Shown here piece after piece: positions 1 to 64,000 of a stretch of 64,000 nt of DNA. Below the pieces are notes generated by a model. The model saw only the letters and a list, made by a program, of their open reading frames with translations. It was not told the origin of the DNA and searched no databases. The translations under genes were made by a program, and so were the position numbers. The stretch's first letter is position 1, and each line of letters opens with the position of its first letter. This DNA comes from Pseudoalteromonas piscicida (GTDB lineage: Bacteria; Pseudomonadota; Gammaproteobacteria; Enterobacterales; Alteromonadaceae): NCBI RefSeq assembly GCF_000238315.3, contig NZ_CP011925.1, positions 1,054,001 through 1,118,000 of the forward strand. Reading direction: 5' to 3'.

Positions 1-155
1 AGCCGTTTTGCTAAAGCAAATACAATATAGACAAGAACCAAGGAATTAAGGACAAGCAATGCATCTTTATCAGATACGAACATCCATATCGCCGCAAGCG
101 CAAGGCAAGCAAGTGTAAAGTGGCCAACTAGTGGATTGGTAGTCTTTTTCTTCAT
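1..155 (-). CDS. Partial small membrane protein (C-terminus outside window)
   Basis: Reading the minus strand from an ATG at 155, 51 codons stay open to the window edge. The fragment starts MKKKTTNPLVGHF and contains two hydrophobic stretches, roughly residues 14-25 and 32-48, separated by a short charged turn (SDKD). This suggests a small inner-membrane protein. The family is not recognisable from this fragment. It is divergent from the cyclase gene at 385. Confidence 0.55.
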   Translation of the reverse strand, partial: MKKKTTNPLVGHFTLACLALAAIWMFVSDKDALLVLNSLVLVYIVFALAKR

Positions 156-384
156 TAAGAACTTCGCTGTATTTATGTTCAGATTATTTTACACCTGATA
201 ACTGAGACAATACCAATAATCCGTTCAAAAAACTAAATATTTTTGACCATGTGGTTATAATACGGGCACACAGAATGTGGACGTGCTAATTCGTTATTGG
301 TCTGACCAGAGTTTGATATAGATTAACTGTTTTACTCAAACGAATAGCTAAAATGTCATGGAAGTACATTAAAGAGAGTTCTTA

Positions 385-1974
385 GTGGTACAAATAAATA
401 AAGCAAAACATTGGTTAGACCTTAAAAAGCTGATACTCATTCTTGCCACATTATGCGTATTTACATCGTTACTAAACGCATTGTTTTCGAGCTACCAAGT
501 GCAAAAACAAGTGATGGTAAAAGATACGTTAGAGGCAAATCGTGCCTATGCAACTAAGTTAGCAGATGTTACCGATCTCTTCTTACAATCAGTATTGATG
601 CAACTAAGAGCGTCGAGCGAAACCATTGCGACGCAGCTAGATAACCCTGAAGTGGTTAATAAAGAATTGAGTCAAATGCTTACAAGGACACATAGTTTTG
701 ACTCTATCGTGTTAGTAAACGCAAAAGGTGAAATTATCGGTGCTCAACCAAGTTCGCTTGGTGTGATAGGAGCTACACTCAAAAATGAAGTAGAGACTTC
801 GCCACTTCGTGAAAAAGCCCCTTTTATTGTGGGTCCATTTGTTTCGCCGGCTGGGAATTTGATGGTGAGCCCAACTCATCCAATGTTTGACCAAGAAGGG
901 GTATTCGTAGGTTTTATCGCTGCCGGGATTTACCTTAAAGGTGACAATATTTTAGGCCGATTATTGGCAAACCATCATCACCAAGACAAAACCTATATTT
1001 ATGTTACCGGGCCCAACGGTAAACTCATTTATCATCACGATGATCATCGCATTGGGCAAGACGTCACCAAAAATGAGGTCGTTGAATCATTACTCAGCAA
1101 AACCTCAGGTTCCGCCCAAATAGTCAATACCCAAGGTGTAGCAATGCTAGCTGGATATGCTTCAGTACCGACAAGTGGTTGGGGGGTCGTGGCACAACGC
1201 CCATTAGAGGTCACGATGTCACAATTATCGAATACCATGCAGCATGTCTTAAAAACGACCATTCCGTTTACTGTATTCTTGTTGATTTGTGTGCTTGGAC
1301 TCGGAACTTTAATTGCTAAGCCTTTATGGCGATTAGCTAAGTTATCAGAACAAGTCGAAGATGGCAGAAACATCGATTTTCCACACGTATCCACATGGTA
1401 TTATGAAGCAGCATGGCTTTATCAGGCAATGCACAGTAGTGTTCAGAACTTAGGAGCACAGATCCAACGCTTTGACGATGAGAGAAAGCAAGATCAGCTG
1501 ACTCATTTATTCAATAGACGAGGAATGGAAAAGTGGCTAGAGACTGCCTATGAGCAGCAAACCCCGTTTAGCATTATTGCGCTTGATATCGATCACTTTA
1601 AACATGTGAATGATACTTACGGCCACGATGTTGGTGATGCGGTGATCAGAAAACTCGCCGAGCTGATGCGCACTAATGCACGTGAACAAGATCACCTATG
1701 TCGTAGTGGTGGTGAAGAGTTTTTGATGTTTCTACCGCATGTAGATATAGACAAAGCAGATAGGATCGCAGAGCGTCTGCGCGCATGTACCGCTGAAACT
1801 GAGTTTGGTGAAGCCGGGCATATCACTATTTCTCTTGGGGTCTCTCATTGGCCGCTGTGCTCTGAGGATTTGCATCACGCACTCAAACTAGCGGACCGTA
1901 GTCTATACCAAGCGAAAGCAAACGGCAGGAATCGTGTTGAACATGCCGTTTTAGCCAATCACAATGTAGCATAA
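385..1974 (+). CDS. Membrane-bound dCACHE diguanylate cyclase
   Basis: Makes c-di-GMP from two GTP in response to a periplasmic signal. A GTG start at 385 follows an AGAGAG ribosome site. The order is a transmembrane helix (about residues 14-35), a periplasmic dCACHE-type sensor (about 36-290), a second transmembrane helix (about 291-313) and a GGDEF domain (about 365-520). The active-site signature is GGEEF at 442-446. An RxxD inhibitory site (REQD, 433-436) lies exactly five residues upstream, so the enzyme should be active and subject to product inhibition. The ligand of the sensor cannot be read from sequence. It is a single gene, followed 94 bases later by a permease gene. Confidence 0.9.
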   Translation: MVQINKAKHWLDLKKLILILATLCVFTSLLNALFSSYQVQKQVMVKDTLEANRAYATKLADVTDLFLQSVLMQLRASSETIATQLDNPEVVNKELSQMLTRTHSFDSIVLVNAKGEIIGAQPSSLGVIGATLKNEVETSPLREKAPFIVGPFVSPAGNLMVSPTHPMFDQEGVFVGFIAAGIYLKGDNILGRLLANHHHQDKTYIYVTGPNGKLIYHHDDHRIGQDVTKNEVVESLLSKTSGSAQIVNTQGVAMLAGYASVPTSGWGVVAQRPLEVTMSQLSNTMQHVLKTTIPFTVFLLICVLGLGTLIAKPLWRLAKLSEQVEDGRNIDFPHVSTWYYEAAWLYQAMHSSVQNLGAQIQRFDDERKQDQLTHLFNRRGMEKWLETAYEQQTPFSIIALDIDHFKHVNDTYGHDVGDAVIRKLAELMRTNAREQDHLCRSGGEEFLMFLPHVDIDKADRIAERLRACTAETEFGEAGHITISLGVSHWPLCSEDLHHALKLADRSLYQAKANGRNRVEHAVLANHNVA

Positions 1975-2068
1975 TTGGAAATTCGATATTAAAAAGTGAA
2001 ATCTGCTCCGAATATCGGTAAGATGCGTTGCAATTTTTACCGTTACCTAATTTGGAGCTGTACTTTCC

Positions 2069-3472
2069 ATGGCAAAAACATTGAAAGTTCCTCATACACT
2101 AGTCCTGCTACTAGGTATGATGCTAATTGCATTGCTGTCGACCTGGATTATTCCACAAGGCTTTTTTGATACTGCAACCACTGATACTGGCAGACAAGTT
2201 GTACTTGCGGGTACCTACCACATTGCAGAAGAATCTGTTCAACTTACTCCTTGGGATCTGTTAAAAGCTATTCCTCGTGCTTTTGCTGCTGCGCAAGACG
2301 TTATTTTCTTTGTGATGATAGTGGGTGGTGTACTCGCAATTGCACGTGCAACAGGCACTGTTGATGCGTTGATCGGGCGCTTACTTGAGAAGAATGGCGA
2401 TAAACCACAAAAGCTGATTTTTATGGTTGTGTTCTGTTTTGCAATCGCGTCAAGTGCGATAGGTACTGCAGGTGAATACATTCCGTTTGTGCTGATTTTA
2501 GTTGCGCTTTGTAAGGCTATGAAGCTGGATGCCATGACTGCCGTTGGCATGATCATCGCGGGCTACGGTATTGGGTACGGTGTGTCAGCATTCAACCCAT
2601 TTACGGTATTAATTGCCCAGCAAATTGCTGAAGTACCAGTCTATTCAGGTATATGGTTAAGATTTGCTATTTTTGTTCCATTTGTACTGATTGGCTTTCA
2701 TCATGTATGGAGCTACACCAAAAAGGTACAACAAAATCCTGAACACTCGATGATGAAAGATGTGCCTTGCCCACTAGCAGGCCAAGCTGCGCCTAGCTAT
2801 CCGCAGCTTAACGGTCGTCATAGAACCATTTTGCTTACTTTTATTGTGACACTTGTTTGCGCAGTTTGGGGAATTGCTACTCAGGGGTGGTATTTATACG
2901 AGCTAGGTGGCTTAATTATTGCGTGGGGTGTCGTGATTTCAATTCTTGGTAAACTGTCAGCAGACGAAGCTGCAAATCGTTTTATCGAAGGGGTTTCAGA
3001 CTTGGTCACTACTGCAGTGCTAATTGGCGTAGCTCGTGGTATTGCCCTTATTCTTGAAGATGGTCAAATCCTTCACACGATTGTACATGGACTTTCAACT
3101 CCTCTTTCTTATGTTGCTGCGGAAGTTTCGGCCGTTGGCATGTTACTTATCCAAACGCTTTTAAATATGTTTATTCCGTCGGGCTCAGGTCAGGCATATG
3201 TGACTATGCCATTGATGGTGCCTGTGGGCGACTTAGTTGGTGTACCAAGACAGGTTGCGGTACTTGCGTATCAGTTTGGTGATGGCTTCTCAAATATGAT
3301 AGTGCCAACAAATGCGGTATTAATGGGGATACTCGGTATGGCCGGCGTTCCTTATACACATTGGTTTAGATTTTGTATGCCGTTGATGGCTAAACTCATG
3401 GTCGCTGCGGCAACTGTACTGGTACTCGCTGTGATGTTTGGTTATGGTTTGGACGTACAACCGCAACTGTAG
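2069..3472 (+). CDS. YfcC-family (PF03606) carboxylate/basic amino acid permease
   Basis: A 467-residue polytopic inner-membrane protein of the YfcC / C4-dicarboxylate carrier-like family. Twelve or so hydrophobic segments run through the protein. The family motifs GTAGEYIPFVLI (about residues 131-142), GYGIGYGVSAFNPFTV and NMFIPSGSGQAYVTMPLM near residue 370 are present. Members move dicarboxylates, ornithine/arginine or peptides. The substrate cannot be assigned here. The ATG at 2069 follows a GGAGCT ribosome site. It is probably transcribed on its own or by read-through from the upstream cyclase. Confidence 0.85.
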   Translation: MAKTLKVPHTLVLLLGMMLIALLSTWIIPQGFFDTATTDTGRQVVLAGTYHIAEESVQLTPWDLLKAIPRAFAAAQDVIFFVMIVGGVLAIARATGTVDALIGRLLEKNGDKPQKLIFMVVFCFAIASSAIGTAGEYIPFVLILVALCKAMKLDAMTAVGMIIAGYGIGYGVSAFNPFTVLIAQQIAEVPVYSGIWLRFAIFVPFVLIGFHHVWSYTKKVQQNPEHSMMKDVPCPLAGQAAPSYPQLNGRHRTILLTFIVTLVCAVWGIATQGWYLYELGGLIIAWGVVISILGKLSADEAANRFIEGVSDLVTTAVLIGVARGIALILEDGQILHTIVHGLSTPLSYVAAEVSAVGMLLIQTLLNMFIPSGSGQAYVTMPLMVPVGDLVGVPRQVAVLAYQFGDGFSNMIVPTNAVLMGILGMAGVPYTHWFRFCMPLMAKLMVAAATVLVLAVMFGYGLDVQPQL

Positions 3473-3491
3473 ATAAACAAATTTTCTTCTC

Positions 3492-3515
3492 AGATAGCGT
3501 CAATCGGCGCTATCT
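3492..3515 (+). terminator. Hairpin after the YfcC permease gene
   Basis: AGATAGCG and CGCTATCT pair around an eight-base loop just after the permease stop. The following tract (TGCCTTTAC) is poor in T, so this is a weak or factor-assisted terminator. Confidence 0.45.
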
Positions 3516-3646
3516 TGCCTTTACTAGACTCAATTTCTCAACACAAAGCAAATTTATTGATCTGTATTTATATTCTATGTAGTTTAATAAGCTATTATTA
3601 TTTATTAAACAAAAATCTTGGTCGGGAATGAGCCATACAGACTTCT

Positions 3647-6193
3647 ATGAATTTAACGTTTAGCCATTTTTACAATTTAACATCTACTAATCAGCGATAT
3701 CAATTCGCATTGAAACAGTTGTATGAACGATTTGATGCGGATCATTGTTTTGTGGGTAAGTTTATCGATAACGATAAGCGCGTAAAGACCGTGATGTACC
3801 TCGCGAATGGTAAAGAAGTCGATAATATTATTTATGACCTTGAAGGGACACCTTGTTTTGATGCTAAAGCAAGCAATGATGTATGTTGCGTCACAAGTGG
3901 TTTACAGCAACTTTATGAAGAGGATGAGATCCTTCGCGTTTTAAGCATAGAAGGTTATCTTGGTTTAACCTTGCGAGCATTAGATCATACACCCATTGGA
4001 ATCATGGTCTGTTTGTTTAATAAAGAAAAACAAGTCAGCCTAGAAGAAAAACTATGGTTTCAAGAGTTAGGACACCTGATCTCAACGGAGCTAAGCCATA
4101 ATTTAGAATTGACCAAACAAGGAATTTTGCTCAAACAACTTGCAAAAGGCGAGCAAATAGCGGACTTATGCACTTGGACGTGGCAACTTAAACAGAACAA
4201 ACACTACTTTTCCTCTCATCTTAATCATCTACTTAAGACAAAAACTGATTCTCTTTCTCTATCATTATTACTAGATAAACTTACGATAGAAGATAGTGAG
4301 CGACTGCGGATAGCTTTAGAGAAAGTCAGACTAAGTGGAACTCGGCATGTTGATTTACAAGTTTCGTTGGCCTCTCGCACCGAACACTACGGGTTATTAA
4401 GAATTATTGGTCAAGTAGAGTCTGATGAGCAGCATAGCGATGAGCTTGTATTCACTGCGACCATTCAAGATATTAGCTATATTTCATCGCTAAATAAACA
4501 GCTCGAACTCACTAATGTTGTGTTCGAGCATGCAACAGAAGCCATCATGATCACTAACAATGAAAATAAAATCATTATGGTGAATCGTGCTTTTGAGCGA
4601 CTAACGGGTTATACCGGCTACGAATTATTAGGCCAAGACCCTGCGGTGCTATCATCTGGTAAGCAAGATAAATCATTCTATGAAGCCATGTGGGCATCGT
4701 TGAGTACGGTTGGTCACTGGAAAGGAGAGATCCACAACCGTCGCAAGAACGGTCAGATTTATCCTGAAGAATTAACACTTAGCGTGGTGAAGGATGAGCA
4801 AGGTAAAGTCGTTAACTACGTCGGCATTTTTAGAGATATTACCGAATGGAAGCGTAATGAATCCCAACTTACCTTCTACGCTAACCATGAACCATTAACT
4901 GCGCTGTTAAATCGCCGTAGCTTTATGCAGCGCTTAGAAGAACAAATATCGGGTTCTAGAAGTAACAATACCAGTTGCTCACTGCTTTTTATTGGCTTGG
5001 ATAGGTTCAAGGAAGTCAACGATGTCTTTGGTCCGGAGATTGGCGATAAGGTACTTATTTCTGTAGCTAAACGATTGAAAAATGCGGTTCGCCAAAATGA
5101 TATTATCGCAAGGTACGGTGGTGACGAGTTTGCGTTACTACTTACGCGCAGCGATGTGGAAAGCGCGCTAAAGATTGCTCAAAAGCTCTCACAGAAACTT
5201 TCTCAGCCTTATGTATTTAATGAAATTACCATAGAAGTCACTTGTTCTACAGGCATTGCACAGCTTGAAGCAGGCTCTCGGATCACCGCAGCAAATTTAC
5301 TCAGAAACGCAGCACATGCACTTAATAGCGTGAAAAAGACCGAGCGCGGACAGGTAGCCTTACACAATGCGGCAATTCAAAATGCCTATTTAAATAAAAT
5401 AAAGCTTAAAGACAAGTTAAAACAAGCACTGAAAGAAGGAGCGCTTACCGTTTATTATCAACCAATCGTTAATGCTGATACCAACCACATCACAAAGTTT
5501 GAAGCCCTAGTGCGATGGTTTGACGATGAGTACGGCATGGTTTCGCCTGGCACTTTTATTCCTATCGCTGAAGAATTTGGTCTTATTCATTTAGTTGGAC
5601 AGTTTGTGCTTGAGCGTAGCTGCCAAGACTTAGCAAAAATCCACCAAGCTGGTTTTACAGAGGTTGGGATCTCTATTAACCGTTCTGTTAGTGAGTTTAA
5701 AGCCAGTATTAATCAGGTGAAGCTAATCACCTCTGCCATTGAAAAAGCCAAGATCCCGTATGAAGCAATTACCATTGAAGTTACCGAATCGCTTGCTACA
5801 AATCGCTATACTTGGAAAACGCTTAATCAACTGAGGGAGCATGGGATCAAGGTTTCGCTTGACGATTTTTGTACTGGCTATTCATCATTAAGTAACTTGA
5901 TAGAAAATCAGGTGGATTACCTAAAAATAGACAAGAGCTTTGTCGACAGCCTAATGTCTGATTACAACAAACAAGTAATGATTGACTGCCTCATTAAGCT
6001 CAGTGATAAGTTGGGAATTGGTGTGATAGCCGAAGGGGTAGAGCAGTTTACTCAACTCGAAAAATTACGAGAGCTCGGTTGTCATCACATTCAAGGATTC
6101 TTTTACAGTCCCGCAAAACCAATAGATTCCTGTCTTGAGTTACTCACAACAGACGCTTTTGCTGAACAAACACAAAGTGCATTAGAAAAATAA
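3647..6193 (+). CDS. Cytoplasmic GAF-PAS-GGDEF-EAL c-di-GMP enzyme
   Basis: An 848-residue soluble signalling protein without membrane segments. The N-terminal 155 residues look like a GAF domain. A linker is followed by a PAS/PAC pair (about 285-400), a GGDEF domain (about 410-560) with an intact GGDEF at 491-495, and an EAL domain (about 575-830) with EAL at 619-621. EAL metal and catalytic motifs are present (EVTES, IAEGVE). The usual DDFGTGYSS loop reads DDFCTGYSS, a Gly-to-Cys change next to the metal-binding aspartates. Both activities could be intact. Which one dominates cannot be decided from sequence. Confidence 0.9.
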   Translation: MNLTFSHFYNLTSTNQRYQFALKQLYERFDADHCFVGKFIDNDKRVKTVMYLANGKEVDNIIYDLEGTPCFDAKASNDVCCVTSGLQQLYEEDEILRVLSIEGYLGLTLRALDHTPIGIMVCLFNKEKQVSLEEKLWFQELGHLISTELSHNLELTKQGILLKQLAKGEQIADLCTWTWQLKQNKHYFSSHLNHLLKTKTDSLSLSLLLDKLTIEDSERLRIALEKVRLSGTRHVDLQVSLASRTEHYGLLRIIGQVESDEQHSDELVFTATIQDISYISSLNKQLELTNVVFEHATEAIMITNNENKIIMVNRAFERLTGYTGYELLGQDPAVLSSGKQDKSFYEAMWASLSTVGHWKGEIHNRRKNGQIYPEELTLSVVKDEQGKVVNYVGIFRDITEWKRNESQLTFYANHEPLTALLNRRSFMQRLEEQISGSRSNNTSCSLLFIGLDRFKEVNDVFGPEIGDKVLISVAKRLKNAVRQNDIIARYGGDEFALLLTRSDVESALKIAQKLSQKLSQPYVFNEITIEVTCSTGIAQLEAGSRITAANLLRNAAHALNSVKKTERGQVALHNAAIQNAYLNKIKLKDKLKQALKEGALTVYYQPIVNADTNHITKFEALVRWFDDEYGMVSPGTFIPIAEEFGLIHLVGQFVLERSCQDLAKIHQAGFTEVGISINRSVSEFKASINQVKLITSAIEKAKIPYEAITIEVTESLATNRYTWKTLNQLREHGIKVSLDDFCTGYSSLSNLIENQVDYLKIDKSFVDSLMSDYNKQVMIDCLIKLSDKLGIGVIAEGVEQFTQLEKLRELGCHHIQGFFYSPAKPIDSCLELLTTDAFAEQTQSALEK

Positions 6194-6219
6194 AGGTGTG
6201 ATATTTTGATATCACACCT
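6194..6219 (-). terminator. Rho-independent terminator of hemH
   Basis: A perfect 11-base inverted repeat (AGGTGTGATAT / ATATCACACCT, loop TTTG) lies between the convergent genes. On the minus strand it is followed by TTTATTTTTCT, as expected for a terminator of hemH. It may also stop the plus-strand gene. Confidence 0.8.
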
Positions 6220-6249
6220 CAGAAATAGCAGATTGTTTCTGCGCCTTTA

Positions 6250-7269
6250 TTACAACAGTGGTTTTATCAGCGCTATGATCGCTTTAATGTGATCATCACG
6301 GTCGTTTAGTGCTGGAATATAGCGATACTTTTCACCGCCAGCAGACTCAAATACCTCACGGTTTTCAACTTCTAACTCTTCGAGCGTTTCTAAGCAATCG
6401 GCACTAAAAGCAGGGCTTAAAATAGCGACATTTTTAATACCTTGACTCGGAAAACTCTCGAGTGTTTTGTCCGTATAAGGTTGCAACCATTCAGCTTTAC
6501 CAAAACGACTTTGGAAGGTCGTCATCACTTTTTCTTTATCAAGATTAAGTTTTTCAACGACTAAGCGAGTCGTTTGCTGACAAAAACAGTGATACGGGTC
6601 GCCTCTATCTAAAAATAGCTTTGGTGTGCCATGATATGAAAATACCAATTTATCCGGCTCTCCATTTGCCTCAAGATCTTCTCTAATAGAATTAGCTAAA
6701 GATTCAATATAAAGCGGATGTTTGTGATAGCCATTAATAAAATGCAGTTCAGGTACCCAGCGCCAACCTCTTAGGACCTTTGAGATCTGATCAAAGGTTG
6801 AGCCTGTCGTTGCACTGGAATATTGGGGATATAGCGGCACGATGATAATTCGTGTGATGCCTTTATCTCTTAACTTCTCAAGCCCTGATTCAATTGACGG
6901 GTTGCCATAGCGCATGGCAAGCTCAACTTCGATGTCTTCAAAACCTTCACTGCGTAATTGCTTCTCTATTTTATCAGTTTGCGCTCGACTAATGGTTATC
7001 AAAGGGGAGCCTTCATCGGTCCAAATTGATTGATAGGCATGTGCTGACTTTTTAGGGCGAACACGTAAAATTATGCCATGCAAAATCATTAACCAAATTA
7101 GTCTTGGAATTTCGACAATACGGGGATCGGAGAGAAACTCCGCGAGATAAATTCTAAGTGCTTTAGCCGTTGGTGCATCTGGGCTACCTAAATTTGTAAT
7201 AAGAATACCCGTTTTGGAATTAAATCGGCCTTCATGGGGATTATCTGTTATGGCTGAAAAGCGAGACAC
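6250..7269 (-). CDS. hemH: Ferrochelatase
   Basis: Inserts Fe2+ into protoporphyrin IX, the last step of protoheme synthesis. The 339 residues match the normal length of the proteobacterial enzyme. Family motifs are clear: GILITNLGSPDAP near residue 20, the catalytic-histidine motif FSYHGTP in the middle, and the acidic ETLEELEVENRE motif near the C-terminus. The start is a GTG at 7269, chosen because AAGGAG sits eight bases upstream. It is a single gene, convergent with the GAF-PAS-GGDEF-EAL gene and sharing the hairpin between them. Confidence 0.95.
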   Translation of the reverse strand: MSRFSAITDNPHEGRFNSKTGILITNLGSPDAPTAKALRIYLAEFLSDPRIVEIPRLIWLMILHGIILRVRPKKSAHAYQSIWTDEGSPLITISRAQTDKIEKQLRSEGFEDIEVELAMRYGNPSIESGLEKLRDKGITRIIIVPLYPQYSSATTGSTFDQISKVLRGWRWVPELHFINGYHKHPLYIESLANSIREDLEANGEPDKLVFSYHGTPKLFLDRGDPYHCFCQQTTRLVVEKLNLDKEKVMTTFQSRFGKAEWLQPYTDKTLESFPSQGIKNVAILSPAFSADCLETLEELEVENREVFESAGGEKYRYIPALNDRDDHIKAIIALIKPLL

Positions 7270-7505
7270 CTAACGCTCCTTAGATTATCATTTTAATAGG
7301 ATTATTTTACAAGAAAGGCTATACGGTAGTAAGCCTAATTTCGATCTAAACTGGCATAAATCAATTTGCGCCTAAAATTAACTCACACTATAGTTGTAAT
7401 TATCGTTAATTAATCCCTTCTCTATTGCTATTCATGGATTGAGGGCGTATTTTCCTGCAAATCTTTAAGGGAAAATCAATTTTTTGTTAGTTTTGGACAT
7501 GTCTA

Positions 7506-9059
7506 ATGAGAACCAACCACCCAGTAACCCAAAGAGAAAAAACCTTTTCTCGCGAAGTAAAACTCATCTCTGTCACTGATCTGAAAGGTAATATTGTTGA
7601 CTGCAATCAAGCGTTTATCGATGTTAGTGGATTTTCCCGTGATGAGTTAGTTGGTCAACCTCATAATATAGTACGACATCCAGATATGCCACCTGTGGCT
7701 TTTCAAACCATGTGGACGCAGCTTAAAACAGGTAAGCCATGGATGGGGATCGTAAAAAACCGCTGTAAAAATGGTGATCACTACTGGGTCGATGCCTATG
7801 TAACGCCAATAACAGAAAATGGCAAAATCATTGGCTATGAGTCGGTTAGAAGCTGCCCAGATAGAGCGACGGTTGAACGGGCAAGTCAACTTTATACAAA
7901 CGTAAATACTAATAAAGGAAGCAGTTTCAGTCTTCCCAAATTACGTTTCGTTTGGCCAGTATTTAACATCGTCTCGTCACTGGCACTTTGGTATTTTGCT
8001 TCAGAATCTGTAGGCTTTTTTTGGTTAATGGCCAATATGCTGGCATATTCAGCCTATGCAACTTGGCGCGATAAAGAGCAGCTGAGACGACTAGAATCTG
8101 AGTTGGCGCACAGTTTTTGCGATGAGATATCTGAGCAAGTTTATTCGACTTGGGATGGCACCATGGCATCAATCCAAGTTCGTTTAAAGAGTGAAAGGGC
8201 ACACCTAGATATAATTCTTACGCGTGTTGAACATGCGGCGCAAAACGTGTCAAAAGGAGCGCATACAGCGAGTAAAGAAGCGCGAGCAACTTATGCCGAT
8301 TTACAAAAGCAGCAAACTGAGACTGAGCTTGTTGCCACTGCCATGAATGAAATGACAACAACCATCAACGATGTCTCTAACAGTGTGCAATTGAGTGCTA
8401 AAGATGCTCAGAACTCCCTTGATTTGACTTCTCAAACAGAACAGAACGCTAATAAAACCAAAATTGCTTTTGGTGATTTAAGTAATACCATTGCCGACAT
8501 CCGCAGTTCTGTTGAAGGCGTCTCTAAGCAAACTGATAAAATTGCTGCTGCCGCACAGATTATTGAACAAATCGCTGAGCAAACTAATTTGCTAGCACTA
8601 AATGCAGCAATTGAAGCTGCGCGAGCTGGTGAGCAAGGTAGGGGCTTCGCAGTAGTTGCTGATGAAGTTAGACATCTAGCACAGCGTACTCAAGAGTCGA
8701 CGAAAGAGATCCATGCAATTATTGAAGAGCTAACCAGCAGCACACAAGCGTCAGTAGATATTGCTCAGCAAGGCCAAGAAGAATCGCTCCATGGTATTGA
8801 GCAGCTGAATCAAAGCACCGATATGCTACAGCAAATCACCCAAGCTGTTATCCAAATTAGTGATATGTCGATGCAAATTGCGACTTCGGTTGAGCAACAA
8901 GCAGCCGTGTCTGATGACATTAATCAGCAGGTGGTGAATATTGCCCAGCTTGCAAACAACAGCCTAGATAGCGCAGACAAAGTGCATCAAGAAAGTAAAG
9001 ATTTAGAATCTACCGCAAAAGAAATGCACGAATTGATTGTTCGTTTTAAGCGTAAGTGA
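7506..9059 (+). CDS. Aer-like PAS-containing methyl-accepting chemotaxis protein
   Basis: A 517-residue energy-taxis type receptor. An N-terminal PAS domain (about residues 10-115) carries the residues that hold FAD in Aer: Asn in DCNQAF, Arg-His in [10 protein letters not shown] and Trp in GKPWMG. A short membrane anchor follows (about 155-195). The rest is the long cytoplasmic coiled coil of a chemoreceptor, with the conserved hairpin tip [19 protein letters not shown]. It should feed CheA/CheW from redox state rather than from an external ligand. Its terminator was split by the downstream IS. Confidence 0.9.
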
Positions 9060-9094
9060 GTTTTAGTGTCGTGTACTTATTCATTGAAGATTCA

Positions 9095-9118
9095 AAAGGA
9101 CATTCTCGAATGTCCTTT
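9095..9118 (+). terminator. Left copy of the terminator hairpin duplicated by the IS
   Basis: AAAGGACATTC-TC-GAATGTCCTTT forms a perfect 11-base stem 36 bases after the chemoreceptor stop. The same hairpin recurs at 10718-10741. There it keeps the T tract that the left copy has lost, because the IS starts within its final Ts. Confidence 0.8.
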
Positions 9119-10720
9119 CAGACTGTTGAAAAAGGGCTGGACACAGATCTAGCCCTTTGATCTAATAAGCGTAGTGAGTTTAGGGAGTTCACCATGCTTA
9201 AAGACAAAACCCCTCAGCAATATGAACTAGAAATGGTCGCTATCGACCAATTGGTTCCAAAAGACCATTTAGTTCGCCTGATTGACCTTGCGATTGATTT
9301 CGAATTCATCCGCGATGAAGTCGCCCATCTCTACTGTAAAAACAATGGTCGCCCAGCGGTTGACCCAGTGCGAATGTTCAAGATTTTATTTCTTGGATAC
9401 CTGTTTGGCATTCAAAGCGAGCGTCGCTTGATTAAGGAAATCCAAGTCAATGTCGCATATCGTTGGTTTTTAGGTATGGGACTAACTGAAGATGTCATCC
9501 ACCACTCGACGCTAAGCCAAAACCGCATAAAGCGCTTTAAAGACAGCAATATTTATCAATCCATCTTCGATAACATTGTCCGCCAAGCGATGAAACAAAA
9601 ACTCATAGGTGGCTATAGCTTATTTGCTGACAGTACACACCTCAAAGCCAATGCCAATAAAAAGCGCTATGACATAGAAGACTTAAAAGTCAGTCCTTCA
9701 GTGTATGTAGAGCAATTGAACGAAGCAGTACTGCAAGACCGGGAGGATGAAGGAAAAAAGCCCCTGAAGTGTAAGGAAGAAACAACTTGCACAAAACCAA
9801 CCAAAGTCAGCCGCACCGACCCAGATAGCGGGTTTATGGTACGGGATGAAAAGCCAAAAGGGTTCTTCTATCTAGACCATCGAATTGTGGATGGTAAACA
9901 CGGCATTATTGTTGATACACACGCCACCGCAGGCAATGTCCATGACTCACAACCTATTATCAGTCGACTCGACAGAGCGCTCGATACCTTTGCACTCAAC
10001 CCTATCGCGGTTGGGCTAGATGCAGGCTATTTTACCGCCGCGGTATGCCACAATCTGGAAGAAAGGCAATTAGTTGGCGTGCTGGGGTATCGAAGACCAA
10101 ATAAAAAGAAAGGCTACTTCGCCAAACGTGAGTATCAATATCAAGCCGATACAGATACTTACCTGTGCCCGCAAGGTGAAACTCTAATCTACAAAACAAC
10201 AAGCCGAACAGGCTATCGTCACTATCATTCCGACCCGAGCAAATGTGGACGCTGTCCAGTCAGAAATCAATGTACAGCCAGTAAAAATCAAACCAAAGTT
10301 ATAACGCGGCATGTTTGGCAATCGAGCGTAGAAAACGCCAATGCGATTAGGCTGAGCGACTGGGGTAAAAAGCTCTATCGACGACGAGCCGAAACGGTGG
10401 AAAGAAGCTTCGCTGATGCGAAACAACATCATGGACATCGCTACTGCAGATATAGAGGTCTGTCAAAAGTGACCGCGCAGTGCTTGTTAGCAGCGGCATG
10501 TCAAAATATGAAGAAAATGGCGCTCATGGCTGCACACTAGCAAAAAACCTCGAAAACTCCCCCTAAAAGCCCTCAAAACGATCTTGGACACACCAAATCA
10601 CAATAATTATCCTAGCCAACACAAAAAACCAACGCTGAAACTTACGGCAGAGAAAACTGCTCCAACAACTGGGAAAAATAAACCCCGCTTAAAAAAGCGG
10701 GGTTTATCATCAATCTGAAA
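9116..10720 (+). mobile_element. IS1182-family insertion sequence, intact
   Basis: The element is about 1605 bases and starts TTTCAGACTGTTGA. The reverse complement of its right end reads TTTCAGATTGATGA, giving short imperfect terminal repeats. The 18-base palindrome GGACATTCTCGAATGTCC is present on both sides (9098-9115 and 10721-10738), which reads as a target duplication. A second hairpin (AACCCCGCTT...AAGCGGGGTT, 10681-10704) lies just inside the right end and may be the terminator of the transposase. Exact ends are uncertain by a few bases because the flanks share the AAA/TTT edges. Confidence 0.8.
9194..10540 (+). CDS. IS1182-family DDE transposase
   Basis: The 448-residue transposase of the surrounding IS. 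An N-terminal helical domain carries the IS1182 signature around FLGYLFGIQSERRLIKE and HSTLSQNRIKRFK. The catalytic DDE residues are visible in FADSTHLKANANK, GLDAGYFTA and AETVERSFADAKQHHG. Between the last two is a Cys-rich insert (CPQGE, CGRCPVRNQC) typical of the family. The frame is complete, so the element may still move. The ATG at 9194 follows GGGAG. Confidence 0.95.
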   Translation: MLKDKTPQQYELEMVAIDQLVPKDHLVRLIDLAIDFEFIRDEVAHLYCKNNGRPAVDPVRMFKILFLGYLFGIQSERRLIKEIQVNVAYRWFLGMGLTEDVIHHSTLSQNRIKRFKDSNIYQSIFDNIVRQAMKQKLIGGYSLFADSTHLKANANKKRYDIEDLKVSPSVYVEQLNEAVLQDREDEGKKPLKCKEETTCTKPTKVSRTDPDSGFMVRDEKPKGFFYLDHRIVDGKHGIIVDTHATAGNVHDSQPIISRLDRALDTFALNPIAVGLDAGYFTAAVCHNLEERQLVGVLGYRRPNKKKGYFAKREYQYQADTDTYLCPQGETLIYKTTSRTGYRHYHSDPSKCGRCPVRNQCTASKNQTKVITRHVWQSSVENANAIRLSDWGKKLYRRRAETVERSFADAKQHHGHRYCRYRGLSKVTAQCLLAAACQNMKKMALMAAH

Positions 10721-10745
10721 GGACATTCTCGAATGTCCTTTTTTC
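10718..10745 (+). terminator. Right copy of the terminator hairpin
   Basis: The same 11-base stem as at 9095-9118, here followed by TTTTTTCTT. Before the IS arrived this was presumably one bidirectional terminator between the chemoreceptor gene and the convergent recombinase gene. Confidence 0.75.
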
Positions 10746-10751
10746 TTATAT

Positions 10752-11960
10752 TTATAACTTCCGTTTTAAGCCCGATTTGGCGCGTTCTTTAATATTGGTT
10801 TGAATATAAATTTGATCGGTTGTCGCGATTTTGGCGTGACCTAAATCTTCAGATAGATGTTTTAGCGGGCGGTGTTGTGCATCATGTGTTGCACCTGTAT
10901 GCCTTAGCCAGTGTGAAGTTGCGGCTTCGAGTTGCTCTGACTCTTCCGTAAAGCCATCTTCCTTTAGTTTAGCCACTGCTAAGTCAAAACTTTGCTGAAC
11001 AATACGGCGTAATTGACGAACGTTCATACCGCCTTGACCCCTTAGTTTATGAACAATTGGGTAGGGCTCATCAACGCGAGGCAGGGCGCTTAATCCTCGG
11101 TACTGACGATAACGCTTTAAATAGCTGATGAAGTCTTCGCTAAGCGTTACATCCCTTAGCTTATTGCCTTTACCCATAATTCTTAGGTACCAAAAATCAT
11201 CTTGATCCTGCCAAAAATGGCTCATTACCGGTGACCAATGAGGGCGGTCTGACAGCTCTGAAATACGTAAATACAAACCCTTTAAACAAGCTAATACAAA
11301 GAGATTCCGTTCAAGGTCTGGTTGCTGTTCACTTAAATCACGAGTTACACCAAAAACATATTCCCATTGCAAATCACTCAGCGTATCAGGAAGATTGATT
11401 TGCGATTGAACAACTAAATACGGGCTATTTTTCTTAACCACCGGAACAAAATTAGCGAACGACTTTTCTTCTAAAATAGCAAACTTGTAAAACACATTCA
11501 GCGCGGTAAACATCGCGGCCAACGTTTGCTGGCTAGCACCATTTTCTTTGAGAACAAAGGGTCGCCAATTTTCGTTAACCTGACGGATTCCTTGGTTTTG
11601 CTTATAACGCCACTGTACAGAAGTTTGCGTCCATGCTTTATCTGGCTCTACCACAAAATCTACATACGCCTCGATGTCTTCGCGTTTTAGCTCAAACACT
11701 GACTTCTCAGCAACCAGCCACGACCATAAATAAAAGCGCTCAAGCTCATTACGAAAACGGTTAAAAGTTGCTTCAGACTTACGACCGTAAACATACAAAA
11801 ACTGAAATAAGAACTGCAGCTCGTTATGTACAGGTAGTGATTTACCATGACTAGCCAAGAACTTTGTCAGTTCAGGATACTCATGCGCAAGCGTATCATC
11901 TTCAAGATGGGCGATTTGATACCTAAGCTGCTTTAAGGTGTCAACCAGTGGTAAAATCAT
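10752..11960 (-). CDS. Tyrosine recombinase / integrase
   Basis: A site-specific recombinase of about 402 residues. The C-terminal catalytic domain shows the first arginine in LYLRISEL, a lysine in GKGNKLRD, the HxxR box in SHWLRHTG, the second histidine in LGHAKIATT and the tyrosine in DQIYIQ. The N-terminal half resembles a SAM-like core-binding domain. An upstream in-frame extension to 12023 exists. The ATG at 11960 (MILPLVDTLKQL) fits the start of the core-binding domain better. It lies next to, but reads away from, the GMT trio, so it could belong to an older insertion. Confidence 0.85.
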   Translation of the reverse strand: MILPLVDTLKQLRYQIAHLEDDTLAHEYPELTKFLASHGKSLPVHNELQFLFQFLYVYGRKSEATFNRFRNELERFYLWSWLVAEKSVFELKREDIEAYVDFVVEPDKAWTQTSVQWRYKQNQGIRQVNENWRPFVLKENGASQQTLAAMFTALNVFYKFAILEEKSFANFVPVVKKNSPYLVVQSQINLPDTLSDLQWEYVFGVTRDLSEQQPDLERNLFVLACLKGLYLRISELSDRPHWSPVMSHFWQDQDDFWYLRIMGKGNKLRDVTLSEDFISYLKRYRQYRGLSALPRVDEPYPIVHKLRGQGGMNVRQLRRIVQQSFDLAVAKLKEDGFTEESEQLEAATSHWLRHTGATHDAQHRPLKHLSEDLGHAKIATTDQIYIQTNIKERAKSGLKRKL

Positions 11961-12154
11961 GGTAAGTCCGATATTGGTTATTATATATAGTAGTATATGT
12001 GTACATAGAATTTGTGTATACAATAATCATGAATACTCATCAGGTATGTTAATGCAATTGCTTTATCTAAACTGAATTTTTTGACAAAACCATTTGTTAA
12101 ATGTAGGTTTATATTTTATCAAAGGTTAATGTCTGTATTTTTATTGTAATTAAA

Positions 12155-13624
12155 ATGAAAAGAACGTCTTTTGCCTGTGTTTATGCTACTGTCGTCACCG
12201 ACAATACTGGCCAGAATACCCGAGTCCCCATTATCATCACCGAGCATGGGGATATTCCTTCTGTTACAGAATACATATTGATGCGCTCTTCACAAGGTTA
12301 TAGTAAATCCTCTATGGACTTATCTATTAATGCCATAAGAATGTTCTTAACATACATTAATGCTAACGCTTGTTTTAACACGAAACCTACAATTTTACTT
12401 ACATCATTTGCATCTCGGCTTTGTTCAGGAACAATCAATGCCGAAGGTTTGGATCCATCAGAGTTATTTTGGCTACCAAGATCTCAAATTAGTACAAGAA
12501 GAATTACAAATTCACTAAGAGCTTTCTTTCTTTGGCTAACACAGAATGGAGAAGGTTTTAAACAGTCTACCAATATCATTAATAGCTCCTATGGAAGCAC
12601 GCTATCGTATGCAGCATGGTATTGGAAGAATATACATGACTACCTTGGACATATTAAAAGTGATAAACGACGCACATTGAGGGAAGCCCCATTACACCTA
12701 ACATCTAAGAAAATTCCGTATTATGCAACTGATGCTGTTGATTTTCCGCAAAAAGACTTCCATAGATTTCTCATAGACGGGTTTGGTAAAGCACGGGATA
12801 TCAGAGTTGCATTGAGAGACATGCTTATATTGCTATTAATGCATGGTGGAGGGTTAAGAGAAAGCGAGGCCCTTTCACTTTGGGTTACAGATGTCGATTA
12901 TCCGCAAGATTCCTCATCTCCGCTAAGAGTAAGGGTGTACGACGAGGAATATGGGAAAGCACCATTTGGCTGGAAATCGACACAAGGACTAAAAACACGA
13001 CAAGCTTATTTGATGTATAACTTCGGTCGAGTTACAAGAAAGAAAAGCTCTGGGACTCAGCATATTGGGTGGAAGGGGTCAAAGTTCGACCATAAAGACG
13101 GCTACATTGAGGTATACTGGTTTCCGAATTACTATGGCCAGTTGTTTAAAAAATTATGGAATACTTACATGAAATATAGGAGTTTGCTAGATTGCAACCA
13201 TCCCTACGCTTTCATTACTTTTCATAAAAAGAAAACTGGACATCCCTACACAATAAATGCATTCCATCAAAGCTATAAATCTGCATTGAAAAGAATATCG
13301 CTGAAACCTAATAAAGAACTTGGCTTAAGTCCACATAGCCATAGACATAGTTATGCACGGAGATTAGTCAAAGCTAAAGTAGCGCCAACTGTCATAAAGA
13401 AATGCCTCCATCACAGCTCTTTAGAGTCACAAATACCGTATACGGTTTGTAGCTTTAGTGAAATATCAAGTGCCTTATCTGTTGCAACTAAAGAGCTAGA
13501 GCATGAACAAAATAATATTTATCTCCCAGAAACATGGCAGGATTTAATAAAACATGGATACGAAGATATAGATCCGAAAGCTTACTTTACTGGCTTACAC
13601 CCCAAATTTAAAAGTTCGTTATGA
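12155..13624 (+). CDS. gmtY: GMT tyrosine recombinase GmtY
   Basis: A 489-residue tyrosine recombinase and first gene of the mobility trio. The C-terminal catalytic residues are visible: Arg235 in GGGLRESEAL, the HxxR box at His394-Arg397 (PHSHRHSYARR), a histidine in CLHHSS and Tyr429 in IPYTVCSF. The N-terminal half is a core-binding domain. The stop overlaps the next start (ATGA), so translation is probably coupled. The name rests on the trio architecture and sizes (489, 863, 224 residues), which match my recollection of the GMT family. A profile search would confirm it. Confidence 0.8.
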   Translation: MKRTSFACVYATVVTDNTGQNTRVPIIITEHGDIPSVTEYILMRSSQGYSKSSMDLSINAIRMFLTYINANACFNTKPTILLTSFASRLCSGTINAEGLDPSELFWLPRSQISTRRITNSLRAFFLWLTQNGEGFKQSTNIINSSYGSTLSYAAWYWKNIHDYLGHIKSDKRRTLREAPLHLTSKKIPYYATDAVDFPQKDFHRFLIDGFGKARDIRVALRDMLILLLMHGGGLRESEALSLWVTDVDYPQDSSSPLRVRVYDEEYGKAPFGWKSTQGLKTRQAYLMYNFGRVTRKKSSGTQHIGWKGSKFDHKDGYIEVYWFPNYYGQLFKKLWNTYMKYRSLLDCNHPYAFITFHKKKTGHPYTINAFHQSYKSALKRISLKPNKELGLSPHSHRHSYARRLVKAKVAPTVIKKCLHHSSLESQIPYTVCSFSEISSALSVATKELEHEQNNIYLPETWQDLIKHGYEDIDPKAYFTGLHPKFKSSL

Positions 13625-16212
13625 AAAAACAGAAAAATAGCCGATATCTTGACATACAGTTTAGTTGGATGACCAAAAAGCTTGGTGCACAATGGTCGGA
13701 TTGGCAGAAATATGCCGCGTCTTGGTTTGCGCTTCAAACACGTGCATTGGATCCTAAAAGAATTGCAATTTCATTCTTTGTGGAACATTACTTGTCACAA
13801 TGTGCACCATACGCATTTCACTTACCTCATTTCTTTCTAGGGAGTAATGGTCACATAAGCAGTTCAGAAGAGCTTGTAGACTTAATGAAAAAGCGAGGAA
13901 TTGAAGACCTTAATGAGCAATCTAGACGACCGAACTATATATGTGACTTTATCGACTACATTATTGAAATCAACTTCAGCACCATAAATAACAGTGGAAT
14001 AAAAACACCGAATGTGGTTAATCCATTCAGAAAAGTCAAAGTAAAATCCAATACAACAGAAACGGTAAGATCACCATTGCCCTTTAAATATATACTAGAG
14101 CTCAGAGAGATATTATGTCCATCAATTAAATATGAGGATAAAGCATCAACAATAGGTAGACATTTCAATGATTGGCGCTGGTATCAGAAGCTAACAGGCA
14201 AGAGAATATCCTCAGGAAGGTCTGGTGATTGGTTTGAAGTTGATGAGGAGCTTGTTGATAAAACTGATCCTGATTGCGTTTGGCGAGAGGTAACAAAATC
14301 AGTAGGCAATCGGAAGGTCAAAGTTTATCAGATATGGTCGCCTGTTAGAGCGCTGATATTGTTTATCAAATTGCACCTCCCGCTTAGGGCATACCAAATC
14401 AAAATGTTAGACTCAGGGGAAGCTGACACCTTTCGTTATGAATCGGGTAATTGGATTTTGAATGAAAACCATGATTTCGCACGAGGTAATGAAAAGAAGC
14501 CTTTCTCAAAAGGTGTTTTCAAAAAAATGTTCGATCGGATTACAAACTCCCACTCGACTGGGCTATACATTAACACCAACAAAACAACCGATCAGCATGT
14601 TTACTCACAAGATATTGGGTATACAATTCCATGGCAAAATGAAGAAGTTTTGTACTGGCTCGAAAAGTTAAGAAATTGGCAAGAAAAATACAATAAAATA
14701 CAGTGTCCAACAAATTGTAAATCACTTCATAAGAAGCATACCGAGTCGAGCAAATCAAAAGAACAGCTGGATGCAATGGGAAGTATCTGCTTTCTATTTA
14801 GAGATGCTTCAGGTATAGGTGATGATCGAATCAAGCCGATAGACTTACACTCATTAAAACGTCCTTGGTATGCTCTTTTGCTTCATCTCGAAAATATTAT
14901 ATATTCCCGAGGAGAAACTTTAGAGAATGGTTCACGACTGAGACTTGTTCATGATTATTCATCAACAACGAATAAGGGGGCTACGACACTATTCCCTATC
15001 CATAGCTTACGAGTAGGGCTAATAACAGCCTATTGTTTAGATTCTCAACTACCCATACCTGTTGTTTCGAAACTGTTAGCAGGGCATTCTCGCATCATGA
15101 CTACAATATATTATAACAAGCTCACTCCTAGTGTTATGGCAAAGAAAATGAGCGATGCAGAATCGGAGCTTGTAGAGCATTCAAGTGAATCACTACGTCA
15201 CTTTTTAAATGACGCTTCCGAAAGCCAAGTAATGAGACAAGTCGCGTATAACGATGAAAGTGGTTTGCTGAATACTATCTCCAATAGGCTACCTATAGCA
15301 TGGGAAAGTAAAGCATATGGTGTGTGCTTGGCTGGAGGTTCTTCAAGTAAAACTGACGAGATCAGTACTCTCGCAGGTTGTTGGAATGGTGGTGAACTGA
15401 TCATAGATAAAGAAAGAGCAGCCAGTAGAGTATATGGAAGTGTACCGAACGGGCCTGAAAATTGTGTAAGATGCCGGTGGTTTGTAACAGACGTAAGATA
15501 TTTAAATCAACTAAATGGTCTATTTAATCAACGAAGTTATTTAGCTCACGAATCAGCTAAACTAGCTGCTCAAATAGAAATAGAGCTTGAAGATTTGAAA
15601 GATGAACGGTACTTTGCAGAGCTAGAGGATAAACCTTTCCTAAAAATTGAAAAATTTAAGGAGTTACAGAGAAGGTATGAGAAACAAAAAGTTGAATCAG
15701 ATGAATTTACGAAGGACTGGATAGCTTGTTTTAATCTAATCAAGCGAATTATGGAAATAGAAGAAAAAAGAGCTTTTGGGGACCACAAAGGTAAAATTGT
15801 TGCTGTAGGAGATAAAAGTGACATTATCCCTAGGCTTAAATTTATTGAAACAAATTCAGAGCTATTTCAATTGTCACTTTTATGTGAAGATGCTGAATTT
15901 TATCCCGACTTAAGAGATACTTTATCCAAGACTCCTGTACTTCAAAAACGCTCAATGTCACTTTGTAAGGCACTTGTAAAAAGTGGTTCAATGCCAGTGT
16001 TTTTGGAAATGGATGAAAAGCAGCAGCTGTTAGTAGGGAATGCCTTAATGCGCGAAATGGCGAAAGCTTTAGTCCCAAATGACAAAGTCGCAGGTTTTAA
16101 AATAGTTGCTGATTATCTGGAAGCTGAGCGGTATTTACTAGATGCGAAGTTGCTTAAACGTGGTATTAAAATTTATAATCACGCTTCAATCAGCTTTAAA
16201 GACATTTCGTAG
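13621..16212 (+). CDS. gmtZ: GMT integrase-like protein GmtZ
   Basis: The 863-residue second trio protein. Its centre has a degenerate tyrosine recombinase catalytic region: an HxxR box at His461-Arg464 (PIHSLRVGL), His489 in LLAGHSR and a Tyr pair at 497-498 (TTIYYNK). After that comes a C-terminal half that ordinary integrases lack. It contains a Cys-rich patch (CVRCRWFVTD near residue 620) and a charged, probably coiled-coil segment rich in Lys/Glu. It overlaps gmtY by four bases. The presence of two recombinase-fold proteins in one operon is the hallmark of this kind of element. Confidence 0.8.
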   Translation: MKKQKNSRYLDIQFSWMTKKLGAQWSDWQKYAASWFALQTRALDPKRIAISFFVEHYLSQCAPYAFHLPHFFLGSNGHISSSEELVDLMKKRGIEDLNEQSRRPNYICDFIDYIIEINFSTINNSGIKTPNVVNPFRKVKVKSNTTETVRSPLPFKYILELREILCPSIKYEDKASTIGRHFNDWRWYQKLTGKRISSGRSGDWFEVDEELVDKTDPDCVWREVTKSVGNRKVKVYQIWSPVRALILFIKLHLPLRAYQIKMLDSGEADTFRYESGNWILNENHDFARGNEKKPFSKGVFKKMFDRITNSHSTGLYINTNKTTDQHVYSQDIGYTIPWQNEEVLYWLEKLRNWQEKYNKIQCPTNCKSLHKKHTESSKSKEQLDAMGSICFLFRDASGIGDDRIKPIDLHSLKRPWYALLLHLENIIYSRGETLENGSRLRLVHDYSSTTNKGATTLFPIHSLRVGLITAYCLDSQLPIPVVSKLLAGHSRIMTTIYYNKLTPSVMAKKMSDAESELVEHSSESLRHFLNDASESQVMRQVAYNDESGLLNTISNRLPIAWESKAYGVCLAGGSSSKTDEISTLAGCWNGGELIIDKERAASRVYGSVPNGPENCVRCRWFVTDVRYLNQLNGLFNQRSYLAHESAKLAAQIEIELEDLKDERYFAELEDKPFLKIEKFKELQRRYEKQKVESDEFTKDWIACFNLIKRIMEIEEKRAFGDHKGKIVAVGDKSDIIPRLKFIETNSELFQLSLLCEDAEFYPDLRDTLSKTPVLQKRSMSLCKALVKSGSMPVFLEMDEKQQLLVGNALMREMAKALVPNDKVAGFKIVADYLEAERYLLDAKLLKRGIKIYNHASISFKDIS

Positions 16213-16224
16213 GGAGTCAATCGT

Positions 16225-16899
16225 ATGACTGACATAGCCAGATTACTAACAATGCTAAAGGAAGGAAAGTCTATCAGAACGAAGAAAAGTTTGGATACTT
16301 TGAATCAAATACTGGAAGGCTATTCTCATTCAGAACAACCAAACTACTCTATTACCAACATAGGAAAGCTTTCCCAAATAAAAGGTGGTCCGAGCTATGA
16401 GACCATTCGGGCGACGCGGAACAAACATTATCGTGAGCTGATAGATGCATGGGCAACAAATGCCCCACATAACAGGCCCCCCAAAAATGCTATTAATCAT
16501 ACTTCTCTACCCACCGATTACGAGCTATTAGAAAAATTGAGAGACCCCGCTTTAAGAGTTCCATTCGGTCAGGTATTGGCTGAAAGAAATAGATTTAGGC
16601 AAGAGCTAAAAATACTAAAAAGCCAAGCTAATATCGTGATTGATAAAAGACATAAAGCATTTAACGACGATAACTCTATTGAACATGTTTTATTTAGCGA
16701 TGAAAAATCTTCTGAATTAACTCAGCCTGAAGAAAGTGCTTTACGCTATGCTATTTCTGAACGTTGTTGTGAAGATAACAATTGGCAATTTACTAGGGCA
16801 GGTCAAGTAAAAGAACTAGAGTTTGATACCGAAATTTTCCCAAGGGGTTTCGTAAGTGGGTTGGCAAAACTACTTAGTTTTGTGGACCAAAGCAAGTAG
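16225..16899 (+). CDS. gmtX: GMT accessory protein GmtX
   Basis: The 224-residue third trio protein, 12 bases downstream of gmtZ. It contains a possible helix-turn-helix near residues 40-65 (SITNIGKLSQIKGGPSYETI) and a central helical stretch around residues 120-145. A DNA-binding accessory role in transposition is inferred. The role of GmtX is not evident from motifs. The gene ends the mobility operon, and the cargo begins 228 bases later. Confidence 0.75.
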   Translation: MTDIARLLTMLKEGKSIRTKKSLDTLNQILEGYSHSEQPNYSITNIGKLSQIKGGPSYETIRATRNKHYRELIDAWATNAPHNRPPKNAINHTSLPTDYELLEKLRDPALRVPFGQVLAERNRFRQELKILKSQANIVIDKRHKAFNDDNSIEHVLFSDEKSSELTQPEESALRYAISERCCEDNNWQFTRAGQVKELEFDTEIFPRGFVSGLAKLLSFVDQSK

Positions 16900-17127
16900 C
16901 TTTACATTACTCAGGTTAAACAGGACACTTTCCAATAGAAATTTTTATAATCGCTTGGTAACATATCATTATTATATTAAACCAGTCCATGTTGCAATAT
17001 CGTATTTATGCTACTGTATCCCAAAAATGAAATTGGTATAGTGGTCAAAAGTAGTTGACGACTACAAGGTATTATGTAACTGTCTATAACTTGTTAAAAA
17101 TGTAATTTATAGTAAAAGGAAACATTT

Positions 17128-17307
17128 ATGAAAACGATAAAACGGAAGAAACCAGAAAGTGTAGACAAAACAATTGAAGAGCTCAGCATTGATGATTTTC
17201 GATTAGCGCAAGTTGCAGGTGCGGGTGTTAACACTGAAAGGAATACAGAACACAATAACAATGAAAGAAATGGCAGCGGAAATGGTGATTCTTTTTCTCA
17301 TGTCTAA
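17128..17307 (+). CDS. Putative ribosomally made precursor peptide (RiPP-like)
   Basis: A 59-residue ORF starting at ATG 17128 with AAAGGA upstream. The first half is a basic then acidic helix-prone leader. It includes ELSIDDFRLAQV (residues 18-29) followed by AGAG (30-33), which resembles the ELSxxELxxVxGG leaders of bacteriocins. The tail (residues 34-59) is polar and Asn-rich. It holds three E-[R/H]-N motifs at 37-39, 41-43 and 46-48, then a Gly/Ser/Asn stretch and a final FSHV. There is no Cys and few hydrophobic residues. The ORF is followed by a terminator-like hairpin and three oxygenase genes. That layout supports a modified peptide, but the function is inferred. Confidence 0.65.
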   Translation: MKTIKRKKPESVDKTIEELSIDDFRLAQVAGAGVNTERNTEHNNNERNGSGNGDSFSHV

Positions 17308-17329
17308 TGATGGATAATCTATAGCATTT

Positions 17330-17367
17330 AAGAAAGAAATAACTAGCACTGTTATTTCTTTCTTTTT
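17330..17367 (+). terminator. Terminator/attenuator between precursor and enzyme genes
   Basis: AAGAAAGAAATAAC pairs perfectly with GTTATTTCTTTCTT around TAGCACT, followed by TTT. A partial terminator here would give far more precursor mRNA than enzyme mRNA, a common arrangement in peptide clusters. The downstream ribosome site AGGGAG is just beyond it. Confidence 0.7.
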
Positions 17368-17387
17368 AACTCAGGGAGATAGAGTCT

Positions 17388-18560
17388 ATGGGATTTGATG
17401 ATCTAATCGCCCCAGTAGATGCAAAAGAGTTCTTTGAAAATTTTTACGAAAGGCAATGGGTACATATCGAGGGTGTTAACCCATTTCAAGATGTTTTTAC
17501 TCTCGGTGACTTTGAGACGTATTTATTTTCTTCACGTCCCTGGGAAATGAGGGATGCATGGACTCAATCTGGCATGCTTGCTGCCAAATATCCTAATGGG
17601 GCTCACTATACAAACATTTCGTCAGTAGAAGAAGCTTTAGAGCTATATGCACTTGGGCATACTATAGTTCTTCCACTTGCAAACTACAGATGGCCTAGGT
17701 TATCAGAGATATGCGGCCTTATTTCAGATCAGCTCGATGTTAGGGCTAATGCAAATATTTATCTCACACCACCTAACAGTAAGGGATTTACCGCTCATTA
17801 CGATATGCATGATGTACTCCTTCTTCAGACGGAAGGTGCCAAAAAATGGGTAGTTAGTAAGTGTGACAAAGTGCACCTTACTCTAACAGAAGATATTACT
17901 AGGCCAGAGTTTTATACTATTGACCCTGAAAAAGATCTTGTAAATACAAAGACTCTTGAATTGAAGAGAGGACAAGTTCTGTATATGCCCAGAGGAACCA
18001 TCCACAAAGGTGAAGCTGTTGGTGATAGACCCTCTATACATATTACTTTCAATATATTACCTACCACTTGGTACAACCTAATTGAAACAGTCCCTCAACT
18101 TAGCACTCAAAAGAATCATGGAGAATCAAGTCATGTTACTTTTGACGATTTGTGCGATTTAAGCGCTCCAAGAGTACGGAAAAAAATGGAGATCTTTATC
18201 AACAAACCACTATTAAACGCAGAGTGTATCAAAGATAGAATATTTAAAAGAAAAAATGAAATAGCACCGGGAAAAAGCTTCCAGTCTGTAAATCAAATCC
18301 AAAATATATCTGCAAAGACAACCCTTGCTAGGAAGCCAAATGCGAAATTTTTTATATTTGATGACAAAATAGACCCTTGGGTTAGCTATGGTGGAAGGAA
18401 AATCAAAGTTCCTGCACATTTTATTGAGGCAACAAAAAAAACTATAAACAAAAAGAAGTATACAGTTCAAGATATTGATGGCCTAAAAGTTGAAGAAGAA
18501 AAGCTCTTGTTTGCGCAATGGCTTATAAAAAAAGGCTTCGCAGTAATCAAAGAATTATAA
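17388..18560 (+). CDS. JmjC/cupin-fold 2-oxoglutarate oxygenase, copy 1
   Basis: A 390-residue protein of the YcfD/RoxA-MINA53-NO66 type (cupin_4). These enzymes use Fe2+ and 2-oxoglutarate to hydroxylate Arg or His side chains in protein substrates. The iron triad is His137 and Asp139 in TAHYDMHDV and His206 in MPRGTIHKGEA. The N-terminal substrate-binding part starts FFENFYERQWVHI, and the C-terminus has a winged-helix-like tail (about residues 310-390). The next two genes are paralogs with the same layout. The proposed substrate is the peptide encoded just upstream. That link is inferred. Confidence 0.85.
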   Translation: MGFDDLIAPVDAKEFFENFYERQWVHIEGVNPFQDVFTLGDFETYLFSSRPWEMRDAWTQSGMLAAKYPNGAHYTNISSVEEALELYALGHTIVLPLANYRWPRLSEICGLISDQLDVRANANIYLTPPNSKGFTAHYDMHDVLLLQTEGAKKWVVSKCDKVHLTLTEDITRPEFYTIDPEKDLVNTKTLELKRGQVLYMPRGTIHKGEAVGDRPSIHITFNILPTTWYNLIETVPQLSTQKNHGESSHVTFDDLCDLSAPRVRKKMEIFINKPLLNAECIKDRIFKRKNEIAPGKSFQSVNQIQNISAKTTLARKPNAKFFIFDDKIDPWVSYGGRKIKVPAHFIEATKKTINKKKYTVQDIDGLKVEEEKLLFAQWLIKKGFAVIKEL

Positions 18561-18572
18561 AGGAGTATTAAA

Positions 18573-19748
18573 ATGAAAGGGCTAGAAAAGCTAGTGGCAC
18601 CGTTTAGTGTTGAAGAATTTTATAATGAATTCTATGAAAAGCGTTGGCATCACTTTGACCAAAAGAAACCTGAATACGAAGGTTTCTTCGATTTCGATGA
18701 TTTAGAGGAGTATTTATTTGTCGCTAGGCCTTGGGCAACAAAAAGTAACGAACTGCGTTGTGTAAAATATCCTGGAACAAGCTTTGAGCCAGAAATTTCT
18801 TCATTTGAAGAGCTGCTCGAATTATACGCAGATGGTCATACTATTGTTTTGAACTCTGTCCACAAAAGGTGGCCTGTTATTGCGAAAGTTTGCTCCGAAT
18901 TGAGCAATCAGTTTTTCTGCAGAGTAAATGCAAACATCTACGTGACGCCTCCAGGAAATAAAGGATTTGAAGCTCATTATGACACTCATGATGTAATCAT
19001 TTTACAGACTGAGGGTAGTAAAGAGTGGTTTTTATCTGAGCATGAACGGCTTCAAATAACTCATATTAACGATGATTTAAGAAATGAGTTTTACGAAATA
19101 GATGCGGAAAAAGACACTAAAAACTCAGTTTCTATTCAACTGGATGCAGGTCAGTGCCTTTATGTACCTCGTGGCACTATTCACAGCGCAGAGGCAAATA
19201 ATTCGTTACCATCTATCCACATAACTTTCTCAATCTTCCCTGTTACTTGGGCAAGCTTAATGCGAGCAGTAATTCTTGATGGATCTTTAAAAGATACTGA
19301 GTTGATGAAGACTGTACCGTTTGAGGTTTTAGAAGACTTATCTAGTGCTACTGCTCATGCCAAAATTAACGAGATGCTTAAAAAGGCAATTTCACTAGCC
19401 GACTTTGAATCTACTTGGAGGTTTCTTTATGAAAGAGATATTTCATTGCAGCCTGGCGGTGGAATAGATTCAATTTTACGATTGAAGAATTTAAATACCC
19501 AATCTTTGGTAAAGATTAGGGGCGGGGCTGAAATATTCGTAGATGTCCATAAAGACAAGTGCTGGGTCAGCTTTAGTGGTAGAAGGCTTCGTGCGCCACT
19601 TCAGAGTCTAGATTATCTCTATTACATTTCTGAAAATTATACGTTCACAGTCGATGAGCTCCCAGATGTTCATGGTGACAAAAAGTCTAAATTAGCCTTT
19701 GTTGAATGGTTAATCCGTAAGGGGTGGCTACATTTTGCGGAAAAGTAA
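18573..19748 (+). CDS. JmjC/cupin-fold 2-oxoglutarate oxygenase, copy 2
   Basis: A 391-residue paralog of the preceding gene, 12 bases downstream with an AAGGAG ribosome site. The iron triad is intact: His135 and Asp137 (EAHYDTHDV), His204 (VPRGTIHSAEA). The 2-oxoglutarate-side motif LQTEGSKEWFL follows the HxD. It differs enough from copy 1 outside the active site to suggest a different target residue rather than a recent duplication. It is likely cotranscribed with its neighbours. Confidence 0.85.
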   Translation: MKGLEKLVAPFSVEEFYNEFYEKRWHHFDQKKPEYEGFFDFDDLEEYLFVARPWATKSNELRCVKYPGTSFEPEISSFEELLELYADGHTIVLNSVHKRWPVIAKVCSELSNQFFCRVNANIYVTPPGNKGFEAHYDTHDVIILQTEGSKEWFLSEHERLQITHINDDLRNEFYEIDAEKDTKNSVSIQLDAGQCLYVPRGTIHSAEANNSLPSIHITFSIFPVTWASLMRAVILDGSLKDTELMKTVPFEVLEDLSSATAHAKINEMLKKAISLADFESTWRFLYERDISLQPGGGIDSILRLKNLNTQSLVKIRGGAEIFVDVHKDKCWVSFSGRRLRAPLQSLDYLYYISENYTFTVDELPDVHGDKKSKLAFVEWLIRKGWLHFAEK

Positions 19749-19749
19749 A

Positions 19750-20862
19750 ATGATGAACTCAGAAGGATTTTTCGGGCTTCTCAATGAAGATGACTTTTGG
19801 CTTAAGGTATATGAGAAAGAAATTCATCATTTCACTCACGAGGATAATGATATATGTGACCTTTTTAGCTCTAGTGATTTTGAGGACTACTTATTTAAAT
19901 CTAGAGCTTGGGAGATTGAGGAGCCGTGGAAGCATGCAGGTGTGATTGTAGTTAACGCTTCTAAGCGTGAATATCAAATAAAGCCGCAGTCGCTAGAGCA
20001 AATACTTGAGTTATTTGCTGATGGTTATACCGTTGTCTTGCCAAGAGCACAAATCAGAAATACCAGACTAAAAAAATTTGTTTCCGATCTATCAAAATAT
20101 TTCCACTGTAGAGTGGACGCAAATATATATGTAACGCCGCCTAAGTCTCAGGGTTTTAAAGTGCATCTAGATATGCATGATGTATTTATTTTGCAGACAG
20201 AAGGGGAGAAAGAGTGGATTTTATCTAAAAAACGACCGGTAAAAATAACTTCCAATGATGAAAAGTTTCGGGTTTTCCTAGAAAGTTTTGATGAAAAAAA
20301 AGATTTTATAAATACGGAAAAAGTTACCCTTACATCAGGGCGAAAGTTATACTTACCAAGAGGTGTATATCACTGTGGGAATTCAACCGATAAAGTTTCA
20401 ATACACATTTCAGTTACTTTATTTCCACTTCAGTGGGTTGGGTTTTTAAGTGATCAATTCTCAAATGATTTAAGTCACTCTATAAACAAAGAGGCTTTCA
20501 AGAACTTTTTTAACAAAGAGCTAACTAGTGTAGATGTGTGCCTTACTAATTTTTTGAAGCCAATTATTAATTTCAGCAATGTAGTTAAGCCACAAGGCGC
20601 ATTTTCGGCCCTTGATTATTTTGGAAGCTCACATTTCTATAAATTAAAAGGAAGTATTCGTTTCAAAGCTTACCAATATGGAGGCGTAAATATTCTGACT
20701 GTTGATGGAAGAAACTATACTATAAAAAAAAATTTGTTAGAAGAAATAATTAAAGTGAGTGATGAGCAAGAATTATCAATGGATAGTTTACACTTGACAA
20801 CTAATCAACTTCATCTAGATATCGCCATTTTTTTAACAAAAAAAGGCTTAATAACCATCTAA
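19750..20862 (+). CDS. JmjC/cupin-fold 2-oxoglutarate oxygenase, copy 3
   Basis: A third paralog of 370 residues. I chose the ATG at 19750 (MMNSEGFFGLL) rather than an in-frame TTG at 19735, because it lines up with the starts of the two other copies and has GGAAAAG just upstream. It starts directly after the copy 2 stop, so translation is probably coupled. The triad is His139 and Asp141 (KVHLDMHDVF) and His208 (LPRGVYHCGNS). This copy is the most divergent: the usual GTIH reads GVYH. It is followed by about 215 bases without a gene. Confidence 0.85.
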   Translation: MMNSEGFFGLLNEDDFWLKVYEKEIHHFTHEDNDICDLFSSSDFEDYLFKSRAWEIEEPWKHAGVIVVNASKREYQIKPQSLEQILELFADGYTVVLPRAQIRNTRLKKFVSDLSKYFHCRVDANIYVTPPKSQGFKVHLDMHDVFILQTEGEKEWILSKKRPVKITSNDEKFRVFLESFDEKKDFINTEKVTLTSGRKLYLPRGVYHCGNSTDKVSIHISVTLFPLQWVGFLSDQFSNDLSHSINKEAFKNFFNKELTSVDVCLTNFLKPIINFSNVVKPQGAFSALDYFGSSHFYKLKGSIRFKAYQYGGVNILTVDGRNYTIKKNLLEEIIKVSDEQELSMDSLHLTTNQLHLDIAIFLTKKGLITI

Positions 20863-21077
20863 AGTATGTCTTAATTTTTGGGTATTAAGATACTGTTTCG
20901 AGCATATGCTACTTCAAACAAGTAAAACAACAGATGATAATCTTGCATTTAAGCAAGCACCGACATAAACACTAGGATAATAAATGTGTTTTTTGCCCAT
21001 AAGATAGCCCAAATAAAATTAGTTTATTGAGCCATTGACCTAGGTAAAGTTATGGCTGATAAGAGGGAACTGAGAGT

Positions 21078-23741
21078 ATGAAAAGCATTATTAAGTTAGC
21101 GATTACAATCACCATGTACTTTTGTAATAGCAATTATGGATTGGCACTTACCGAAGAGAAATTGATAGAGTTAAGCAATGGAGTTGAGGTTCTTTTATTA
21201 CATTCTCCTAACTCGAGTAAATCAGCGGCCTCATTAATTGTGAAGGCTGGTTCATATGACGATCCAAAAAATATTCAAGGACTTGCCCATCTACTCGAGC
21301 ACTCGGTTTTACTCGGTAGTAATAGTTACAAAGAGATTGGTAGTTACAATAAATATTATAAATCCAAGCAAGGCTGGTCTAACGGCTCTACCAGAGGGGA
21401 CAATACGCGTTACCACTTTCAAATGCTAAGTTCTTCTTTCAGTGAAGGCGTGAACAGATTGGCAGATGCTATCTCCAACCCTTTATTAAATAGTGAAATT
21501 ATTTCAAAAGCGGTTCTTGAAGTTGATTCAGAGTTTCAAGGAAAAATTAATGATGAGTGGAGAGGAACATTAGAGATCGTCCGAGAGCAAATGCATCCGA
21601 GACATCCTTCTTCACAGTTTGATGTTGGAAACAAGCTTATATTTGATTCTGTTGGTGACTCTTTGTACGGCGAGCTAAGAAAGTTTCACGAGACTCATTA
21701 TGTTGGTAGCAATATCAAAGTAGTGCTGTATTCGAATTTATCTTTGGTGGAGCTTGAAAAAATCGCTGTAAAAGAGTTCAGTGCAATCCCTCGAGGTGAG
21801 GAAAATAAACACCAAGAGAACCAGTTGGTTTGGCAGAAACTCGGCAATAACGTTGTAGAAATTAAGTCCAATGGGAGTGCCAAATCTTTAGACATCATGT
21901 TTCCGTTCCCTTCGAAATATTATGGTGAAGATGATGGCACACTTGTCTTTTTACTCAACTATTTGGGAGCGGAAACAAGAGGCTCTTTGTATAATCGCCT
22001 ATCTGAAATGGGGTATATTACTTCACTAAATGTAAATATGATAGGGGATTCTCATTTTGGTATTTTGGACCTGTATTTTAAACTTACGCCTCTCGGCGTA
22101 AAGCATATCAATCGAATCATTATTGAGTTGCACTCCTATATTGACGCATTGTCATTGAGCGAAGAAGCAAATAGGTATTACGGAGAGTTAGAGTACAAAA
22201 GTAAAATTGAGTCACTAGCAGCTGCTAAATCTGAACCTGGTGATTGGATCTCAGATATCAATGAGAGAATGTTTAGATTGCCTAACACTGCTTGGATAGA
22301 TCCCTCTACATTATTTGCGGATGAAGGCTTAAATAAGGCAAGTTTGGATAGTTTTGTTCATTTTCTTAGCCCAGATAAAATGCTAATTGTTAAAGCTGAC
22401 TCTGACACACAAAACGTGACCATAATTCCGACTTATTATCGCCTACCTTACAAGTTAAGGAGTATTAGTCTCAACAATGCAAAGTATTCAAGTAACAGCC
22501 ATTATCAGATCCCTTCAAGAAATCCTTTCATTGTGTTGGGGAACCGCAAGCAGAAGCATAACTCAAGTACAAATCAAGAGCTAATTCAGCTGAAAGAAGA
22601 TGGAGTTAATGTTTGGATAGATAATAGGCCGCATTATGCTAACCCAAGTGCTTATGCGATGATTTTTATCAATCAGCCAAATTTACCAAAGAACATGCAG
22701 AATTTTGTGAATAGACTGATTCATTCACGAGAATTGCGGTTTCAATTATCTGATTTTACACATTTTGCGAAGCAAGCAGGGTATTCCTTCAATATAGAGG
22801 CTGGGCAAAATGGTTATGTTTTGTCTATTGCAGGCGAGCCTGAAGAATTTGAGATGATTTTAACTGCCGTATTTAAAGAAATGTTTGCCGAAAAAACAAC
22901 AAAGCGTGACTTCACAATTGCTGTGGAAGAGTCAAAGTCGAGCATAAATCGTGTCCTTCAAGGGCAGCTTCAAAGACGAGTCAGAACAGCGGTTTCCTCG
23001 AATATTAATAATGGTTACATAATAGACAAAGAAGCGCTTTTATATTTAAACGATATTGAAATGGGTGACTTTGAGAAATGGAAACGCCAAACTCTTCAAG
23101 CCCAAAGCATTGACGCTGTCTTTACAGGTCACTTTGATCATAAAAGACTTTTTACTCAAATTAAAAGCTGGGTACCGAGCAACATCTTTAAGAAGCAGAA
23201 GCTGCAGAAAAAAATCAGAAACAAGGTTATAATAAGTGACTATGAAGATGGTTATGTGAGTTTTGGGATCGACCTATCCGAAGATGTTGGATTTTTGTAT
23301 CTGTTGGATAGTTTCATGAGCCAAGCGTTTTACCAAACAATTCGATCTAAACAAGGAATTGGCTATTTTGTAGACTCAAGAGTAGTCAAATCAAATGGTA
23401 AGGCTTTCTTGGTGCTTTCGGTCCAGTCAAACAAACACTCAGCTGAATTTTTAGAAAGTGAAATATTCCGCTTTTTAGCGGGGTACAAGAAGCAAATAGT
23501 GCAGTTTACAAATGATGAGTATAAAGAGCAGGTAGCTTCACTAGTAGAAGCCCTAAAAATTCTCTCTCCGTCTATCGTGGACTATACTAGGAGTAAGGTT
23601 GATCAGCTTTTATACAAGTTACCATCTAAAAAGGAGCGAATTCAAAGGATAGAGGAGATTGATCAACATGAATTTATAGCGTGCTACGATGAGATGATTT
23701 CTACCCTTAACGAACACTCCTTCACAATTAGAATCAATTAG
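21078..23741 (+). CDS. Secreted M16 (pitrilysin/insulinase-type) zinc protease
   Basis: An 887-residue peptidase with an N-terminal signal peptide (hydrophobic to about residue 23, SNYGLA then LTEEKL). It has the inverted zinc motif HLLEH at 71-75. Glu152 lies 77 residues after the second histidine, as in pitrilysin, so the site is complete. M16 enzymes cut short peptides inside a closed chamber, and relatives such as PqqF act in peptide-derived cofactor maturation. Its position at the end of the oxygenase cluster suggests leader removal or peptide processing in the periplasm. It could equally be an unrelated cargo gene. Confidence 0.85.
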   Translation: MKSIIKLAITITMYFCNSNYGLALTEEKLIELSNGVEVLLLHSPNSSKSAASLIVKAGSYDDPKNIQGLAHLLEHSVLLGSNSYKEIGSYNKYYKSKQGWSNGSTRGDNTRYHFQMLSSSFSEGVNRLADAISNPLLNSEIISKAVLEVDSEFQGKINDEWRGTLEIVREQMHPRHPSSQFDVGNKLIFDSVGDSLYGELRKFHETHYVGSNIKVVLYSNLSLVELEKIAVKEFSAIPRGEENKHQENQLVWQKLGNNVVEIKSNGSAKSLDIMFPFPSKYYGEDDGTLVFLLNYLGAETRGSLYNRLSEMGYITSLNVNMIGDSHFGILDLYFKLTPLGVKHINRIIIELHSYIDALSLSEEANRYYGELEYKSKIESLAAAKSEPGDWISDINERMFRLPNTAWIDPSTLFADEGLNKASLDSFVHFLSPDKMLIVKADSDTQNVTIIPTYYRLPYKLRSISLNNAKYSSNSHYQIPSRNPFIVLGNRKQKHNSSTNQELIQLKEDGVNVWIDNRPHYANPSAYAMIFINQPNLPKNMQNFVNRLIHSRELRFQLSDFTHFAKQAGYSFNIEAGQNGYVLSIAGEPEEFEMILTAVFKEMFAEKTTKRDFTIAVEESKSSINRVLQGQLQRRVRTAVSSNINNGYIIDKEALLYLNDIEMGDFEKWKRQTLQAQSIDAVFTGHFDHKRLFTQIKSWVPSNIFKKQKLQKKIRNKVIISDYEDGYVSFGIDLSEDVGFLYLLDSFMSQAFYQTIRSKQGIGYFVDSRVVKSNGKAFLVLSVQSNKHSAEFLESEIFRFLAGYKKQIVQFTNDEYKEQVASLVEALKILSPSIVDYTRSKVDQLLYKLPSKKERIQRIEEIDQHEFIACYDEMISTLNEHSFTIRIN

Positions 23742-24452
23742 TGTTATTAGTGGCCAACTATTTCAGAGGTTTGTAAGCGTCCGCTTTAGCATAACACTCC
23801 ATGCTAAAACAAAATACAGCCTAGATGTAAATGAAGTTATCGTGTTACAAGAGAGCGTTTCTATTCGATTAGAAAAAGTATGTTAAAGCCTTGAGCTTTT
23901 GTTAAGCAGCTTTTTTACGCATCAAATACTCATAGTTAAACATGCACTTAATTAACTGATGCAGTCGATGCATTTCACGGTATGAGATGAGTATTTTTCT
24001 CATAAAATCAATGAAGTACATTGACTCCGCTTTCTCTTGCTTTATACCTTCTTTCTTAGGGGAGTAAGTAATAACTTGAGAAGTATCATCATACTCCGCT
24101 TTGACGTGCGCAATTGAGTTGCGGAGCTGGTTATTAATTGCACCTTCACCAATTTTGTACCAACACTCGTCTAAGTGAGTGACTTTAAATCCATACGGTA
24201 GGTCTGCAAATTGGTTGAGCGTCTTCGGCGTTGTCTTGCCAACATCTTTAAACTTATTATGATCTTTACGATAAATAACATTGTTAATTCCTGCGACCAG
24301 AATGAGCTGACGAGACAGAATTTCAGAAATATCTTTGTATAGATCTTTGTACTTTTGAAAGTCATCTGTAGACACCCTAAAAGCCACCAACTCTTTATCG
24401 TAATCGGAGTCAAAGTCCAGAAACAATGCAGGTCTAAATGCTAATGTAGTGG

Positions 24453-25633
<1,181 letters not shown>

Positions 25634-25883
25634 TTTTTCACCCAAATTTGTATGCAAATAGCATAACATTTCTTTCTTAATGGGTGGCCAAATTAACTAT
25701 GCCACTACACTTATTGGTTGAACATCTCTGTTAGACATTCCTATTCTACAATCAACCAAACTTTCACAAGTTGTACATTCGAATCTTTGATTAAAATTCA
25801 TTTTTTCTTACCAAATTACCTAGCTGCTTTTAGCTTGCAACCGCAGTAAATTAAGATCCTAAGTAATTAATTTTTCTGTCTAC

Positions 25884-26924
25884 TTACTCTTGTTTAGCGT
25901 CGCCACGTACGACTGCACTCATTAATTGCCTCAATAAAAGAAAATCGTCCGGTGCAATAACATCCATCATTCCTGTTTCAGGATCTACAAAGTATTGAGC
26001 TACTCGTTCATGATTAAAAGTATTTAAATCCAAAGGATGCTCTGCAAATGGGTTGTGTAAGATATGTAATCCATCTGCAATATCTTCTACATAATCTGAT
26101 TTCATAGAATTACGCATCTCTGGGAAGATACTGCCATCAACAGGTAAATGACTAGTATGATAGATGGTTTGAGCACTTGGATTATCTGCCAAAGCACGAA
26201 TTTTACCCCAAGTAGCTAAAGAACTATAAATTACCGCGCTAACATCTTTGAATTCATCCGTGGTGAAAAGACCTAATGGTATTGTGGCATTTTCATTTTT
26301 TATCACAGCATCGACTGGATATTTAATTAATTCATTAGCACCAGTTGCAATCGTTGTTTCTTCATCAACATATAGCCCATATAAGACTGCGACAATTGCT
26401 CTATTTACAGCATAGTGTGAATAAGGACGATCAAAGGATGCCAAACCAATAACATAGGGTTTACCTTTTACATGTTCCAGTTTGGAGTAACTAGTTCGAT
26501 ATTTTTTTATTTTGGATGAAAGGCTATTGGATATTCGAATTGCTGATTGTTGATTGAAAGTAGAAAAATCCGTTGGCGCAAATTTTTGAGAATGTCCTGC
26601 TGGTGCTTCTCCGCCTTGGGGTGGTGCTGCAATTGTTGCTTCTAGTACAATAGGCCTGTCTAATTCAGTTACAAAATCTGGAGCATACTTAGAAAAGTCT
26701 GTATTAGCACCAAGTTCATTTAAAAATGCGTTAAGATATAATTCCCACATAGATGATTCGAAAGTAGTCTGGAGTTCATACACAAACTTTCCATCTCTAT
26801 CTTCAAAACCTTTAGCCCATGAGTTTAAAACTTCTCGTTCAGGTCCATATTGTTTCTGAAGAATCATTTTAAATATTGGATGTAACTTTTCATCCTCTGC
26901 TATAGGTGTAAATAAATCCATCAT
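25884..26924 (-). CDS. Uncharacterised protein with PD-(D/E)XK-like motif
   Basis: A 346-residue soluble protein. Residues 75-100 contain APDFVTELDRPIVLEATIA. An acidic PD pair followed by a strand with E-x-T is reminiscent of restriction-endonuclease-like nucleases, although the usual lysine is a threonine. Before that comes an acidic helix containing SMWELYLNAFLNELG, another feature of this fold in related uncharacterised proteins. There is no signal peptide or membrane segment. It stands alone between the broken HEPN gene and the prophage, a typical place for a defence gene. I cannot name the family. Confidence 0.55.
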   Translation of the reverse strand: MMDLFTPIAEDEKLHPIFKMILQKQYGPEREVLNSWAKGFEDRDGKFVYELQTTFESSMWELYLNAFLNELGANTDFSKYAPDFVTELDRPIVLEATIAAPPQGGEAPAGHSQKFAPTDFSTFNQQSAIRISNSLSSKIKKYRTSYSKLEHVKGKPYVIGLASFDRPYSHYAVNRAIVAVLYGLYVDEETTIATGANELIKYPVDAVIKNENATIPLGLFTTDEFKDVSAVIYSSLATWGKIRALADNPSAQTIYHTSHLPVDGSIFPEMRNSMKSDYVEDIADGLHILHNPFAEHPLDLNTFNHERVAQYFVDPETGMMDVIAPDDFLLLRQLMSAVVRGDAKQE

Positions 26925-27592
26925 AACCCCACGATATTGATATGCTGCTTAACAGTGTTTTTTCAGCAGAGATTGCCTTTATAATATGTACAGAAAATAC
27001 CGATACCTGTCATTTAACACACTGTTATCACAGACTGAATCCGACAAATTATAAATCATGTCTGTATAACCCCAAATTCACAACTAGACTCATAATCTGT
27101 TATTAGGGAAAGTTGTCAATGCTCTTTGTCTAACTTGGAATGGGGCACAAACGAGTTAGTATCACGGTCTGCTATTGCCCTTATAAAGACGATTATTAGC
27201 TGTTTCTAGCTTTCGGCATAAGCAAAACGAAATCCTACTTTGACCGTTTGATATGGTTTTTTTCTATATTCGAAAGATTGATTCTCACCCCACATTAAAA
27301 TAACCTACCGAGCCGCAGCCAAATCTAGTGGCACATTGTATGTGGATTTTCCAGTTTACCAAACTACAAGAAGAGCAACGTGTAAAGCGACCCTTTATCA
27401 CCAATTCCTTTTTAAGTACAGTTAGACTTAGTTATGTACACAGCCATTAACACGTATGTAAAAAAACTAAGAGTATTAATGCACTTATACTTCAATAAGT
27501 TAGAGCGAATGTACACAAACTAGACTATATACAATGTCTAGTATTGGACATATTATAGTGATGTAGATACCTGTTATGCAATACTGTATAAA
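26925..27592. other. Gene-poor stretch at island/prophage border
   Basis: 668 bases with no convincing gene apart from one very small candidate at 27285-27401. It is strongly AT-rich toward the dif-like site. It probably contains the right edge of the island, but no repeat matching the region upstream of gmtY was seen. Confidence 0.5.
27285..27401 (-). CDS. Possible 38-residue zinc-ribbon-like protein
   Basis: A GTG start at 27401 with AAAGGA upstream opens a 38-residue frame. It contains TRCSSCSLVNW and IQCATRFGCG, a four-cysteine pattern typical of small zinc ribbons. It may be real, a fragment of a larger lost gene, or chance. Confidence 0.3.
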   Translation of the reverse strand: MIKGRFTRCSSCSLVNWKIHIQCATRFGCGSVGYFNVG

Positions 27593-27620
27593 CAAGCCTA
27601 TAATTTACGTTATGTTAAAT
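27593..27620 (+). other. dif-like XerCD site, left border of prophage
   Basis: The 28 bases read as an XerC arm CAAGCCTATAA, a centre TTTACG and an XerD arm TTATGTTAAAT. The XerD arm is the classic gammaproteobacterial sequence. The centre plus XerD arm recur at 36599-36615. This arm pair is the better dif match of the two. Confidence 0.75.
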
Positions 27621-28020
27621 AGGTAAGTATGAGACATTTTGGCTTGTTATGGTGCTTGAATAGAAATTTAGTTCGTAAGCCCTATTTTACTAAGTTTCCT
27701 AATTTAGGTTCAGAATCTGTATTTTCGATTAATAACCGAATTTCCAATCTAAAAAATTTATATAAAAGATGTATCTTTCGCGCAGGACGACCGACGCTCT
27801 ACTTCGTCAAAGGAGTCCAAGATGACATTTAATGATTTACTATTTAGAGCTGGATTTATGAATTTCGGAAATATAAACAAGAAAGAAGCTTCAAAGTATC
27901 TTCATGTAACACCTAGAACTTTAAATCGCTGGATTAAGGATGATTGTAGTGGCATAGTTAATTTGGCCACCCATTAAGAAAGAAATGTTATGCTATTTGC
28001 ATACAAATTTGGGTGAAAAA

Positions 28021-29201
<1,181 letters not shown>

Positions 29202-29464
29202 CCACTACAGATAACCCATGTCCTCGTGCTGTAGATTTACTAAAAGTAAGAATTGATGGAATTATGTGCATTCGTGAAGAATGGAAAGACTTCTCTATTG
29301 ATCGTGAATCTAGATTAGTAACTCCTCGCGGTGCAAAATACGACGCTTCATATATCAACAAAATAGACTTTCTTCAAAGAAGCAACCATTTCCATAATCC
29401 CAGTAGTTTTTAGCTTTTATGAATAGGTATAGTAAAGTGGCTCAACGAACCACTTATAGAAGCA

Positions 29465-29800
29465 TCAATTAGAGGAAATAGTGTGCTTGATTTCGATAAG
29501 CCCTAGCTCAGTTATGGATATTACCGCTCTAATCTCACATTCGCGCTTATTTGCAATATCAACTAGCATCTTTTTGAAATAAGTCTTCGCTTTTTTCATT
29601 TCGCTCTCAAAATCATCGCTTTCGATTCTATATTTGGTGGCATAAGCAGTGTCTACACCGTCAATATTTATATAAGAACTGTCAAAATTGAGCTTTTCTC
29701 TTATATCGTCACGAACACCTCTAGAATCTCTTTCATTATTATTTTCAGTATTAACTGAATAAACCAATAGAACATTTGAAGTTTCAATGCTATTACGCAT
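29465..29800 (-). CDS. Uncharacterised prophage accessory protein
   Basis: A 111-residue acidic protein placed after zot at the distal end of the phage operon, where filamentous phages often carry accessory genes. It begins MRNSIETSNVLLVYSVNTE. The start at 29800 is chosen because a beta-strand directly follows; a longer start at 29875 is possible. The pattern of a first strand (NVLLVYSV), a helix, strands and a last strand (CEIRAVISITELGLIEI) suggests a small alpha/beta fold. No known family is recognised. It is more AT-rich than the structural genes. Confidence 0.6.
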   Translation of the reverse strand: MRNSIETSNVLLVYSVNTENNNERDSRGVRDDIREKLNFDSSYINIDGVDTAYATKYRIESDDFESEMKKAKTYFKKMLVDIANKRECEIRAVISITELGLIEIKHTISSN

Positions 29801-29943
29801 AATATTAAGTCTCACTAGTATTAACCCTCTTTGATGAACTTGATTGAGATATGGAGATAAATTTGAATAATACAAGTCATATATACCTAATATTTAATCA
29901 AAGCAGGTTGTGTATGTTGGTGTTTGGTGTCGCCGCGCTGCGC

Positions 29944-31286
29944 TCAGGCTCCGCTTGGCGCGTCGCCACCAAATCCAGCTAAATTAATGGGTTGTTGCTG
30001 TCCTTGTTTGTTTTGTTGCTGGTATTGCTGTTCGGGTATCGGTGGCGGTGTGTCCGTTGGTTTGCAGATAGCATGATACTGAAAGCCTTGGTACTCGATA
30101 CGTGCTAAACACGAGTTAAAGACAACAACCGAATACCCCATTCGGGTCATATCTTTGGAGTTGGCCGAGACTGTCCCGTCTTGTGTTTTGAACTCGATAA
30201 CCACCTCTTTTTCTACCCGCTCACCATCAACCGTGGTGATAATGGCGCTGATGTATGCGCGCTTGGCATCGTATGGCAAACCTATATGAATAGTTGGAGC
30301 AGCAGGAGTCTGAACAGCGTCATTATCAGGAACAGGAGCGCTATCCGCTTGATGACTTTCCAAAGGAACTGGCGCTGCTTGCGGGTTTTCCTCAACATCA
30401 AAAGCACCACCGAAATATAGGCCGAAGTAACCAAGACAAAGAGTGACCACAACCACCGGAAAGGCAAACATAGGACTGAGAAGGAAATTCTTTCCTGTGG
30501 CACTTGTAATAGATTTGGTCGCTGTGGATTTGTAGAGGTCGTGCACTTGGACGGGGATTTTGCGCCATTTTTTGGGTCGGCTTTGTTTGGCGTTTTGCCA
30601 TCCAATTTTGGATTATGTTCATGGATTCGTGGTCTCCGATAGAAATAAGGAATTTTGGCTAGGCCGTCAAAGTATTTGTGCGCGTAGGCGTATTGGCTCA
30701 CATTGCGAATGTATTTATGCACGGACGTAATATCAGGCGTGCAGCAGATAATGTCCCAGTTGTATTTTCGGTGGCGCATGTACGCCTCTTTCAGCGTTTT
30801 GGGGTAGATAATATGTCCGTGTTCGTTAAATATCTCGATACCTAAATCATCGACATCACCACTGGTTAGGTCTGCGGGCTTATAGGTCTCTAGGGTGTCT
30901 AAGTGATATTGATACCAGTCTTCGGGTAGCACTTCTTGGTAGTTTTGAACGGGCTGATAGTCGCACGACTCAGGTTTGAATTGCGTGGTTTCCGTTAGGT
31001 AAATGTCTTGGACTTCATCCATGATGATGAGAGCGCCACATGGCACCCAATGATACCAATTTCGCCAAAGCTTATGCCCTGTGTCACTTTGGCTCGACAT
31101 GCGCCATAGTTTGGCGGTTTCTGGAAAGGTTTCATTGAGTTCCTGCTCGATGTCTTCGATTGGCTTAATGCCCTCAATATTGGTGACAACTAAGCGCCCT
31201 GCTCTCAGCGCTGGCAGTAATTCGAACCACACCGCTGAGGCGGATTTGAAAGAACCAGGCGCACCATGAAATATTGACGTTGCCAT
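29944..31286 (-). CDS. zot: Zonular occludens toxin-like assembly ATPase (pI), frame split
   Basis: Zot/pI powers extrusion of the phage through the inner membrane. The N-terminal part (from ATG 31286) has a Walker A-like loop HGAPGSFKSASAV and a Walker B-like motif ALIIMDEVQD. The expected membrane helix and periplasmic tail (MFAFPVVVVTLCLGYFGLYF, then Pro/Gln-rich to 29944) lie in the -1 frame. The switch point is an A6 run, at 30568-30573 on the plus strand, where frame 1 reads CCA AAA AAT. A shift of -1 on A AAA AAT joins DPK to KWRKIPVQVHDLYK and gives about 447 residues. Without it, a 334-residue form ends at 30282. Confidence 0.8.
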
Positions 31287-31699
31287 TATAAGAACCTCAT
31301 CACATATCGAGTTACAAGCGCTTGAATAACCACATTCAGGGCATCAAAGGCGCGCATATCAACCAATGCGGCTTGGACATCCCTTGGTAGTGCGCTGGCA
31401 GCACTGGCTAAGCGTGAGCCAATCTGGAAGTTGTCTATGATGTTCTTCGAAACCTGCCATGCGAACTTAATCGTCTCTAGCTCAATCTTGAGTTTTAGGA
31501 GCGTGGCATACTCGACAAACCAAGCAAAAAATCGGGTGATAAAATTCGGGATATCACTGTCCCATAAGTCCCAAATATCAGTGATGAAATCATTGATAAA
31601 ATCTAACATCCCTTTTGTTCCCTCATAGTCTTTTGCAATGGCTATTGTGGGGATAAAGAGCAACATCATAATTAGTAGTAATGCGTTTGATTTATTCAT
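31286..31699 (-). CDS. pVI-like minor coat protein (DUF2523)
   Basis: A 137-residue membrane protein between the pIII-like gene and zot, the usual place for pVI. It has an N-terminal hydrophobic segment (LLLIMMLLFIPTIAIA), a Trp-rich amphipathic middle and another hydrophobic stretch near the C-terminus. It overlaps the pIII-like gene by eight bases and touches the zot start, which fits translational coupling. Confidence 0.75.
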   Translation of the reverse strand: MNKSNALLLIMMLLFIPTIAIAKDYEGTKGMLDFINDFITDIWDLWDSDIPNFITRFFAWFVEYATLLKLKIELETIKFAWQVSKNIIDNFQIGSRLASAASALPRDVQAALVDMRAFDALNVVIQALVTRYVMRFL

Positions 31700-33056
31700 T
31701 ACGTTCCCTCAATAAAATAAACAAGGCAGAGATAACTGCGACTAACATTAATGGCGCTGCTAGCATCTGATAGAAGCTAGAAAAGCGCGCAACAGATATA
31801 TCAATCTGGTTGCCATATAAATCTAAGCTTCTCGATTCGTACCCACTGGCAAGCGACCCTGAAAAGCTGACTATCTGTGTTAATTCAAATTCAATGCGGT
31901 CGAGCTGATCAGTATTGGCTTCGAGCTGCTCTTCAATTTGCTTTTTCAACTCTTCAATCTCTTCTGTTTTGAATAAGTCGTTTAGCCCCCCTTGCTTCCC
32001 CTCTTGTGTGAGCTTGCCGCAATCAAGCCCAACACACGGCTTACAATCTGGGTCGTCGGGTTCGCAGTCCGTCGGTGGTCCATCATCACAATTTGGGTCA
32101 TCTGGCTCACAGTCAGTGGGTGGCCCATCGTCACAATTGGGGTCATCCGGCTCACAATCAGGTGGGTCAGTAATTGGCCCATCGTCACAATTGGGGTCAT
32201 CTGGCTCACAATCAGGTGGGTCAGTAATTGGCCCATCATCACAATTCGGGTCATTCGGTTGACAATCCGTTGGCGGTGGTGGGTCTGTGTTATCACAATT
32301 CGGGTCGTTAGGTTCACAGTCCGTCGGAGGCGGTGGGTCTGTGTTGTCACAGTTAGGGTCGTTTGGGTCGCAATCAGGCGGCTCTGTATTACAGTTCGGG
32401 TCGCTTGGGTCACAGTCAGTTGGCGGTGGTGGGTCTTGGCATGGAACAGGCTCAGCGCTTCCATAATGAGCTGGATGATAGTAGCTCCCTGTTGCATCAG
32501 TCTCGATACGGCATTGTGTTCCATCAGGGTTGTCATAGCAGACTGTTCGCTGCTCACCAAAACCAAACGTAAATGAATCATCATCGCTTGGGGCTGGACA
32601 GTTATCATTAGCAGGTGGAATGCACCACATCACACCAAGTTCATCATACCAAGGCGACCAACCGTCGGGGATAGTTGGGCCAGTACATGTTTTTGTGAAA
32701 TGTGGGCCAGTGTATCGAACAATCATGTTTTCTTCTCTATCGATACCATTTAATGTGTAGCACAGTCTTTTGGCGATAGCCCCTTCTTGAGACCATAACG
32801 TTCCGCAATCCGATAGTCCGGGTCTACCTAAGCTCATAAAATACGCTGAATAGATAGCAATATTTTTGCTGACGCAATCACTGATTTTCTTTACATCAAC
32901 CCTGTCCTCTACGCCACCGTTTACGCTCATCAAGCGGCACTTATAAAAGTCGTCATTGAATGGGGAGCGCTTGCGGTCAATCTGCCCTTGGGTAACGGCA
33001 AAAGCTTGAGTGACAAAAAAGGCGCTAAAAAGCGCCATCAATAGGATAATTCGCAT
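31692..33056 (-). CDS. pIII-like adsorption protein with Asp/Pro/Cys repeats
   Basis: A 454-residue minor coat protein. It has a signal peptide (MRIILLMALFSAFFVTQAFA), a Cys-containing N-terminal domain (about 21-205), a tandem-repeat linker (about 210-340) and a C-terminal domain ending in a membrane anchor (MLAAPLMLVAVISALFILL) and RERNE. This is the layout of pIII, which binds the host pilus and TolA. The linker has eight units built on DCEPDDPNCDDGPP instead of the glycine-rich linkers of coliphages. Confidence 0.8.
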   Translation of the reverse strand: MRIILLMALFSAFFVTQAFAVTQGQIDRKRSPFNDDFYKCRLMSVNGGVEDRVDVKKISDCVSKNIAIYSAYFMSLGRPGLSDCGTLWSQEGAIAKRLCYTLNGIDREENMIVRYTGPHFTKTCTGPTIPDGWSPWYDELGVMWCIPPANDNCPAPSDDDSFTFGFGEQRTVCYDNPDGTQCRIETDATGSYYHPAHYGSAEPVPCQDPPPPTDCDPSDPNCNTEPPDCDPNDPNCDNTDPPPPTDCEPNDPNCDNTDPPPPTDCQPNDPNCDDGPITDPPDCEPDDPNCDDGPITDPPDCEPDDPNCDDGPPTDCEPDDPNCDDGPPTDCEPDDPDCKPCVGLDCGKLTQEGKQGGLNDLFKTEEIEELKKQIEEQLEANTDQLDRIEFELTQIVSFSGSLASGYESRSLDLYGNQIDISVARFSSFYQMLAAPLMLVAVISALFILLRERNE

Positions 33057-33071
33057 ATTAACGCCTTTGGT

Positions 33072-33152
33072 TTAGGAGGTACGAACCCCGCTTGTGAAGC
33101 CTTCAACGAAGACCCACACGAGGAACGTACCGAGTAAAACAGTGGTGACCAT
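33072..33152 (-). CDS. Very small hydrophobic phage coat protein (pVII/pIX-like)
   Basis: A 26-residue frame starting MVTTVLLGTFLVWVFVEGF. Its ATG overlaps the stop of the major coat gene (TAATG), which suggests coupled translation. The size, hydrophobicity and place match the pVII/pIX end-cap proteins of filamentous phages. Confidence 0.55.
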   Translation of the reverse strand: MVTTVLLGTFLVWVFVEGFTSGVRTS

Positions 33153-33355
33153 TAACGAGATAATTTGCTAACGATAAAGCCAACACCGAAACCAATGGCG
33201 GCTAAGCTCAATAGACCTACTACAACGAGCGTATAGTTGGTTTGGCCTGTAGAGATGGCAGTAGTAAGCGCCGTGGTTACATCTTCATTTGCAGATGCAG
33301 CCATTGAACCCATAACAGCCGTTGCGCCAAGTGCGATTTTAGATACTAATTTCAT
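33152..33355 (-). CDS. Major coat protein precursor (pVIII-like)
   Basis: A 67-residue precursor with a signal peptide (MKLVSKIALGATAVMGSMAASA), then a mature chain of about 45 residues. The chain has an acidic N-terminus (NEDVTTAL), a hydrophobic core (YTLVVVGLLSLAAIGFGVGF) and a basic C-terminus (VSKLSR), the expected charge layout of a filamentous phage capsid subunit. Confidence 0.85.
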   Translation of the reverse strand: MKLVSKIALGATAVMGSMAASANEDVTTALTTAISTGQTNYTLVVVGLLSLAAIGFGVGFIVSKLSR

Positions 33356-33389
33356 AGTGATTTTCCTTATTTAACATTGAGTGTGTGTT

Positions 33390-33632
33390 TTATGATTTGC
33401 CTATGGTTCGAACGATACGCCCGATACTATGGCCAACGAAAAATGCGGTTAATGCTGCCGCGTTAATTAACCCAAACATGGGTGTATCAAAGGCAAACAG
33501 CTCGTTGAGCGTGTTCACCAATCCGTCAAACTGCAAATGCGTCAGCTGCGCTTGAGTCAGTAACACGTATTCGCACGCGGGTTGTGTGGTAGCGATGAGT
33601 TGCCCTGACTCGGTGATAGTGACGCATTGCAT
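33390..33632 (-). CDS. Small phage membrane/coat protein
   Basis: An 80-residue protein between the ssDNA-binding and major coat genes. It has a Cys pair in its first 20 residues and a C-terminal hydrophobic segment (MFGLINAAALTAFFVGHSIG) ending in basic residues. By position it may be a minor coat protein. It has no cleavable signal and the exact role is not clear. Confidence 0.6.
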   Translation of the reverse strand: MQCVTITESGQLIATTQPACEYVLLTQAQLTHLQFDGLVNTLNELFAFDTPMFGLINAAALTAFFVGHSIGRIVRTIGKS

Positions 33633-33641
33633 GTTAATTCC

Positions 33642-33959
33642 TTACTTCGCTTGCTGTGTTGCGATAGAGTTCAAGCGGAAGCCTTTCCATTCCATTTGGC
33701 GTGCTACGTTTGCGCCTTCGTAATATTCAAGGTTGAGTAGCACAGGTTTTAAGCCCCACCCATTCGGATCTGATTGGAGTTTTTCTAGCTGCGAAAATGT
33801 GCCGTTAGCCATTTGGTCGTTAGTCACCTTTACCGTCCAAATGCTCGCGGGGCTTTTAGTGTGAAATTTAAATTCAGCGGTTTCAGGCAAGGGTGCGCCT
33901 TTGTCGTCCGTACGGTTAACACGTTGTAAGTCTGTGATTGCACCTTCAATACTGGCCAT
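33642..33959 (-). CDS. ssDNA-binding protein (gV/DUF1293-like)
   Basis: A 105-residue soluble protein in the position of the gene V protein, which coats the phage strand before packaging. It reads as a beta-rich chain (FKFHTKSPASIWTVKV, PVLLNLEYYEGANVARQMEW). An AAGGAG ribosome site lies nine bases before its ATG, inside the end of the small upstream ORF. Confidence 0.75.
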   Translation of the reverse strand: MASIEGAITDLQRVNRTDDKGAPLPETAEFKFHTKSPASIWTVKVTNDQMANGTFSQLEKLQSDPNGWGLKPVLLNLEYYEGANVARQMEWKGFRLNSIATQQAK

Positions 33960-33961
33960 GG

Positions 33962-34036
33962 TTATTGCTCCTTTGAATAGTCTTCAATAAGTTGATGTTG
34001 TGACCGTAGTAGGTCGTTTAATCTGCTGTGTTGCAT
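33962..34036 (-). CDS. Small prophage ORF between rep and ssDNA-binding genes
   Basis: A 24-residue hydrophilic frame (MQHSRLNDLLRSQHQLIEDY and four more) with AAGGAA five bases before the start. Its end contains the ribosome site of the next gene, so it may act mainly as a leader for translation of the ssDNA-binding protein. Confidence 0.45.
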   Translation of the reverse strand: MQHSRLNDLLRSQHQLIEDYSKEQ

Positions 34037-34057
34037 GTGAATTCCTTAGGGTTACAG

Positions 34058-36085
34058 TTAATGACACAAGTCCAAGGCGACTTCGTCGCTACTGACTACA
34101 GAAAGTGCCTCGTAATCCATAAACAAACACATGTTCTGATAGTCTTCGATTGCGCAGGACTCTAGGAACTGCATTTCTTCTACGCTTGGTTGTTCAAAAC
34201 GGCCATCATCTACCCAGTTCTGGATAGATTCGGACACCCCGAGCATTATCTTGCGCTGTGATTGAATGTCTTTTTCGGTTAGTACTTGATTCGTACCGCG
34301 ACGGGTAATGACCACAACCGAATCCCACGCAACGCCTAAAATACGCTTGGCTGGCATATCGCCATATTTGGTGGTGAAGTACGGGCTATTAGATTCACTG
34401 CGGCTGATTTCCCCTGTGATTTGGTCAACGATGTCAGGGATTTGATAGTGAATGCGCACGGCTTGGTCTTTACGTTTAACCTGCACACCACCCATGGCAA
34501 GACAAAAAGCCGCCCAATCGGAAGCGTCGGCCGCAGCTCTCACTTTCTCAAGGGCGTAACGGGAAACCGTGTCTAAGTTTGTGTTCATAGAGTTTGCAAC
34601 CTCACATTTGCCGCTTTCACCCATGCCAAGGCGTCTAAGTTCGCGCCATGTGGTCACACTTGGGCCACCAATTTGCTGAAAACGTCTGATATTAAAAGTA
34701 CTCGCCCATGTGGATGCGCGTTCGGCTGCATCAGCGGGAGCGATTGAGATTTTTCCCGCTTCAGAGCAAGTCACTTGATTGATGTGTTCACCGTTAACAG
34801 CTTTGGTGATGTATTTGGCGATATACCCCGCAGCACTGCCCTTTTTCGGGTCGATGCTGATTGCCTTAAAACGGGTTGATGATGTACGGACTTCACTTGG
34901 GGTGTCTTGAAGCGCCAAAGCTTTTAGGATTTTACGGGCTTTAATCGCTTGGCCTTTTTCCATAAATAGCAGCATGTGCCAGTGTGGACAGCCGTCATGA
35001 TGAGGCTCTACCACACGGAAACCGTAAGGGCGAATATCAGCCTTGGCGAACAATGCCCTTGCACGTTTCCACAAGTCATTGAAATAGTCCTGCGCATCGT
35101 TCGGTGTTGAGCCGTTATATTTGCGGTTAGGAATGCCGCTGGCGTGTACTGAGTGAAAACGGCTAGGTGCGGTGATGGTATAAAACTCTCCACGGTGGCC
35201 GAGTGTTTTTGAACACTCTTCAAAGCCACGAATGCGCACCATGAGTTCAGCGGCCAGCTGCTTACCAGAGGTAGAACTTTTTGCTGCAACGTCTTTCAAT
35301 GATTCGAATTCATCAAAGGGACTCGCGTCATTTGGCACAACATACAAATCATTCATTATCGCGTCTGATTTGGCGTTGCGCTCGCGCTTGCTGCGAATAG
35401 TAAACTCACTGACATAAGGCGAAGACTTTTTATGTACGGTACGCATATCACGGGCTAATTGCTCGATGACAAGCGCTTGTTTGGTACGTAAACGACGACG
35501 CCACCAAAGCGGGCAAGCCATGCGATTTAGCGCACCGTTCAATTGATTCATCACACCTTGGCGATAAGCAGGAGAAAACTTTGAGCGCTCAGCAGGTGAT
35601 AAAGTAAAGTAATCATCATCAAACGTTGGTGGTTCAATGCAGTACACACGAAAGTCGGCGCATAGCTTTTTATAGAGCTTGTAAGTGGGTTCACTGCACT
35701 TCAAACGCAATTCGAATAAGCGGGCTTTGTCTTCTGCGATTTCGCAAAGCTCATCATCAGAAACACTGAGATTGATACCCCCTAAAGTAAGCACCCTATC
35801 CGCCTCTAATAAGCGTTTGCGCGCTTCAGCGTAACCAAAGAATTTTTCGATAACCAAATAGCCATTGGCAAGCATGACAGCCAAGTTGCTATGGGTGTGC
35901 AAAATCTCAGAACGCAATTGATGACTATCGAGTTTATCTTCTAATAAACGCTGTTTGTTCGGCAGCTTAGCGCGAGCAACAATAGCTTTGGCACTAGTAT
36001 CGGGTGTGATTAGCGCAACGGCATTTACCGCTGATTGTGCGGGGAATGTTTTTTCGTACACTGAAAGTTTATGCTCTACTAACAC
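34058..36085 (-). CDS. Phage replication initiator (HUH endonuclease, GpA type)
   Basis: A 675-residue rolling-circle replication protein. The metal-binding HUH motif is His368-Trp-His370 in GCPHWHMLLF. The following YIAKYITK contains the nicking tyrosine(s) of the Phage_GPA family. It nicks the double-strand origin and starts synthesis of the phage strand. It is the first gene of the minus-strand phage operon and is divergent from a small regulator at 36235. Confidence 0.85.
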   Translation of the reverse strand: MLVEHKLSVYEKTFPAQSAVNAVALITPDTSAKAIVARAKLPNKQRLLEDKLDSHQLRSEILHTHSNLAVMLANGYLVIEKFFGYAEARKRLLEADRVLTLGGINLSVSDDELCEIAEDKARLFELRLKCSEPTYKLYKKLCADFRVYCIEPPTFDDDYFTLSPAERSKFSPAYRQGVMNQLNGALNRMACPLWWRRRLRTKQALVIEQLARDMRTVHKKSSPYVSEFTIRSKRERNAKSDAIMNDLYVVPNDASPFDEFESLKDVAAKSSTSGKQLAAELMVRIRGFEECSKTLGHRGEFYTITAPSRFHSVHASGIPNRKYNGSTPNDAQDYFNDLWKRARALFAKADIRPYGFRVVEPHHDGCPHWHMLLFMEKGQAIKARKILKALALQDTPSEVRTSSTRFKAISIDPKKGSAAGYIAKYITKAVNGEHINQVTCSEAGKISIAPADAAERASTWASTFNIRRFQQIGGPSVTTWRELRRLGMGESGKCEVANSMNTNLDTVSRYALEKVRAAADASDWAAFCLAMGGVQVKRKDQAVRIHYQIPDIVDQITGEISRSESNSPYFTTKYGDMPAKRILGVAWDSVVVITRRGTNQVLTEKDIQSQRKIMLGVSESIQNWVDDGRFEQPSVEEMQFLESCAIEDYQNMCLFMDYEALSVVSSDEVALDLCH

Positions 36086-36234
36086 GACCGTACCTTGCTT
36101 ACTAGATTTTATAGGCTTTGGAGCGGATATTAGTCACAGCAACATGACTGCGTCAACACACTGTGACTAGTGCAAAGTCAACTCAGTGGGACTATCATTC
36201 ACATTAGAGCGCAGCAAATTCTTATAGATAACTT

Positions 36235-36513
36235 ATGAAAATAACCAGTTCGATTGAGCTACTAGATTGGTTCAAAAAGGTTGCAGATATTGAGTCTGAC
36301 TACATGGTCAGCAAACTCACAGGTATCTCAAAACAGGCGATTAGCCGCATTAGAAACGGAGAAGGTGATTTTGCAGACTATAGCGCTCTACAATTACTTG
36401 TCATTGCTGAACACCCTAAACCATTGGAAACTATGGCTTTTTTAGAGGCTGAAAAAGCAAAAAAGAGAGGTGATGAAAAGATGGAAAAAATTTGGCGTTC
36501 GCAAGTTGCATAA
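36235..36513 (+). CDS. Small phage regulator (DUF3693-like, HTH)
   Basis: A 92-residue protein with a helix-turn-helix around SDYMVSKLTGISKQAISRIR (residues 21-40) and a helical C-terminus (LEAEKAKKRGDEKMEKIWR). It is divergent from the replication gene and separated from it by 149 bases. It fits a repressor or copy-control protein of the prophage. A hairpin follows at 36526. Confidence 0.75.
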   Translation: MKITSSIELLDWFKKVADIESDYMVSKLTGISKQAISRIRNGEGDFADYSALQLLVIAEHPKPLETMAFLEAEKAKKRGDEKMEKIWRSQVA

Positions 36514-36525
36514 GGTCAAATTATC

Positions 36526-36540
36526 GGGACATTCTGTCCC
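36526..36540 (+). terminator. Hairpin after the phage regulator
   Basis: GGGACA-TTC-TGTCCC directly after the regulator gene. The downstream tract is A-rich rather than T-rich, so it may act in a different way, for example as a packaging hairpin. Confidence 0.4.
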
Positions 36541-36587
36541 AGCAAAAATTAAGATTTCCACTACCCTTGCGGGTTGTGGAGGAACGT

Positions 36588-36615
36588 TATTCCCCTGCTT
36601 TACGTTATGTTAAAT
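36588..36615 (+). other. dif-like XerCD site, right border of prophage
   Basis: The centre TTTACG and XerD arm TTATGTTAAAT are the same as at the left border. The XerC arm (TATTCCCCTGC) is poor, as is usual for the phage-derived half of an XerCD integration. Confidence 0.7.
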
Positions 36616-37160
36616 TATAGGGGCTAAAATTCCTCATCCTGTAGGTTTTTCTTTATTTTTCAAATATTCAGGCCCCCTATTCTAATTTCTACGTCGCATT
36701 ACAGCAGAAGCTTGGGTGTTAATATCACCAATCATGCAGTTGTTCAGATCACCGCTAATGTTATATCTCCATAATAGCAAGTAACTTTTTTAGTCGTCGT
36801 AATAATTAATAGCAAAAGGCATCGTTTACTTTGGATAGATATTATAAAATAAAGAATTATTTCTTAACTAAGTATTTACAGTTAGTGTTCTACAAGTCAA
36901 CAATAGTAAAGAGAAGATCTCTAAATATTGAGCTCACAGTATTTTTGTAGTTGAAGATATTTTAGCTGCAAATAAGATGGTTGATGCGGTCTTGCAAAAT
37001 TGTGTTTTAAGGCAAGATCTGTTCACCTGAGCGTGGCCTTCTAAGACATAAACAATCCTTACCATTATTGTAGGAGAAAGTACCTAGATATAACTCAATG
37101 ACGTAATGGTTGGAACTGTTGATGAAGGAACGCATATTTTATGACTAAAAGGAAATCTCT

Positions 37161-37688
37161 ATGTTTAAAAAGATACTACTTCCAATCGCTGCAACTATGT
37201 TTTGTATTAGTGCGGCTAACGCCCTAACTCCACTAGAGGATCGTGCTCGAGTTTCTAGGATGAATGCAGATCTGCTGTTGCCTGATGGTTCTACGTTAAA
37301 TGTAGACGTGTCATTCGATTGTGGTAGCGACTATAAGAATACGGCGCTGATGGTGATGAGTGATTCTGGCGCTCAGTTATTAGCGGCTGCTTACACACAT
37401 TTATATGGTGTTGAAGCTGGCGAAGCAGTAATGCATTCTTGGAATAACAAAAAGAATGAAACTGATCCTCGTAAACCCACCTATTTGTTTGTGCTAGCAG
37501 AGCGCGAAAAACAATTTAATTGGACAAAGTCACAAATTGGCAATCAAAAACTTAACAAAAGCTTAAAGAGTGTTACAATGAAGCGTAATATGGTTGATGA
37601 AACGGTAGTTGATGATACTAAAGTCGATTTGCCTGTTGTCGTAGCGGGTTGTGGCGTAAGAGATCACAATGCATACGAGGTCAACTAG
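37161..37688 (+). CDS. Uncharacterised secreted protein
   Basis: A 175-residue protein with a signal peptide (MFKKILLPIAATMFCISAANA) and AAAGGAAA before its ATG. The mature part has two cysteines (FDCGSDY and VAGCGVRD) that could form a disulfide. I do not recognise the family. It is 39 bases upstream of a sensor kinase in the same direction and may be cotranscribed with it, perhaps as a periplasmic partner. Confidence 0.65.
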   Translation: MFKKILLPIAATMFCISAANALTPLEDRARVSRMNADLLLPDGSTLNVDVSFDCGSDYKNTALMVMSDSGAQLLAAAYTHLYGVEAGEAVMHSWNNKKNETDPRKPTYLFVLAEREKQFNWTKSQIGNQKLNKSLKSVTMKRNMVDETVVDDTKVDLPVVVAGCGVRDHNAYEVN

Positions 37689-37727
37689 GAAGTAAGGCCA
37701 GCTCTTGTGGTTGGCCGCATTTAATTA

Positions 37728-40436
37728 ATGGATTGTCTCATGCGTTTCTTCGTACTTTTATTCCTAGCTGCTTTTTCGTTGCAGTTACAAGCGTTCCAAT
37801 TTGAACATTTAAATGGTGTCGTTCATGACTCAAACGACAACTTTTATTTGTCCTCACACAATGGGGTATATAGATACGATGGCCGTCATTTTCTTCCTTT
37901 AAGCAAAGCTGCTGGATTACCCAGAGGCTTGGTTCGTGATATCAAACTGCAACATAAAACATTGTTTTCTTTGTATTCTAATGGTGACGTTTGGATCACG
38001 AATCTAACGAGTCTAGAATCGAAAAAAATAGCTTCTGTGGAGGCGACAAAACTAGCGTTAACAAACTCTTCGCTTTTCACTCTAGGAAGATATGATGTTA
38101 AAAGGATTGATATTGAGTCAGGAGTAGTCAGCACAATATACAGTAGCTCAAGCAGAGTTTTAGACATTGACGCGTTTGCAAATTTAGCCTATTTGATGAC
38201 AACAGAAGGTGTTTTTTTAATACAAGATGGCGTAATAAAAACCGTTGAAGCACTAAGCATTGATAATGGCAATTTAGCGGCAACACCGCATGGCGTTGTT
38301 TATTTTGTTAATAATAGGATGAGTTACTACTCTACCCTACAGCAGCAGCTTATCTCTAATATGGAAATAGACAATGCTGATAATATCGTATTTGCTGCCC
38401 CCTATTTTATCTATTTTACAGATAACGAAAGTGTTAATGAAGTCACGCTCACAGACCTAAATATTACAAGAACAGGTATTAACACCAAGAAAAAGAACTA
38501 CAGCAAACTACATGTGGATGGCAAAAATAGGGTCTGGGGTTTAGGCCTAAACACATTCGAGCCTATCGAAGTTGGTCTAAAGTCTTCAGAGTTGTCTTTA
38601 GGGTCTAAATATAATGTACTTGAAGGCGTTGCAGGAGAATTGTGGATTGGTACTACCAAAGGTATATTTCAAAAGACTGGCAGAAATAGTGTTGAACCAT
38701 TAGCTTGGTTAAATAGCCAAATATCAGCTCAAGCATTTGAGGTTACGGCTTTTCAACTCTTCAATCGCGGTCTTGCGATAGGAACCGATATGGGCACCTA
38801 TTTCGTCGATTTAGCGAGTAAGAAAATAACAAAAGTTCATGATGATTATGTGCTTAATTTCTCAGTGATTGATAATACGTTGCATATCGCTACAAATGGC
38901 TATGGAGTTGTCGAAGTTAGCTCAAACTTGGAATTAATAGTAGACAAAAAACTCAGGCAATTGCTTCCAAGCCTAGAAGTCTTAGACATAAATCATAGTG
39001 GTAATTATATCTATGCAAGCACCAAACAAGGTTTGTTGGTTGTTGATACACAAGACTGGACGCGCAGTCTATTTGAAGATGGTGTAGTTGTCACTGATAG
39101 CTATGTCACAGAGGAAGGCCTATTTGCAGCGACTTATGGAAAAGGCGTCTGGTTTAAACCCAATAGTGGAGTTTGGCAAAAGTTAAGCTCACCAAGTTTT
39201 GTAAAGGAATTCGTGGAGTTTAATGATAATTTGTATTTAGCGACCAACAATGGTGTCCACATTTTAGAAAGAGGTGCAGATCACACAAAATTGGTACCAG
39301 GTACAAAGGCACACTCTTTTACTATCGGAAGCCTTAAGGTTTTGGGCGACAAACTTTATGCTGCCAGTTCAGACTTTATATTTGAGCTCACAACGGCTCC
39401 TTCTGTCGATCTTTATGCGCCAAAGGTAACAAGTGTCACTCTGGATGGTAAAACCTATTTGGAGTTTACTGAACTGGTTAGTCAGCATCCAGCTATTGAA
39501 ATAACGATTAGTGACTACAATTTTGTAGATCAGCATGTCAACTCGTTTGAAGCAAACATAAACGATACTGGATGGCAAAAATTGTTAGCTGCGGGAATGC
39601 AACTTAGCAACCTAAAACCAGGAGGATACGATATTTTATTTAGGGTTGAGAATAAGGGACGCTACAGTAACGTTACGTCATTGACTTTTAACGTGGCTGC
39701 GCCGTGGTATTCAACACCTTTAGCTATTTCAGTGTATGCTGCCTTGGTCTTCATCCTAGTGATAGCGATTTCTGTGTATATATATATTTGGGTGCAGAGT
39801 TTTCATAAAGTTTTCAGGAATAATCAGCGCCAATACCAAAAAGAAGACTTGAGTGATGCTGTCCTTAAAGTTGCCGAGGCTAAAAAGTTGTGTAGCGGTG
39901 ATGATATTACGATTTCAGAAGGTTTAGACAAACTCGACCAAGCACTTTTGAAGCTCGAACCATTGGCAAGAGGTCATGCGGCACTTGGTAAAGAAAAACT
40001 GAGCGTTGCTATCAGTATGTTGCAGGCTCATTGTTCATATATGAGTGATATGGATCTCGATTTCAATATTTCCATTGGTGAGACACAACTTAAAAAACAG
40101 TTGGAAAAGGACATTTACAGCGTAACCTACCATTGTGTTGATAATTCGCTTAAACATTCAAAAGCAACACAACTCAGCCTGTCTATTAGTAAACAACAAG
40201 ATAAAATTCATGTCATGATTTCTGATAATGGTAATGGAATGGCGCTGTATTCACGACTTCATTTCGGATTAGGGATCTATACCATAAAACAAATTGCGAA
40301 AAGCTATAAAGCCAAGTTGAGTATTAAAAGCTCAAAAAAAGGAACTGCTATTCACTTTGTGTTTCCTCTTTTAGAAATTGGCAGGCCGAGTAAAGAAGAA
40401 ATTCAAAAAGAGGTTTTAGAGAGAATGCAGGATTAG
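37728..40436 (+). CDS. Beta-propeller sensor histidine kinase-like protein
   Basis: A 902-residue inner-membrane sensor. It has a signal peptide and a long periplasmic part with two-component-regulator propeller-type repeats (for example GVYRYDGRHFLPLS, LWIGTTKGIF, LYLATNNGVHIL). A Y_Y_Y-like domain (about 565-655), one membrane helix (about 665-690) and a cytoplasmic ATPase domain follow. The N box (CVDNSLKHSKAT), G1 (DNGNGM) and G2 (FGLGIYTI) are intact and resemble NarX-type kinases. I see no phospho-accepting histidine box and no adjacent response regulator. An alternative start is 37740. Confidence 0.8.
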   Translation: MDCLMRFFVLLFLAAFSLQLQAFQFEHLNGVVHDSNDNFYLSSHNGVYRYDGRHFLPLSKAAGLPRGLVRDIKLQHKTLFSLYSNGDVWITNLTSLESKKIASVEATKLALTNSSLFTLGRYDVKRIDIESGVVSTIYSSSSRVLDIDAFANLAYLMTTEGVFLIQDGVIKTVEALSIDNGNLAATPHGVVYFVNNRMSYYSTLQQQLISNMEIDNADNIVFAAPYFIYFTDNESVNEVTLTDLNITRTGINTKKKNYSKLHVDGKNRVWGLGLNTFEPIEVGLKSSELSLGSKYNVLEGVAGELWIGTTKGIFQKTGRNSVEPLAWLNSQISAQAFEVTAFQLFNRGLAIGTDMGTYFVDLASKKITKVHDDYVLNFSVIDNTLHIATNGYGVVEVSSNLELIVDKKLRQLLPSLEVLDINHSGNYIYASTKQGLLVVDTQDWTRSLFEDGVVVTDSYVTEEGLFAATYGKGVWFKPNSGVWQKLSSPSFVKEFVEFNDNLYLATNNGVHILERGADHTKLVPGTKAHSFTIGSLKVLGDKLYAASSDFIFELTTAPSVDLYAPKVTSVTLDGKTYLEFTELVSQHPAIEITISDYNFVDQHVNSFEANINDTGWQKLLAAGMQLSNLKPGGYDILFRVENKGRYSNVTSLTFNVAAPWYSTPLAISVYAALVFILVIAISVYIYIWVQSFHKVFRNNQRQYQKEDLSDAVLKVAEAKKLCSGDDITISEGLDKLDQALLKLEPLARGHAALGKEKLSVAISMLQAHCSYMSDMDLDFNISIGETQLKKQLEKDIYSVTYHCVDNSLKHSKATQLSLSISKQQDKIHVMISDNGNGMALYSRLHFGLGIYTIKQIAKSYKAKLSIKSSKKGTAIHFVFPLLEIGRPSKEEIQKEVLERMQD

Positions 40437-40570
40437 ACGCCCAAACAGTATCTTTTTATCTTATAAATTTTATATCTCTTGGAAATATCAAAGCATCTTC
40501 GCTAAGGCTTTTACAAAATTAATGGTGTTAGGCTTCTAATATAAAACAATCAGTTACTTTAGCTATAAAC

Positions 40571-40599
40571 AAAAAAAGGCGAGGGTTACCCCTCGCCTT
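40571..40599 (-). terminator. Rho-independent terminator of the secreted propeller gene
   Basis: AAGGCGAGG pairs with CCTCGCCTT around GTTACC. On the minus strand it is followed by a run of seven T, including the two that pair. Confidence 0.85.
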
Positions 40600-40622
40600 G
40601 TGTATTGCTGTATAAGACAGAC

Positions 40623-41855
40623 CTATTCGCAGTAATTCGCTACATACGTTAAATCGTTGATGTGCTCTGGGCCATCCATAATAAAGGTCGCTTGTGCCGT
40701 ATTTGGATCTAGTGTGTAGATCTTCGCATCTTCACCTGAATTACGACCAGACACGTATAAAGTGCCGTCAGAGCTTACTGCTAAACCTGATGCCCAATTT
40801 ACGCCATGCTCGCCAACAAGATCTAAAGTCATGTCACCCTTATCTAGCGTGTAAAGTGCTTTACCTGTTAGTACGTAAATCACGTTAGTATCTGCTGAAT
40901 ATGCAATATCACCATGTGAGAAGTCATCACCTGCATAGCTTAGTTTACCAAGCACTGTTTTTGCGCCTGTTTGCATGTCAAACTCATAAAGATAAGTTTT
41001 GCTGCTTGCGAGTAATTTAGTACCGTCTGGCGTTACTGCTGAACGGTATAATGGCCATGAAACCGCATTAGCAGCTAGCGTCTGCTCTGCACTATCTAGT
41101 GAAACTTTCCAAAGTGATGACGCCTTAGTTGCACTGTCGTTTTGTTCCATAAAGTAAAGTGCGCCATTGTGCGCAGCAATATTTGAGGCTGTGTTAGCGA
41201 TGCCGTCAACGTATGCATAGGTACCATTAACTATGTCGAATTTATAAACATAGCTATTGCTGTCTTCACCAAAGTTATTGATGCCATACACGCCTACGTT
41301 ACAGGTTACTGGCGGCTCTGGAGGTATAACTTCCTCTTCTTCTGTTACGACGACGTTGTCTAATAACGCACCATATGAGTCAGAAGTACCTAAACCCTGA
41401 AAACGTAACTGTGTCGAACTACCTGTCGCTTCAACCGTATACTCGTACTTTGTCCAGCCACGGGTCGTTGCATTCATCGTTACTAGTGTATTATCGCCAA
41501 ACCATGCACGTGCGCGATTAGTTGAATCATTGTTTACCACTCGAGGAGAGTAATAAAAACTCACTTTATACTTTTTACCAATCGTGGTTGGGATATTCTG
41601 GTAGATTGTATAATTTGCCGTCGAGTCAAGCTCTAGGTATTGATTGCCGTCTTGAGGTACGACAATACCAAGGCTTTGTTTTTGAATTTCGAATTTGGCA
41701 CCTTCTCTGCTCCAACCTTGGAGATTGTCAAATAACGCCCAATCACCAGAAATATTGCCTGATGTTTCAAACGAGCCGTTAACGACTAAATTGTCGGCTG
41801 CACTTGCTGTACCAACAACTGACATTAACGCTAAGGTTGCAAAGTTAAGTTTCAT
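40623..41855 (-). CDS. Secreted two-domain protein: carbohydrate-binding-like plus beta-propeller
   Basis: A 410-residue exported protein. The signal peptide is MKLNFATLALMSVVGTASAA. Residues 20-155 form a jelly-roll domain of the DUF642/galactose-binding type (starting NLVVNGSFETSG, ending ALLDNVVV). A short acidic-proline linker (EEEEVIPPEPP) leads to a C-terminal beta-propeller-like half. The ATG at 41855 is chosen because TGGAGTG sits just upstream; a GTG at 41861 would overlap that site. A sugar or cell-wall binding role is inferred. Confidence 0.75.
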   Translation of the reverse strand: MKLNFATLALMSVVGTASAADNLVVNGSFETSGNISGDWALFDNLQGWSREGAKFEIQKQSLGIVVPQDGNQYLELDSTANYTIYQNIPTTIGKKYKVSFYYSPRVVNNDSTNRARAWFGDNTLVTMNATTRGWTKYEYTVEATGSSTQLRFQGLGTSDSYGALLDNVVVTEEEEVIPPEPPVTCNVGVYGINNFGEDSNSYVYKFDIVNGTYAYVDGIANTASNIAAHNGALYFMEQNDSATKASSLWKVSLDSAEQTLAANAVSWPLYRSAVTPDGTKLLASSKTYLYEFDMQTGAKTVLGKLSYAGDDFSHGDIAYSADTNVIYVLTGKALYTLDKGDMTLDLVGEHGVNWASGLAVSSDGTLYVSGRNSGEDAKIYTLDPNTAQATFIMDGPEHINDLTYVANYCE

Positions 41856-42108
41856 AGCCACTCCAATAAAATAGAGCTAATGTAAATTTTTTGTTTACAT
41901 TAACATCACTTAATATAATACCATTGTCGTATTTTTTAAGTTTGCGGTCAATGAATAACCGAAAAACCAGATTTTATGATGTTTTACGTCTCTAAATAGG
42001 TTTTTAAATTGGTACTTTAGTATTGTTTTTGTGGCGTGAAAAATAGATGTTGAAACCTATCCGTTATATTGACTGAAGCTTAGGTTACGTATAGCAAGGT
42101 CATTAAAG

Positions 42109-43130
42109 CTAGTGGTTAACGGTACATCTAAGAATGTTTGTTTGATTGCAGTAATGAAAGTCTAAGTAGTAGTTATCCTTGGAGGGCGCCTGGCCAAGCG
42201 CTATCGTATTATAAAGCAATTCCGCTCCTTTTCGGCCCATTTCATAGGGGTTTTGGCCAATATTGATTGTTGAAAGCCCCTTTCCCAAAGCTTTAAGTTG
42301 TATCTCTTCTGTATCTGCGGAAATGATCACAGCATCGTGATTCGTGATCTTCTCTTTGTAGGGTAAGACGCGTTCAATATAATTAGAGTGAAATTGGGCG
42401 AAGCCTGCTACAGCAATAAAAATCGGGGGATTTTCATAACTTAGCAAGGTCAATAGTTGGCTTATCGCATCTTCGCGTTTACCCATTGTGTAAAGTGGGC
42501 ATCGTTCGTACTCTTGCCATCCCTGCTTGAGATCATTTCCTGTTGTTGAAAGGTTGTCTGTTGTATGTGTAGCAAGTGCATATCTAACGCCATTAATTCT
42601 TTTATCTAAATTAGGTGTTGAGTGATGACCTGTTTGAATACAAAACGATTGAAGCGCAGCCGTTTTATAAGGTTTGGCAGCTTCTCCTAGGGCAACACCA
42701 AATGCAAAGTTATCGGTTCCTACATAGGCGAGACGGTAATCTTTATGCTCTATTAAAAGGTCAGAGTCAAAAGTGATCACCGGGACTTCAATTGCTTCGC
42801 CTTTTTGAGTGAACGTGACACGAGATAGTTTGAATCGGTAGTTGATATTAATAAACCGTCTACCTTTTTATTCAATAGTTCGTTGATGATAAGGCTTTGC
42901 GTTCTAAAATCTTGATAGTCGTCTGCACCATCGTAGATACATTCTACATTTGGATGTTGTTTTGCAAAGTCTACACACCCTTTATACGATTGTTCATAAA
43001 AGGTGTCATTTTTAGTTTTGCCTACAACCGCGATGGTTATTTTCGCTTGAGTACTTTGACTCACTATCGCAAATAATATTAGCCCAAATACCAAGGTACA
43101 ATGGGAGAATAGATTTTCCTTTAACTTCAT
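42109..43130 (-). pseudogene. Frameshifted periplasmic sugar-type substrate-binding protein
   Basis: Two adjoining frames together make one ribose-binding-like protein. The first (43130 down to 42777) has a signal peptide and KITIAVVGKTKNDTFYEQSY. The second (42780 down to 42109) starts ITFDSDLL and carries the rest to FHYCNQTNILRC. Around 42781-42795 a single missing base explains the break: reading CAA-ATT-GAA-GTC-CCG instead of CAA-TTG-AAG restores the family-typical K-x-x-x-x-P-V-I-T-F-D. It is downstream of a LysR gene and has no permease genes, so it may have been a sensor partner. Confidence 0.7.
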
Positions 43131-43217
43131 GTTTAGAGTGAATTAATTTTCTTAAACTACTGCAAGCATAACGTAGATTCTTAGTAACGCAAATGAGGAC
43201 AACATTCCATCTTGCGC

Positions 43218-44108
43218 TCAATAGTGCATCGCAGCATTTTTCAATACAAATTGATGAGCATCCATATAGCTTTTAATAGCACTTTGCGCAATTCGTATCG
43301 TCGCGGGTACATCAGTACTACCTTTATGAATGCAAAATACTTCCACTTTTTCCAGCTCGAATTCGGGATCTACACGCTCTAGGTTATGATTATTAAATGC
43401 GATGATTTCTGGCACTAACCCAATACCCAAACCGCTTTCAATGAGCCCTATTGTATCGCTAACTGAGTTGGTTTTGTGATGTGCTTTGAATGAAAGTGGT
43501 TTAACGATATTTTGTGTTGTATGGATAAATTCATAATTTGTGACTTTGCCTTCCCAAGAGTTTGCAATGTAAGGAGCGGTTGTGTCGTTAAATTCACTGT
43601 CCTTTGCTTTATACAGCACGTCTCTAAATGAACCAATATATTGCTGTGATTGCTCCACATCTGCGCTTTTTCCCACTCTAACAGCAAGATCTATCCCCCG
43701 CTCCACTAGATTGAGAGGGCGATCTTCATTAATTAAATTCAGGCGGATTTTAGGGTGTGTCTTAATCAGCTTACATAGTGCAGGTGCAACGATGGTTTGC
43801 ATCAAAGCATAGGATGTTGTAACTGTTAACTGCCCTGCGAGTACTAATTGCTTTGATCTTGCTTTTTCCCAAGCTAATTCTGATAAATGGCTGATTTCAA
43901 GGCAGTATGCATAGAAGTCTTTACCAACGTTGGTCAATGATTGGCTTCGTGTGTTTCTATATAGTAGTGGTGTTCCTATTTCTTCTTCTAGTTTCTTGAG
44001 ATGTTGGCTGATCACTGATTTGGACAAAGATAACTTCTCCGCGGCTTTGGTCAGTGATCCTGACTCTACCACCCCCTTAAATATCATCATTCTTCTTAGT
44101 TTGTTCAT
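43218..44108 (-). CDS. LysR-family transcriptional regulator
   Basis: A 296-residue regulator with an N-terminal winged HTH (TKAAEKLSLSKSVISQHLKKLEEEIG) and an effector domain. The ATG at 44108 is preferred to a GTG at 44126, because AGAGAAG lies just before it. Such regulators of the CrgA/AaeR-like group have a strongly conserved recognition helix like this one. It is upstream of the frameshifted binding-protein gene. Its target is not evident. Confidence 0.85.
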   Translation of the reverse strand: MNKLRRMMIFKGVVESGSLTKAAEKLSLSKSVISQHLKKLEEEIGTPLLYRNTRSQSLTNVGKDFYAYCLEISHLSELAWEKARSKQLVLAGQLTVTTSYALMQTIVAPALCKLIKTHPKIRLNLINEDRPLNLVERGIDLAVRVGKSADVEQSQQYIGSFRDVLYKAKDSEFNDTTAPYIANSWEGKVTNYEFIHTTQNIVKPLSFKAHHKTNSVSDTIGLIESGLGIGLVPEIIAFNNHNLERVDPEFELEKVEVFCIHKGSTDVPATIRIAQSAIKSYMDAHQFVLKNAAMHY

Positions 44109-44867
44109 TTTAACTTCTCTTTTCACGTTACTTTATAAGATAAAGACCGCCACACTTAAGTAAAATTACATAAATATTACATAAATTAAACATGTATTTT
44201 TAATAGTTATAAATGAAATGTGCTTTTTGGTCTATACCAAATTCAGCGGCACTTTCCCAACCTAGCTAAAAGTGGTTATTGATAATTTTCTTAATCGTTT
44301 TAGGTTTAACCTTGTTTGAATTTTTAAGTCATTTAGATAACTTAAAGTGGCTGCGCTAACGGGCAGTTACTTTGATTTTTCTATACAAGATCAGATGGCT
44401 GACAATAGATTGAATTTATTTTCTCAACAAAGAATGTGCGTCTCATTTACAGCGGTAGAAACATTGAGTTCGATTTTATGAAACAGTTTAATTAAGATTA
44501 AATTTTGAGCGAAAGTGGCTGTAAAAATAAACTGTTGACTATCTGTCTGTAACAAATTCCTCTACATCTAAAGCTTTAGATGGCCAAGTTTTAGCTTGCT
44601 TTTGTTAACTTTTATTTACTTAATTTGTTGTTTTGTAGATTGTATACCGTGGTGTTTGGTGTTATTGGGAATGCAACTAAACCGCTCAATTTGTTAGAAA
44701 GTGTAGAAATTCTTCCATTCTTATTATCCCTATATCAATAATATTAAAAGTACATTTGGTTAACAAATTAACTACATGCACTTTTATCTTCAGTTGCACT
44801 TTGGAGACCGGTAAAGGTCTAGTGCAACTTAACAGTTAGAACACCGATTGATTAAGGAATATGAAAG
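44109..44867. other. Long intergenic stretch before the toxin-like operon
   Basis: 759 AT-rich bases between divergent genes, with no gene seen. It must hold the promoters of both neighbours. Its only clear element is the hairpin at 44792-44829. Confidence 0.6.
44792..44829 (+). promoter_or_regulatory. Two-part stem-loop in the leader of the toxin-like operon
   Basis: AGTTGCACT pairs with AGTGCAACT, and inside it AGACC pairs with GGTCT around GGTAAA. It lies 38 bases before the ATG, so it is probably a cis-acting RNA element or a regulator-binding palindrome. Confidence 0.5.
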
Positions 44868-46091
44868 ATGAAATCAATTAAGTTAAAGAAAAGCGCAATT
44901 GCTATCGTAACGTCACTCCAATTATTTGGGCTTAGTCAGCTCGCAACTGCGAATACCGACGTCCCAGAAATCTCACCAATTATGTACGATACACTTCAAG
45001 GAGATATTGAAGGTGCACCTTTGTTTGTAGATGTTGGTTCAGATGATTTTCTATTAACACAAGAGCAATGGCACACAATTCAAGTATTCGCTCAAGCTGC
45101 TGTTGGGTTACCAAACAACGAGTCTGCATTTAGAAGTTCAACGCGCTACCCTGACGACACGCCTTTGAATAACCACTATAAAGCGTTAATGGAAACGTTT
45201 GGAGAAATCAACGCATCTGGTCAAAACTGGAATCATAATATCTATCCTAACGTGATTGATTTAGCAACAAAACTTGCTAACTACTCAGACACTCATGCGC
45301 TATTAATTAACCCTTTTATCAGCCAATTAACCAACTTACATAACGCTTCACTTACGGGGGATATGCAAGCTGCTGAGCAGAGTCGCCAAGCCGCAATTTC
45401 ATTTCTCAATACCTTTATGAGTTTTATTGATTCAAACCTGAATAAAACAGAAGAAGTGGTGAATGAACTTATTAGTTTTCAGGGGGGATTGACTACGCAT
45501 ACAGGGGAATTGGAAACGCTTGAGAGTACATTTGCTGATATCTTGAATAAAGATCAGCCTGCGAATATTCGCGAAAAAATTAGTACCTTGCAAAATCGCC
45601 TAAACAGTCTTAACAACGAAAAAGACACTAAGTTGAAGATAGTTGCAGGCCTCTCTGCTGGAGGACCTTTAGTGTTGTTAATCGGCGGTTCTGTGCTTGG
45701 CAGCCAAGTCGAAGAACTCAAAGATGAAATAGATAAGGTTCAAGCACAAATTGATAGTTCAAACAAAGACCTAGCACATTCAGTGAGCCTGGCCGCATCT
45801 TACGAGATTGCTAAAGGCCAAGTAGATGGCATGAATGATAAGATCCTCAAAGCAATCGATAATGTGCGCTTAGTGCAAGTGCATTGGCAGTCTCTACTAG
45901 GAGATATGCGGTCACTTAAAGAAGTTTTAGAGCAACTAGACAGTGAAAATGCACTTCGAAATGCTAATGTTGTGGTAGCTGGTATTGTTTCATCTCCGCT
46001 TGCAAGCAGCGCAACAAACTCGTGGAAAGACATTTCAGACAAAGCGAGAGCATTTTTGCAAAACGCTTATCTACCTATCTCTGAGCAGTAA
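44868..46091 (+). CDS. XaxA/YaxA-like alpha-helical pore-forming toxin subunit
   Basis: A 407-residue secreted, almost all-helical protein. The signal peptide ends near residue 28 (LATA-N). Long coiled-coil helices surround a hydrophobic hairpin (IVAGLSAGGPLVLLIGGSVLG, about residues 260-280), which is the membrane-inserting part in the ClyA/HBL/XaxA superfamily. Length and architecture match the A subunit of binary alpha-xenorhabdolysins. The next gene encodes a larger protein of the same kind. Assignment is by architecture, and no catalytic motif exists to check. Confidence 0.6.
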   Translation: MKSIKLKKSAIAIVTSLQLFGLSQLATANTDVPEISPIMYDTLQGDIEGAPLFVDVGSDDFLLTQEQWHTIQVFAQAAVGLPNNESAFRSSTRYPDDTPLNNHYKALMETFGEINASGQNWNHNIYPNVIDLATKLANYSDTHALLINPFISQLTNLHNASLTGDMQAAEQSRQAAISFLNTFMSFIDSNLNKTEEVVNELISFQGGLTTHTGELETLESTFADILNKDQPANIREKISTLQNRLNSLNNEKDTKLKIVAGLSAGGPLVLLIGGSVLGSQVEELKDEIDKVQAQIDSSNKDLAHSVSLAASYEIAKGQVDGMNDKILKAIDNVRLVQVHWQSLLGDMRSLKEVLEQLDSENALRNANVVVAGIVSSPLASSATNSWKDISDKARAFLQNAYLPISEQ

Positions 46092-46111
46092 TCAAATACA
46101 ACATGCATTCC

Positions 46112-46167
46112 TTCCTTATTGCTATAAGGAATATATCACAGTACCTGAGCTAAATATGCTCAGGTAC
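46112..46167 (+). promoter_or_regulatory. Two hairpins between the toxin-like genes
   Basis: TTCCTTAT/ATAAGGAA (46112-46131) and GTACCTGAGC/GCTCAGGTAC (46141-46167) lie back to back. The second ends three bases before the AAGGAG of the downstream gene. They may set the ratio of the two proteins by RNA processing or translation control. Confidence 0.5.
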
Positions 46168-46180
46168 ATAAGGAGTTACT

Positions 46181-48529
46181 ATGAAACCAACTTTACTCAG
46201 CCTATTGATTGGCTGCGCTTTTTCGAGCCAAGCTGCGACTTGGAACGAGCTATATAATCTTGAGCTAAGTCAAAACCTACCGAGCGTTACGACTTCAAAT
46301 CAACAACAGATAGACACACAAAATTATTTGGTCTCGGCCTTACATGTCAATTTGAATGACGTGCTTACCAGTGCAAGAGATCATAATACTATCGTCATTG
46401 CTGCTGACACTCTAGAAATAGACCGAAACATGATTTTCGATGCGCCAAACAAACGAATTTTTATCGTCGCACGTAAAATAATGGGTAATGGTACGGTGAG
46501 TATCAATTTAGACACCCAAAATGCGCAAGCATCAACATTGGTATTTATGGCTGATAAAGTTGAGGCTAATATCAATATAATCACAGCTCATTCGCCAAGC
46601 GATGGTGAAATTGAACGCTTTAGTATTGCTCCAGACTCGTTTGGTACGCTATATCAAGTTATACAAGGCAATAAGTTCGCAACGCCTATTTCGCCAGCGT
46701 TAACGTCACTTATCTCTGTGCATAAAGAGTACTTTTTAGATGCATTTGAAAAGTCATTCGATATGGCGGCTTCTATCTATGATCAAAATCCAGCGTTGAG
46801 TATTGAGATGTTGAGCTGGCCTGAATCTATTTTAAACGCATCTCATGATGTTAGAGAATCTTCCGTTCAAGCAAAGAATTTTTACTTGCAGCTTGCTAAT
46901 TTTAAACAGTTTTTGTCGTACGCAACACTTAACAAAAACTATGTACCTAGCCTATCCCGCGACTTTTATGAGTTAACGATTAAAGCATATATTGAAGCGA
47001 TGGAAGCATATCAGGATAGCTACAATAATTTTCAGCAACAAGGCCGAAGTTTAGAAAACAAGCGCCAAGATCTCACTTTGATGCAGAATAACCTATTCGA
47101 TGTCGCATCTGCTGAGCAACGAATTATCTCTCGCTCTGTAGAGCAACTGACGAGCTTGGTAAAGACACTTGATGAACAAAAAGCATCATTCAGCGGACAA
47201 GAAAATAATGTCTTCTATTCAGGGGTCGAGTTTCAACAAGGAATTTTGGACTACAAACTAGATAAAATCACTGAAATTGGGCTTAAAGTACTTGAAACCG
47301 TAATTAGTGCAGGCACTGCATTTGCGGGTGCTGCTGGGGGTGACACCAGCGGTCTGAAAGACTTGGTCGCGAGCTTGCCCGCCACAATCCAAGAGATCAA
47401 TGAGTTAAAAACCAAAATTGATGATATCGCGTCATTAATGGATAAAGTGCAAACGGTTAGCGGCCAGTTAAACGTGCTATCGCAAAAAACTGCAGATCCG
47501 TTTTCTAGCAGTGAGCTTGCACAAGAGTTCAATCGCCTTAACTCACTCATTCCAACCAAAGAAGAGGCAAATCGAATTTGGGACGAATTTTTGATAACCG
47601 CTAAGGCGCAAATGAAAAAAGCCATAGATGAAGATATTGATGGTGCAAGCGACTACCTTGTTGCTATCGAAAAGTTGATTAATCATGGCAAGGCAATAGT
47701 TGCTGTAGAGATTGATATTGCCCAGGAGCAGTCTAGACAGATAGATTTGCGCATCACCGCTGATGCAAAGCTTAAACAAATCAATCGTATAGATGCATTT
47801 TTACAAAACACTCAAAACAGTCTAGATGAAATTCAGGGCATGGAGGAACAGCTATTCCGGACTTTGAATAATCTAAAACGTCCGATATTTGTTGCATTAA
47901 CAAACTATCAGGCGGCATTTAGCTACTGGTCTCTTGATGACACCATTGTGACACCAAGCCTTAATCAAAGTTATCAAGAATACCGCCTTGACTTAGCCTT
48001 GCTACGTGAGCAAGAGGCCGCGTCATTATTACGCTTTAACCCTCGACCTCAAGATTTTATGCTCACCATAGAAGAGTTAGATGCGCCGCAACAATTGCTG
48101 GATTTTGCGCAAGACGGTGAAATGAGTTTTACGCTGTCATTGGAAGATATTGATTTTTCCCAGTTTGATCGAGTTAGATTAGACGAGGTCAATGTTGTAC
48201 TAGAAGGTTCGGGGTTAAATGAGAACCAGCGCTATGATATCGAAGTAAGATCTAGTGGTTCATATCAAGATAGGTTTAAAGGGCAACCCTATCAATTTAG
48301 TGCAGAGTCGTTATACCGTTTGGTAAGTTACGAGCTGTTAGATAGCGAAACGACGCGCATAGATCCAATCACCAGTGGTGCAATCGCAAACGATTATGCG
48401 ATTAATTACTTTAAACCAACTCCGTTTACCACTTGGTCAATTAAGCTGAAAAATCCACAGCTTTATGACTTAAGTAAAGTGACGAATATCAGAGTGTCGT
48501 TTAAAGGAAATGCGATCCCCAAACAATAG
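46181..48529 (+). CDS. Large secreted helical toxin-like partner protein
   Basis: A 782-residue exported protein (signal MKPTLLSLLIGCAFSSQAA) in an operon with the XaxA-like gene. Residues 50-135 are beta-rich, like a short beta-helix (NTIVIAADTLEIDRN, RIFIVARKIMGNGTVSI). Residues 220-620 are long helices with a hydrophobic segment near 365-390 (VISAGTAFAGAAGG). The C-terminal 150 residues form a beta-sandwich (VRLDEVNVVLEGSG) that recalls the ends of Tc-type toxins. It is twice the size of a XaxB subunit. A role as the second subunit of a pore-forming toxin is inferred. Confidence 0.5.
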   Translation: MKPTLLSLLIGCAFSSQAATWNELYNLELSQNLPSVTTSNQQQIDTQNYLVSALHVNLNDVLTSARDHNTIVIAADTLEIDRNMIFDAPNKRIFIVARKIMGNGTVSINLDTQNAQASTLVFMADKVEANINIITAHSPSDGEIERFSIAPDSFGTLYQVIQGNKFATPISPALTSLISVHKEYFLDAFEKSFDMAASIYDQNPALSIEMLSWPESILNASHDVRESSVQAKNFYLQLANFKQFLSYATLNKNYVPSLSRDFYELTIKAYIEAMEAYQDSYNNFQQQGRSLENKRQDLTLMQNNLFDVASAEQRIISRSVEQLTSLVKTLDEQKASFSGQENNVFYSGVEFQQGILDYKLDKITEIGLKVLETVISAGTAFAGAAGGDTSGLKDLVASLPATIQEINELKTKIDDIASLMDKVQTVSGQLNVLSQKTADPFSSSELAQEFNRLNSLIPTKEEANRIWDEFLITAKAQMKKAIDEDIDGASDYLVAIEKLINHGKAIVAVEIDIAQEQSRQIDLRITADAKLKQINRIDAFLQNTQNSLDEIQGMEEQLFRTLNNLKRPIFVALTNYQAAFSYWSLDDTIVTPSLNQSYQEYRLDLALLREQEAASLLRFNPRPQDFMLTIEELDAPQQLLDFAQDGEMSFTLSLEDIDFSQFDRVRLDEVNVVLEGSGLNENQRYDIEVRSSGSYQDRFKGQPYQFSAESLYRLVSYELLDSETTRIDPITSGAIANDYAINYFKPTPFTTWSIKLKNPQLYDLSKVTNIRVSFKGNAIPKQ

Positions 48530-48549
48530 TGTAGTACTCGCACTTTACA

Positions 48550-49200
48550 GCCTAGTAGGAGCTACTTAACGTGGCGAACTGTTAACAAAAGTTCGTAGGA
48601 TTAGCCTGCCCCTACTTTGGTGAGACTTAAATATTTGGTAGGTCAGATTTCCTTGCGTAGGAGCCACTTCACGTGGCGATCTGTTAGCAAAAGCTCGCAG
48701 GATTAACCTACTCCTACTTTGTTGGGGCTTGATTATTCGCTAAATCAGATTACCTTGCGTAGGAGCCATTTCAGGTGGCGATCTGTTAGCAAAAGCTCGC
48801 AGGATTAACCTGCTCCTACTTTGTTGAGGCATAATTATTCACTAAATCAGATCGCCTTTTCGTAGGAGCCACTTCACGTGGCGATCTGTTAGCAAAAGCT
48901 CGCAGGATTAACCTACTCCTACTTTGTTGGGGCTTGATTATTCGCTAAATCAGATTTCCTTTCTTAGGAGCCACTTCACGTGGCGATCTGTTAGCAAAAG
49001 CTCGCAGGATTAACCTGCTCCTACTTTGTTGAGGCTTAATTATTCACTAAATCAGATCGCCTTTTCGTAGGAGCCACTTCAGGTGGCGATCTGTTAGCAA
49101 AAGCTCGCAGGATTAACCTACTCCTACTTTGTTGGGGCTTGATTATTCGCTAAATCAGATTACCTTGCGTAGGAGCCATTTCAGGTGGCGATCTCTTAAT
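48550..49200. repeat. Tandem REP/BIME array, about 6.5 units
   Basis: Units of 102-103 bases start at 48656, 48758, 48861, 48963, 49066 and 49168, with a diverged unit before them and the last one partial. Each holds a REP palindrome with a GTAG head (GTAGGAGCCACTTCACGTGG then CGA) and an inverted REP (reverse complement GTAGGAGTAGGTTAATCC). Units alternate between two types, so the true period is about 205 bases. No coding capacity. It lies between the toxin-like gene and the convergent MFS gene. Confidence 0.9.
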
Positions 49201-49225
49201 AAAAGCCTCCATGATAAGCTACCAC

Positions 49226-50410
49226 CTACTCTACAACTTGAGCCTTCAATAAAGATCTGTTATCGAGATAGCCACTAAAACGGGTTGCTAATAAGGCTGC
49301 AGCGCTGATAAGTGCCCCTACCCAAGCGGTGTCCTTCAGCGACATATTTTCAACAATTTGACCACCTAAGGCAGAGCCGAGCGCAATTCCAACGTTGAAG
49401 GCAGCGATATTCAACCCTGATGCGACATCCACCGCTTTTGGACTAAACTTTTCGGCTAGCTGTACAACATAGACCTGAAGACCAGGTACATTTCCAAAAG
49501 CAAATGCTCCCCACACTAGTACTGTGATCACCACGCCTACTTTCGACTGCATGGTAAATGTCAACACAGCCAAAATGACCGAGAGTAACGCGAAGATGAT
49601 GGTCAGAGCGCTTATCGGCCCTTTTTTATCGGCTAATTTTCCGCCATAGATATTGCCAACAGCAACAGATACACCATAAACCAGCATAATAATACTGACT
49701 GTTGCGGCGTTAAAACCAGCTTCCTGTTGTAAAATTGGCGCAAGATAGGTGAATGCCGTAAAGGTTCCACCGTAGCCGAGTATGGTCATAAGATAGATGA
49801 GCAGTAATCTGGGTCGCAATAATACCTTTGCCTGCTCAGATAGACTGGCAGATGTGCTTTGCTTTAGGTGCTTTGGAATTAATAATGCACTTCCCAATAG
49901 AGCGATAACACCTAAAGCAGAAACTACTAGAAAAGTGGCTCGCCAGCCAAACTGTTGGCCAATCCAAGTACCCAAGGGGACACCTGTTACGAGCGCAACG
50001 GTCAGTCCCTTGAACATAATGGCGATGGCACTTGCCTCCTTGTCTTTTGAGACCAAGCTAGTCGCAATCGTAGAGCCAATCGAGAAGAATACACCATGAG
50101 CTAGTCCTGTCATGATCCTCGCCAAAATCAGGCTTTCATAACTTGGCGCTTGCCACGCAAGCAGATTGCCAAAAACAAAGAGTGCCATCAAACTCAGTAA
50201 TACAGACTTCCTATTCCATCGTCCTGTCAGTGCAGTTAATACGGGCGCACCAACGGCAACGCCAATGGCATATAAGCTCACCAGTAAACCTGCACTTGGC
50301 AGTGAAACTGATAAGTCGGAGGCAATGGTCGGTACTAAACCAACAATGACAAATTCGGTGGTACCAATGGCAAATGCGCTTAATGTCAGCGCCAGTAATG
50401 CAAGCGGCAT
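49226..50410 (-). CDS. MFS efflux transporter (AraJ/YdhP-type)
   Basis: A 394-residue proton-driven exporter with twelve predicted membrane segments. Typical motifs are TEFVIVGLVPTIASDL in helix 1, LTGRWNRKSVL (motif A) and LARIMTGLAHGVFFSIG. The ATG at 50410 has AAAGGG six bases upstream and is preferred to a TTG at 50437. It is divergent from a LysR regulator that may control it. The substrate is unknown; relatives export sugars, nucleosides or drugs. Confidence 0.85.
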   Translation of the reverse strand: MPLALLALTLSAFAIGTTEFVIVGLVPTIASDLSVSLPSAGLLVSLYAIGVAVGAPVLTALTGRWNRKSVLLSLMALFVFGNLLAWQAPSYESLILARIMTGLAHGVFFSIGSTIATSLVSKDKEASAIAIMFKGLTVALVTGVPLGTWIGQQFGWRATFLVVSALGVIALLGSALLIPKHLKQSTSASLSEQAKVLLRPRLLLIYLMTILGYGGTFTAFTYLAPILQQEAGFNAATVSIIMLVYGVSVAVGNIYGGKLADKKGPISALTIIFALLSVILAVLTFTMQSKVGVVITVLVWGAFAFGNVPGLQVYVVQLAEKFSPKAVDVASGLNIAAFNVGIALGSALGGQIVENMSLKDTAWVGALISAAALLATRFSGYLDNRSLLKAQVVE

Positions 50411-50525
50411 AAATAACCCTTTTAAAGTGATAAGCAATAAGTTGGTGTAAGTGTGAAAGCTTTTTTATTTGCAAAAAATAGCGAAAATGACAAAATACTT
50501 TTGTAGAAAATGAAAAGGAATACGC

Positions 50526-51413
50526 ATGACCGTCAGCTCAAAAACCGAAGATCTTGAAGCTTTTATCTGTGTTGTCGATACTGGCAGTTTTTCCGCTGCA
50601 GCAAATCTGATGGACGAACAAGTTGCAAAGGTCTCAAGAGCAGTAACTCGATTAGAAAAGTCCCTGTCTGTAACCCTATTCAATCGAACGACTCGACGGA
50701 TAGAGTTAACCGAAGAAGGAGAGCTATTTTTACACTATGCGCGGCAGGCACTTAATACCATAGAGCAAGGCGAAGAGGCGTTAAGGCTTTTACGATTTTC
50801 ACCGGCAGGTAAATTAAGAGTTGATGCTGCAAGTCCTTTCGTTTTTCATCAGCTTACGCCTATATTAAAAGGTTTTAATGAGGCCTTTCCCGATATTACT
50901 TTGGAAATAACGAGTCATGACAGCATCATCGATTTGCTAGAGCATAAAACCGATATCGCAATACGAATTGGTGACTTAGCTGACTCTAATCTTCATGCGC
51001 GTTTGCTAGGCCGCAGTAAACTTCATCTTGTAGCCAGCCCTGACTATTTAAGTAAATTTGTAGGTAATGAATCACGGATTGATCTTCCACATCATAACTT
51101 GATAGGTTTTACCGATGCCCCACATCTCAACGTCTGGCCTTTACAAAGTCCGCAACAACTCAAGTTTTCCATTAGCGCATCCAGCGGTGAGACCGTGAGG
51201 CAATTGTGTATTGCAGGCCATGGCATTGCACTGCTATCTAACTTTATGGTGAGGCAAGATATAAAAGCCGGAAGACTTGTTGAAGTGTTTACCGAACAAA
51301 TTATTTCGCCAAATCGCAGAGAAGCAGTACAAGCAGTGTATTATCAAAATAGTGGTGTATCCTCTCGGATTTCGGCATTTCTAGACTACATTGCGCCTAG
51401 GCTCACGTTATAG
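50526..51413 (+). CDS. LysR-family transcriptional regulator
   Basis: A 295-residue regulator with an N-terminal HTH (SFSAAANLMDEQVAKVSRAV) and an effector-binding half. It belongs to the large group close to DsdC/AaeR/YafC-type proteins. It sits between the divergent MFS gene and the Old Yellow Enzyme gene, so it likely controls both in response to an electrophile or aromatic compound. The shared intergenic region with the MFS gene is 115 bases. Confidence 0.85.
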   Translation: MTVSSKTEDLEAFICVVDTGSFSAAANLMDEQVAKVSRAVTRLEKSLSVTLFNRTTRRIELTEEGELFLHYARQALNTIEQGEEALRLLRFSPAGKLRVDAASPFVFHQLTPILKGFNEAFPDITLEITSHDSIIDLLEHKTDIAIRIGDLADSNLHARLLGRSKLHLVASPDYLSKFVGNESRIDLPHHNLIGFTDAPHLNVWPLQSPQQLKFSISASSGETVRQLCIAGHGIALLSNFMVRQDIKAGRLVEVFTEQIISPNRREAVQAVYYQNSGVSSRISAFLDYIAPRLTL

Positions 51414-51515
51414 TTTTTTCATTTTTTACAAATATATTTTGTATTTATTGCGGTTAATGAAAATATTTTAAATCGTTAAGCTTCTCATAGTGAAAATAAA
51501 CGTTGAGGAGGCCAA

Positions 51516-52622
51516 ATGGCTGATTTATTTGAGTCGATTAACTTAGCAGGTAAAACACTGAGCAATCGTATCGTGATGCCACCTATGACCCGCTCGCGGG
51601 CAAGTCAACCCGGGGATATCCCTAACAATTTGATGGCAACCTATTACGCTCAGCGTGCAACCGCTGGTTTAATTATCAGTGAAGGGACACAAATATCGCA
51701 ACTCGGTAAGGGATATGCTTGGACACCGGGGATCTATTCAGACGCCCAAGTTGCTGGCTGGAAACAAGTCACAAAACAAGTGCATGATGCAGGCGGTGTT
51801 ATGTTTGCGCAGCTTTGGCATGTTGGGCGAGTATCACACCAAAGTAATACCGGTGGGCTTCAGCCGATTTCAGCTTCAGCAATTCAAGCTCAGGGTGTGA
51901 AAGTTTTCATCGATGAAAATGATTCCCCTGATTTTATTCAAGCTCAAACACCTAGAGCAATGACCCAAGCAGACATCAATAATGTTATTAACGAATATCG
52001 ACACGCTGCACGCAACGCGATGCAAGCAGGATTTGATGGAATTGAACTGCATGCAGCGAATGGTTATTTGATTAATCAATTTTTAGACTCTCACTCGAAT
52101 CAAAGGACTGATGGCTATGGTGGCTCTCTTAATAACCGCATTCGCTTTTTGCGTGAAGTCGTAACGGCGGTGAGTGAAGAAATAGGCAGTGACAAAGTGG
52201 GCGTTAGACTTGCGCCGCTTACTACCTTAAATGGTACAGTAGATGAAAACCCTGAGCAGACATACCTCGCGGTAATTAAACAGCTAAATGCGCACAACGT
52301 ATGCTATGTACACATCGCAGAAGCGGATTGGGAAGACGCGCCAGATATGCCTCTGAAATTTAAATACGCAATTAGAGAGGCATTTAATGGCGTGTTAATT
52401 TATGCCGGAAAGTATACGAAAGCGCGCGCCCAACAAGCTCTTAATGAAGGTTGGGCTGATATGATTGGGTTTGGTCGTCCTTTTATCTCAAACCCTGATT
52501 TGCCCTACAGACTGGCAAATGACTTGTACTTAAACGAACATCAGCCTGATACATTATTTGGTGGTAGCGAACAAGGTTATACCGATTACAAAATTCACGC
52601 CTCAAATCCAATAAACGTATAG
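51516..52622 (+). CDS. Old Yellow Enzyme family alkene/nitro reductase
   Basis: A 368-residue FMN enzyme that reduces electrophilic alkenes, quinones, nitro compounds or N-ethylmaleimide with NAD(P)H (NemA/OYE type). The substrate-binding pair His179-Asn182 and Tyr184 are in ELHAANGYL. The conserved HSNQRTDGYGGS loop and the FMN phosphate site GFGRPFISNPDLP are present. AGGAGG lies before the ATG. With the LysR regulator and MFS exporter it forms a likely detoxification set. Confidence 0.9.
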   Translation: MADLFESINLAGKTLSNRIVMPPMTRSRASQPGDIPNNLMATYYAQRATAGLIISEGTQISQLGKGYAWTPGIYSDAQVAGWKQVTKQVHDAGGVMFAQLWHVGRVSHQSNTGGLQPISASAIQAQGVKVFIDENDSPDFIQAQTPRAMTQADINNVINEYRHAARNAMQAGFDGIELHAANGYLINQFLDSHSNQRTDGYGGSLNNRIRFLREVVTAVSEEIGSDKVGVRLAPLTTLNGTVDENPEQTYLAVIKQLNAHNVCYVHIAEADWEDAPDMPLKFKYAIREAFNGVLIYAGKYTKARAQQALNEGWADMIGFGRPFISNPDLPYRLANDLYLNEHQPDTLFGGSEQGYTDYKIHASNPINV

Positions 52623-52644
52623 TAGACTAAAAGTTAGTTTCGAT

Positions 52645-52732
52645 CTGCGTACGCATTAACTGGTGTGTACGCAGCTTTCATTTCAACGGCGTTAAGGTGA
52701 GAGCAATGTAGCGAACTTTTGCTCTCACTTTT
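52645..52732 (+). terminator. Two hairpins after the Old Yellow Enzyme gene
   Basis: CTGCGTAC/GTACGCAG (52645-52674) is followed by GTGAGAGCAA/TTGCTCTCAC (52697-52728) with a TTTT tail. The second is a normal rho-independent terminator. Confidence 0.7.
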
Positions 52733-52850
52733 CCTAAATTATCGCTAATGATAGTGTATGCCAAAGCATATAGATTGGAGTTTAGCCTCAAAATAGGGAA
52801 TAATGTCGCCAAATTAAATACACATAAAACATTCTACATCTTATCTAAAA

Positions 52851-54746
52851 ATGAAAAATATAATTCTATTTGCTATTGCACTTTTGTGCACTAGCTCTGC
52901 TAACGCCCAGTTACCTATTGAAAGTTACGCGCAACTCCCTAATATGAGTAAAGTTTCACTCTCACCCAGTGGTAAGGCCGTTGCGTATTTACAAAATTAT
53001 GAAGGAAATCTCGTTCTTACTGTTCATGACCTAAAAACGCATAAAAAAAACTATATATTGCAAACTGATAATAAAACGATAGCACTTGGTTGGTATGATT
53101 GGGCCAGCGATGACATGCTCTTATTTGGTGCTAATTACACCAAAGTTCAGCGCGGCGTAAAGTACACATCATCTCGTTTATTTAAATTTGATTTAAAAAA
53201 CCCTACGGATGAATTGGTTCAAATCAACCGTGCTTATCGCAATGAAATTTCTGCGCAATTTCAAGATGGTGTAATTAGCATACTGCCAGAACAACCAAAC
53301 AAGATATTGGTACAAACTGACTTTGATATGGCAAACAAGCCGAGCGTTTATATCTTAGACATAGCTAAAGATAGACGCGAGAAAGTTGTTCGAGCAAGAA
53401 CGAAAATCTCCAGTTGGATAGCCGATCAACAAGGTAATGTAAGAATAGGTTACGGGTTTGAAGGGATCCGAGCTTATTATATGCTCTATGATAACAAAAC
53501 GAAGGATCTAACTGATTTCTACACTTTTCAGGCTCGTGGCCCGGAAGCTATCCATATTCTGGGATTTGATAAAGATCCAAATATTATTTACCTCACCGCA
53601 CTTCATAATGGTAAAAATGCGCTGTTTAAAGCAGACATTACTAAGCGCCCGCTTTTACCTCAGCTTATTTTCTCCGATCCAGACTATGATTTTGATGGCA
53701 GTATCATTTATTCACACGACGGTAGAGCCATAGGCTTCAGCCATTCCAATCTTGATAACTCGAGAGTCTATTGGGACGAAGACCGCAAACTCCTACAACG
53801 CTCACTCAAGGCGGCATTACCAAGCTACGACACCGTTGTAATAAGTATGAGCGCGGATAATAAAAAATACATTGCGTACGGCGATTCTGACCAAGACTCT
53901 GGTACGTACCTGATTGGTGACAGAGAAACCAGCTCTTTAGCGGGGTTAGGACGTTTATATCCAGATATTACTGGTGACAATTATTTGGGCAAACAAAGGG
54001 TGTCGTTTAAAGCGCGTGACGGCCTTGAAATTGAAGGTTACTTAACCCTACCTAAAGCATTCGATGCGGCTGCTCCCACAATCATCTTTCCACACGGTGG
54101 ACCATACTCTCGCGACTACGCTGGCTTTGATTACTGGTCTGAATTATTGGCAAGCCGAGGCTTTGTGGTTTTCCAACCTAACTTTAGGGGCTCTTTTGGT
54201 TATGGTTTTGACTTCTTTAATGAAGCAAATCAAGGTTGGGGAGGAAAGATGCAAGATGACTTACAAGATGCGGCAAACTGGTTGGTTGCAGAAAAGTATG
54301 CACTCAAAAATAAAATTTGTATAGGTGGTGCAAGTTACGGCGGCTATGCAGCACTAATGGCTGTGGTAAAACATCCTGAAACGTTTCAATGTGCAGCAAG
54401 TTTTGCCGGTGTTACAGACTTAGAATCGATAGTCAGTCGTGCGCGCTTTTTCACAAACAAAGAGCTTGTTCGTGACCAATTTGGACAAGATACTGATAAA
54501 CTTGAGGCACAATCTCCTGTTAACTACGCTAAGCAGATTAACCGCCCCGTGTTAATTATTCATGGTGATGACGATAAAGTCGTGCCTGTGAATCATAGTC
54601 GTGACATGGCAGATGAACTTGAAGATCATGACAAGAAGTTCAAATACATAGAGCTCGAGGATGGGAATCATCATCTGAGTTATCAAGCACATAGAGTGAA
54701 GACGCTCACTGAGTTTTTAGCTTTTTTCGAAAAACATCTTAAGTAG
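52851..54746 (+). CDS. Secreted S9-family (prolyl oligopeptidase-like) peptidase
   Basis: A 631-residue serine peptidase with a signal peptide (MKNIILFAIALLCTSSANA). An N-terminal beta-propeller (about 25-365) covers a C-terminal alpha/beta hydrolase domain. The triad is Ser495 in GGASYGGYA, Asp575 in HGDDDKVVPV and His607 in DGNHH. The oxyanion region HGGPYSRD is present. It should cut short peptides, probably dipeptides or acyl-peptides, in the periplasm. It is a single gene with its own terminator. Confidence 0.9.
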   Translation: MKNIILFAIALLCTSSANAQLPIESYAQLPNMSKVSLSPSGKAVAYLQNYEGNLVLTVHDLKTHKKNYILQTDNKTIALGWYDWASDDMLLFGANYTKVQRGVKYTSSRLFKFDLKNPTDELVQINRAYRNEISAQFQDGVISILPEQPNKILVQTDFDMANKPSVYILDIAKDRREKVVRARTKISSWIADQQGNVRIGYGFEGIRAYYMLYDNKTKDLTDFYTFQARGPEAIHILGFDKDPNIIYLTALHNGKNALFKADITKRPLLPQLIFSDPDYDFDGSIIYSHDGRAIGFSHSNLDNSRVYWDEDRKLLQRSLKAALPSYDTVVISMSADNKKYIAYGDSDQDSGTYLIGDRETSSLAGLGRLYPDITGDNYLGKQRVSFKARDGLEIEGYLTLPKAFDAAAPTIIFPHGGPYSRDYAGFDYWSELLASRGFVVFQPNFRGSFGYGFDFFNEANQGWGGKMQDDLQDAANWLVAEKYALKNKICIGGASYGGYAALMAVVKHPETFQCAASFAGVTDLESIVSRARFFTNKELVRDQFGQDTDKLEAQSPVNYAKQINRPVLIIHGDDDKVVPVNHSRDMADELEDHDKKFKYIELEDGNHHLSYQAHRVKTLTEFLAFFEKHLK

Positions 54747-54748
54747 CA

Positions 54749-54775
54749 AAGCGCCGCAATTAGCGGCGCTTTTTA
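54749..54775 (+). terminator. Terminator of the S9 peptidase gene
   Basis: AAGCGCCGC pairs with GCGGCGCTT around AATTA, followed by TTT. Confidence 0.9.
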
Positions 54776-54843
54776 TTGAGAGAGCAACTTCTTCTGTCAC
54801 AGAGTTGATGTATGATAGGGGGCTAACATAAAGGAGAATTATT

Positions 54844-55788
54844 GTGCAGCTCGTTAAATTATTCACCATAGCATTGATGCCTATGCTCAGTGTATTTCAG
54901 GCCTCGGCAACGTCATTTTTAGTCTTTGGTGATATGCCCTATTCGGAGATAGACAGAGGCATGCTGATGCCAAATGGTGCACTGCATGAAAAGGTAAACA
55001 ATACACAGCATGATTTTATGGTGCACGTAGGTGATATGAAATCCGGTGCTGAGCCCTGTACAGACCAGCTGCTTAAAGATAATTATGCCCTGATCTCAAG
55101 TGTGAGTAGCCAACCTTTTGTATTCACGCCCGGCGACAATGATTGGACTGACTGTGACCGCGAAACTCTGAACCCTAGGTTTGATGAGTTAGAAAGATTG
55201 GATTTCATCCGTAAACACTTTGCGGTGCAAATACCAGACCTTCCAAAGTTTAAACGTCAGCAAACAGTACCTGAAAATCAATCTTGGATAGTGGATGATG
55301 TGCAGTTTTTAACTTTGCATGTACCTGGTACCAACAATGGTCGCAGACAAATCTTATTATCCGATAAGAAAGTAGTGCACGAAGAGTCCCATCGTCGTGA
55401 TGTAGAGAATATTAAGTGGTTGGATAGCTTGCTGACGCCAAGCCATAAAGCTGCGGTGATATTTCTACAAGCTGACCTCTATCAAAAAGAGAAGCACTCA
55501 GGACGTTGTGATAAAAGCTCAAAAGCTAAGTGCGATGGTTATCAGTTATATCGAGAGACACTTGCAGAATATGCGGCTCAACTCAGTTATCCGTTGCTGT
55601 TGATACATGGAGATACGGGAGAGTTTTGCTTTTCTGAACAGTCAAAGAATTTATGGCGTCTTAACGCCCCAGGAGACTTTCAATATTTAGATATTGCAAA
55701 GGTTAAAGTTAAGGGAGGTAAAAAGAAGCCATTTATGGTAACACCGCTTCTTTCGCAAGATAAAATAGCTAAATGCAAGGGGCTGTAA
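54844..55788 (+). CDS. Secreted calcineurin-like metallophosphatase
   Basis: A 314-residue exported protein (signal MQLVKLFTIALMPMLSVFQASA). The metal-site motifs of the metallophosphoesterase fold appear as FGDMPYSE, VHVGDMKSG and TPGDNDWTDC. The last stands for the usual GNHD motif with Asn-Asp reversed in spacing, a feature of a marine subgroup. A GTG start at 54844 follows AAAGGAG. It is convergent with a PhoD-family gene, and both may serve in organic phosphate use. Confidence 0.75.
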   Translation: MQLVKLFTIALMPMLSVFQASATSFLVFGDMPYSEIDRGMLMPNGALHEKVNNTQHDFMVHVGDMKSGAEPCTDQLLKDNYALISSVSSQPFVFTPGDNDWTDCDRETLNPRFDELERLDFIRKHFAVQIPDLPKFKRQQTVPENQSWIVDDVQFLTLHVPGTNNGRRQILLSDKKVVHEESHRRDVENIKWLDSLLTPSHKAAVIFLQADLYQKEKHSGRCDKSSKAKCDGYQLYRETLAEYAAQLSYPLLLIHGDTGEFCFSEQSKNLWRLNAPGDFQYLDIAKVKVKGGKKKPFMVTPLLSQDKIAKCKGL

Positions 55789-55796
55789 AGCCCCTT
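55777..55796 (+). terminator. Terminator overlapping the stop of the metallophosphatase gene
   Basis: AAGGGGCT and AGCCCCTT pair around GTAA, and the TAA stop lies inside the hairpin. The tail is TTACACACTTTTT. Confidence 0.7.
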
Positions 55797-55850
55797 TACA
55801 CACTTTTTACTAAGCTGTACATAAAGCGTAGCGCGAATAGCTTGCCGTAC

Positions 55851-57557
55851 CTACAGAATAAGCTCGCGCTGTTTATTGTGACTTTCAAACTGCTCTTGCT
55901 TAACTGTATTGACAAAATGCCACTCACTTTCCACCTTCTCTTTTGTAAAATTAAGCGTTAAATAACCACGCTGATGAATATTGGCATATTCAAGATCATC
56001 GACTAATAATTGCAATACCTCAGCGAATTGTAGCGCTTGCTCATCGCCTAATTGCAAGTAATGCTCAAGCCCCGGAGAGCTGACAGAAGCTGTAGCATAC
56101 TCTTGACCACAAACAGCTCCGCTTGCATCGCAGAGTTTACCAGACCAGGCGTTGTGCGTATCTCCAGCAACGACTACTAAATTTTTATTGGCCGCTTTTG
56201 CTGTTTGTAAAATTACTTCTCGTTCAACCGGATAGCCGTCCCATGCATCCAAATTATAAGGTGCGGTAAACGTGACTCGTGCTTTTTCTTGTTCTGACAA
56301 CGTTGAGTCACCAGCAAGCATTCTCCCCTTTATTTGAGCAAGCTCTGTTAATTGCGTCGACATTTGTGCAGAAGGGTTGGCAAGAGACATGAGCAGCTCG
56401 GCTGGGATCATCATTTTGGTCATCAATACTTGTTGCCCTAAGACTTGCCATTTCGCCGCAGATGTCTTTAAGTTATCTGTGAGCCAAGTCAATTGGTTTA
56501 CGCCCAATAGCTGTTGTGAAGGCGCGGAGAGATCCGCCTGAAATCCGGCAAAATCCACTTGTCCTGTTGTAGGGTCAATATAATCTTGATAGTCGAGTGC
56601 TTTAGCGCGGCTCTCATGACGAGTATCTAGCATATAAAGTGATAACAAGTCGCCAAATTCAAATTTACGATAGAGGCTCTCAAGTTGATCCTTAACCATC
56701 GGACGCACAGGCATCCATTCATAGTAGGCTTGCAGTGCAGCAAGCTTTCGGGCTGTGTACTCCCCTTCTCCTTCGTTATGGTTTTCAGCGCCATCTATGT
56801 ATGAGTCATTACATACTTCATGGTCATCCCATACCGCAATAAATGGCGTACTGGCGTGGAGAGCTTGCAGACCAAGGTCCGTACGATATTTTGCGTAGCG
56901 ACGACGATAATCATTTAATGAAATAATCTCGCTCGCATTATCTGCATCCAGCCCTCGCCCCATGGCGTCGGCATTTTCAGTGGCATACCCACCCATACCA
57001 TATTCGTATATGTAATCACCTAAATGCAACACCGCGTCTAAATCGCTGCGTTTTGCAGCTTCTGCGTAAACATGAAAGTAACCAGCCGGATAATTTGCAC
57101 AAGACATGACTGCAAGTTTTACCTCAATTACATCGTTAACGGGCAAGGTTTTGCATTTACCTGTGGGGGAATGCGTTTCCTTAGTGACGAAGCGATAAAA
57201 GTAGCGGCTATTTGCAGTCAGGCCATTAAGATCTACTTTAACGGTGTAATCATTTTTTGCTAATGCGGCAAGTTGATGGCTTTGTAGTAAGACTCCAAAA
57301 TCTTCAGACTCTGATACTTGTAGAGTGACATCCACACTGCTAGGTGTACCTTCAGGAGTGACTCGCGTCCACAGTATAACGCTGTCTGCTAAAGGGTCGC
57401 CACTTGCGACACCATGGTTAAATGCAATAGCAAAATCGTTGCTTGCAACCGCTTTACTATCACTGCTGCCGCAACCTACTAACGAAACGCTAATTGTTGC
57501 TGCGCCAACGCCCATTAATGCACTTTTAATAAAATCTCGACGGGTAAAACTTGCCAT
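55851..57557 (-). CDS. PhoD-family alkaline phosphatase/phosphodiesterase, Tat lipoprotein
   Basis: A 568-residue exported enzyme. The N-terminus has a twin-arginine motif (SFTRRDFIKSA) and then a lipobox (LVGCG), so it is likely a Tat-exported lipoprotein. An N-terminal fibronectin-like domain (about 40-140) precedes the PhoD catalytic part. Metal-binding motifs are visible: MSCANYPAG, HLGDYIYEYG, WDDHEVCNDSY and VVAGDTHNAW. PhoD enzymes release phosphate from mono- and diesters and need Ca2+ and Fe3+. Confidence 0.9.
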   Translation of the reverse strand: MASFTRRDFIKSALMGVGAATISVSLVGCGSSDSKAVASNDFAIAFNHGVASGDPLADSVILWTRVTPEGTPSSVDVTLQVSESEDFGVLLQSHQLAALAKNDYTVKVDLNGLTANSRYFYRFVTKETHSPTGKCKTLPVNDVIEVKLAVMSCANYPAGYFHVYAEAAKRSDLDAVLHLGDYIYEYGMGGYATENADAMGRGLDADNASEIISLNDYRRRYAKYRTDLGLQALHASTPFIAVWDDHEVCNDSYIDGAENHNEGEGEYTARKLAALQAYYEWMPVRPMVKDQLESLYRKFEFGDLLSLYMLDTRHESRAKALDYQDYIDPTTGQVDFAGFQADLSAPSQQLLGVNQLTWLTDNLKTSAAKWQVLGQQVLMTKMMIPAELLMSLANPSAQMSTQLTELAQIKGRMLAGDSTLSEQEKARVTFTAPYNLDAWDGYPVEREVILQTAKAANKNLVVVAGDTHNAWSGKLCDASGAVCGQEYATASVSSPGLEHYLQLGDEQALQFAEVLQLLVDDLEYANIHQRGYLTLNFTKEKVESEWHFVNTVKQEQFESHNKQRELIL

Positions 57558-57663
57558 TATTATTGTTCCTTAACTGCAAAATGCGCCATATTGGGCGCAC
57601 TTATCTACTACTTGAAGGAACTAGCTTAGTTAAGCATTATTACAATTTAACGATTGGTCTTAA

Positions 57664-58587
57664 TTAGTGCGGATTTGGAACAACTCGATTTCTGCCACTG
57701 CTTTTGGCTTCTAGTAACATCGTATCTGCACGACGAATAATGCTTTCAACGCCAGACTCACCTGCGCCAAATTCAGCAACCCCAAATGAACTGGTAATAT
57801 CGACCTCTTCACCGACCGCAATTTGAAATGATGCCTGCTCTATCATAATGCGCGCGCGCTCGGCGACTAATATTGCCCCCTCTAAGCCGGTATTCGGCAG
57901 TACCAGAGCAAATTCTTCTCCACCTAGTCGAGCTATTAAATCCGTGTCTCGTAACATTTCTGAGAGTAGCGAGCTTACATGAACCAGCACTATGTCCCCT
58001 GCTTCATGGCCAAATTGCTCGTTAATTGCACGGAAATTATCGAGGTCGGTCAATATCACACTAAATGGTGTTCTGTAACGTTCATATAACCTAATTTGAC
58101 TGTCAATTTTATCGCTTAGCTGCCTACGACTGGCGACGCCCGTTAATGGATCAGTTTTGGTAATAAAATCAAGTTCTTTACGTAAGTGATCGAGTTCGCT
58201 ATGCATTGCTTTTGTTGTGGTGATGTTATCTCCGTAGATAACAAAGGTATCATCTTGCAGCGAAAAACATCGTAATCTGAAGAACTCACCGCTTAAGGTA
58301 TCAATTTCAATTTCTGGATAGTCTAATTCACAGCCGTTGCTTAAGCCTAAAAACCATTCCGTGAGTTCATCGCCGTCGATTCTGTCATCAAACGCATCGT
58401 CTGTTTGTGGGTCAAAGATATTACTCAGTGTACGCCCTGTTATGTGAGACGAGGGTTGTCCGATTAGCTTTGTCATTGCTTTATTACAAAATTCAAGAAT
58501 CGACTTGTTGCTAACAATAGCAACTGCATCGTCACTTTTATTGAGCACGCCACTCAGTAGGGGTTGTAAATGGTTAGCGTTAGACAT
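57664..58587 (-). CDS. PAS-GGDEF diguanylate cyclase
   Basis: A 307-residue soluble cyclase: a PAS domain (about 10-120), a short coiled coil, then GGDEF (about 140-300). The active site is GGEEF in IARLGGEEFALVLP. An RxxD inhibitory site (RDTD) is placed five residues before it, so it should be an active, product-inhibited enzyme. It is a single gene, divergent from the RND operon. Confidence 0.9.
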   Translation of the reverse strand: MSNANHLQPLLSGVLNKSDDAVAIVSNKSILEFCNKAMTKLIGQPSSHITGRTLSNIFDPQTDDAFDDRIDGDELTEWFLGLSNGCELDYPEIEIDTLSGEFFRLRCFSLQDDTFVIYGDNITTTKAMHSELDHLRKELDFITKTDPLTGVASRRQLSDKIDSQIRLYERYRTPFSVILTDLDNFRAINEQFGHEAGDIVLVHVSSLLSEMLRDTDLIARLGGEEFALVLPNTGLEGAILVAERARIMIEQASFQIAVGEEVDITSSFGVAEFGAGESGVESIIRRADTMLLEAKSSGRNRVVPNPH

Positions 58588-58790
58588 AATTCAATTCCGT
58601 TAGGCTTTTTGTTATTTTAAATCAATCGGGAAGATTTATCTTAGATCTCGCGCAAATCACACAAAAAAGACATTTTGATTTCGTTATTTACATCGATTGA
58701 TTCTAGTTTGGCACCAATTATATTCCATTTCACTTATGTTTAATGCAACAAATGAAACGTATAGTTACCTCCATACACAAAGGAGGAACT

Positions 58791-59966
58791 ATGTTAAAAC
58801 CAACGCAACTAGCAACGATTATTTCTGCTTTGCTACTGCTAAGTGCATGTGGCGAAGCTGAGCAGGCAAGCAGTCAAACTCCGCCTCTTCAACCAATTGA
58901 TGTAGCAGCAACACCGCAAATTAGTATTGCTGATTGGCACACCTATACAACACGCCTCTCTTCTCCAAACGAAGTCGCACTTCGCGCTCGGGTCACAGGT
59001 GTTATCAGCTCGGTAAACTTCAAAGAAGGAGATACGGTGCACCAAGGCGATGTTTTATTTGAGCTGGACGATAGAACTTTCTTGGCTGAGGTTGCCAGCC
59101 TTGCCGCACAAGTGAAACGTGCCGAAGCAGCCCTTTCGCAAGCAAAAAGTGAGTCAGCGCGTGCGCTTCGTTTAAGCAAGCAAAAAGCGATTTCAACCGA
59201 AGAAGTCGATGCCCGTGTTTCGCTTACCGCACAGCGTGAAGCCGAACTAGATGCACTTCGCGCTTCATATAAAGCAGCTCAGTTAAACTTAGAGTTTAGC
59301 AAGATCACAGCACCAATCAGCGGTAAAATTTCATTTGCAGAGGTCACTCAAGGTAACACCATTAGAGCAAACGACACTTTGCTCACTACGATAGTCGCAA
59401 CCGACAAGATGTATGCGTACTTTGATATCGACGAGCGCACTTGGAATAGCCAGTTTGCATCAGTGACGGAAGGTGAGCCGCTTCCTGTGAAATTACAGCT
59501 ATTGGGCCGTGAGTCACAGCCAGTCATGGGTGAGCTAGACTTTATTGACAACGCCATTGATGAACACTCCGGAACCCTAAAAGTACGCGCTTCTTTTGAT
59601 AATCACAGTGGACAATTACGACCTGGCTCGTTTGCGCGAGTGAGTCTTTCATCCGGTGAGCAAAACGATCGAGTATTAATTCCAGACCGCGCAGTGGGTA
59701 CAGATCTTAAAAATCGTTTTGTTCTTGTCGTCAACGACGCTAATACACTTGAATATCGTCTGATCACACTGGGTAACCGCTATGGCGAATTTCGTGCTGT
59801 TGAGTCGGGTTTAGCCGCAGGAGAGCGTATCGCTGTTAATGGTCCTGCGCGTGTAGGACCAGGCATGCCGATAAGCCCAAATTCCGTGACGCTTACCTTG
59901 CCAGATAACATTGCCACAGAAGTGGTTGCGATGACGCCAAGCGATTCTTCACAAGGATTAAACTAA
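58791..59966 (+). CDS. RND efflux periplasmic adaptor (membrane fusion lipoprotein)
   Basis: A 391-residue adaptor of the AcrA/MexA type. The ATG at 58791 is chosen because AAAGGAGG lies just upstream and gives a proper lipoprotein signal (LLLLSACGE). The order is lipoyl half (VTGVISSVNFKEGDTVHQGD), helical hairpin (about 85-150), second lipoyl half (ITAPISGKISFAEVTQGN), beta-barrel and membrane-proximal domain. It links the RND pump encoded next to an outer-membrane channel. No channel gene is adjacent. An earlier in-frame start at 58743 is unlikely. Confidence 0.9.
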   Translation: MLKPTQLATIISALLLLSACGEAEQASSQTPPLQPIDVAATPQISIADWHTYTTRLSSPNEVALRARVTGVISSVNFKEGDTVHQGDVLFELDDRTFLAEVASLAAQVKRAEAALSQAKSESARALRLSKQKAISTEEVDARVSLTAQREAELDALRASYKAAQLNLEFSKITAPISGKISFAEVTQGNTIRANDTLLTTIVATDKMYAYFDIDERTWNSQFASVTEGEPLPVKLQLLGRESQPVMGELDFIDNAIDEHSGTLKVRASFDNHSGQLRPGSFARVSLSSGEQNDRVLIPDRAVGTDLKNRFVLVVNDANTLEYRLITLGNRYGEFRAVESGLAAGERIAVNGPARVGPGMPISPNSVTLTLPDNIATEVVAMTPSDSSQGLN

Positions 59967-59968
59967 TA

Positions 59969-62900
59969 ATGAAATTTTCCCATTTTTTTCATTAAGCGCC
60001 CTATTTTTGCGGCGATGATGTCGCTCGTGATATTAATCGCAGGGGCCATTTCCCTATTTCAGCTTCCCGTGAGCGAGTATCCAGAGGTGGTGCCGCCGAC
60101 GGTTGTGGTATCTGCAACCTATCCCGGTGCAAACCCAAAAGTCATTGCTGAAACCGTTGCAACGCCACTTGAGCAAGAGATCAATGGTGTTGAGAACATG
60201 CTGTATATGTTTTCTCAAGCAACCAGTGATGGTCGTTTAACGCTTACCGTGACTTTTGCACTTGGCACTGACCTTGACCGTGCCCAAGTTCAAGTGCAAA
60301 ACCGTGTAAATAGCGCTATTCCAAGGTTACCGCAAGAAGTACAACGTTTAGGGGTTGTGGCTGAGAAGGCGTCTCCAGATCTCACTATGGTGGTGCACTT
60401 GGTATCGCCAAGTGGCTCGCATGATACAAGCTACCTCTCTAACTATGCCGATATTTATGTCAAAGATCAGATTGCGCGTTTGCCGGGAGTGGGTGATGTA
60501 AAGCTATTCGGCGGCGGTAAATACGCGTTGCGGATATGGCTAAACCCCGAGCAATTGGCTGAAAGAAACTTAACCGCAAGCGATGTGGTCCGAGCAATCC
60601 AGCAACAAAACCGCCAAGTAGCAGCTGGCTCTTTAGGTGCTCAACCTACAACGAATGAAAATCAATTTCAAATTCTGTTAAACGTTAAAGGCCGTTTGGC
60701 AGATACCAGTGAATTTGACAATATTATTGTTAGCGTATCGAGCGATGGCGCGATCACTAGGCTCAAAGATATTGGTCGAGTTGAGCTTGGACAAGATAAC
60801 TACGCATTAAGAGCGTTGCTAGATGGTAACGAAGCGGTGGCAATGCCGATTTTTCAGCGTCCTGGCTCTAATGCGATAGAGCTGTCGGATCAGGTGCGTG
60901 AAACCATGAAAGAGTTATCGACACGTTTTCCTGAAGGGGTTGAATACGATATCGTTTACGATCCGACAATCTTTGTTCGCGGCTCAATCGATGCGGTAAT
61001 TTCGACATTATTAGAAGCCATTGTACTTGTGGTATTAGTCGTTATCTTATTCTTGCAAACATGGCGCGCTTCTATTATTCCGCTCGTGGCAGTGCCAGTA
61101 TCGTTAGTTGGTACCTTTGCTGCAATGCAGTGGCTTGGTGTTTCTATCAATACTTTGTCGTTGTTCGGTTTGGTACTCGCAATCGGTATAGTGGTCGATG
61201 ATGCCATCGTCGTGGTTGAAAACGTTGAGCGTAATATTGAAAACGGCCTTGCGCCCTTTGAAGCAACTAAACAAGCGATGTCAGAGGTGACAGGCCCTAT
61301 TATAGCGATTGCATTGGTGCTTTGTGCGGTGTTTATTCCAACTGCTTTTATTACCGGCTTGTCAGGCCAGTTTTACAAACAGTTTGCCCTCACGATCACG
61401 ATTTCGACGCTGATCTCGGCATTTAACTCATTAACATTATCACCAGCGCTAGCTGCACTACTATTAAAGCCGCACGGTGCTAAACCAGACAAACTCACAG
61501 TAGTGTTAGATAAATTGTTTGGTCAGTGGTTATTCAAACCGTTTAATCGCTTTTTTGATAAGGCAGCTCACGGTTATGTTGGACTAGTAAAAAAGCTTAT
61601 TAGATTGAGCACCATTGTGTTGGTGGTTTATTTAGGGTTAATTTTTGCTACTACTAAGTTGTTTAGCACCATCCCTGGCGGCTTTATTCCACAACAGGAC
61701 AAACAGTATCTTGTTGCGATTGCCCAACTGCCAGACGCTGCAAGTTTGGATAGAACAGAAGCCGTTGTACGTGAGATGGAACAAATTGCACTACAGACTC
61801 CAGGCGTTTTACATTCCGTGTCTTTCCCTGGGCTTTCAGTAAATGGTTTTACAAACAGCCCAAATAGCGGGATTGTATTTGTTGCCCTAGATAAATTTGA
61901 AAATCGTACGTCACCAGAGTTGTATGCGTCGTCAATCGCTGCGCAGCTTAATCAGAAGTTTGCCATCATAGATGAAGCGTTTGTCGCGGTTTTCCCACCG
62001 CCACCAATACAAGGGTTAGGCACCACTGGTGGTTTTAAACTGCAAATTGAAGATAGAGCAAACCTTGGCTTTGAGAAGCTATTCTCTGACTTACAAGCAG
62101 TGATCGCAAAAGCACAGCAGCAACCGGAGCTAATGGGACTGTACTCAAGCTTTAGGATCCAAGTACCACAAATGGACATTGATATCGACCGTGAGCAAGC
62201 AATGGTACAAGGCGTACCGCTCGAGGAAGTGTTTAATGCATTACAGATCTATTTAGGTTCAATGTACGTCAATGACTTTAACTTATTTGGCCGCACTTAT
62301 CAGGTCACCGCTCAGGCTGACGCTAACTTTCGCTCAGATCCTGCACAGATTCTGTCTTACAAAGTAAGAAACAACTACGGTCAAATGGTGCCACTTGGCG
62401 CGGTACTCAAAGTCACGCCGACAACGGGACCTGATCGCGTTATGCACTATAACGGGTATCCTACTGCCGAGTTAAATGGCAGCCCTGCGCCCGGGTATTC
62501 TTCGGATCAAGCGCAAATGGCAATTGAAGCGGTGCTAAACGAAACGCTTAGCGAAGGCATGGCATTTGAGTGGACTGAAGTCACCTATCAGCAGATCCTC
62601 GCGGGTAACGTGATGGTGTATATCTTCCCACTGGTTGTACTCTTGGTGTTTATGGTTTTGGCATCGCAATACGAAAGCCTAAAGCTACCATTTGCAATCA
62701 TTCTCATTGTGCCAATGACCATACTGTCAGCATTGGTTGGGGTGTGGCTAACTGGCGGCGATAATAATATCTTTACCCAGATTGCTCTTATTGTTTTGGT
62801 TGCTTTAGCGTGTAAAAATGCAATCCTAATGGTGGAATTTGCCAAAGAAGAGTACGAGCAAGGCAAGACTAATTTGGAGTCAATTATTGAGGCATGTAAA

Positions 62901-63143
62901 CTACGTTTACGTCCTATTCTGATGACGTCGATTGCCTTTACCGCAGGGGTTGTACCTCTGGTACTTGCAACTGGTGCGGGTGCTGAAATGCGCGAAACTA
63001 TGGGGATTGCAGTATTCTCAGGAATGATAGGGGTTACCTTATTTGGTCTATTGTTTACGCCTATTTTCTTTATGGCGATGACTAAGCGATTATACACGCC
63101 AAAAATACGCGAAGCGCAGAGTACCATTCCAGTAAACGACTAA
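59969..63143 (+). CDS. RND multidrug efflux permease with frameshifted N-terminus
   Basis: An HAE1-type proton-drug antiporter of about 1057 residues. The natural ATG at 59969 starts MKFSHFF, but seven Ts at 59983-59989 put it out of frame and a stop follows after eight codons. With six Ts it would continue as IKRPIFAAMMSLVILIAG, the normal start. As read, only an internal ATG at 60015 gives a 1042-residue form that lacks part of the first helix. Catalytic proton-relay residues are intact (GIVVDDAIVVVENVE and ACKNAILMVEFAKE). The gap to the adaptor gene is two bases. Confidence 0.85.
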
Positions 63144-63161
63144 TAACTTGTAATCATGTTT

Positions 63162-63183
63162 AAAGGCCCATTGGGCCTTTTTT
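63162..63183 (+). terminator. Terminator of the RND operon
   Basis: AAAGGCCCA pairs with TGGGCCTTT around one T, with further Ts after it. Confidence 0.9.
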
Positions 63184-63282
63184 ATGCTGCTTTTTATTGC
63201 CTTGTAACCACACTATTCACCTTAACTTCATCCGTTTACGCTAAATTATCAGATACCGTCTTTTTCTCGCCGGAGTCTGTTT

Positions 63283-63651
63283 ATGAAATCTCAAATTGCC
63301 TTTGCTGTTTTAATTAGCGCTGTTCTCAGTGCATGTGGCGAGGACATCTCAAATCGTAAAATTGAGCTTAGTGAAACACTTAGCCGCTATCAATGTGATA
63401 ATGATTCGATGATAAAGGTTGACTACAACGACAGTGATAAGGCAACTGTCCATTTTAACGAACAAGTGGTTAAGATGAAGATTGCTCGTTCAGCCAGCGG
63501 TGCAAAATATCAAGGTGATGGGTTTGTGTGGTGGACAAAAAATGACGAAGGTATGTTGCTTAGACAGGAAGAAGATAAAAACAACCGCATCATCGCACGT
63601 TGCGAGATGCGGCCCAATGAGGCCTTAACAGTGAAGGCGCAATCAAACTGA
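63283..63651 (+). CDS. mliC: MliC-type C-lysozyme inhibitor lipoprotein
   Basis: A 122-residue lipoprotein (lipobox VLSACGE) with the MliC fold signatures: YQCDND at the start, the inhibitory loop SASGAKY and the WWTKNDEG strand. It has a Cys pair, one in the first strand and one in ARCEMRP. MliC proteins sit on the outer membrane and block c-type lysozyme with the Ser/Lys loop. Here it would protect against host lysozyme. Single gene. Confidence 0.85.
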   Translation: MKSQIAFAVLISAVLSACGEDISNRKIELSETLSRYQCDNDSMIKVDYNDSDKATVHFNEQVVKMKIARSASGAKYQGDGFVWWTKNDEGMLLRQEEDKNNRIIARCEMRPNEALTVKAQSN

Positions 63652-63703
63652 TTATAAATGCTCGTCCCAATAGGCAACGTCACTTATATAGAATTAGGAT
63701 GTC

Positions 63704-64000
63704 TTATACCGACAACTTTTCAGGTGTAGCTAAAGTACTTTTTACAAACTCAATGGCAGCGCTTACATCAGCAAACAAAACTTGATCTAATGGCTCTGGC
63801 ATGCCAATTTCTTTGCGCATTTTTTCAATCTGGCTTTTCGCAATTGCCGACTTCAACACATACGCAGCACTAATACAGCCTAACTGCAAACAGCGCTTTG
63901 CTGTGCTTACCAGTAACTTATAGGCTTCTGGTGTCGCAGCTATGGCCTTTTCTGAATAACTTATGTAACCCCATGTCGATGCGTGGATCTCAGTTCGGCA
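63704..64000 (-). CDS. Partial uncharacterised protein (C-terminal part)
   Basis: The minus-strand frame is open from the window edge to a stop at 63704, giving 98 residues without the N-terminus. It reads as alternating helices and strands (ISAAYVLKSAIAKSQIEKM, VLFADVSAAIEFVKSTL), like the C-terminal half of a STAS/SpoIIAA-like domain. The family is not certain. Confidence 0.55.
   Translation of the reverse strand, partial: CRTEIHASTWGYISYSEKAIAATPEAYKLLVSTAKRCLQLGCISAAYVLKSAIAKSQIEKMRKEIGMPEPLDQVLFADVSAAIEFVKSTLATPEKLSV

Follow-up and report, generated by a model that had tools for sequence, protein, structure and literature searches.

Oxygenases of the JmjC fold and their gene neighbours

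Ribosome hydroxylation is the main known activity of oxygenases with the ribosomal-oxygenase fold. YcfD/RoxA, MINA53, NO66 and B. subtilis YxbC have the same fold and the same iron ligands as the enzymes described below. Two Bacteroidota loci, from Ohtaekwangia koreensis (L018) and Chryseotalea sanaruensis (L026), each hold three tandem JmjC-type genes together with two peptides named "FlmA family RiPP" by NCBIfam (NF052472); within the order of the first species only 1 of 194 genomes, its own, carries FlmA. A further group of loci (e.g. L014, L021, L028, L032 and L045) pairs a related JmjC gene with a repeat-rich short peptide gene directly 5′ of it.

The locus studied here belongs to Pseudoalteromonas piscicida and lies in a stretch of 64,000 nucleotides that was analysed as a whole (the window). 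Its parts are as follows.

17128..17307, + strand: candidate RiPP precursor, 59 aa (ORF, ribosome-site-like stretch, core repeats)
17330..17367, + strand: hairpin and T run, candidate attenuator, between the precursor and the first oxygenase
17388..18560, + strand: JmjC oxygenase 1 (PF08007 JmjC_2, 2.8e-22)
18573..19748, + strand: JmjC oxygenase 2 (PF08007 JmjC_2, 1.3e-22)
19735..20862, + strand: JmjC oxygenase 3 (PF08007 JmjC_2, 1.2e-22; ATG at 19750 preferred)
21078..23741, + strand: M16 zinc protease, pitrilysin/PqqF-like (PF00675, PF05193, PF16187, PF22456)

This order of short peptide ORF, hairpin, three JmjC paralogues and M16 protease on one strand had been proposed in a first-pass annotation and is confirmed by the ORFs, the PF08007 and M16 domains and hairpin folding. 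The same annotation held that no described peptide class goes with three such oxygenases, a claim that does not hold in that form, given the FlmA-family peptides found behind three tandem JmjC genes. Like the window, the FlmA loci have a JmjC triplet adjoining short peptide genes. They differ in that their peptides lie 3′ of the enzymes and bear no resemblance to the 59-aa window peptide, and in that the middle JmjC-type protein lacks the HxD motif that all three window enzymes keep (in L026 its PF08007 match is below cut-off, 19.5 vs 22 bits). Moreover, their JmjC sets are separate from the window's in the tree and their loci contain no M16-like ORF. In the paired loci a repeat-rich short peptide gene is likewise found next to a related JmjC, but one JmjC was detected in each, against three in the window, and the cores are Asp-rich (DGTD, TDPD, DSDTG) behind an LTDxDI-type leader, whereas the window peptide has an Asn-rich core and a leader that does not match this type. 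The locus is most likely a variant of JmjC-associated RiPP cluster carried by a Gamma-Mobile-Trio island.

The cluster is cargo of a mobile island

The following features define the island.

11985..27538, no strand: Gamma-Mobile-Trio island with the whole cluster inside (flank adjacency in relatives, end duplication)
12155..13624, + strand: GmtY recombinase (NF040693, 459 bits, cut-off 340)
13621..16212, + strand: GmtZ integrase (NF047926, 912 bits, cut-off 600)
16225..16899, + strand: GmtX (NF040692, 198 bits, cut-off 40)
25884-26924, − strand: PD-T7-5 phage-defence homologue (E 6.5e-116)

In three relatives (G045, G034 and G072; loci L143, L144 and L146) the left-hand sequence ending at 11984 directly meets the right-hand sequence that begins at 27539, their alignments overlapping by 6 bases, which places the island at about 11985-27538 (~15.5 kb). 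It has no counterpart at the same site in any of the 3 relatives. An imperfect TATTAT/TAGTAT duplication marks its two ends, at which no clear terminal inverted repeat was seen. GmtX, GmtY and GmtZ, all above the NCBIfam cut-offs, occur together in a defined insertion, the combination that characterizes Gamma-Mobile-Trio islands, and they are the neighbouring mobility module already suspected at this locus. Different from those islands is the cargo, which here includes the oxygenase-peptide cluster. No exporter was seen among the island ORFs.

Two inverted IS3-type copies are present, one inside the island (24453-25669, − strand) and one outside (27985-29201, + strand), judged as a pair because their ORFs agree in length and in the first 50 residues, with the domain scan covering 24453-25283 only. 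The inner copy abuts a 184-aa ORF (23902-24456) whose match to phrog_13366 is confined to the end of that family. A filamentous-phage-like insert, at about 27640-36680, adjoins the island and includes two proteins with PHROGs matches.

30282-31286: Zot-like (assembly-type) protein
34058-36085: replication nicking protein

The insert is absent from the corresponding sites of G045 and G034; in G072 its place is taken by ~20 kb of DNA unlike this window.

Three oxygenases keep their iron ligands

Oxygenases 2 and 3 are 38% and 31% identical to oxygenase 1, respectively. H137, D139 and H206 (oxygenase 1 numbering) are invariant in an alignment of 23 sequences, the three window enzymes among them, and each of these three thereby keeps the iron ligands of the JmjC fold with HxD...H arrangement that marks ribosomal protein oxygenases. 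The structural model of oxygenase 1 (mean pLDDT 83) has the ribosomal-oxygenase fold and is nearest by fold to NO66, MINA53, YcfD and YxbC, and MINA53 was found by the family profile at 2.7e-61. Global TM-scores against these four proteins are only about 0.4-0.65, so that the domain arrangement differs or is uncertain.

The three window oxygenases form one clade (SH-aLRT 100) apart from the L018 and L026 enzymes, which suggests that the triple JmjC sets of the window and of the FlmA loci arose separately. The tree comes from a quick search and has several rows on long branches, win_J3 among them; two YcfD rows on a branch 3.27 long sit among other rows at a weakly supported fork and are thus not a clean outgroup.

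At 1e-20, oxygenase 1 was found in 1 of 108 genomes of the genus, its own, and in 5 of 394 genomes of an order sample, own genome included; with a broader oxygenase profile at 1e-30, 7 of 369 genomes in a class sample were positive, again counting the own genome. Searching genome contigs with a single protein as query gave no oxygenase relatives among 127 pattern matches, and the alignment of all three oxygenases as query gave 107, the best 80 of which were kept. Neither viral contigs (248 pattern matches) nor plasmids yielded a close relative; the 49 plasmid records were all <60% identical, and the 30 listed were at 22-28%.

Short peptides beside the oxygenase relatives

Relatives of the oxygenases often adjoin a short peptide gene, frequently 5′ of the oxygenase, whose product has a Tat-like motif, Asp-rich repeats (DGTD, TDPD, DSDTGAYADP) or a double-glycine leader. 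An automatic test, the criteria of which were set after seeing the loci, found Asp-rich, Tat or DxD-repeat short ORFs in 22 of 41 loci (L011-L047 and L091-L094) vs 1 of 97 control genes taken from those loci. Split by feature, the counts in loci vs control genes are 17 vs 0 for Asp-rich ORFs, 9 vs 1 for Tat and 8 vs 0 for DxD repeats. The other 19 loci have none of the three features, and some of them (e.g. L018, L026 and L028) have a peptide accepted by eye only. In loci L048-L090, by title mostly Acetobacteraceae, the numbers are 1 of 41 vs 0 of 93 controls at 20% Asp and 6 of 41 vs 6 of 93 at 12%. Given this weak linkage and the post hoc criteria, the peptide link holds for part of the family. 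YcfD-type loci are different: an Asp-rich adjacent short ORF is seen in 0 of 30 at 12, 15 or 20% Asp, a comparison made on Asp thresholds alone, without the Tat and DxD-repeat criteria.

Several of the relatives have RiPP-like contexts. One locus (L093) combines two short double-glycine peptides, a radical SAM protein, two JmjC genes and a C39 ABC exporter, and another (L033) has two peptides with double-glycine leaders. In L092 a 51-aa peptide lies 64 bases 5′ of the JmjC gene, followed by a Suc_Fer-like protein and a methyltransferase. Two JmjC genes are accompanied in L091 by a C39 ABC exporter, a kinase-domain protein, a metallophosphoesterase and a tryptophan halogenase, and no peptide was identified at this locus. 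Among ten neighbour peptides scanned, that of L026 alone carries an NCBIfam RiPP name; three further ones have none. The earlier idea of a peptide-modification cluster is thus upheld in so far as relatives often adjoin short peptides with export- or RiPP-type features, some with C39, radical SAM or an NCBIfam RiPP name, but not as regards the M16 protease, which is no conserved part of such loci.

A Suc_Fer-like protein (PF06999) directly 3′ of the JmjC gene was also noticed elsewhere; the domain was found in L014 and L092, and in L016 the assignment is by sequence resemblance only.

The candidate precursor and its hairpin

By gene position, the predicted 59-aa ORF is a candidate for a short encoded precursor adjoining its putative modifying enzymes, as a RiPP cluster should have. 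An AAGGAA ribosome-site-like stretch was read directly from the sequence at this ORF. Its leader, by eye double-glycine-like with a Gly-Ala end, runs to ...LAQVAGA with G as the next residue. The core is Asn-rich, not Asp-rich, and contains the unit N-[TN]-E-[RH]-N three times, with one Asn common to the first two; 0 of 200000 core shuffles reached three repeats, for a pattern that was chosen after seeing the peptide.

No family search returned a match for the peptide (NCBIfam none up to E 1), and the lack of an NF052472 match sets it outside the FlmA family RiPPs. It has no sequence homologue among the short peptides at the relatives' loci, nor is its leader conserved there, as would be expected of a RiPP. 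A conserved short peptide upstream of the oxygenases in relatives had been suggested as a test of the cluster; short peptides do recur, but none is homologous to the 59-aa peptide. Against a leader profile from 21 relatives' leaders the peptide ranks 46th of 195 window ORFs, and its score is equalled or beaten by 2609 of 5000 of its own shuffles. A shared LTDxDI leader was rejected on that rank, obtained with a profile built without the peptide. A loose LTDxDI-type pattern, found in 14 of 41 focal loci vs 4 of 103 control genes, also matches the 59-aa peptide, having been widened to admit it. The oxygenase relatives show no excess of the double-glycine pattern (5 of 41 loci vs 10 of 97 control genes), which is also present in 3 of 195 short window ORFs.

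The hairpin that follows has an A+T-rich 14-bp stem and then a T run (-15.1 kcal/mol). The 51-base piece that contains it gives z -5.05, with 0 of 200 shuffles as good, and the whole 89-base intergenic piece z -2.31, with 3 of 200. The hairpin is missing from the terminator scan, which requires three G-C pairs and reported 7 sites vs 4.3 in shuffles; promoter-like sites are rarer than expected (12 vs 22.5).

A probable hydroxylated peptide

The reading that best explains these data, and that we regard as probable, is that the cluster makes a hydroxylated RiPP. Speaking for it are the kept iron ligands, the peptide linkage of relatives, the RiPP-like contexts, the FlmA triplets, the core repeats and the presence of a C39 exporter in the genome. 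Against it stand a 59-aa peptide without homologue, the misfit with the leader profile, a double glycine that is not enriched, 19 of 41 loci without features, criteria chosen after the loci had been seen, a core rich in Asn and not in Asp, the scarcity of such peptides in L048-L090 and the lack of an exporter in the island.

According to this proposal, the 59-aa ORF would be translated as leader plus core, and the hairpin would keep peptide expression above that of the enzymes. The three Fe(II)/2-oxoglutarate JmjC oxygenases, duplicated in this lineage, would act on the core by hydroxylating side chains, with Asn, Arg or His residues in its three N-x-E-[R/H]-N repeats as the likeliest targets. 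Cleavage after the Gly-Ala of the double-glycine-like leader would follow, and then export of the product, perhaps via a C39 exporter whose gene lies in another part of the genome and which might in principle accept the 59-aa peptide; outside the cytoplasm the product may be trimmed or degraded by the M16 protease. We infer that it probably has an antibacterial or signalling function and that the island carries it as cargo.

A protease or an exporter would be expected in a RiPP cluster; here the M16 is present, though not conserved, and the C39 exporter is elsewhere. The one C39 match in the own genome is the exporter of another, LanB/LanC-like cluster. That region (C1, L129 1559-9782) encodes LanB/LanC-like proteins recognised by eye, a 62-aa ORF, the C39 ABC exporter and an HlyD-like protein.

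The M16 protease as a possible partner

A stricter form of the same reading, its odds overlapping with those above, joins peptide, three oxygenases and M16 in one pathway in which the protease matures the peptide. M16-type proteases take part in certain RiPP and PQQ pathways, and the one found here lies on the same strand and in the same island, with an HxxEH motif (HLLEH at residue 71, Glu downstream) and an N terminus that looks signal-like by eye. It starts 215 bases past the end of oxygenase 3, a gap that speaks against a shared pathway, as does the lack of any M16-like ORF of at least 100 aa in 135 other loci, including the short, overlapping and YcfD-type ones. Its scores are below the NCBIfam equivalog cut-offs for pitrilysin and PqqF (235 vs 765 and 181 vs 320 bits, respectively). 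In the genus, 2 of 108 genomes have it at 1e-60, own genome included; the best relative (G079, 39% identity) comes from a genome in which no JmjC match reaches 1e-20, and its neighbourhood is, by eye, not RiPP-like. Own genome alone passes 1e-100 in the order sample (1 of 394, with at most two candidates scored per genome), and plasmids gave distant matches only, 27 records all <60% identical, the 20 listed at 21-25%. A single pathway including the protease is doubtful. The M16 was rejected as a core component, not being a conserved partner at the loci of oxygenase relatives; we treat it as accessory, its link to the cluster being putative.

Possible other substrates for the oxygenases

The enzymes might instead be of the ribosomal-oxygenase type and hydroxylate host or phage proteins (e.g. 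ribosomal ones) for defence or regulation, with the 59-aa ORF as an attenuator leader peptide only. Their sequence and fold are indeed nearest to NO66/MINA53/YcfD, the hairpin lies directly 3′ of the 59-aa ORF and the same island has the PD-T7-5 defence homologue. We consider this improbable, however: besides the three oxygenases, the own genome encodes one of YcfD type (C1:1358087), some distant relatives are peptide-linked whereas none of the 30 YcfD-type loci has an Asp-rich neighbour, and three lineage-specific copies with three peptide repeats better fit a peptide substrate. That the 59-aa ORF is not a gene, and the oxygenases act on a small molecule or another peptide, would agree with its lack of homologues and family matches but is likewise improbable in view of the ribosome-site-like stretch, the internal amino-acid repeats and a position directly 5′ of the oxygenases that is shared with L092 and many relatives.

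Implications and related peptides

Returning to the hydroxylated RiPP, the collected loci suggest a related oxygenase branch tailoring small peptides in Pseudomonadota, Bacteroidota, Actinomycetota, Chloroflexota and Acidobacteriota, and the cluster presents such a candidate pathway as cargo of a mobile island, beside a defence gene. It would be one case within a scattered, little-named set of peptides tailored by oxygenases, its own peptide probably being hydroxylated, and offers a compact, testable system of one peptide, three enzymes and three repeats. Going further, one may imagine a mobile-island RiPP class in which the three duplicated JmjC enzymes each serve one N-x-E-[R/H]-N repeat, within a superfamily, spread over several phyla and for the most part unnamed, of repeat-rich exported peptides that JmjC enzymes tailor; we put this forward as a speculation that is unlikely to hold in full.

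Repetitive peptides adjoining JmjC genes, many of them Asp-rich, were also seen in L028, L031, L032, L034, L039, L044, L045, L047 and L051, which span several phyla. They have a similar L[TSN]D-D-I-type leader and possibly constitute an unnamed peptide family.
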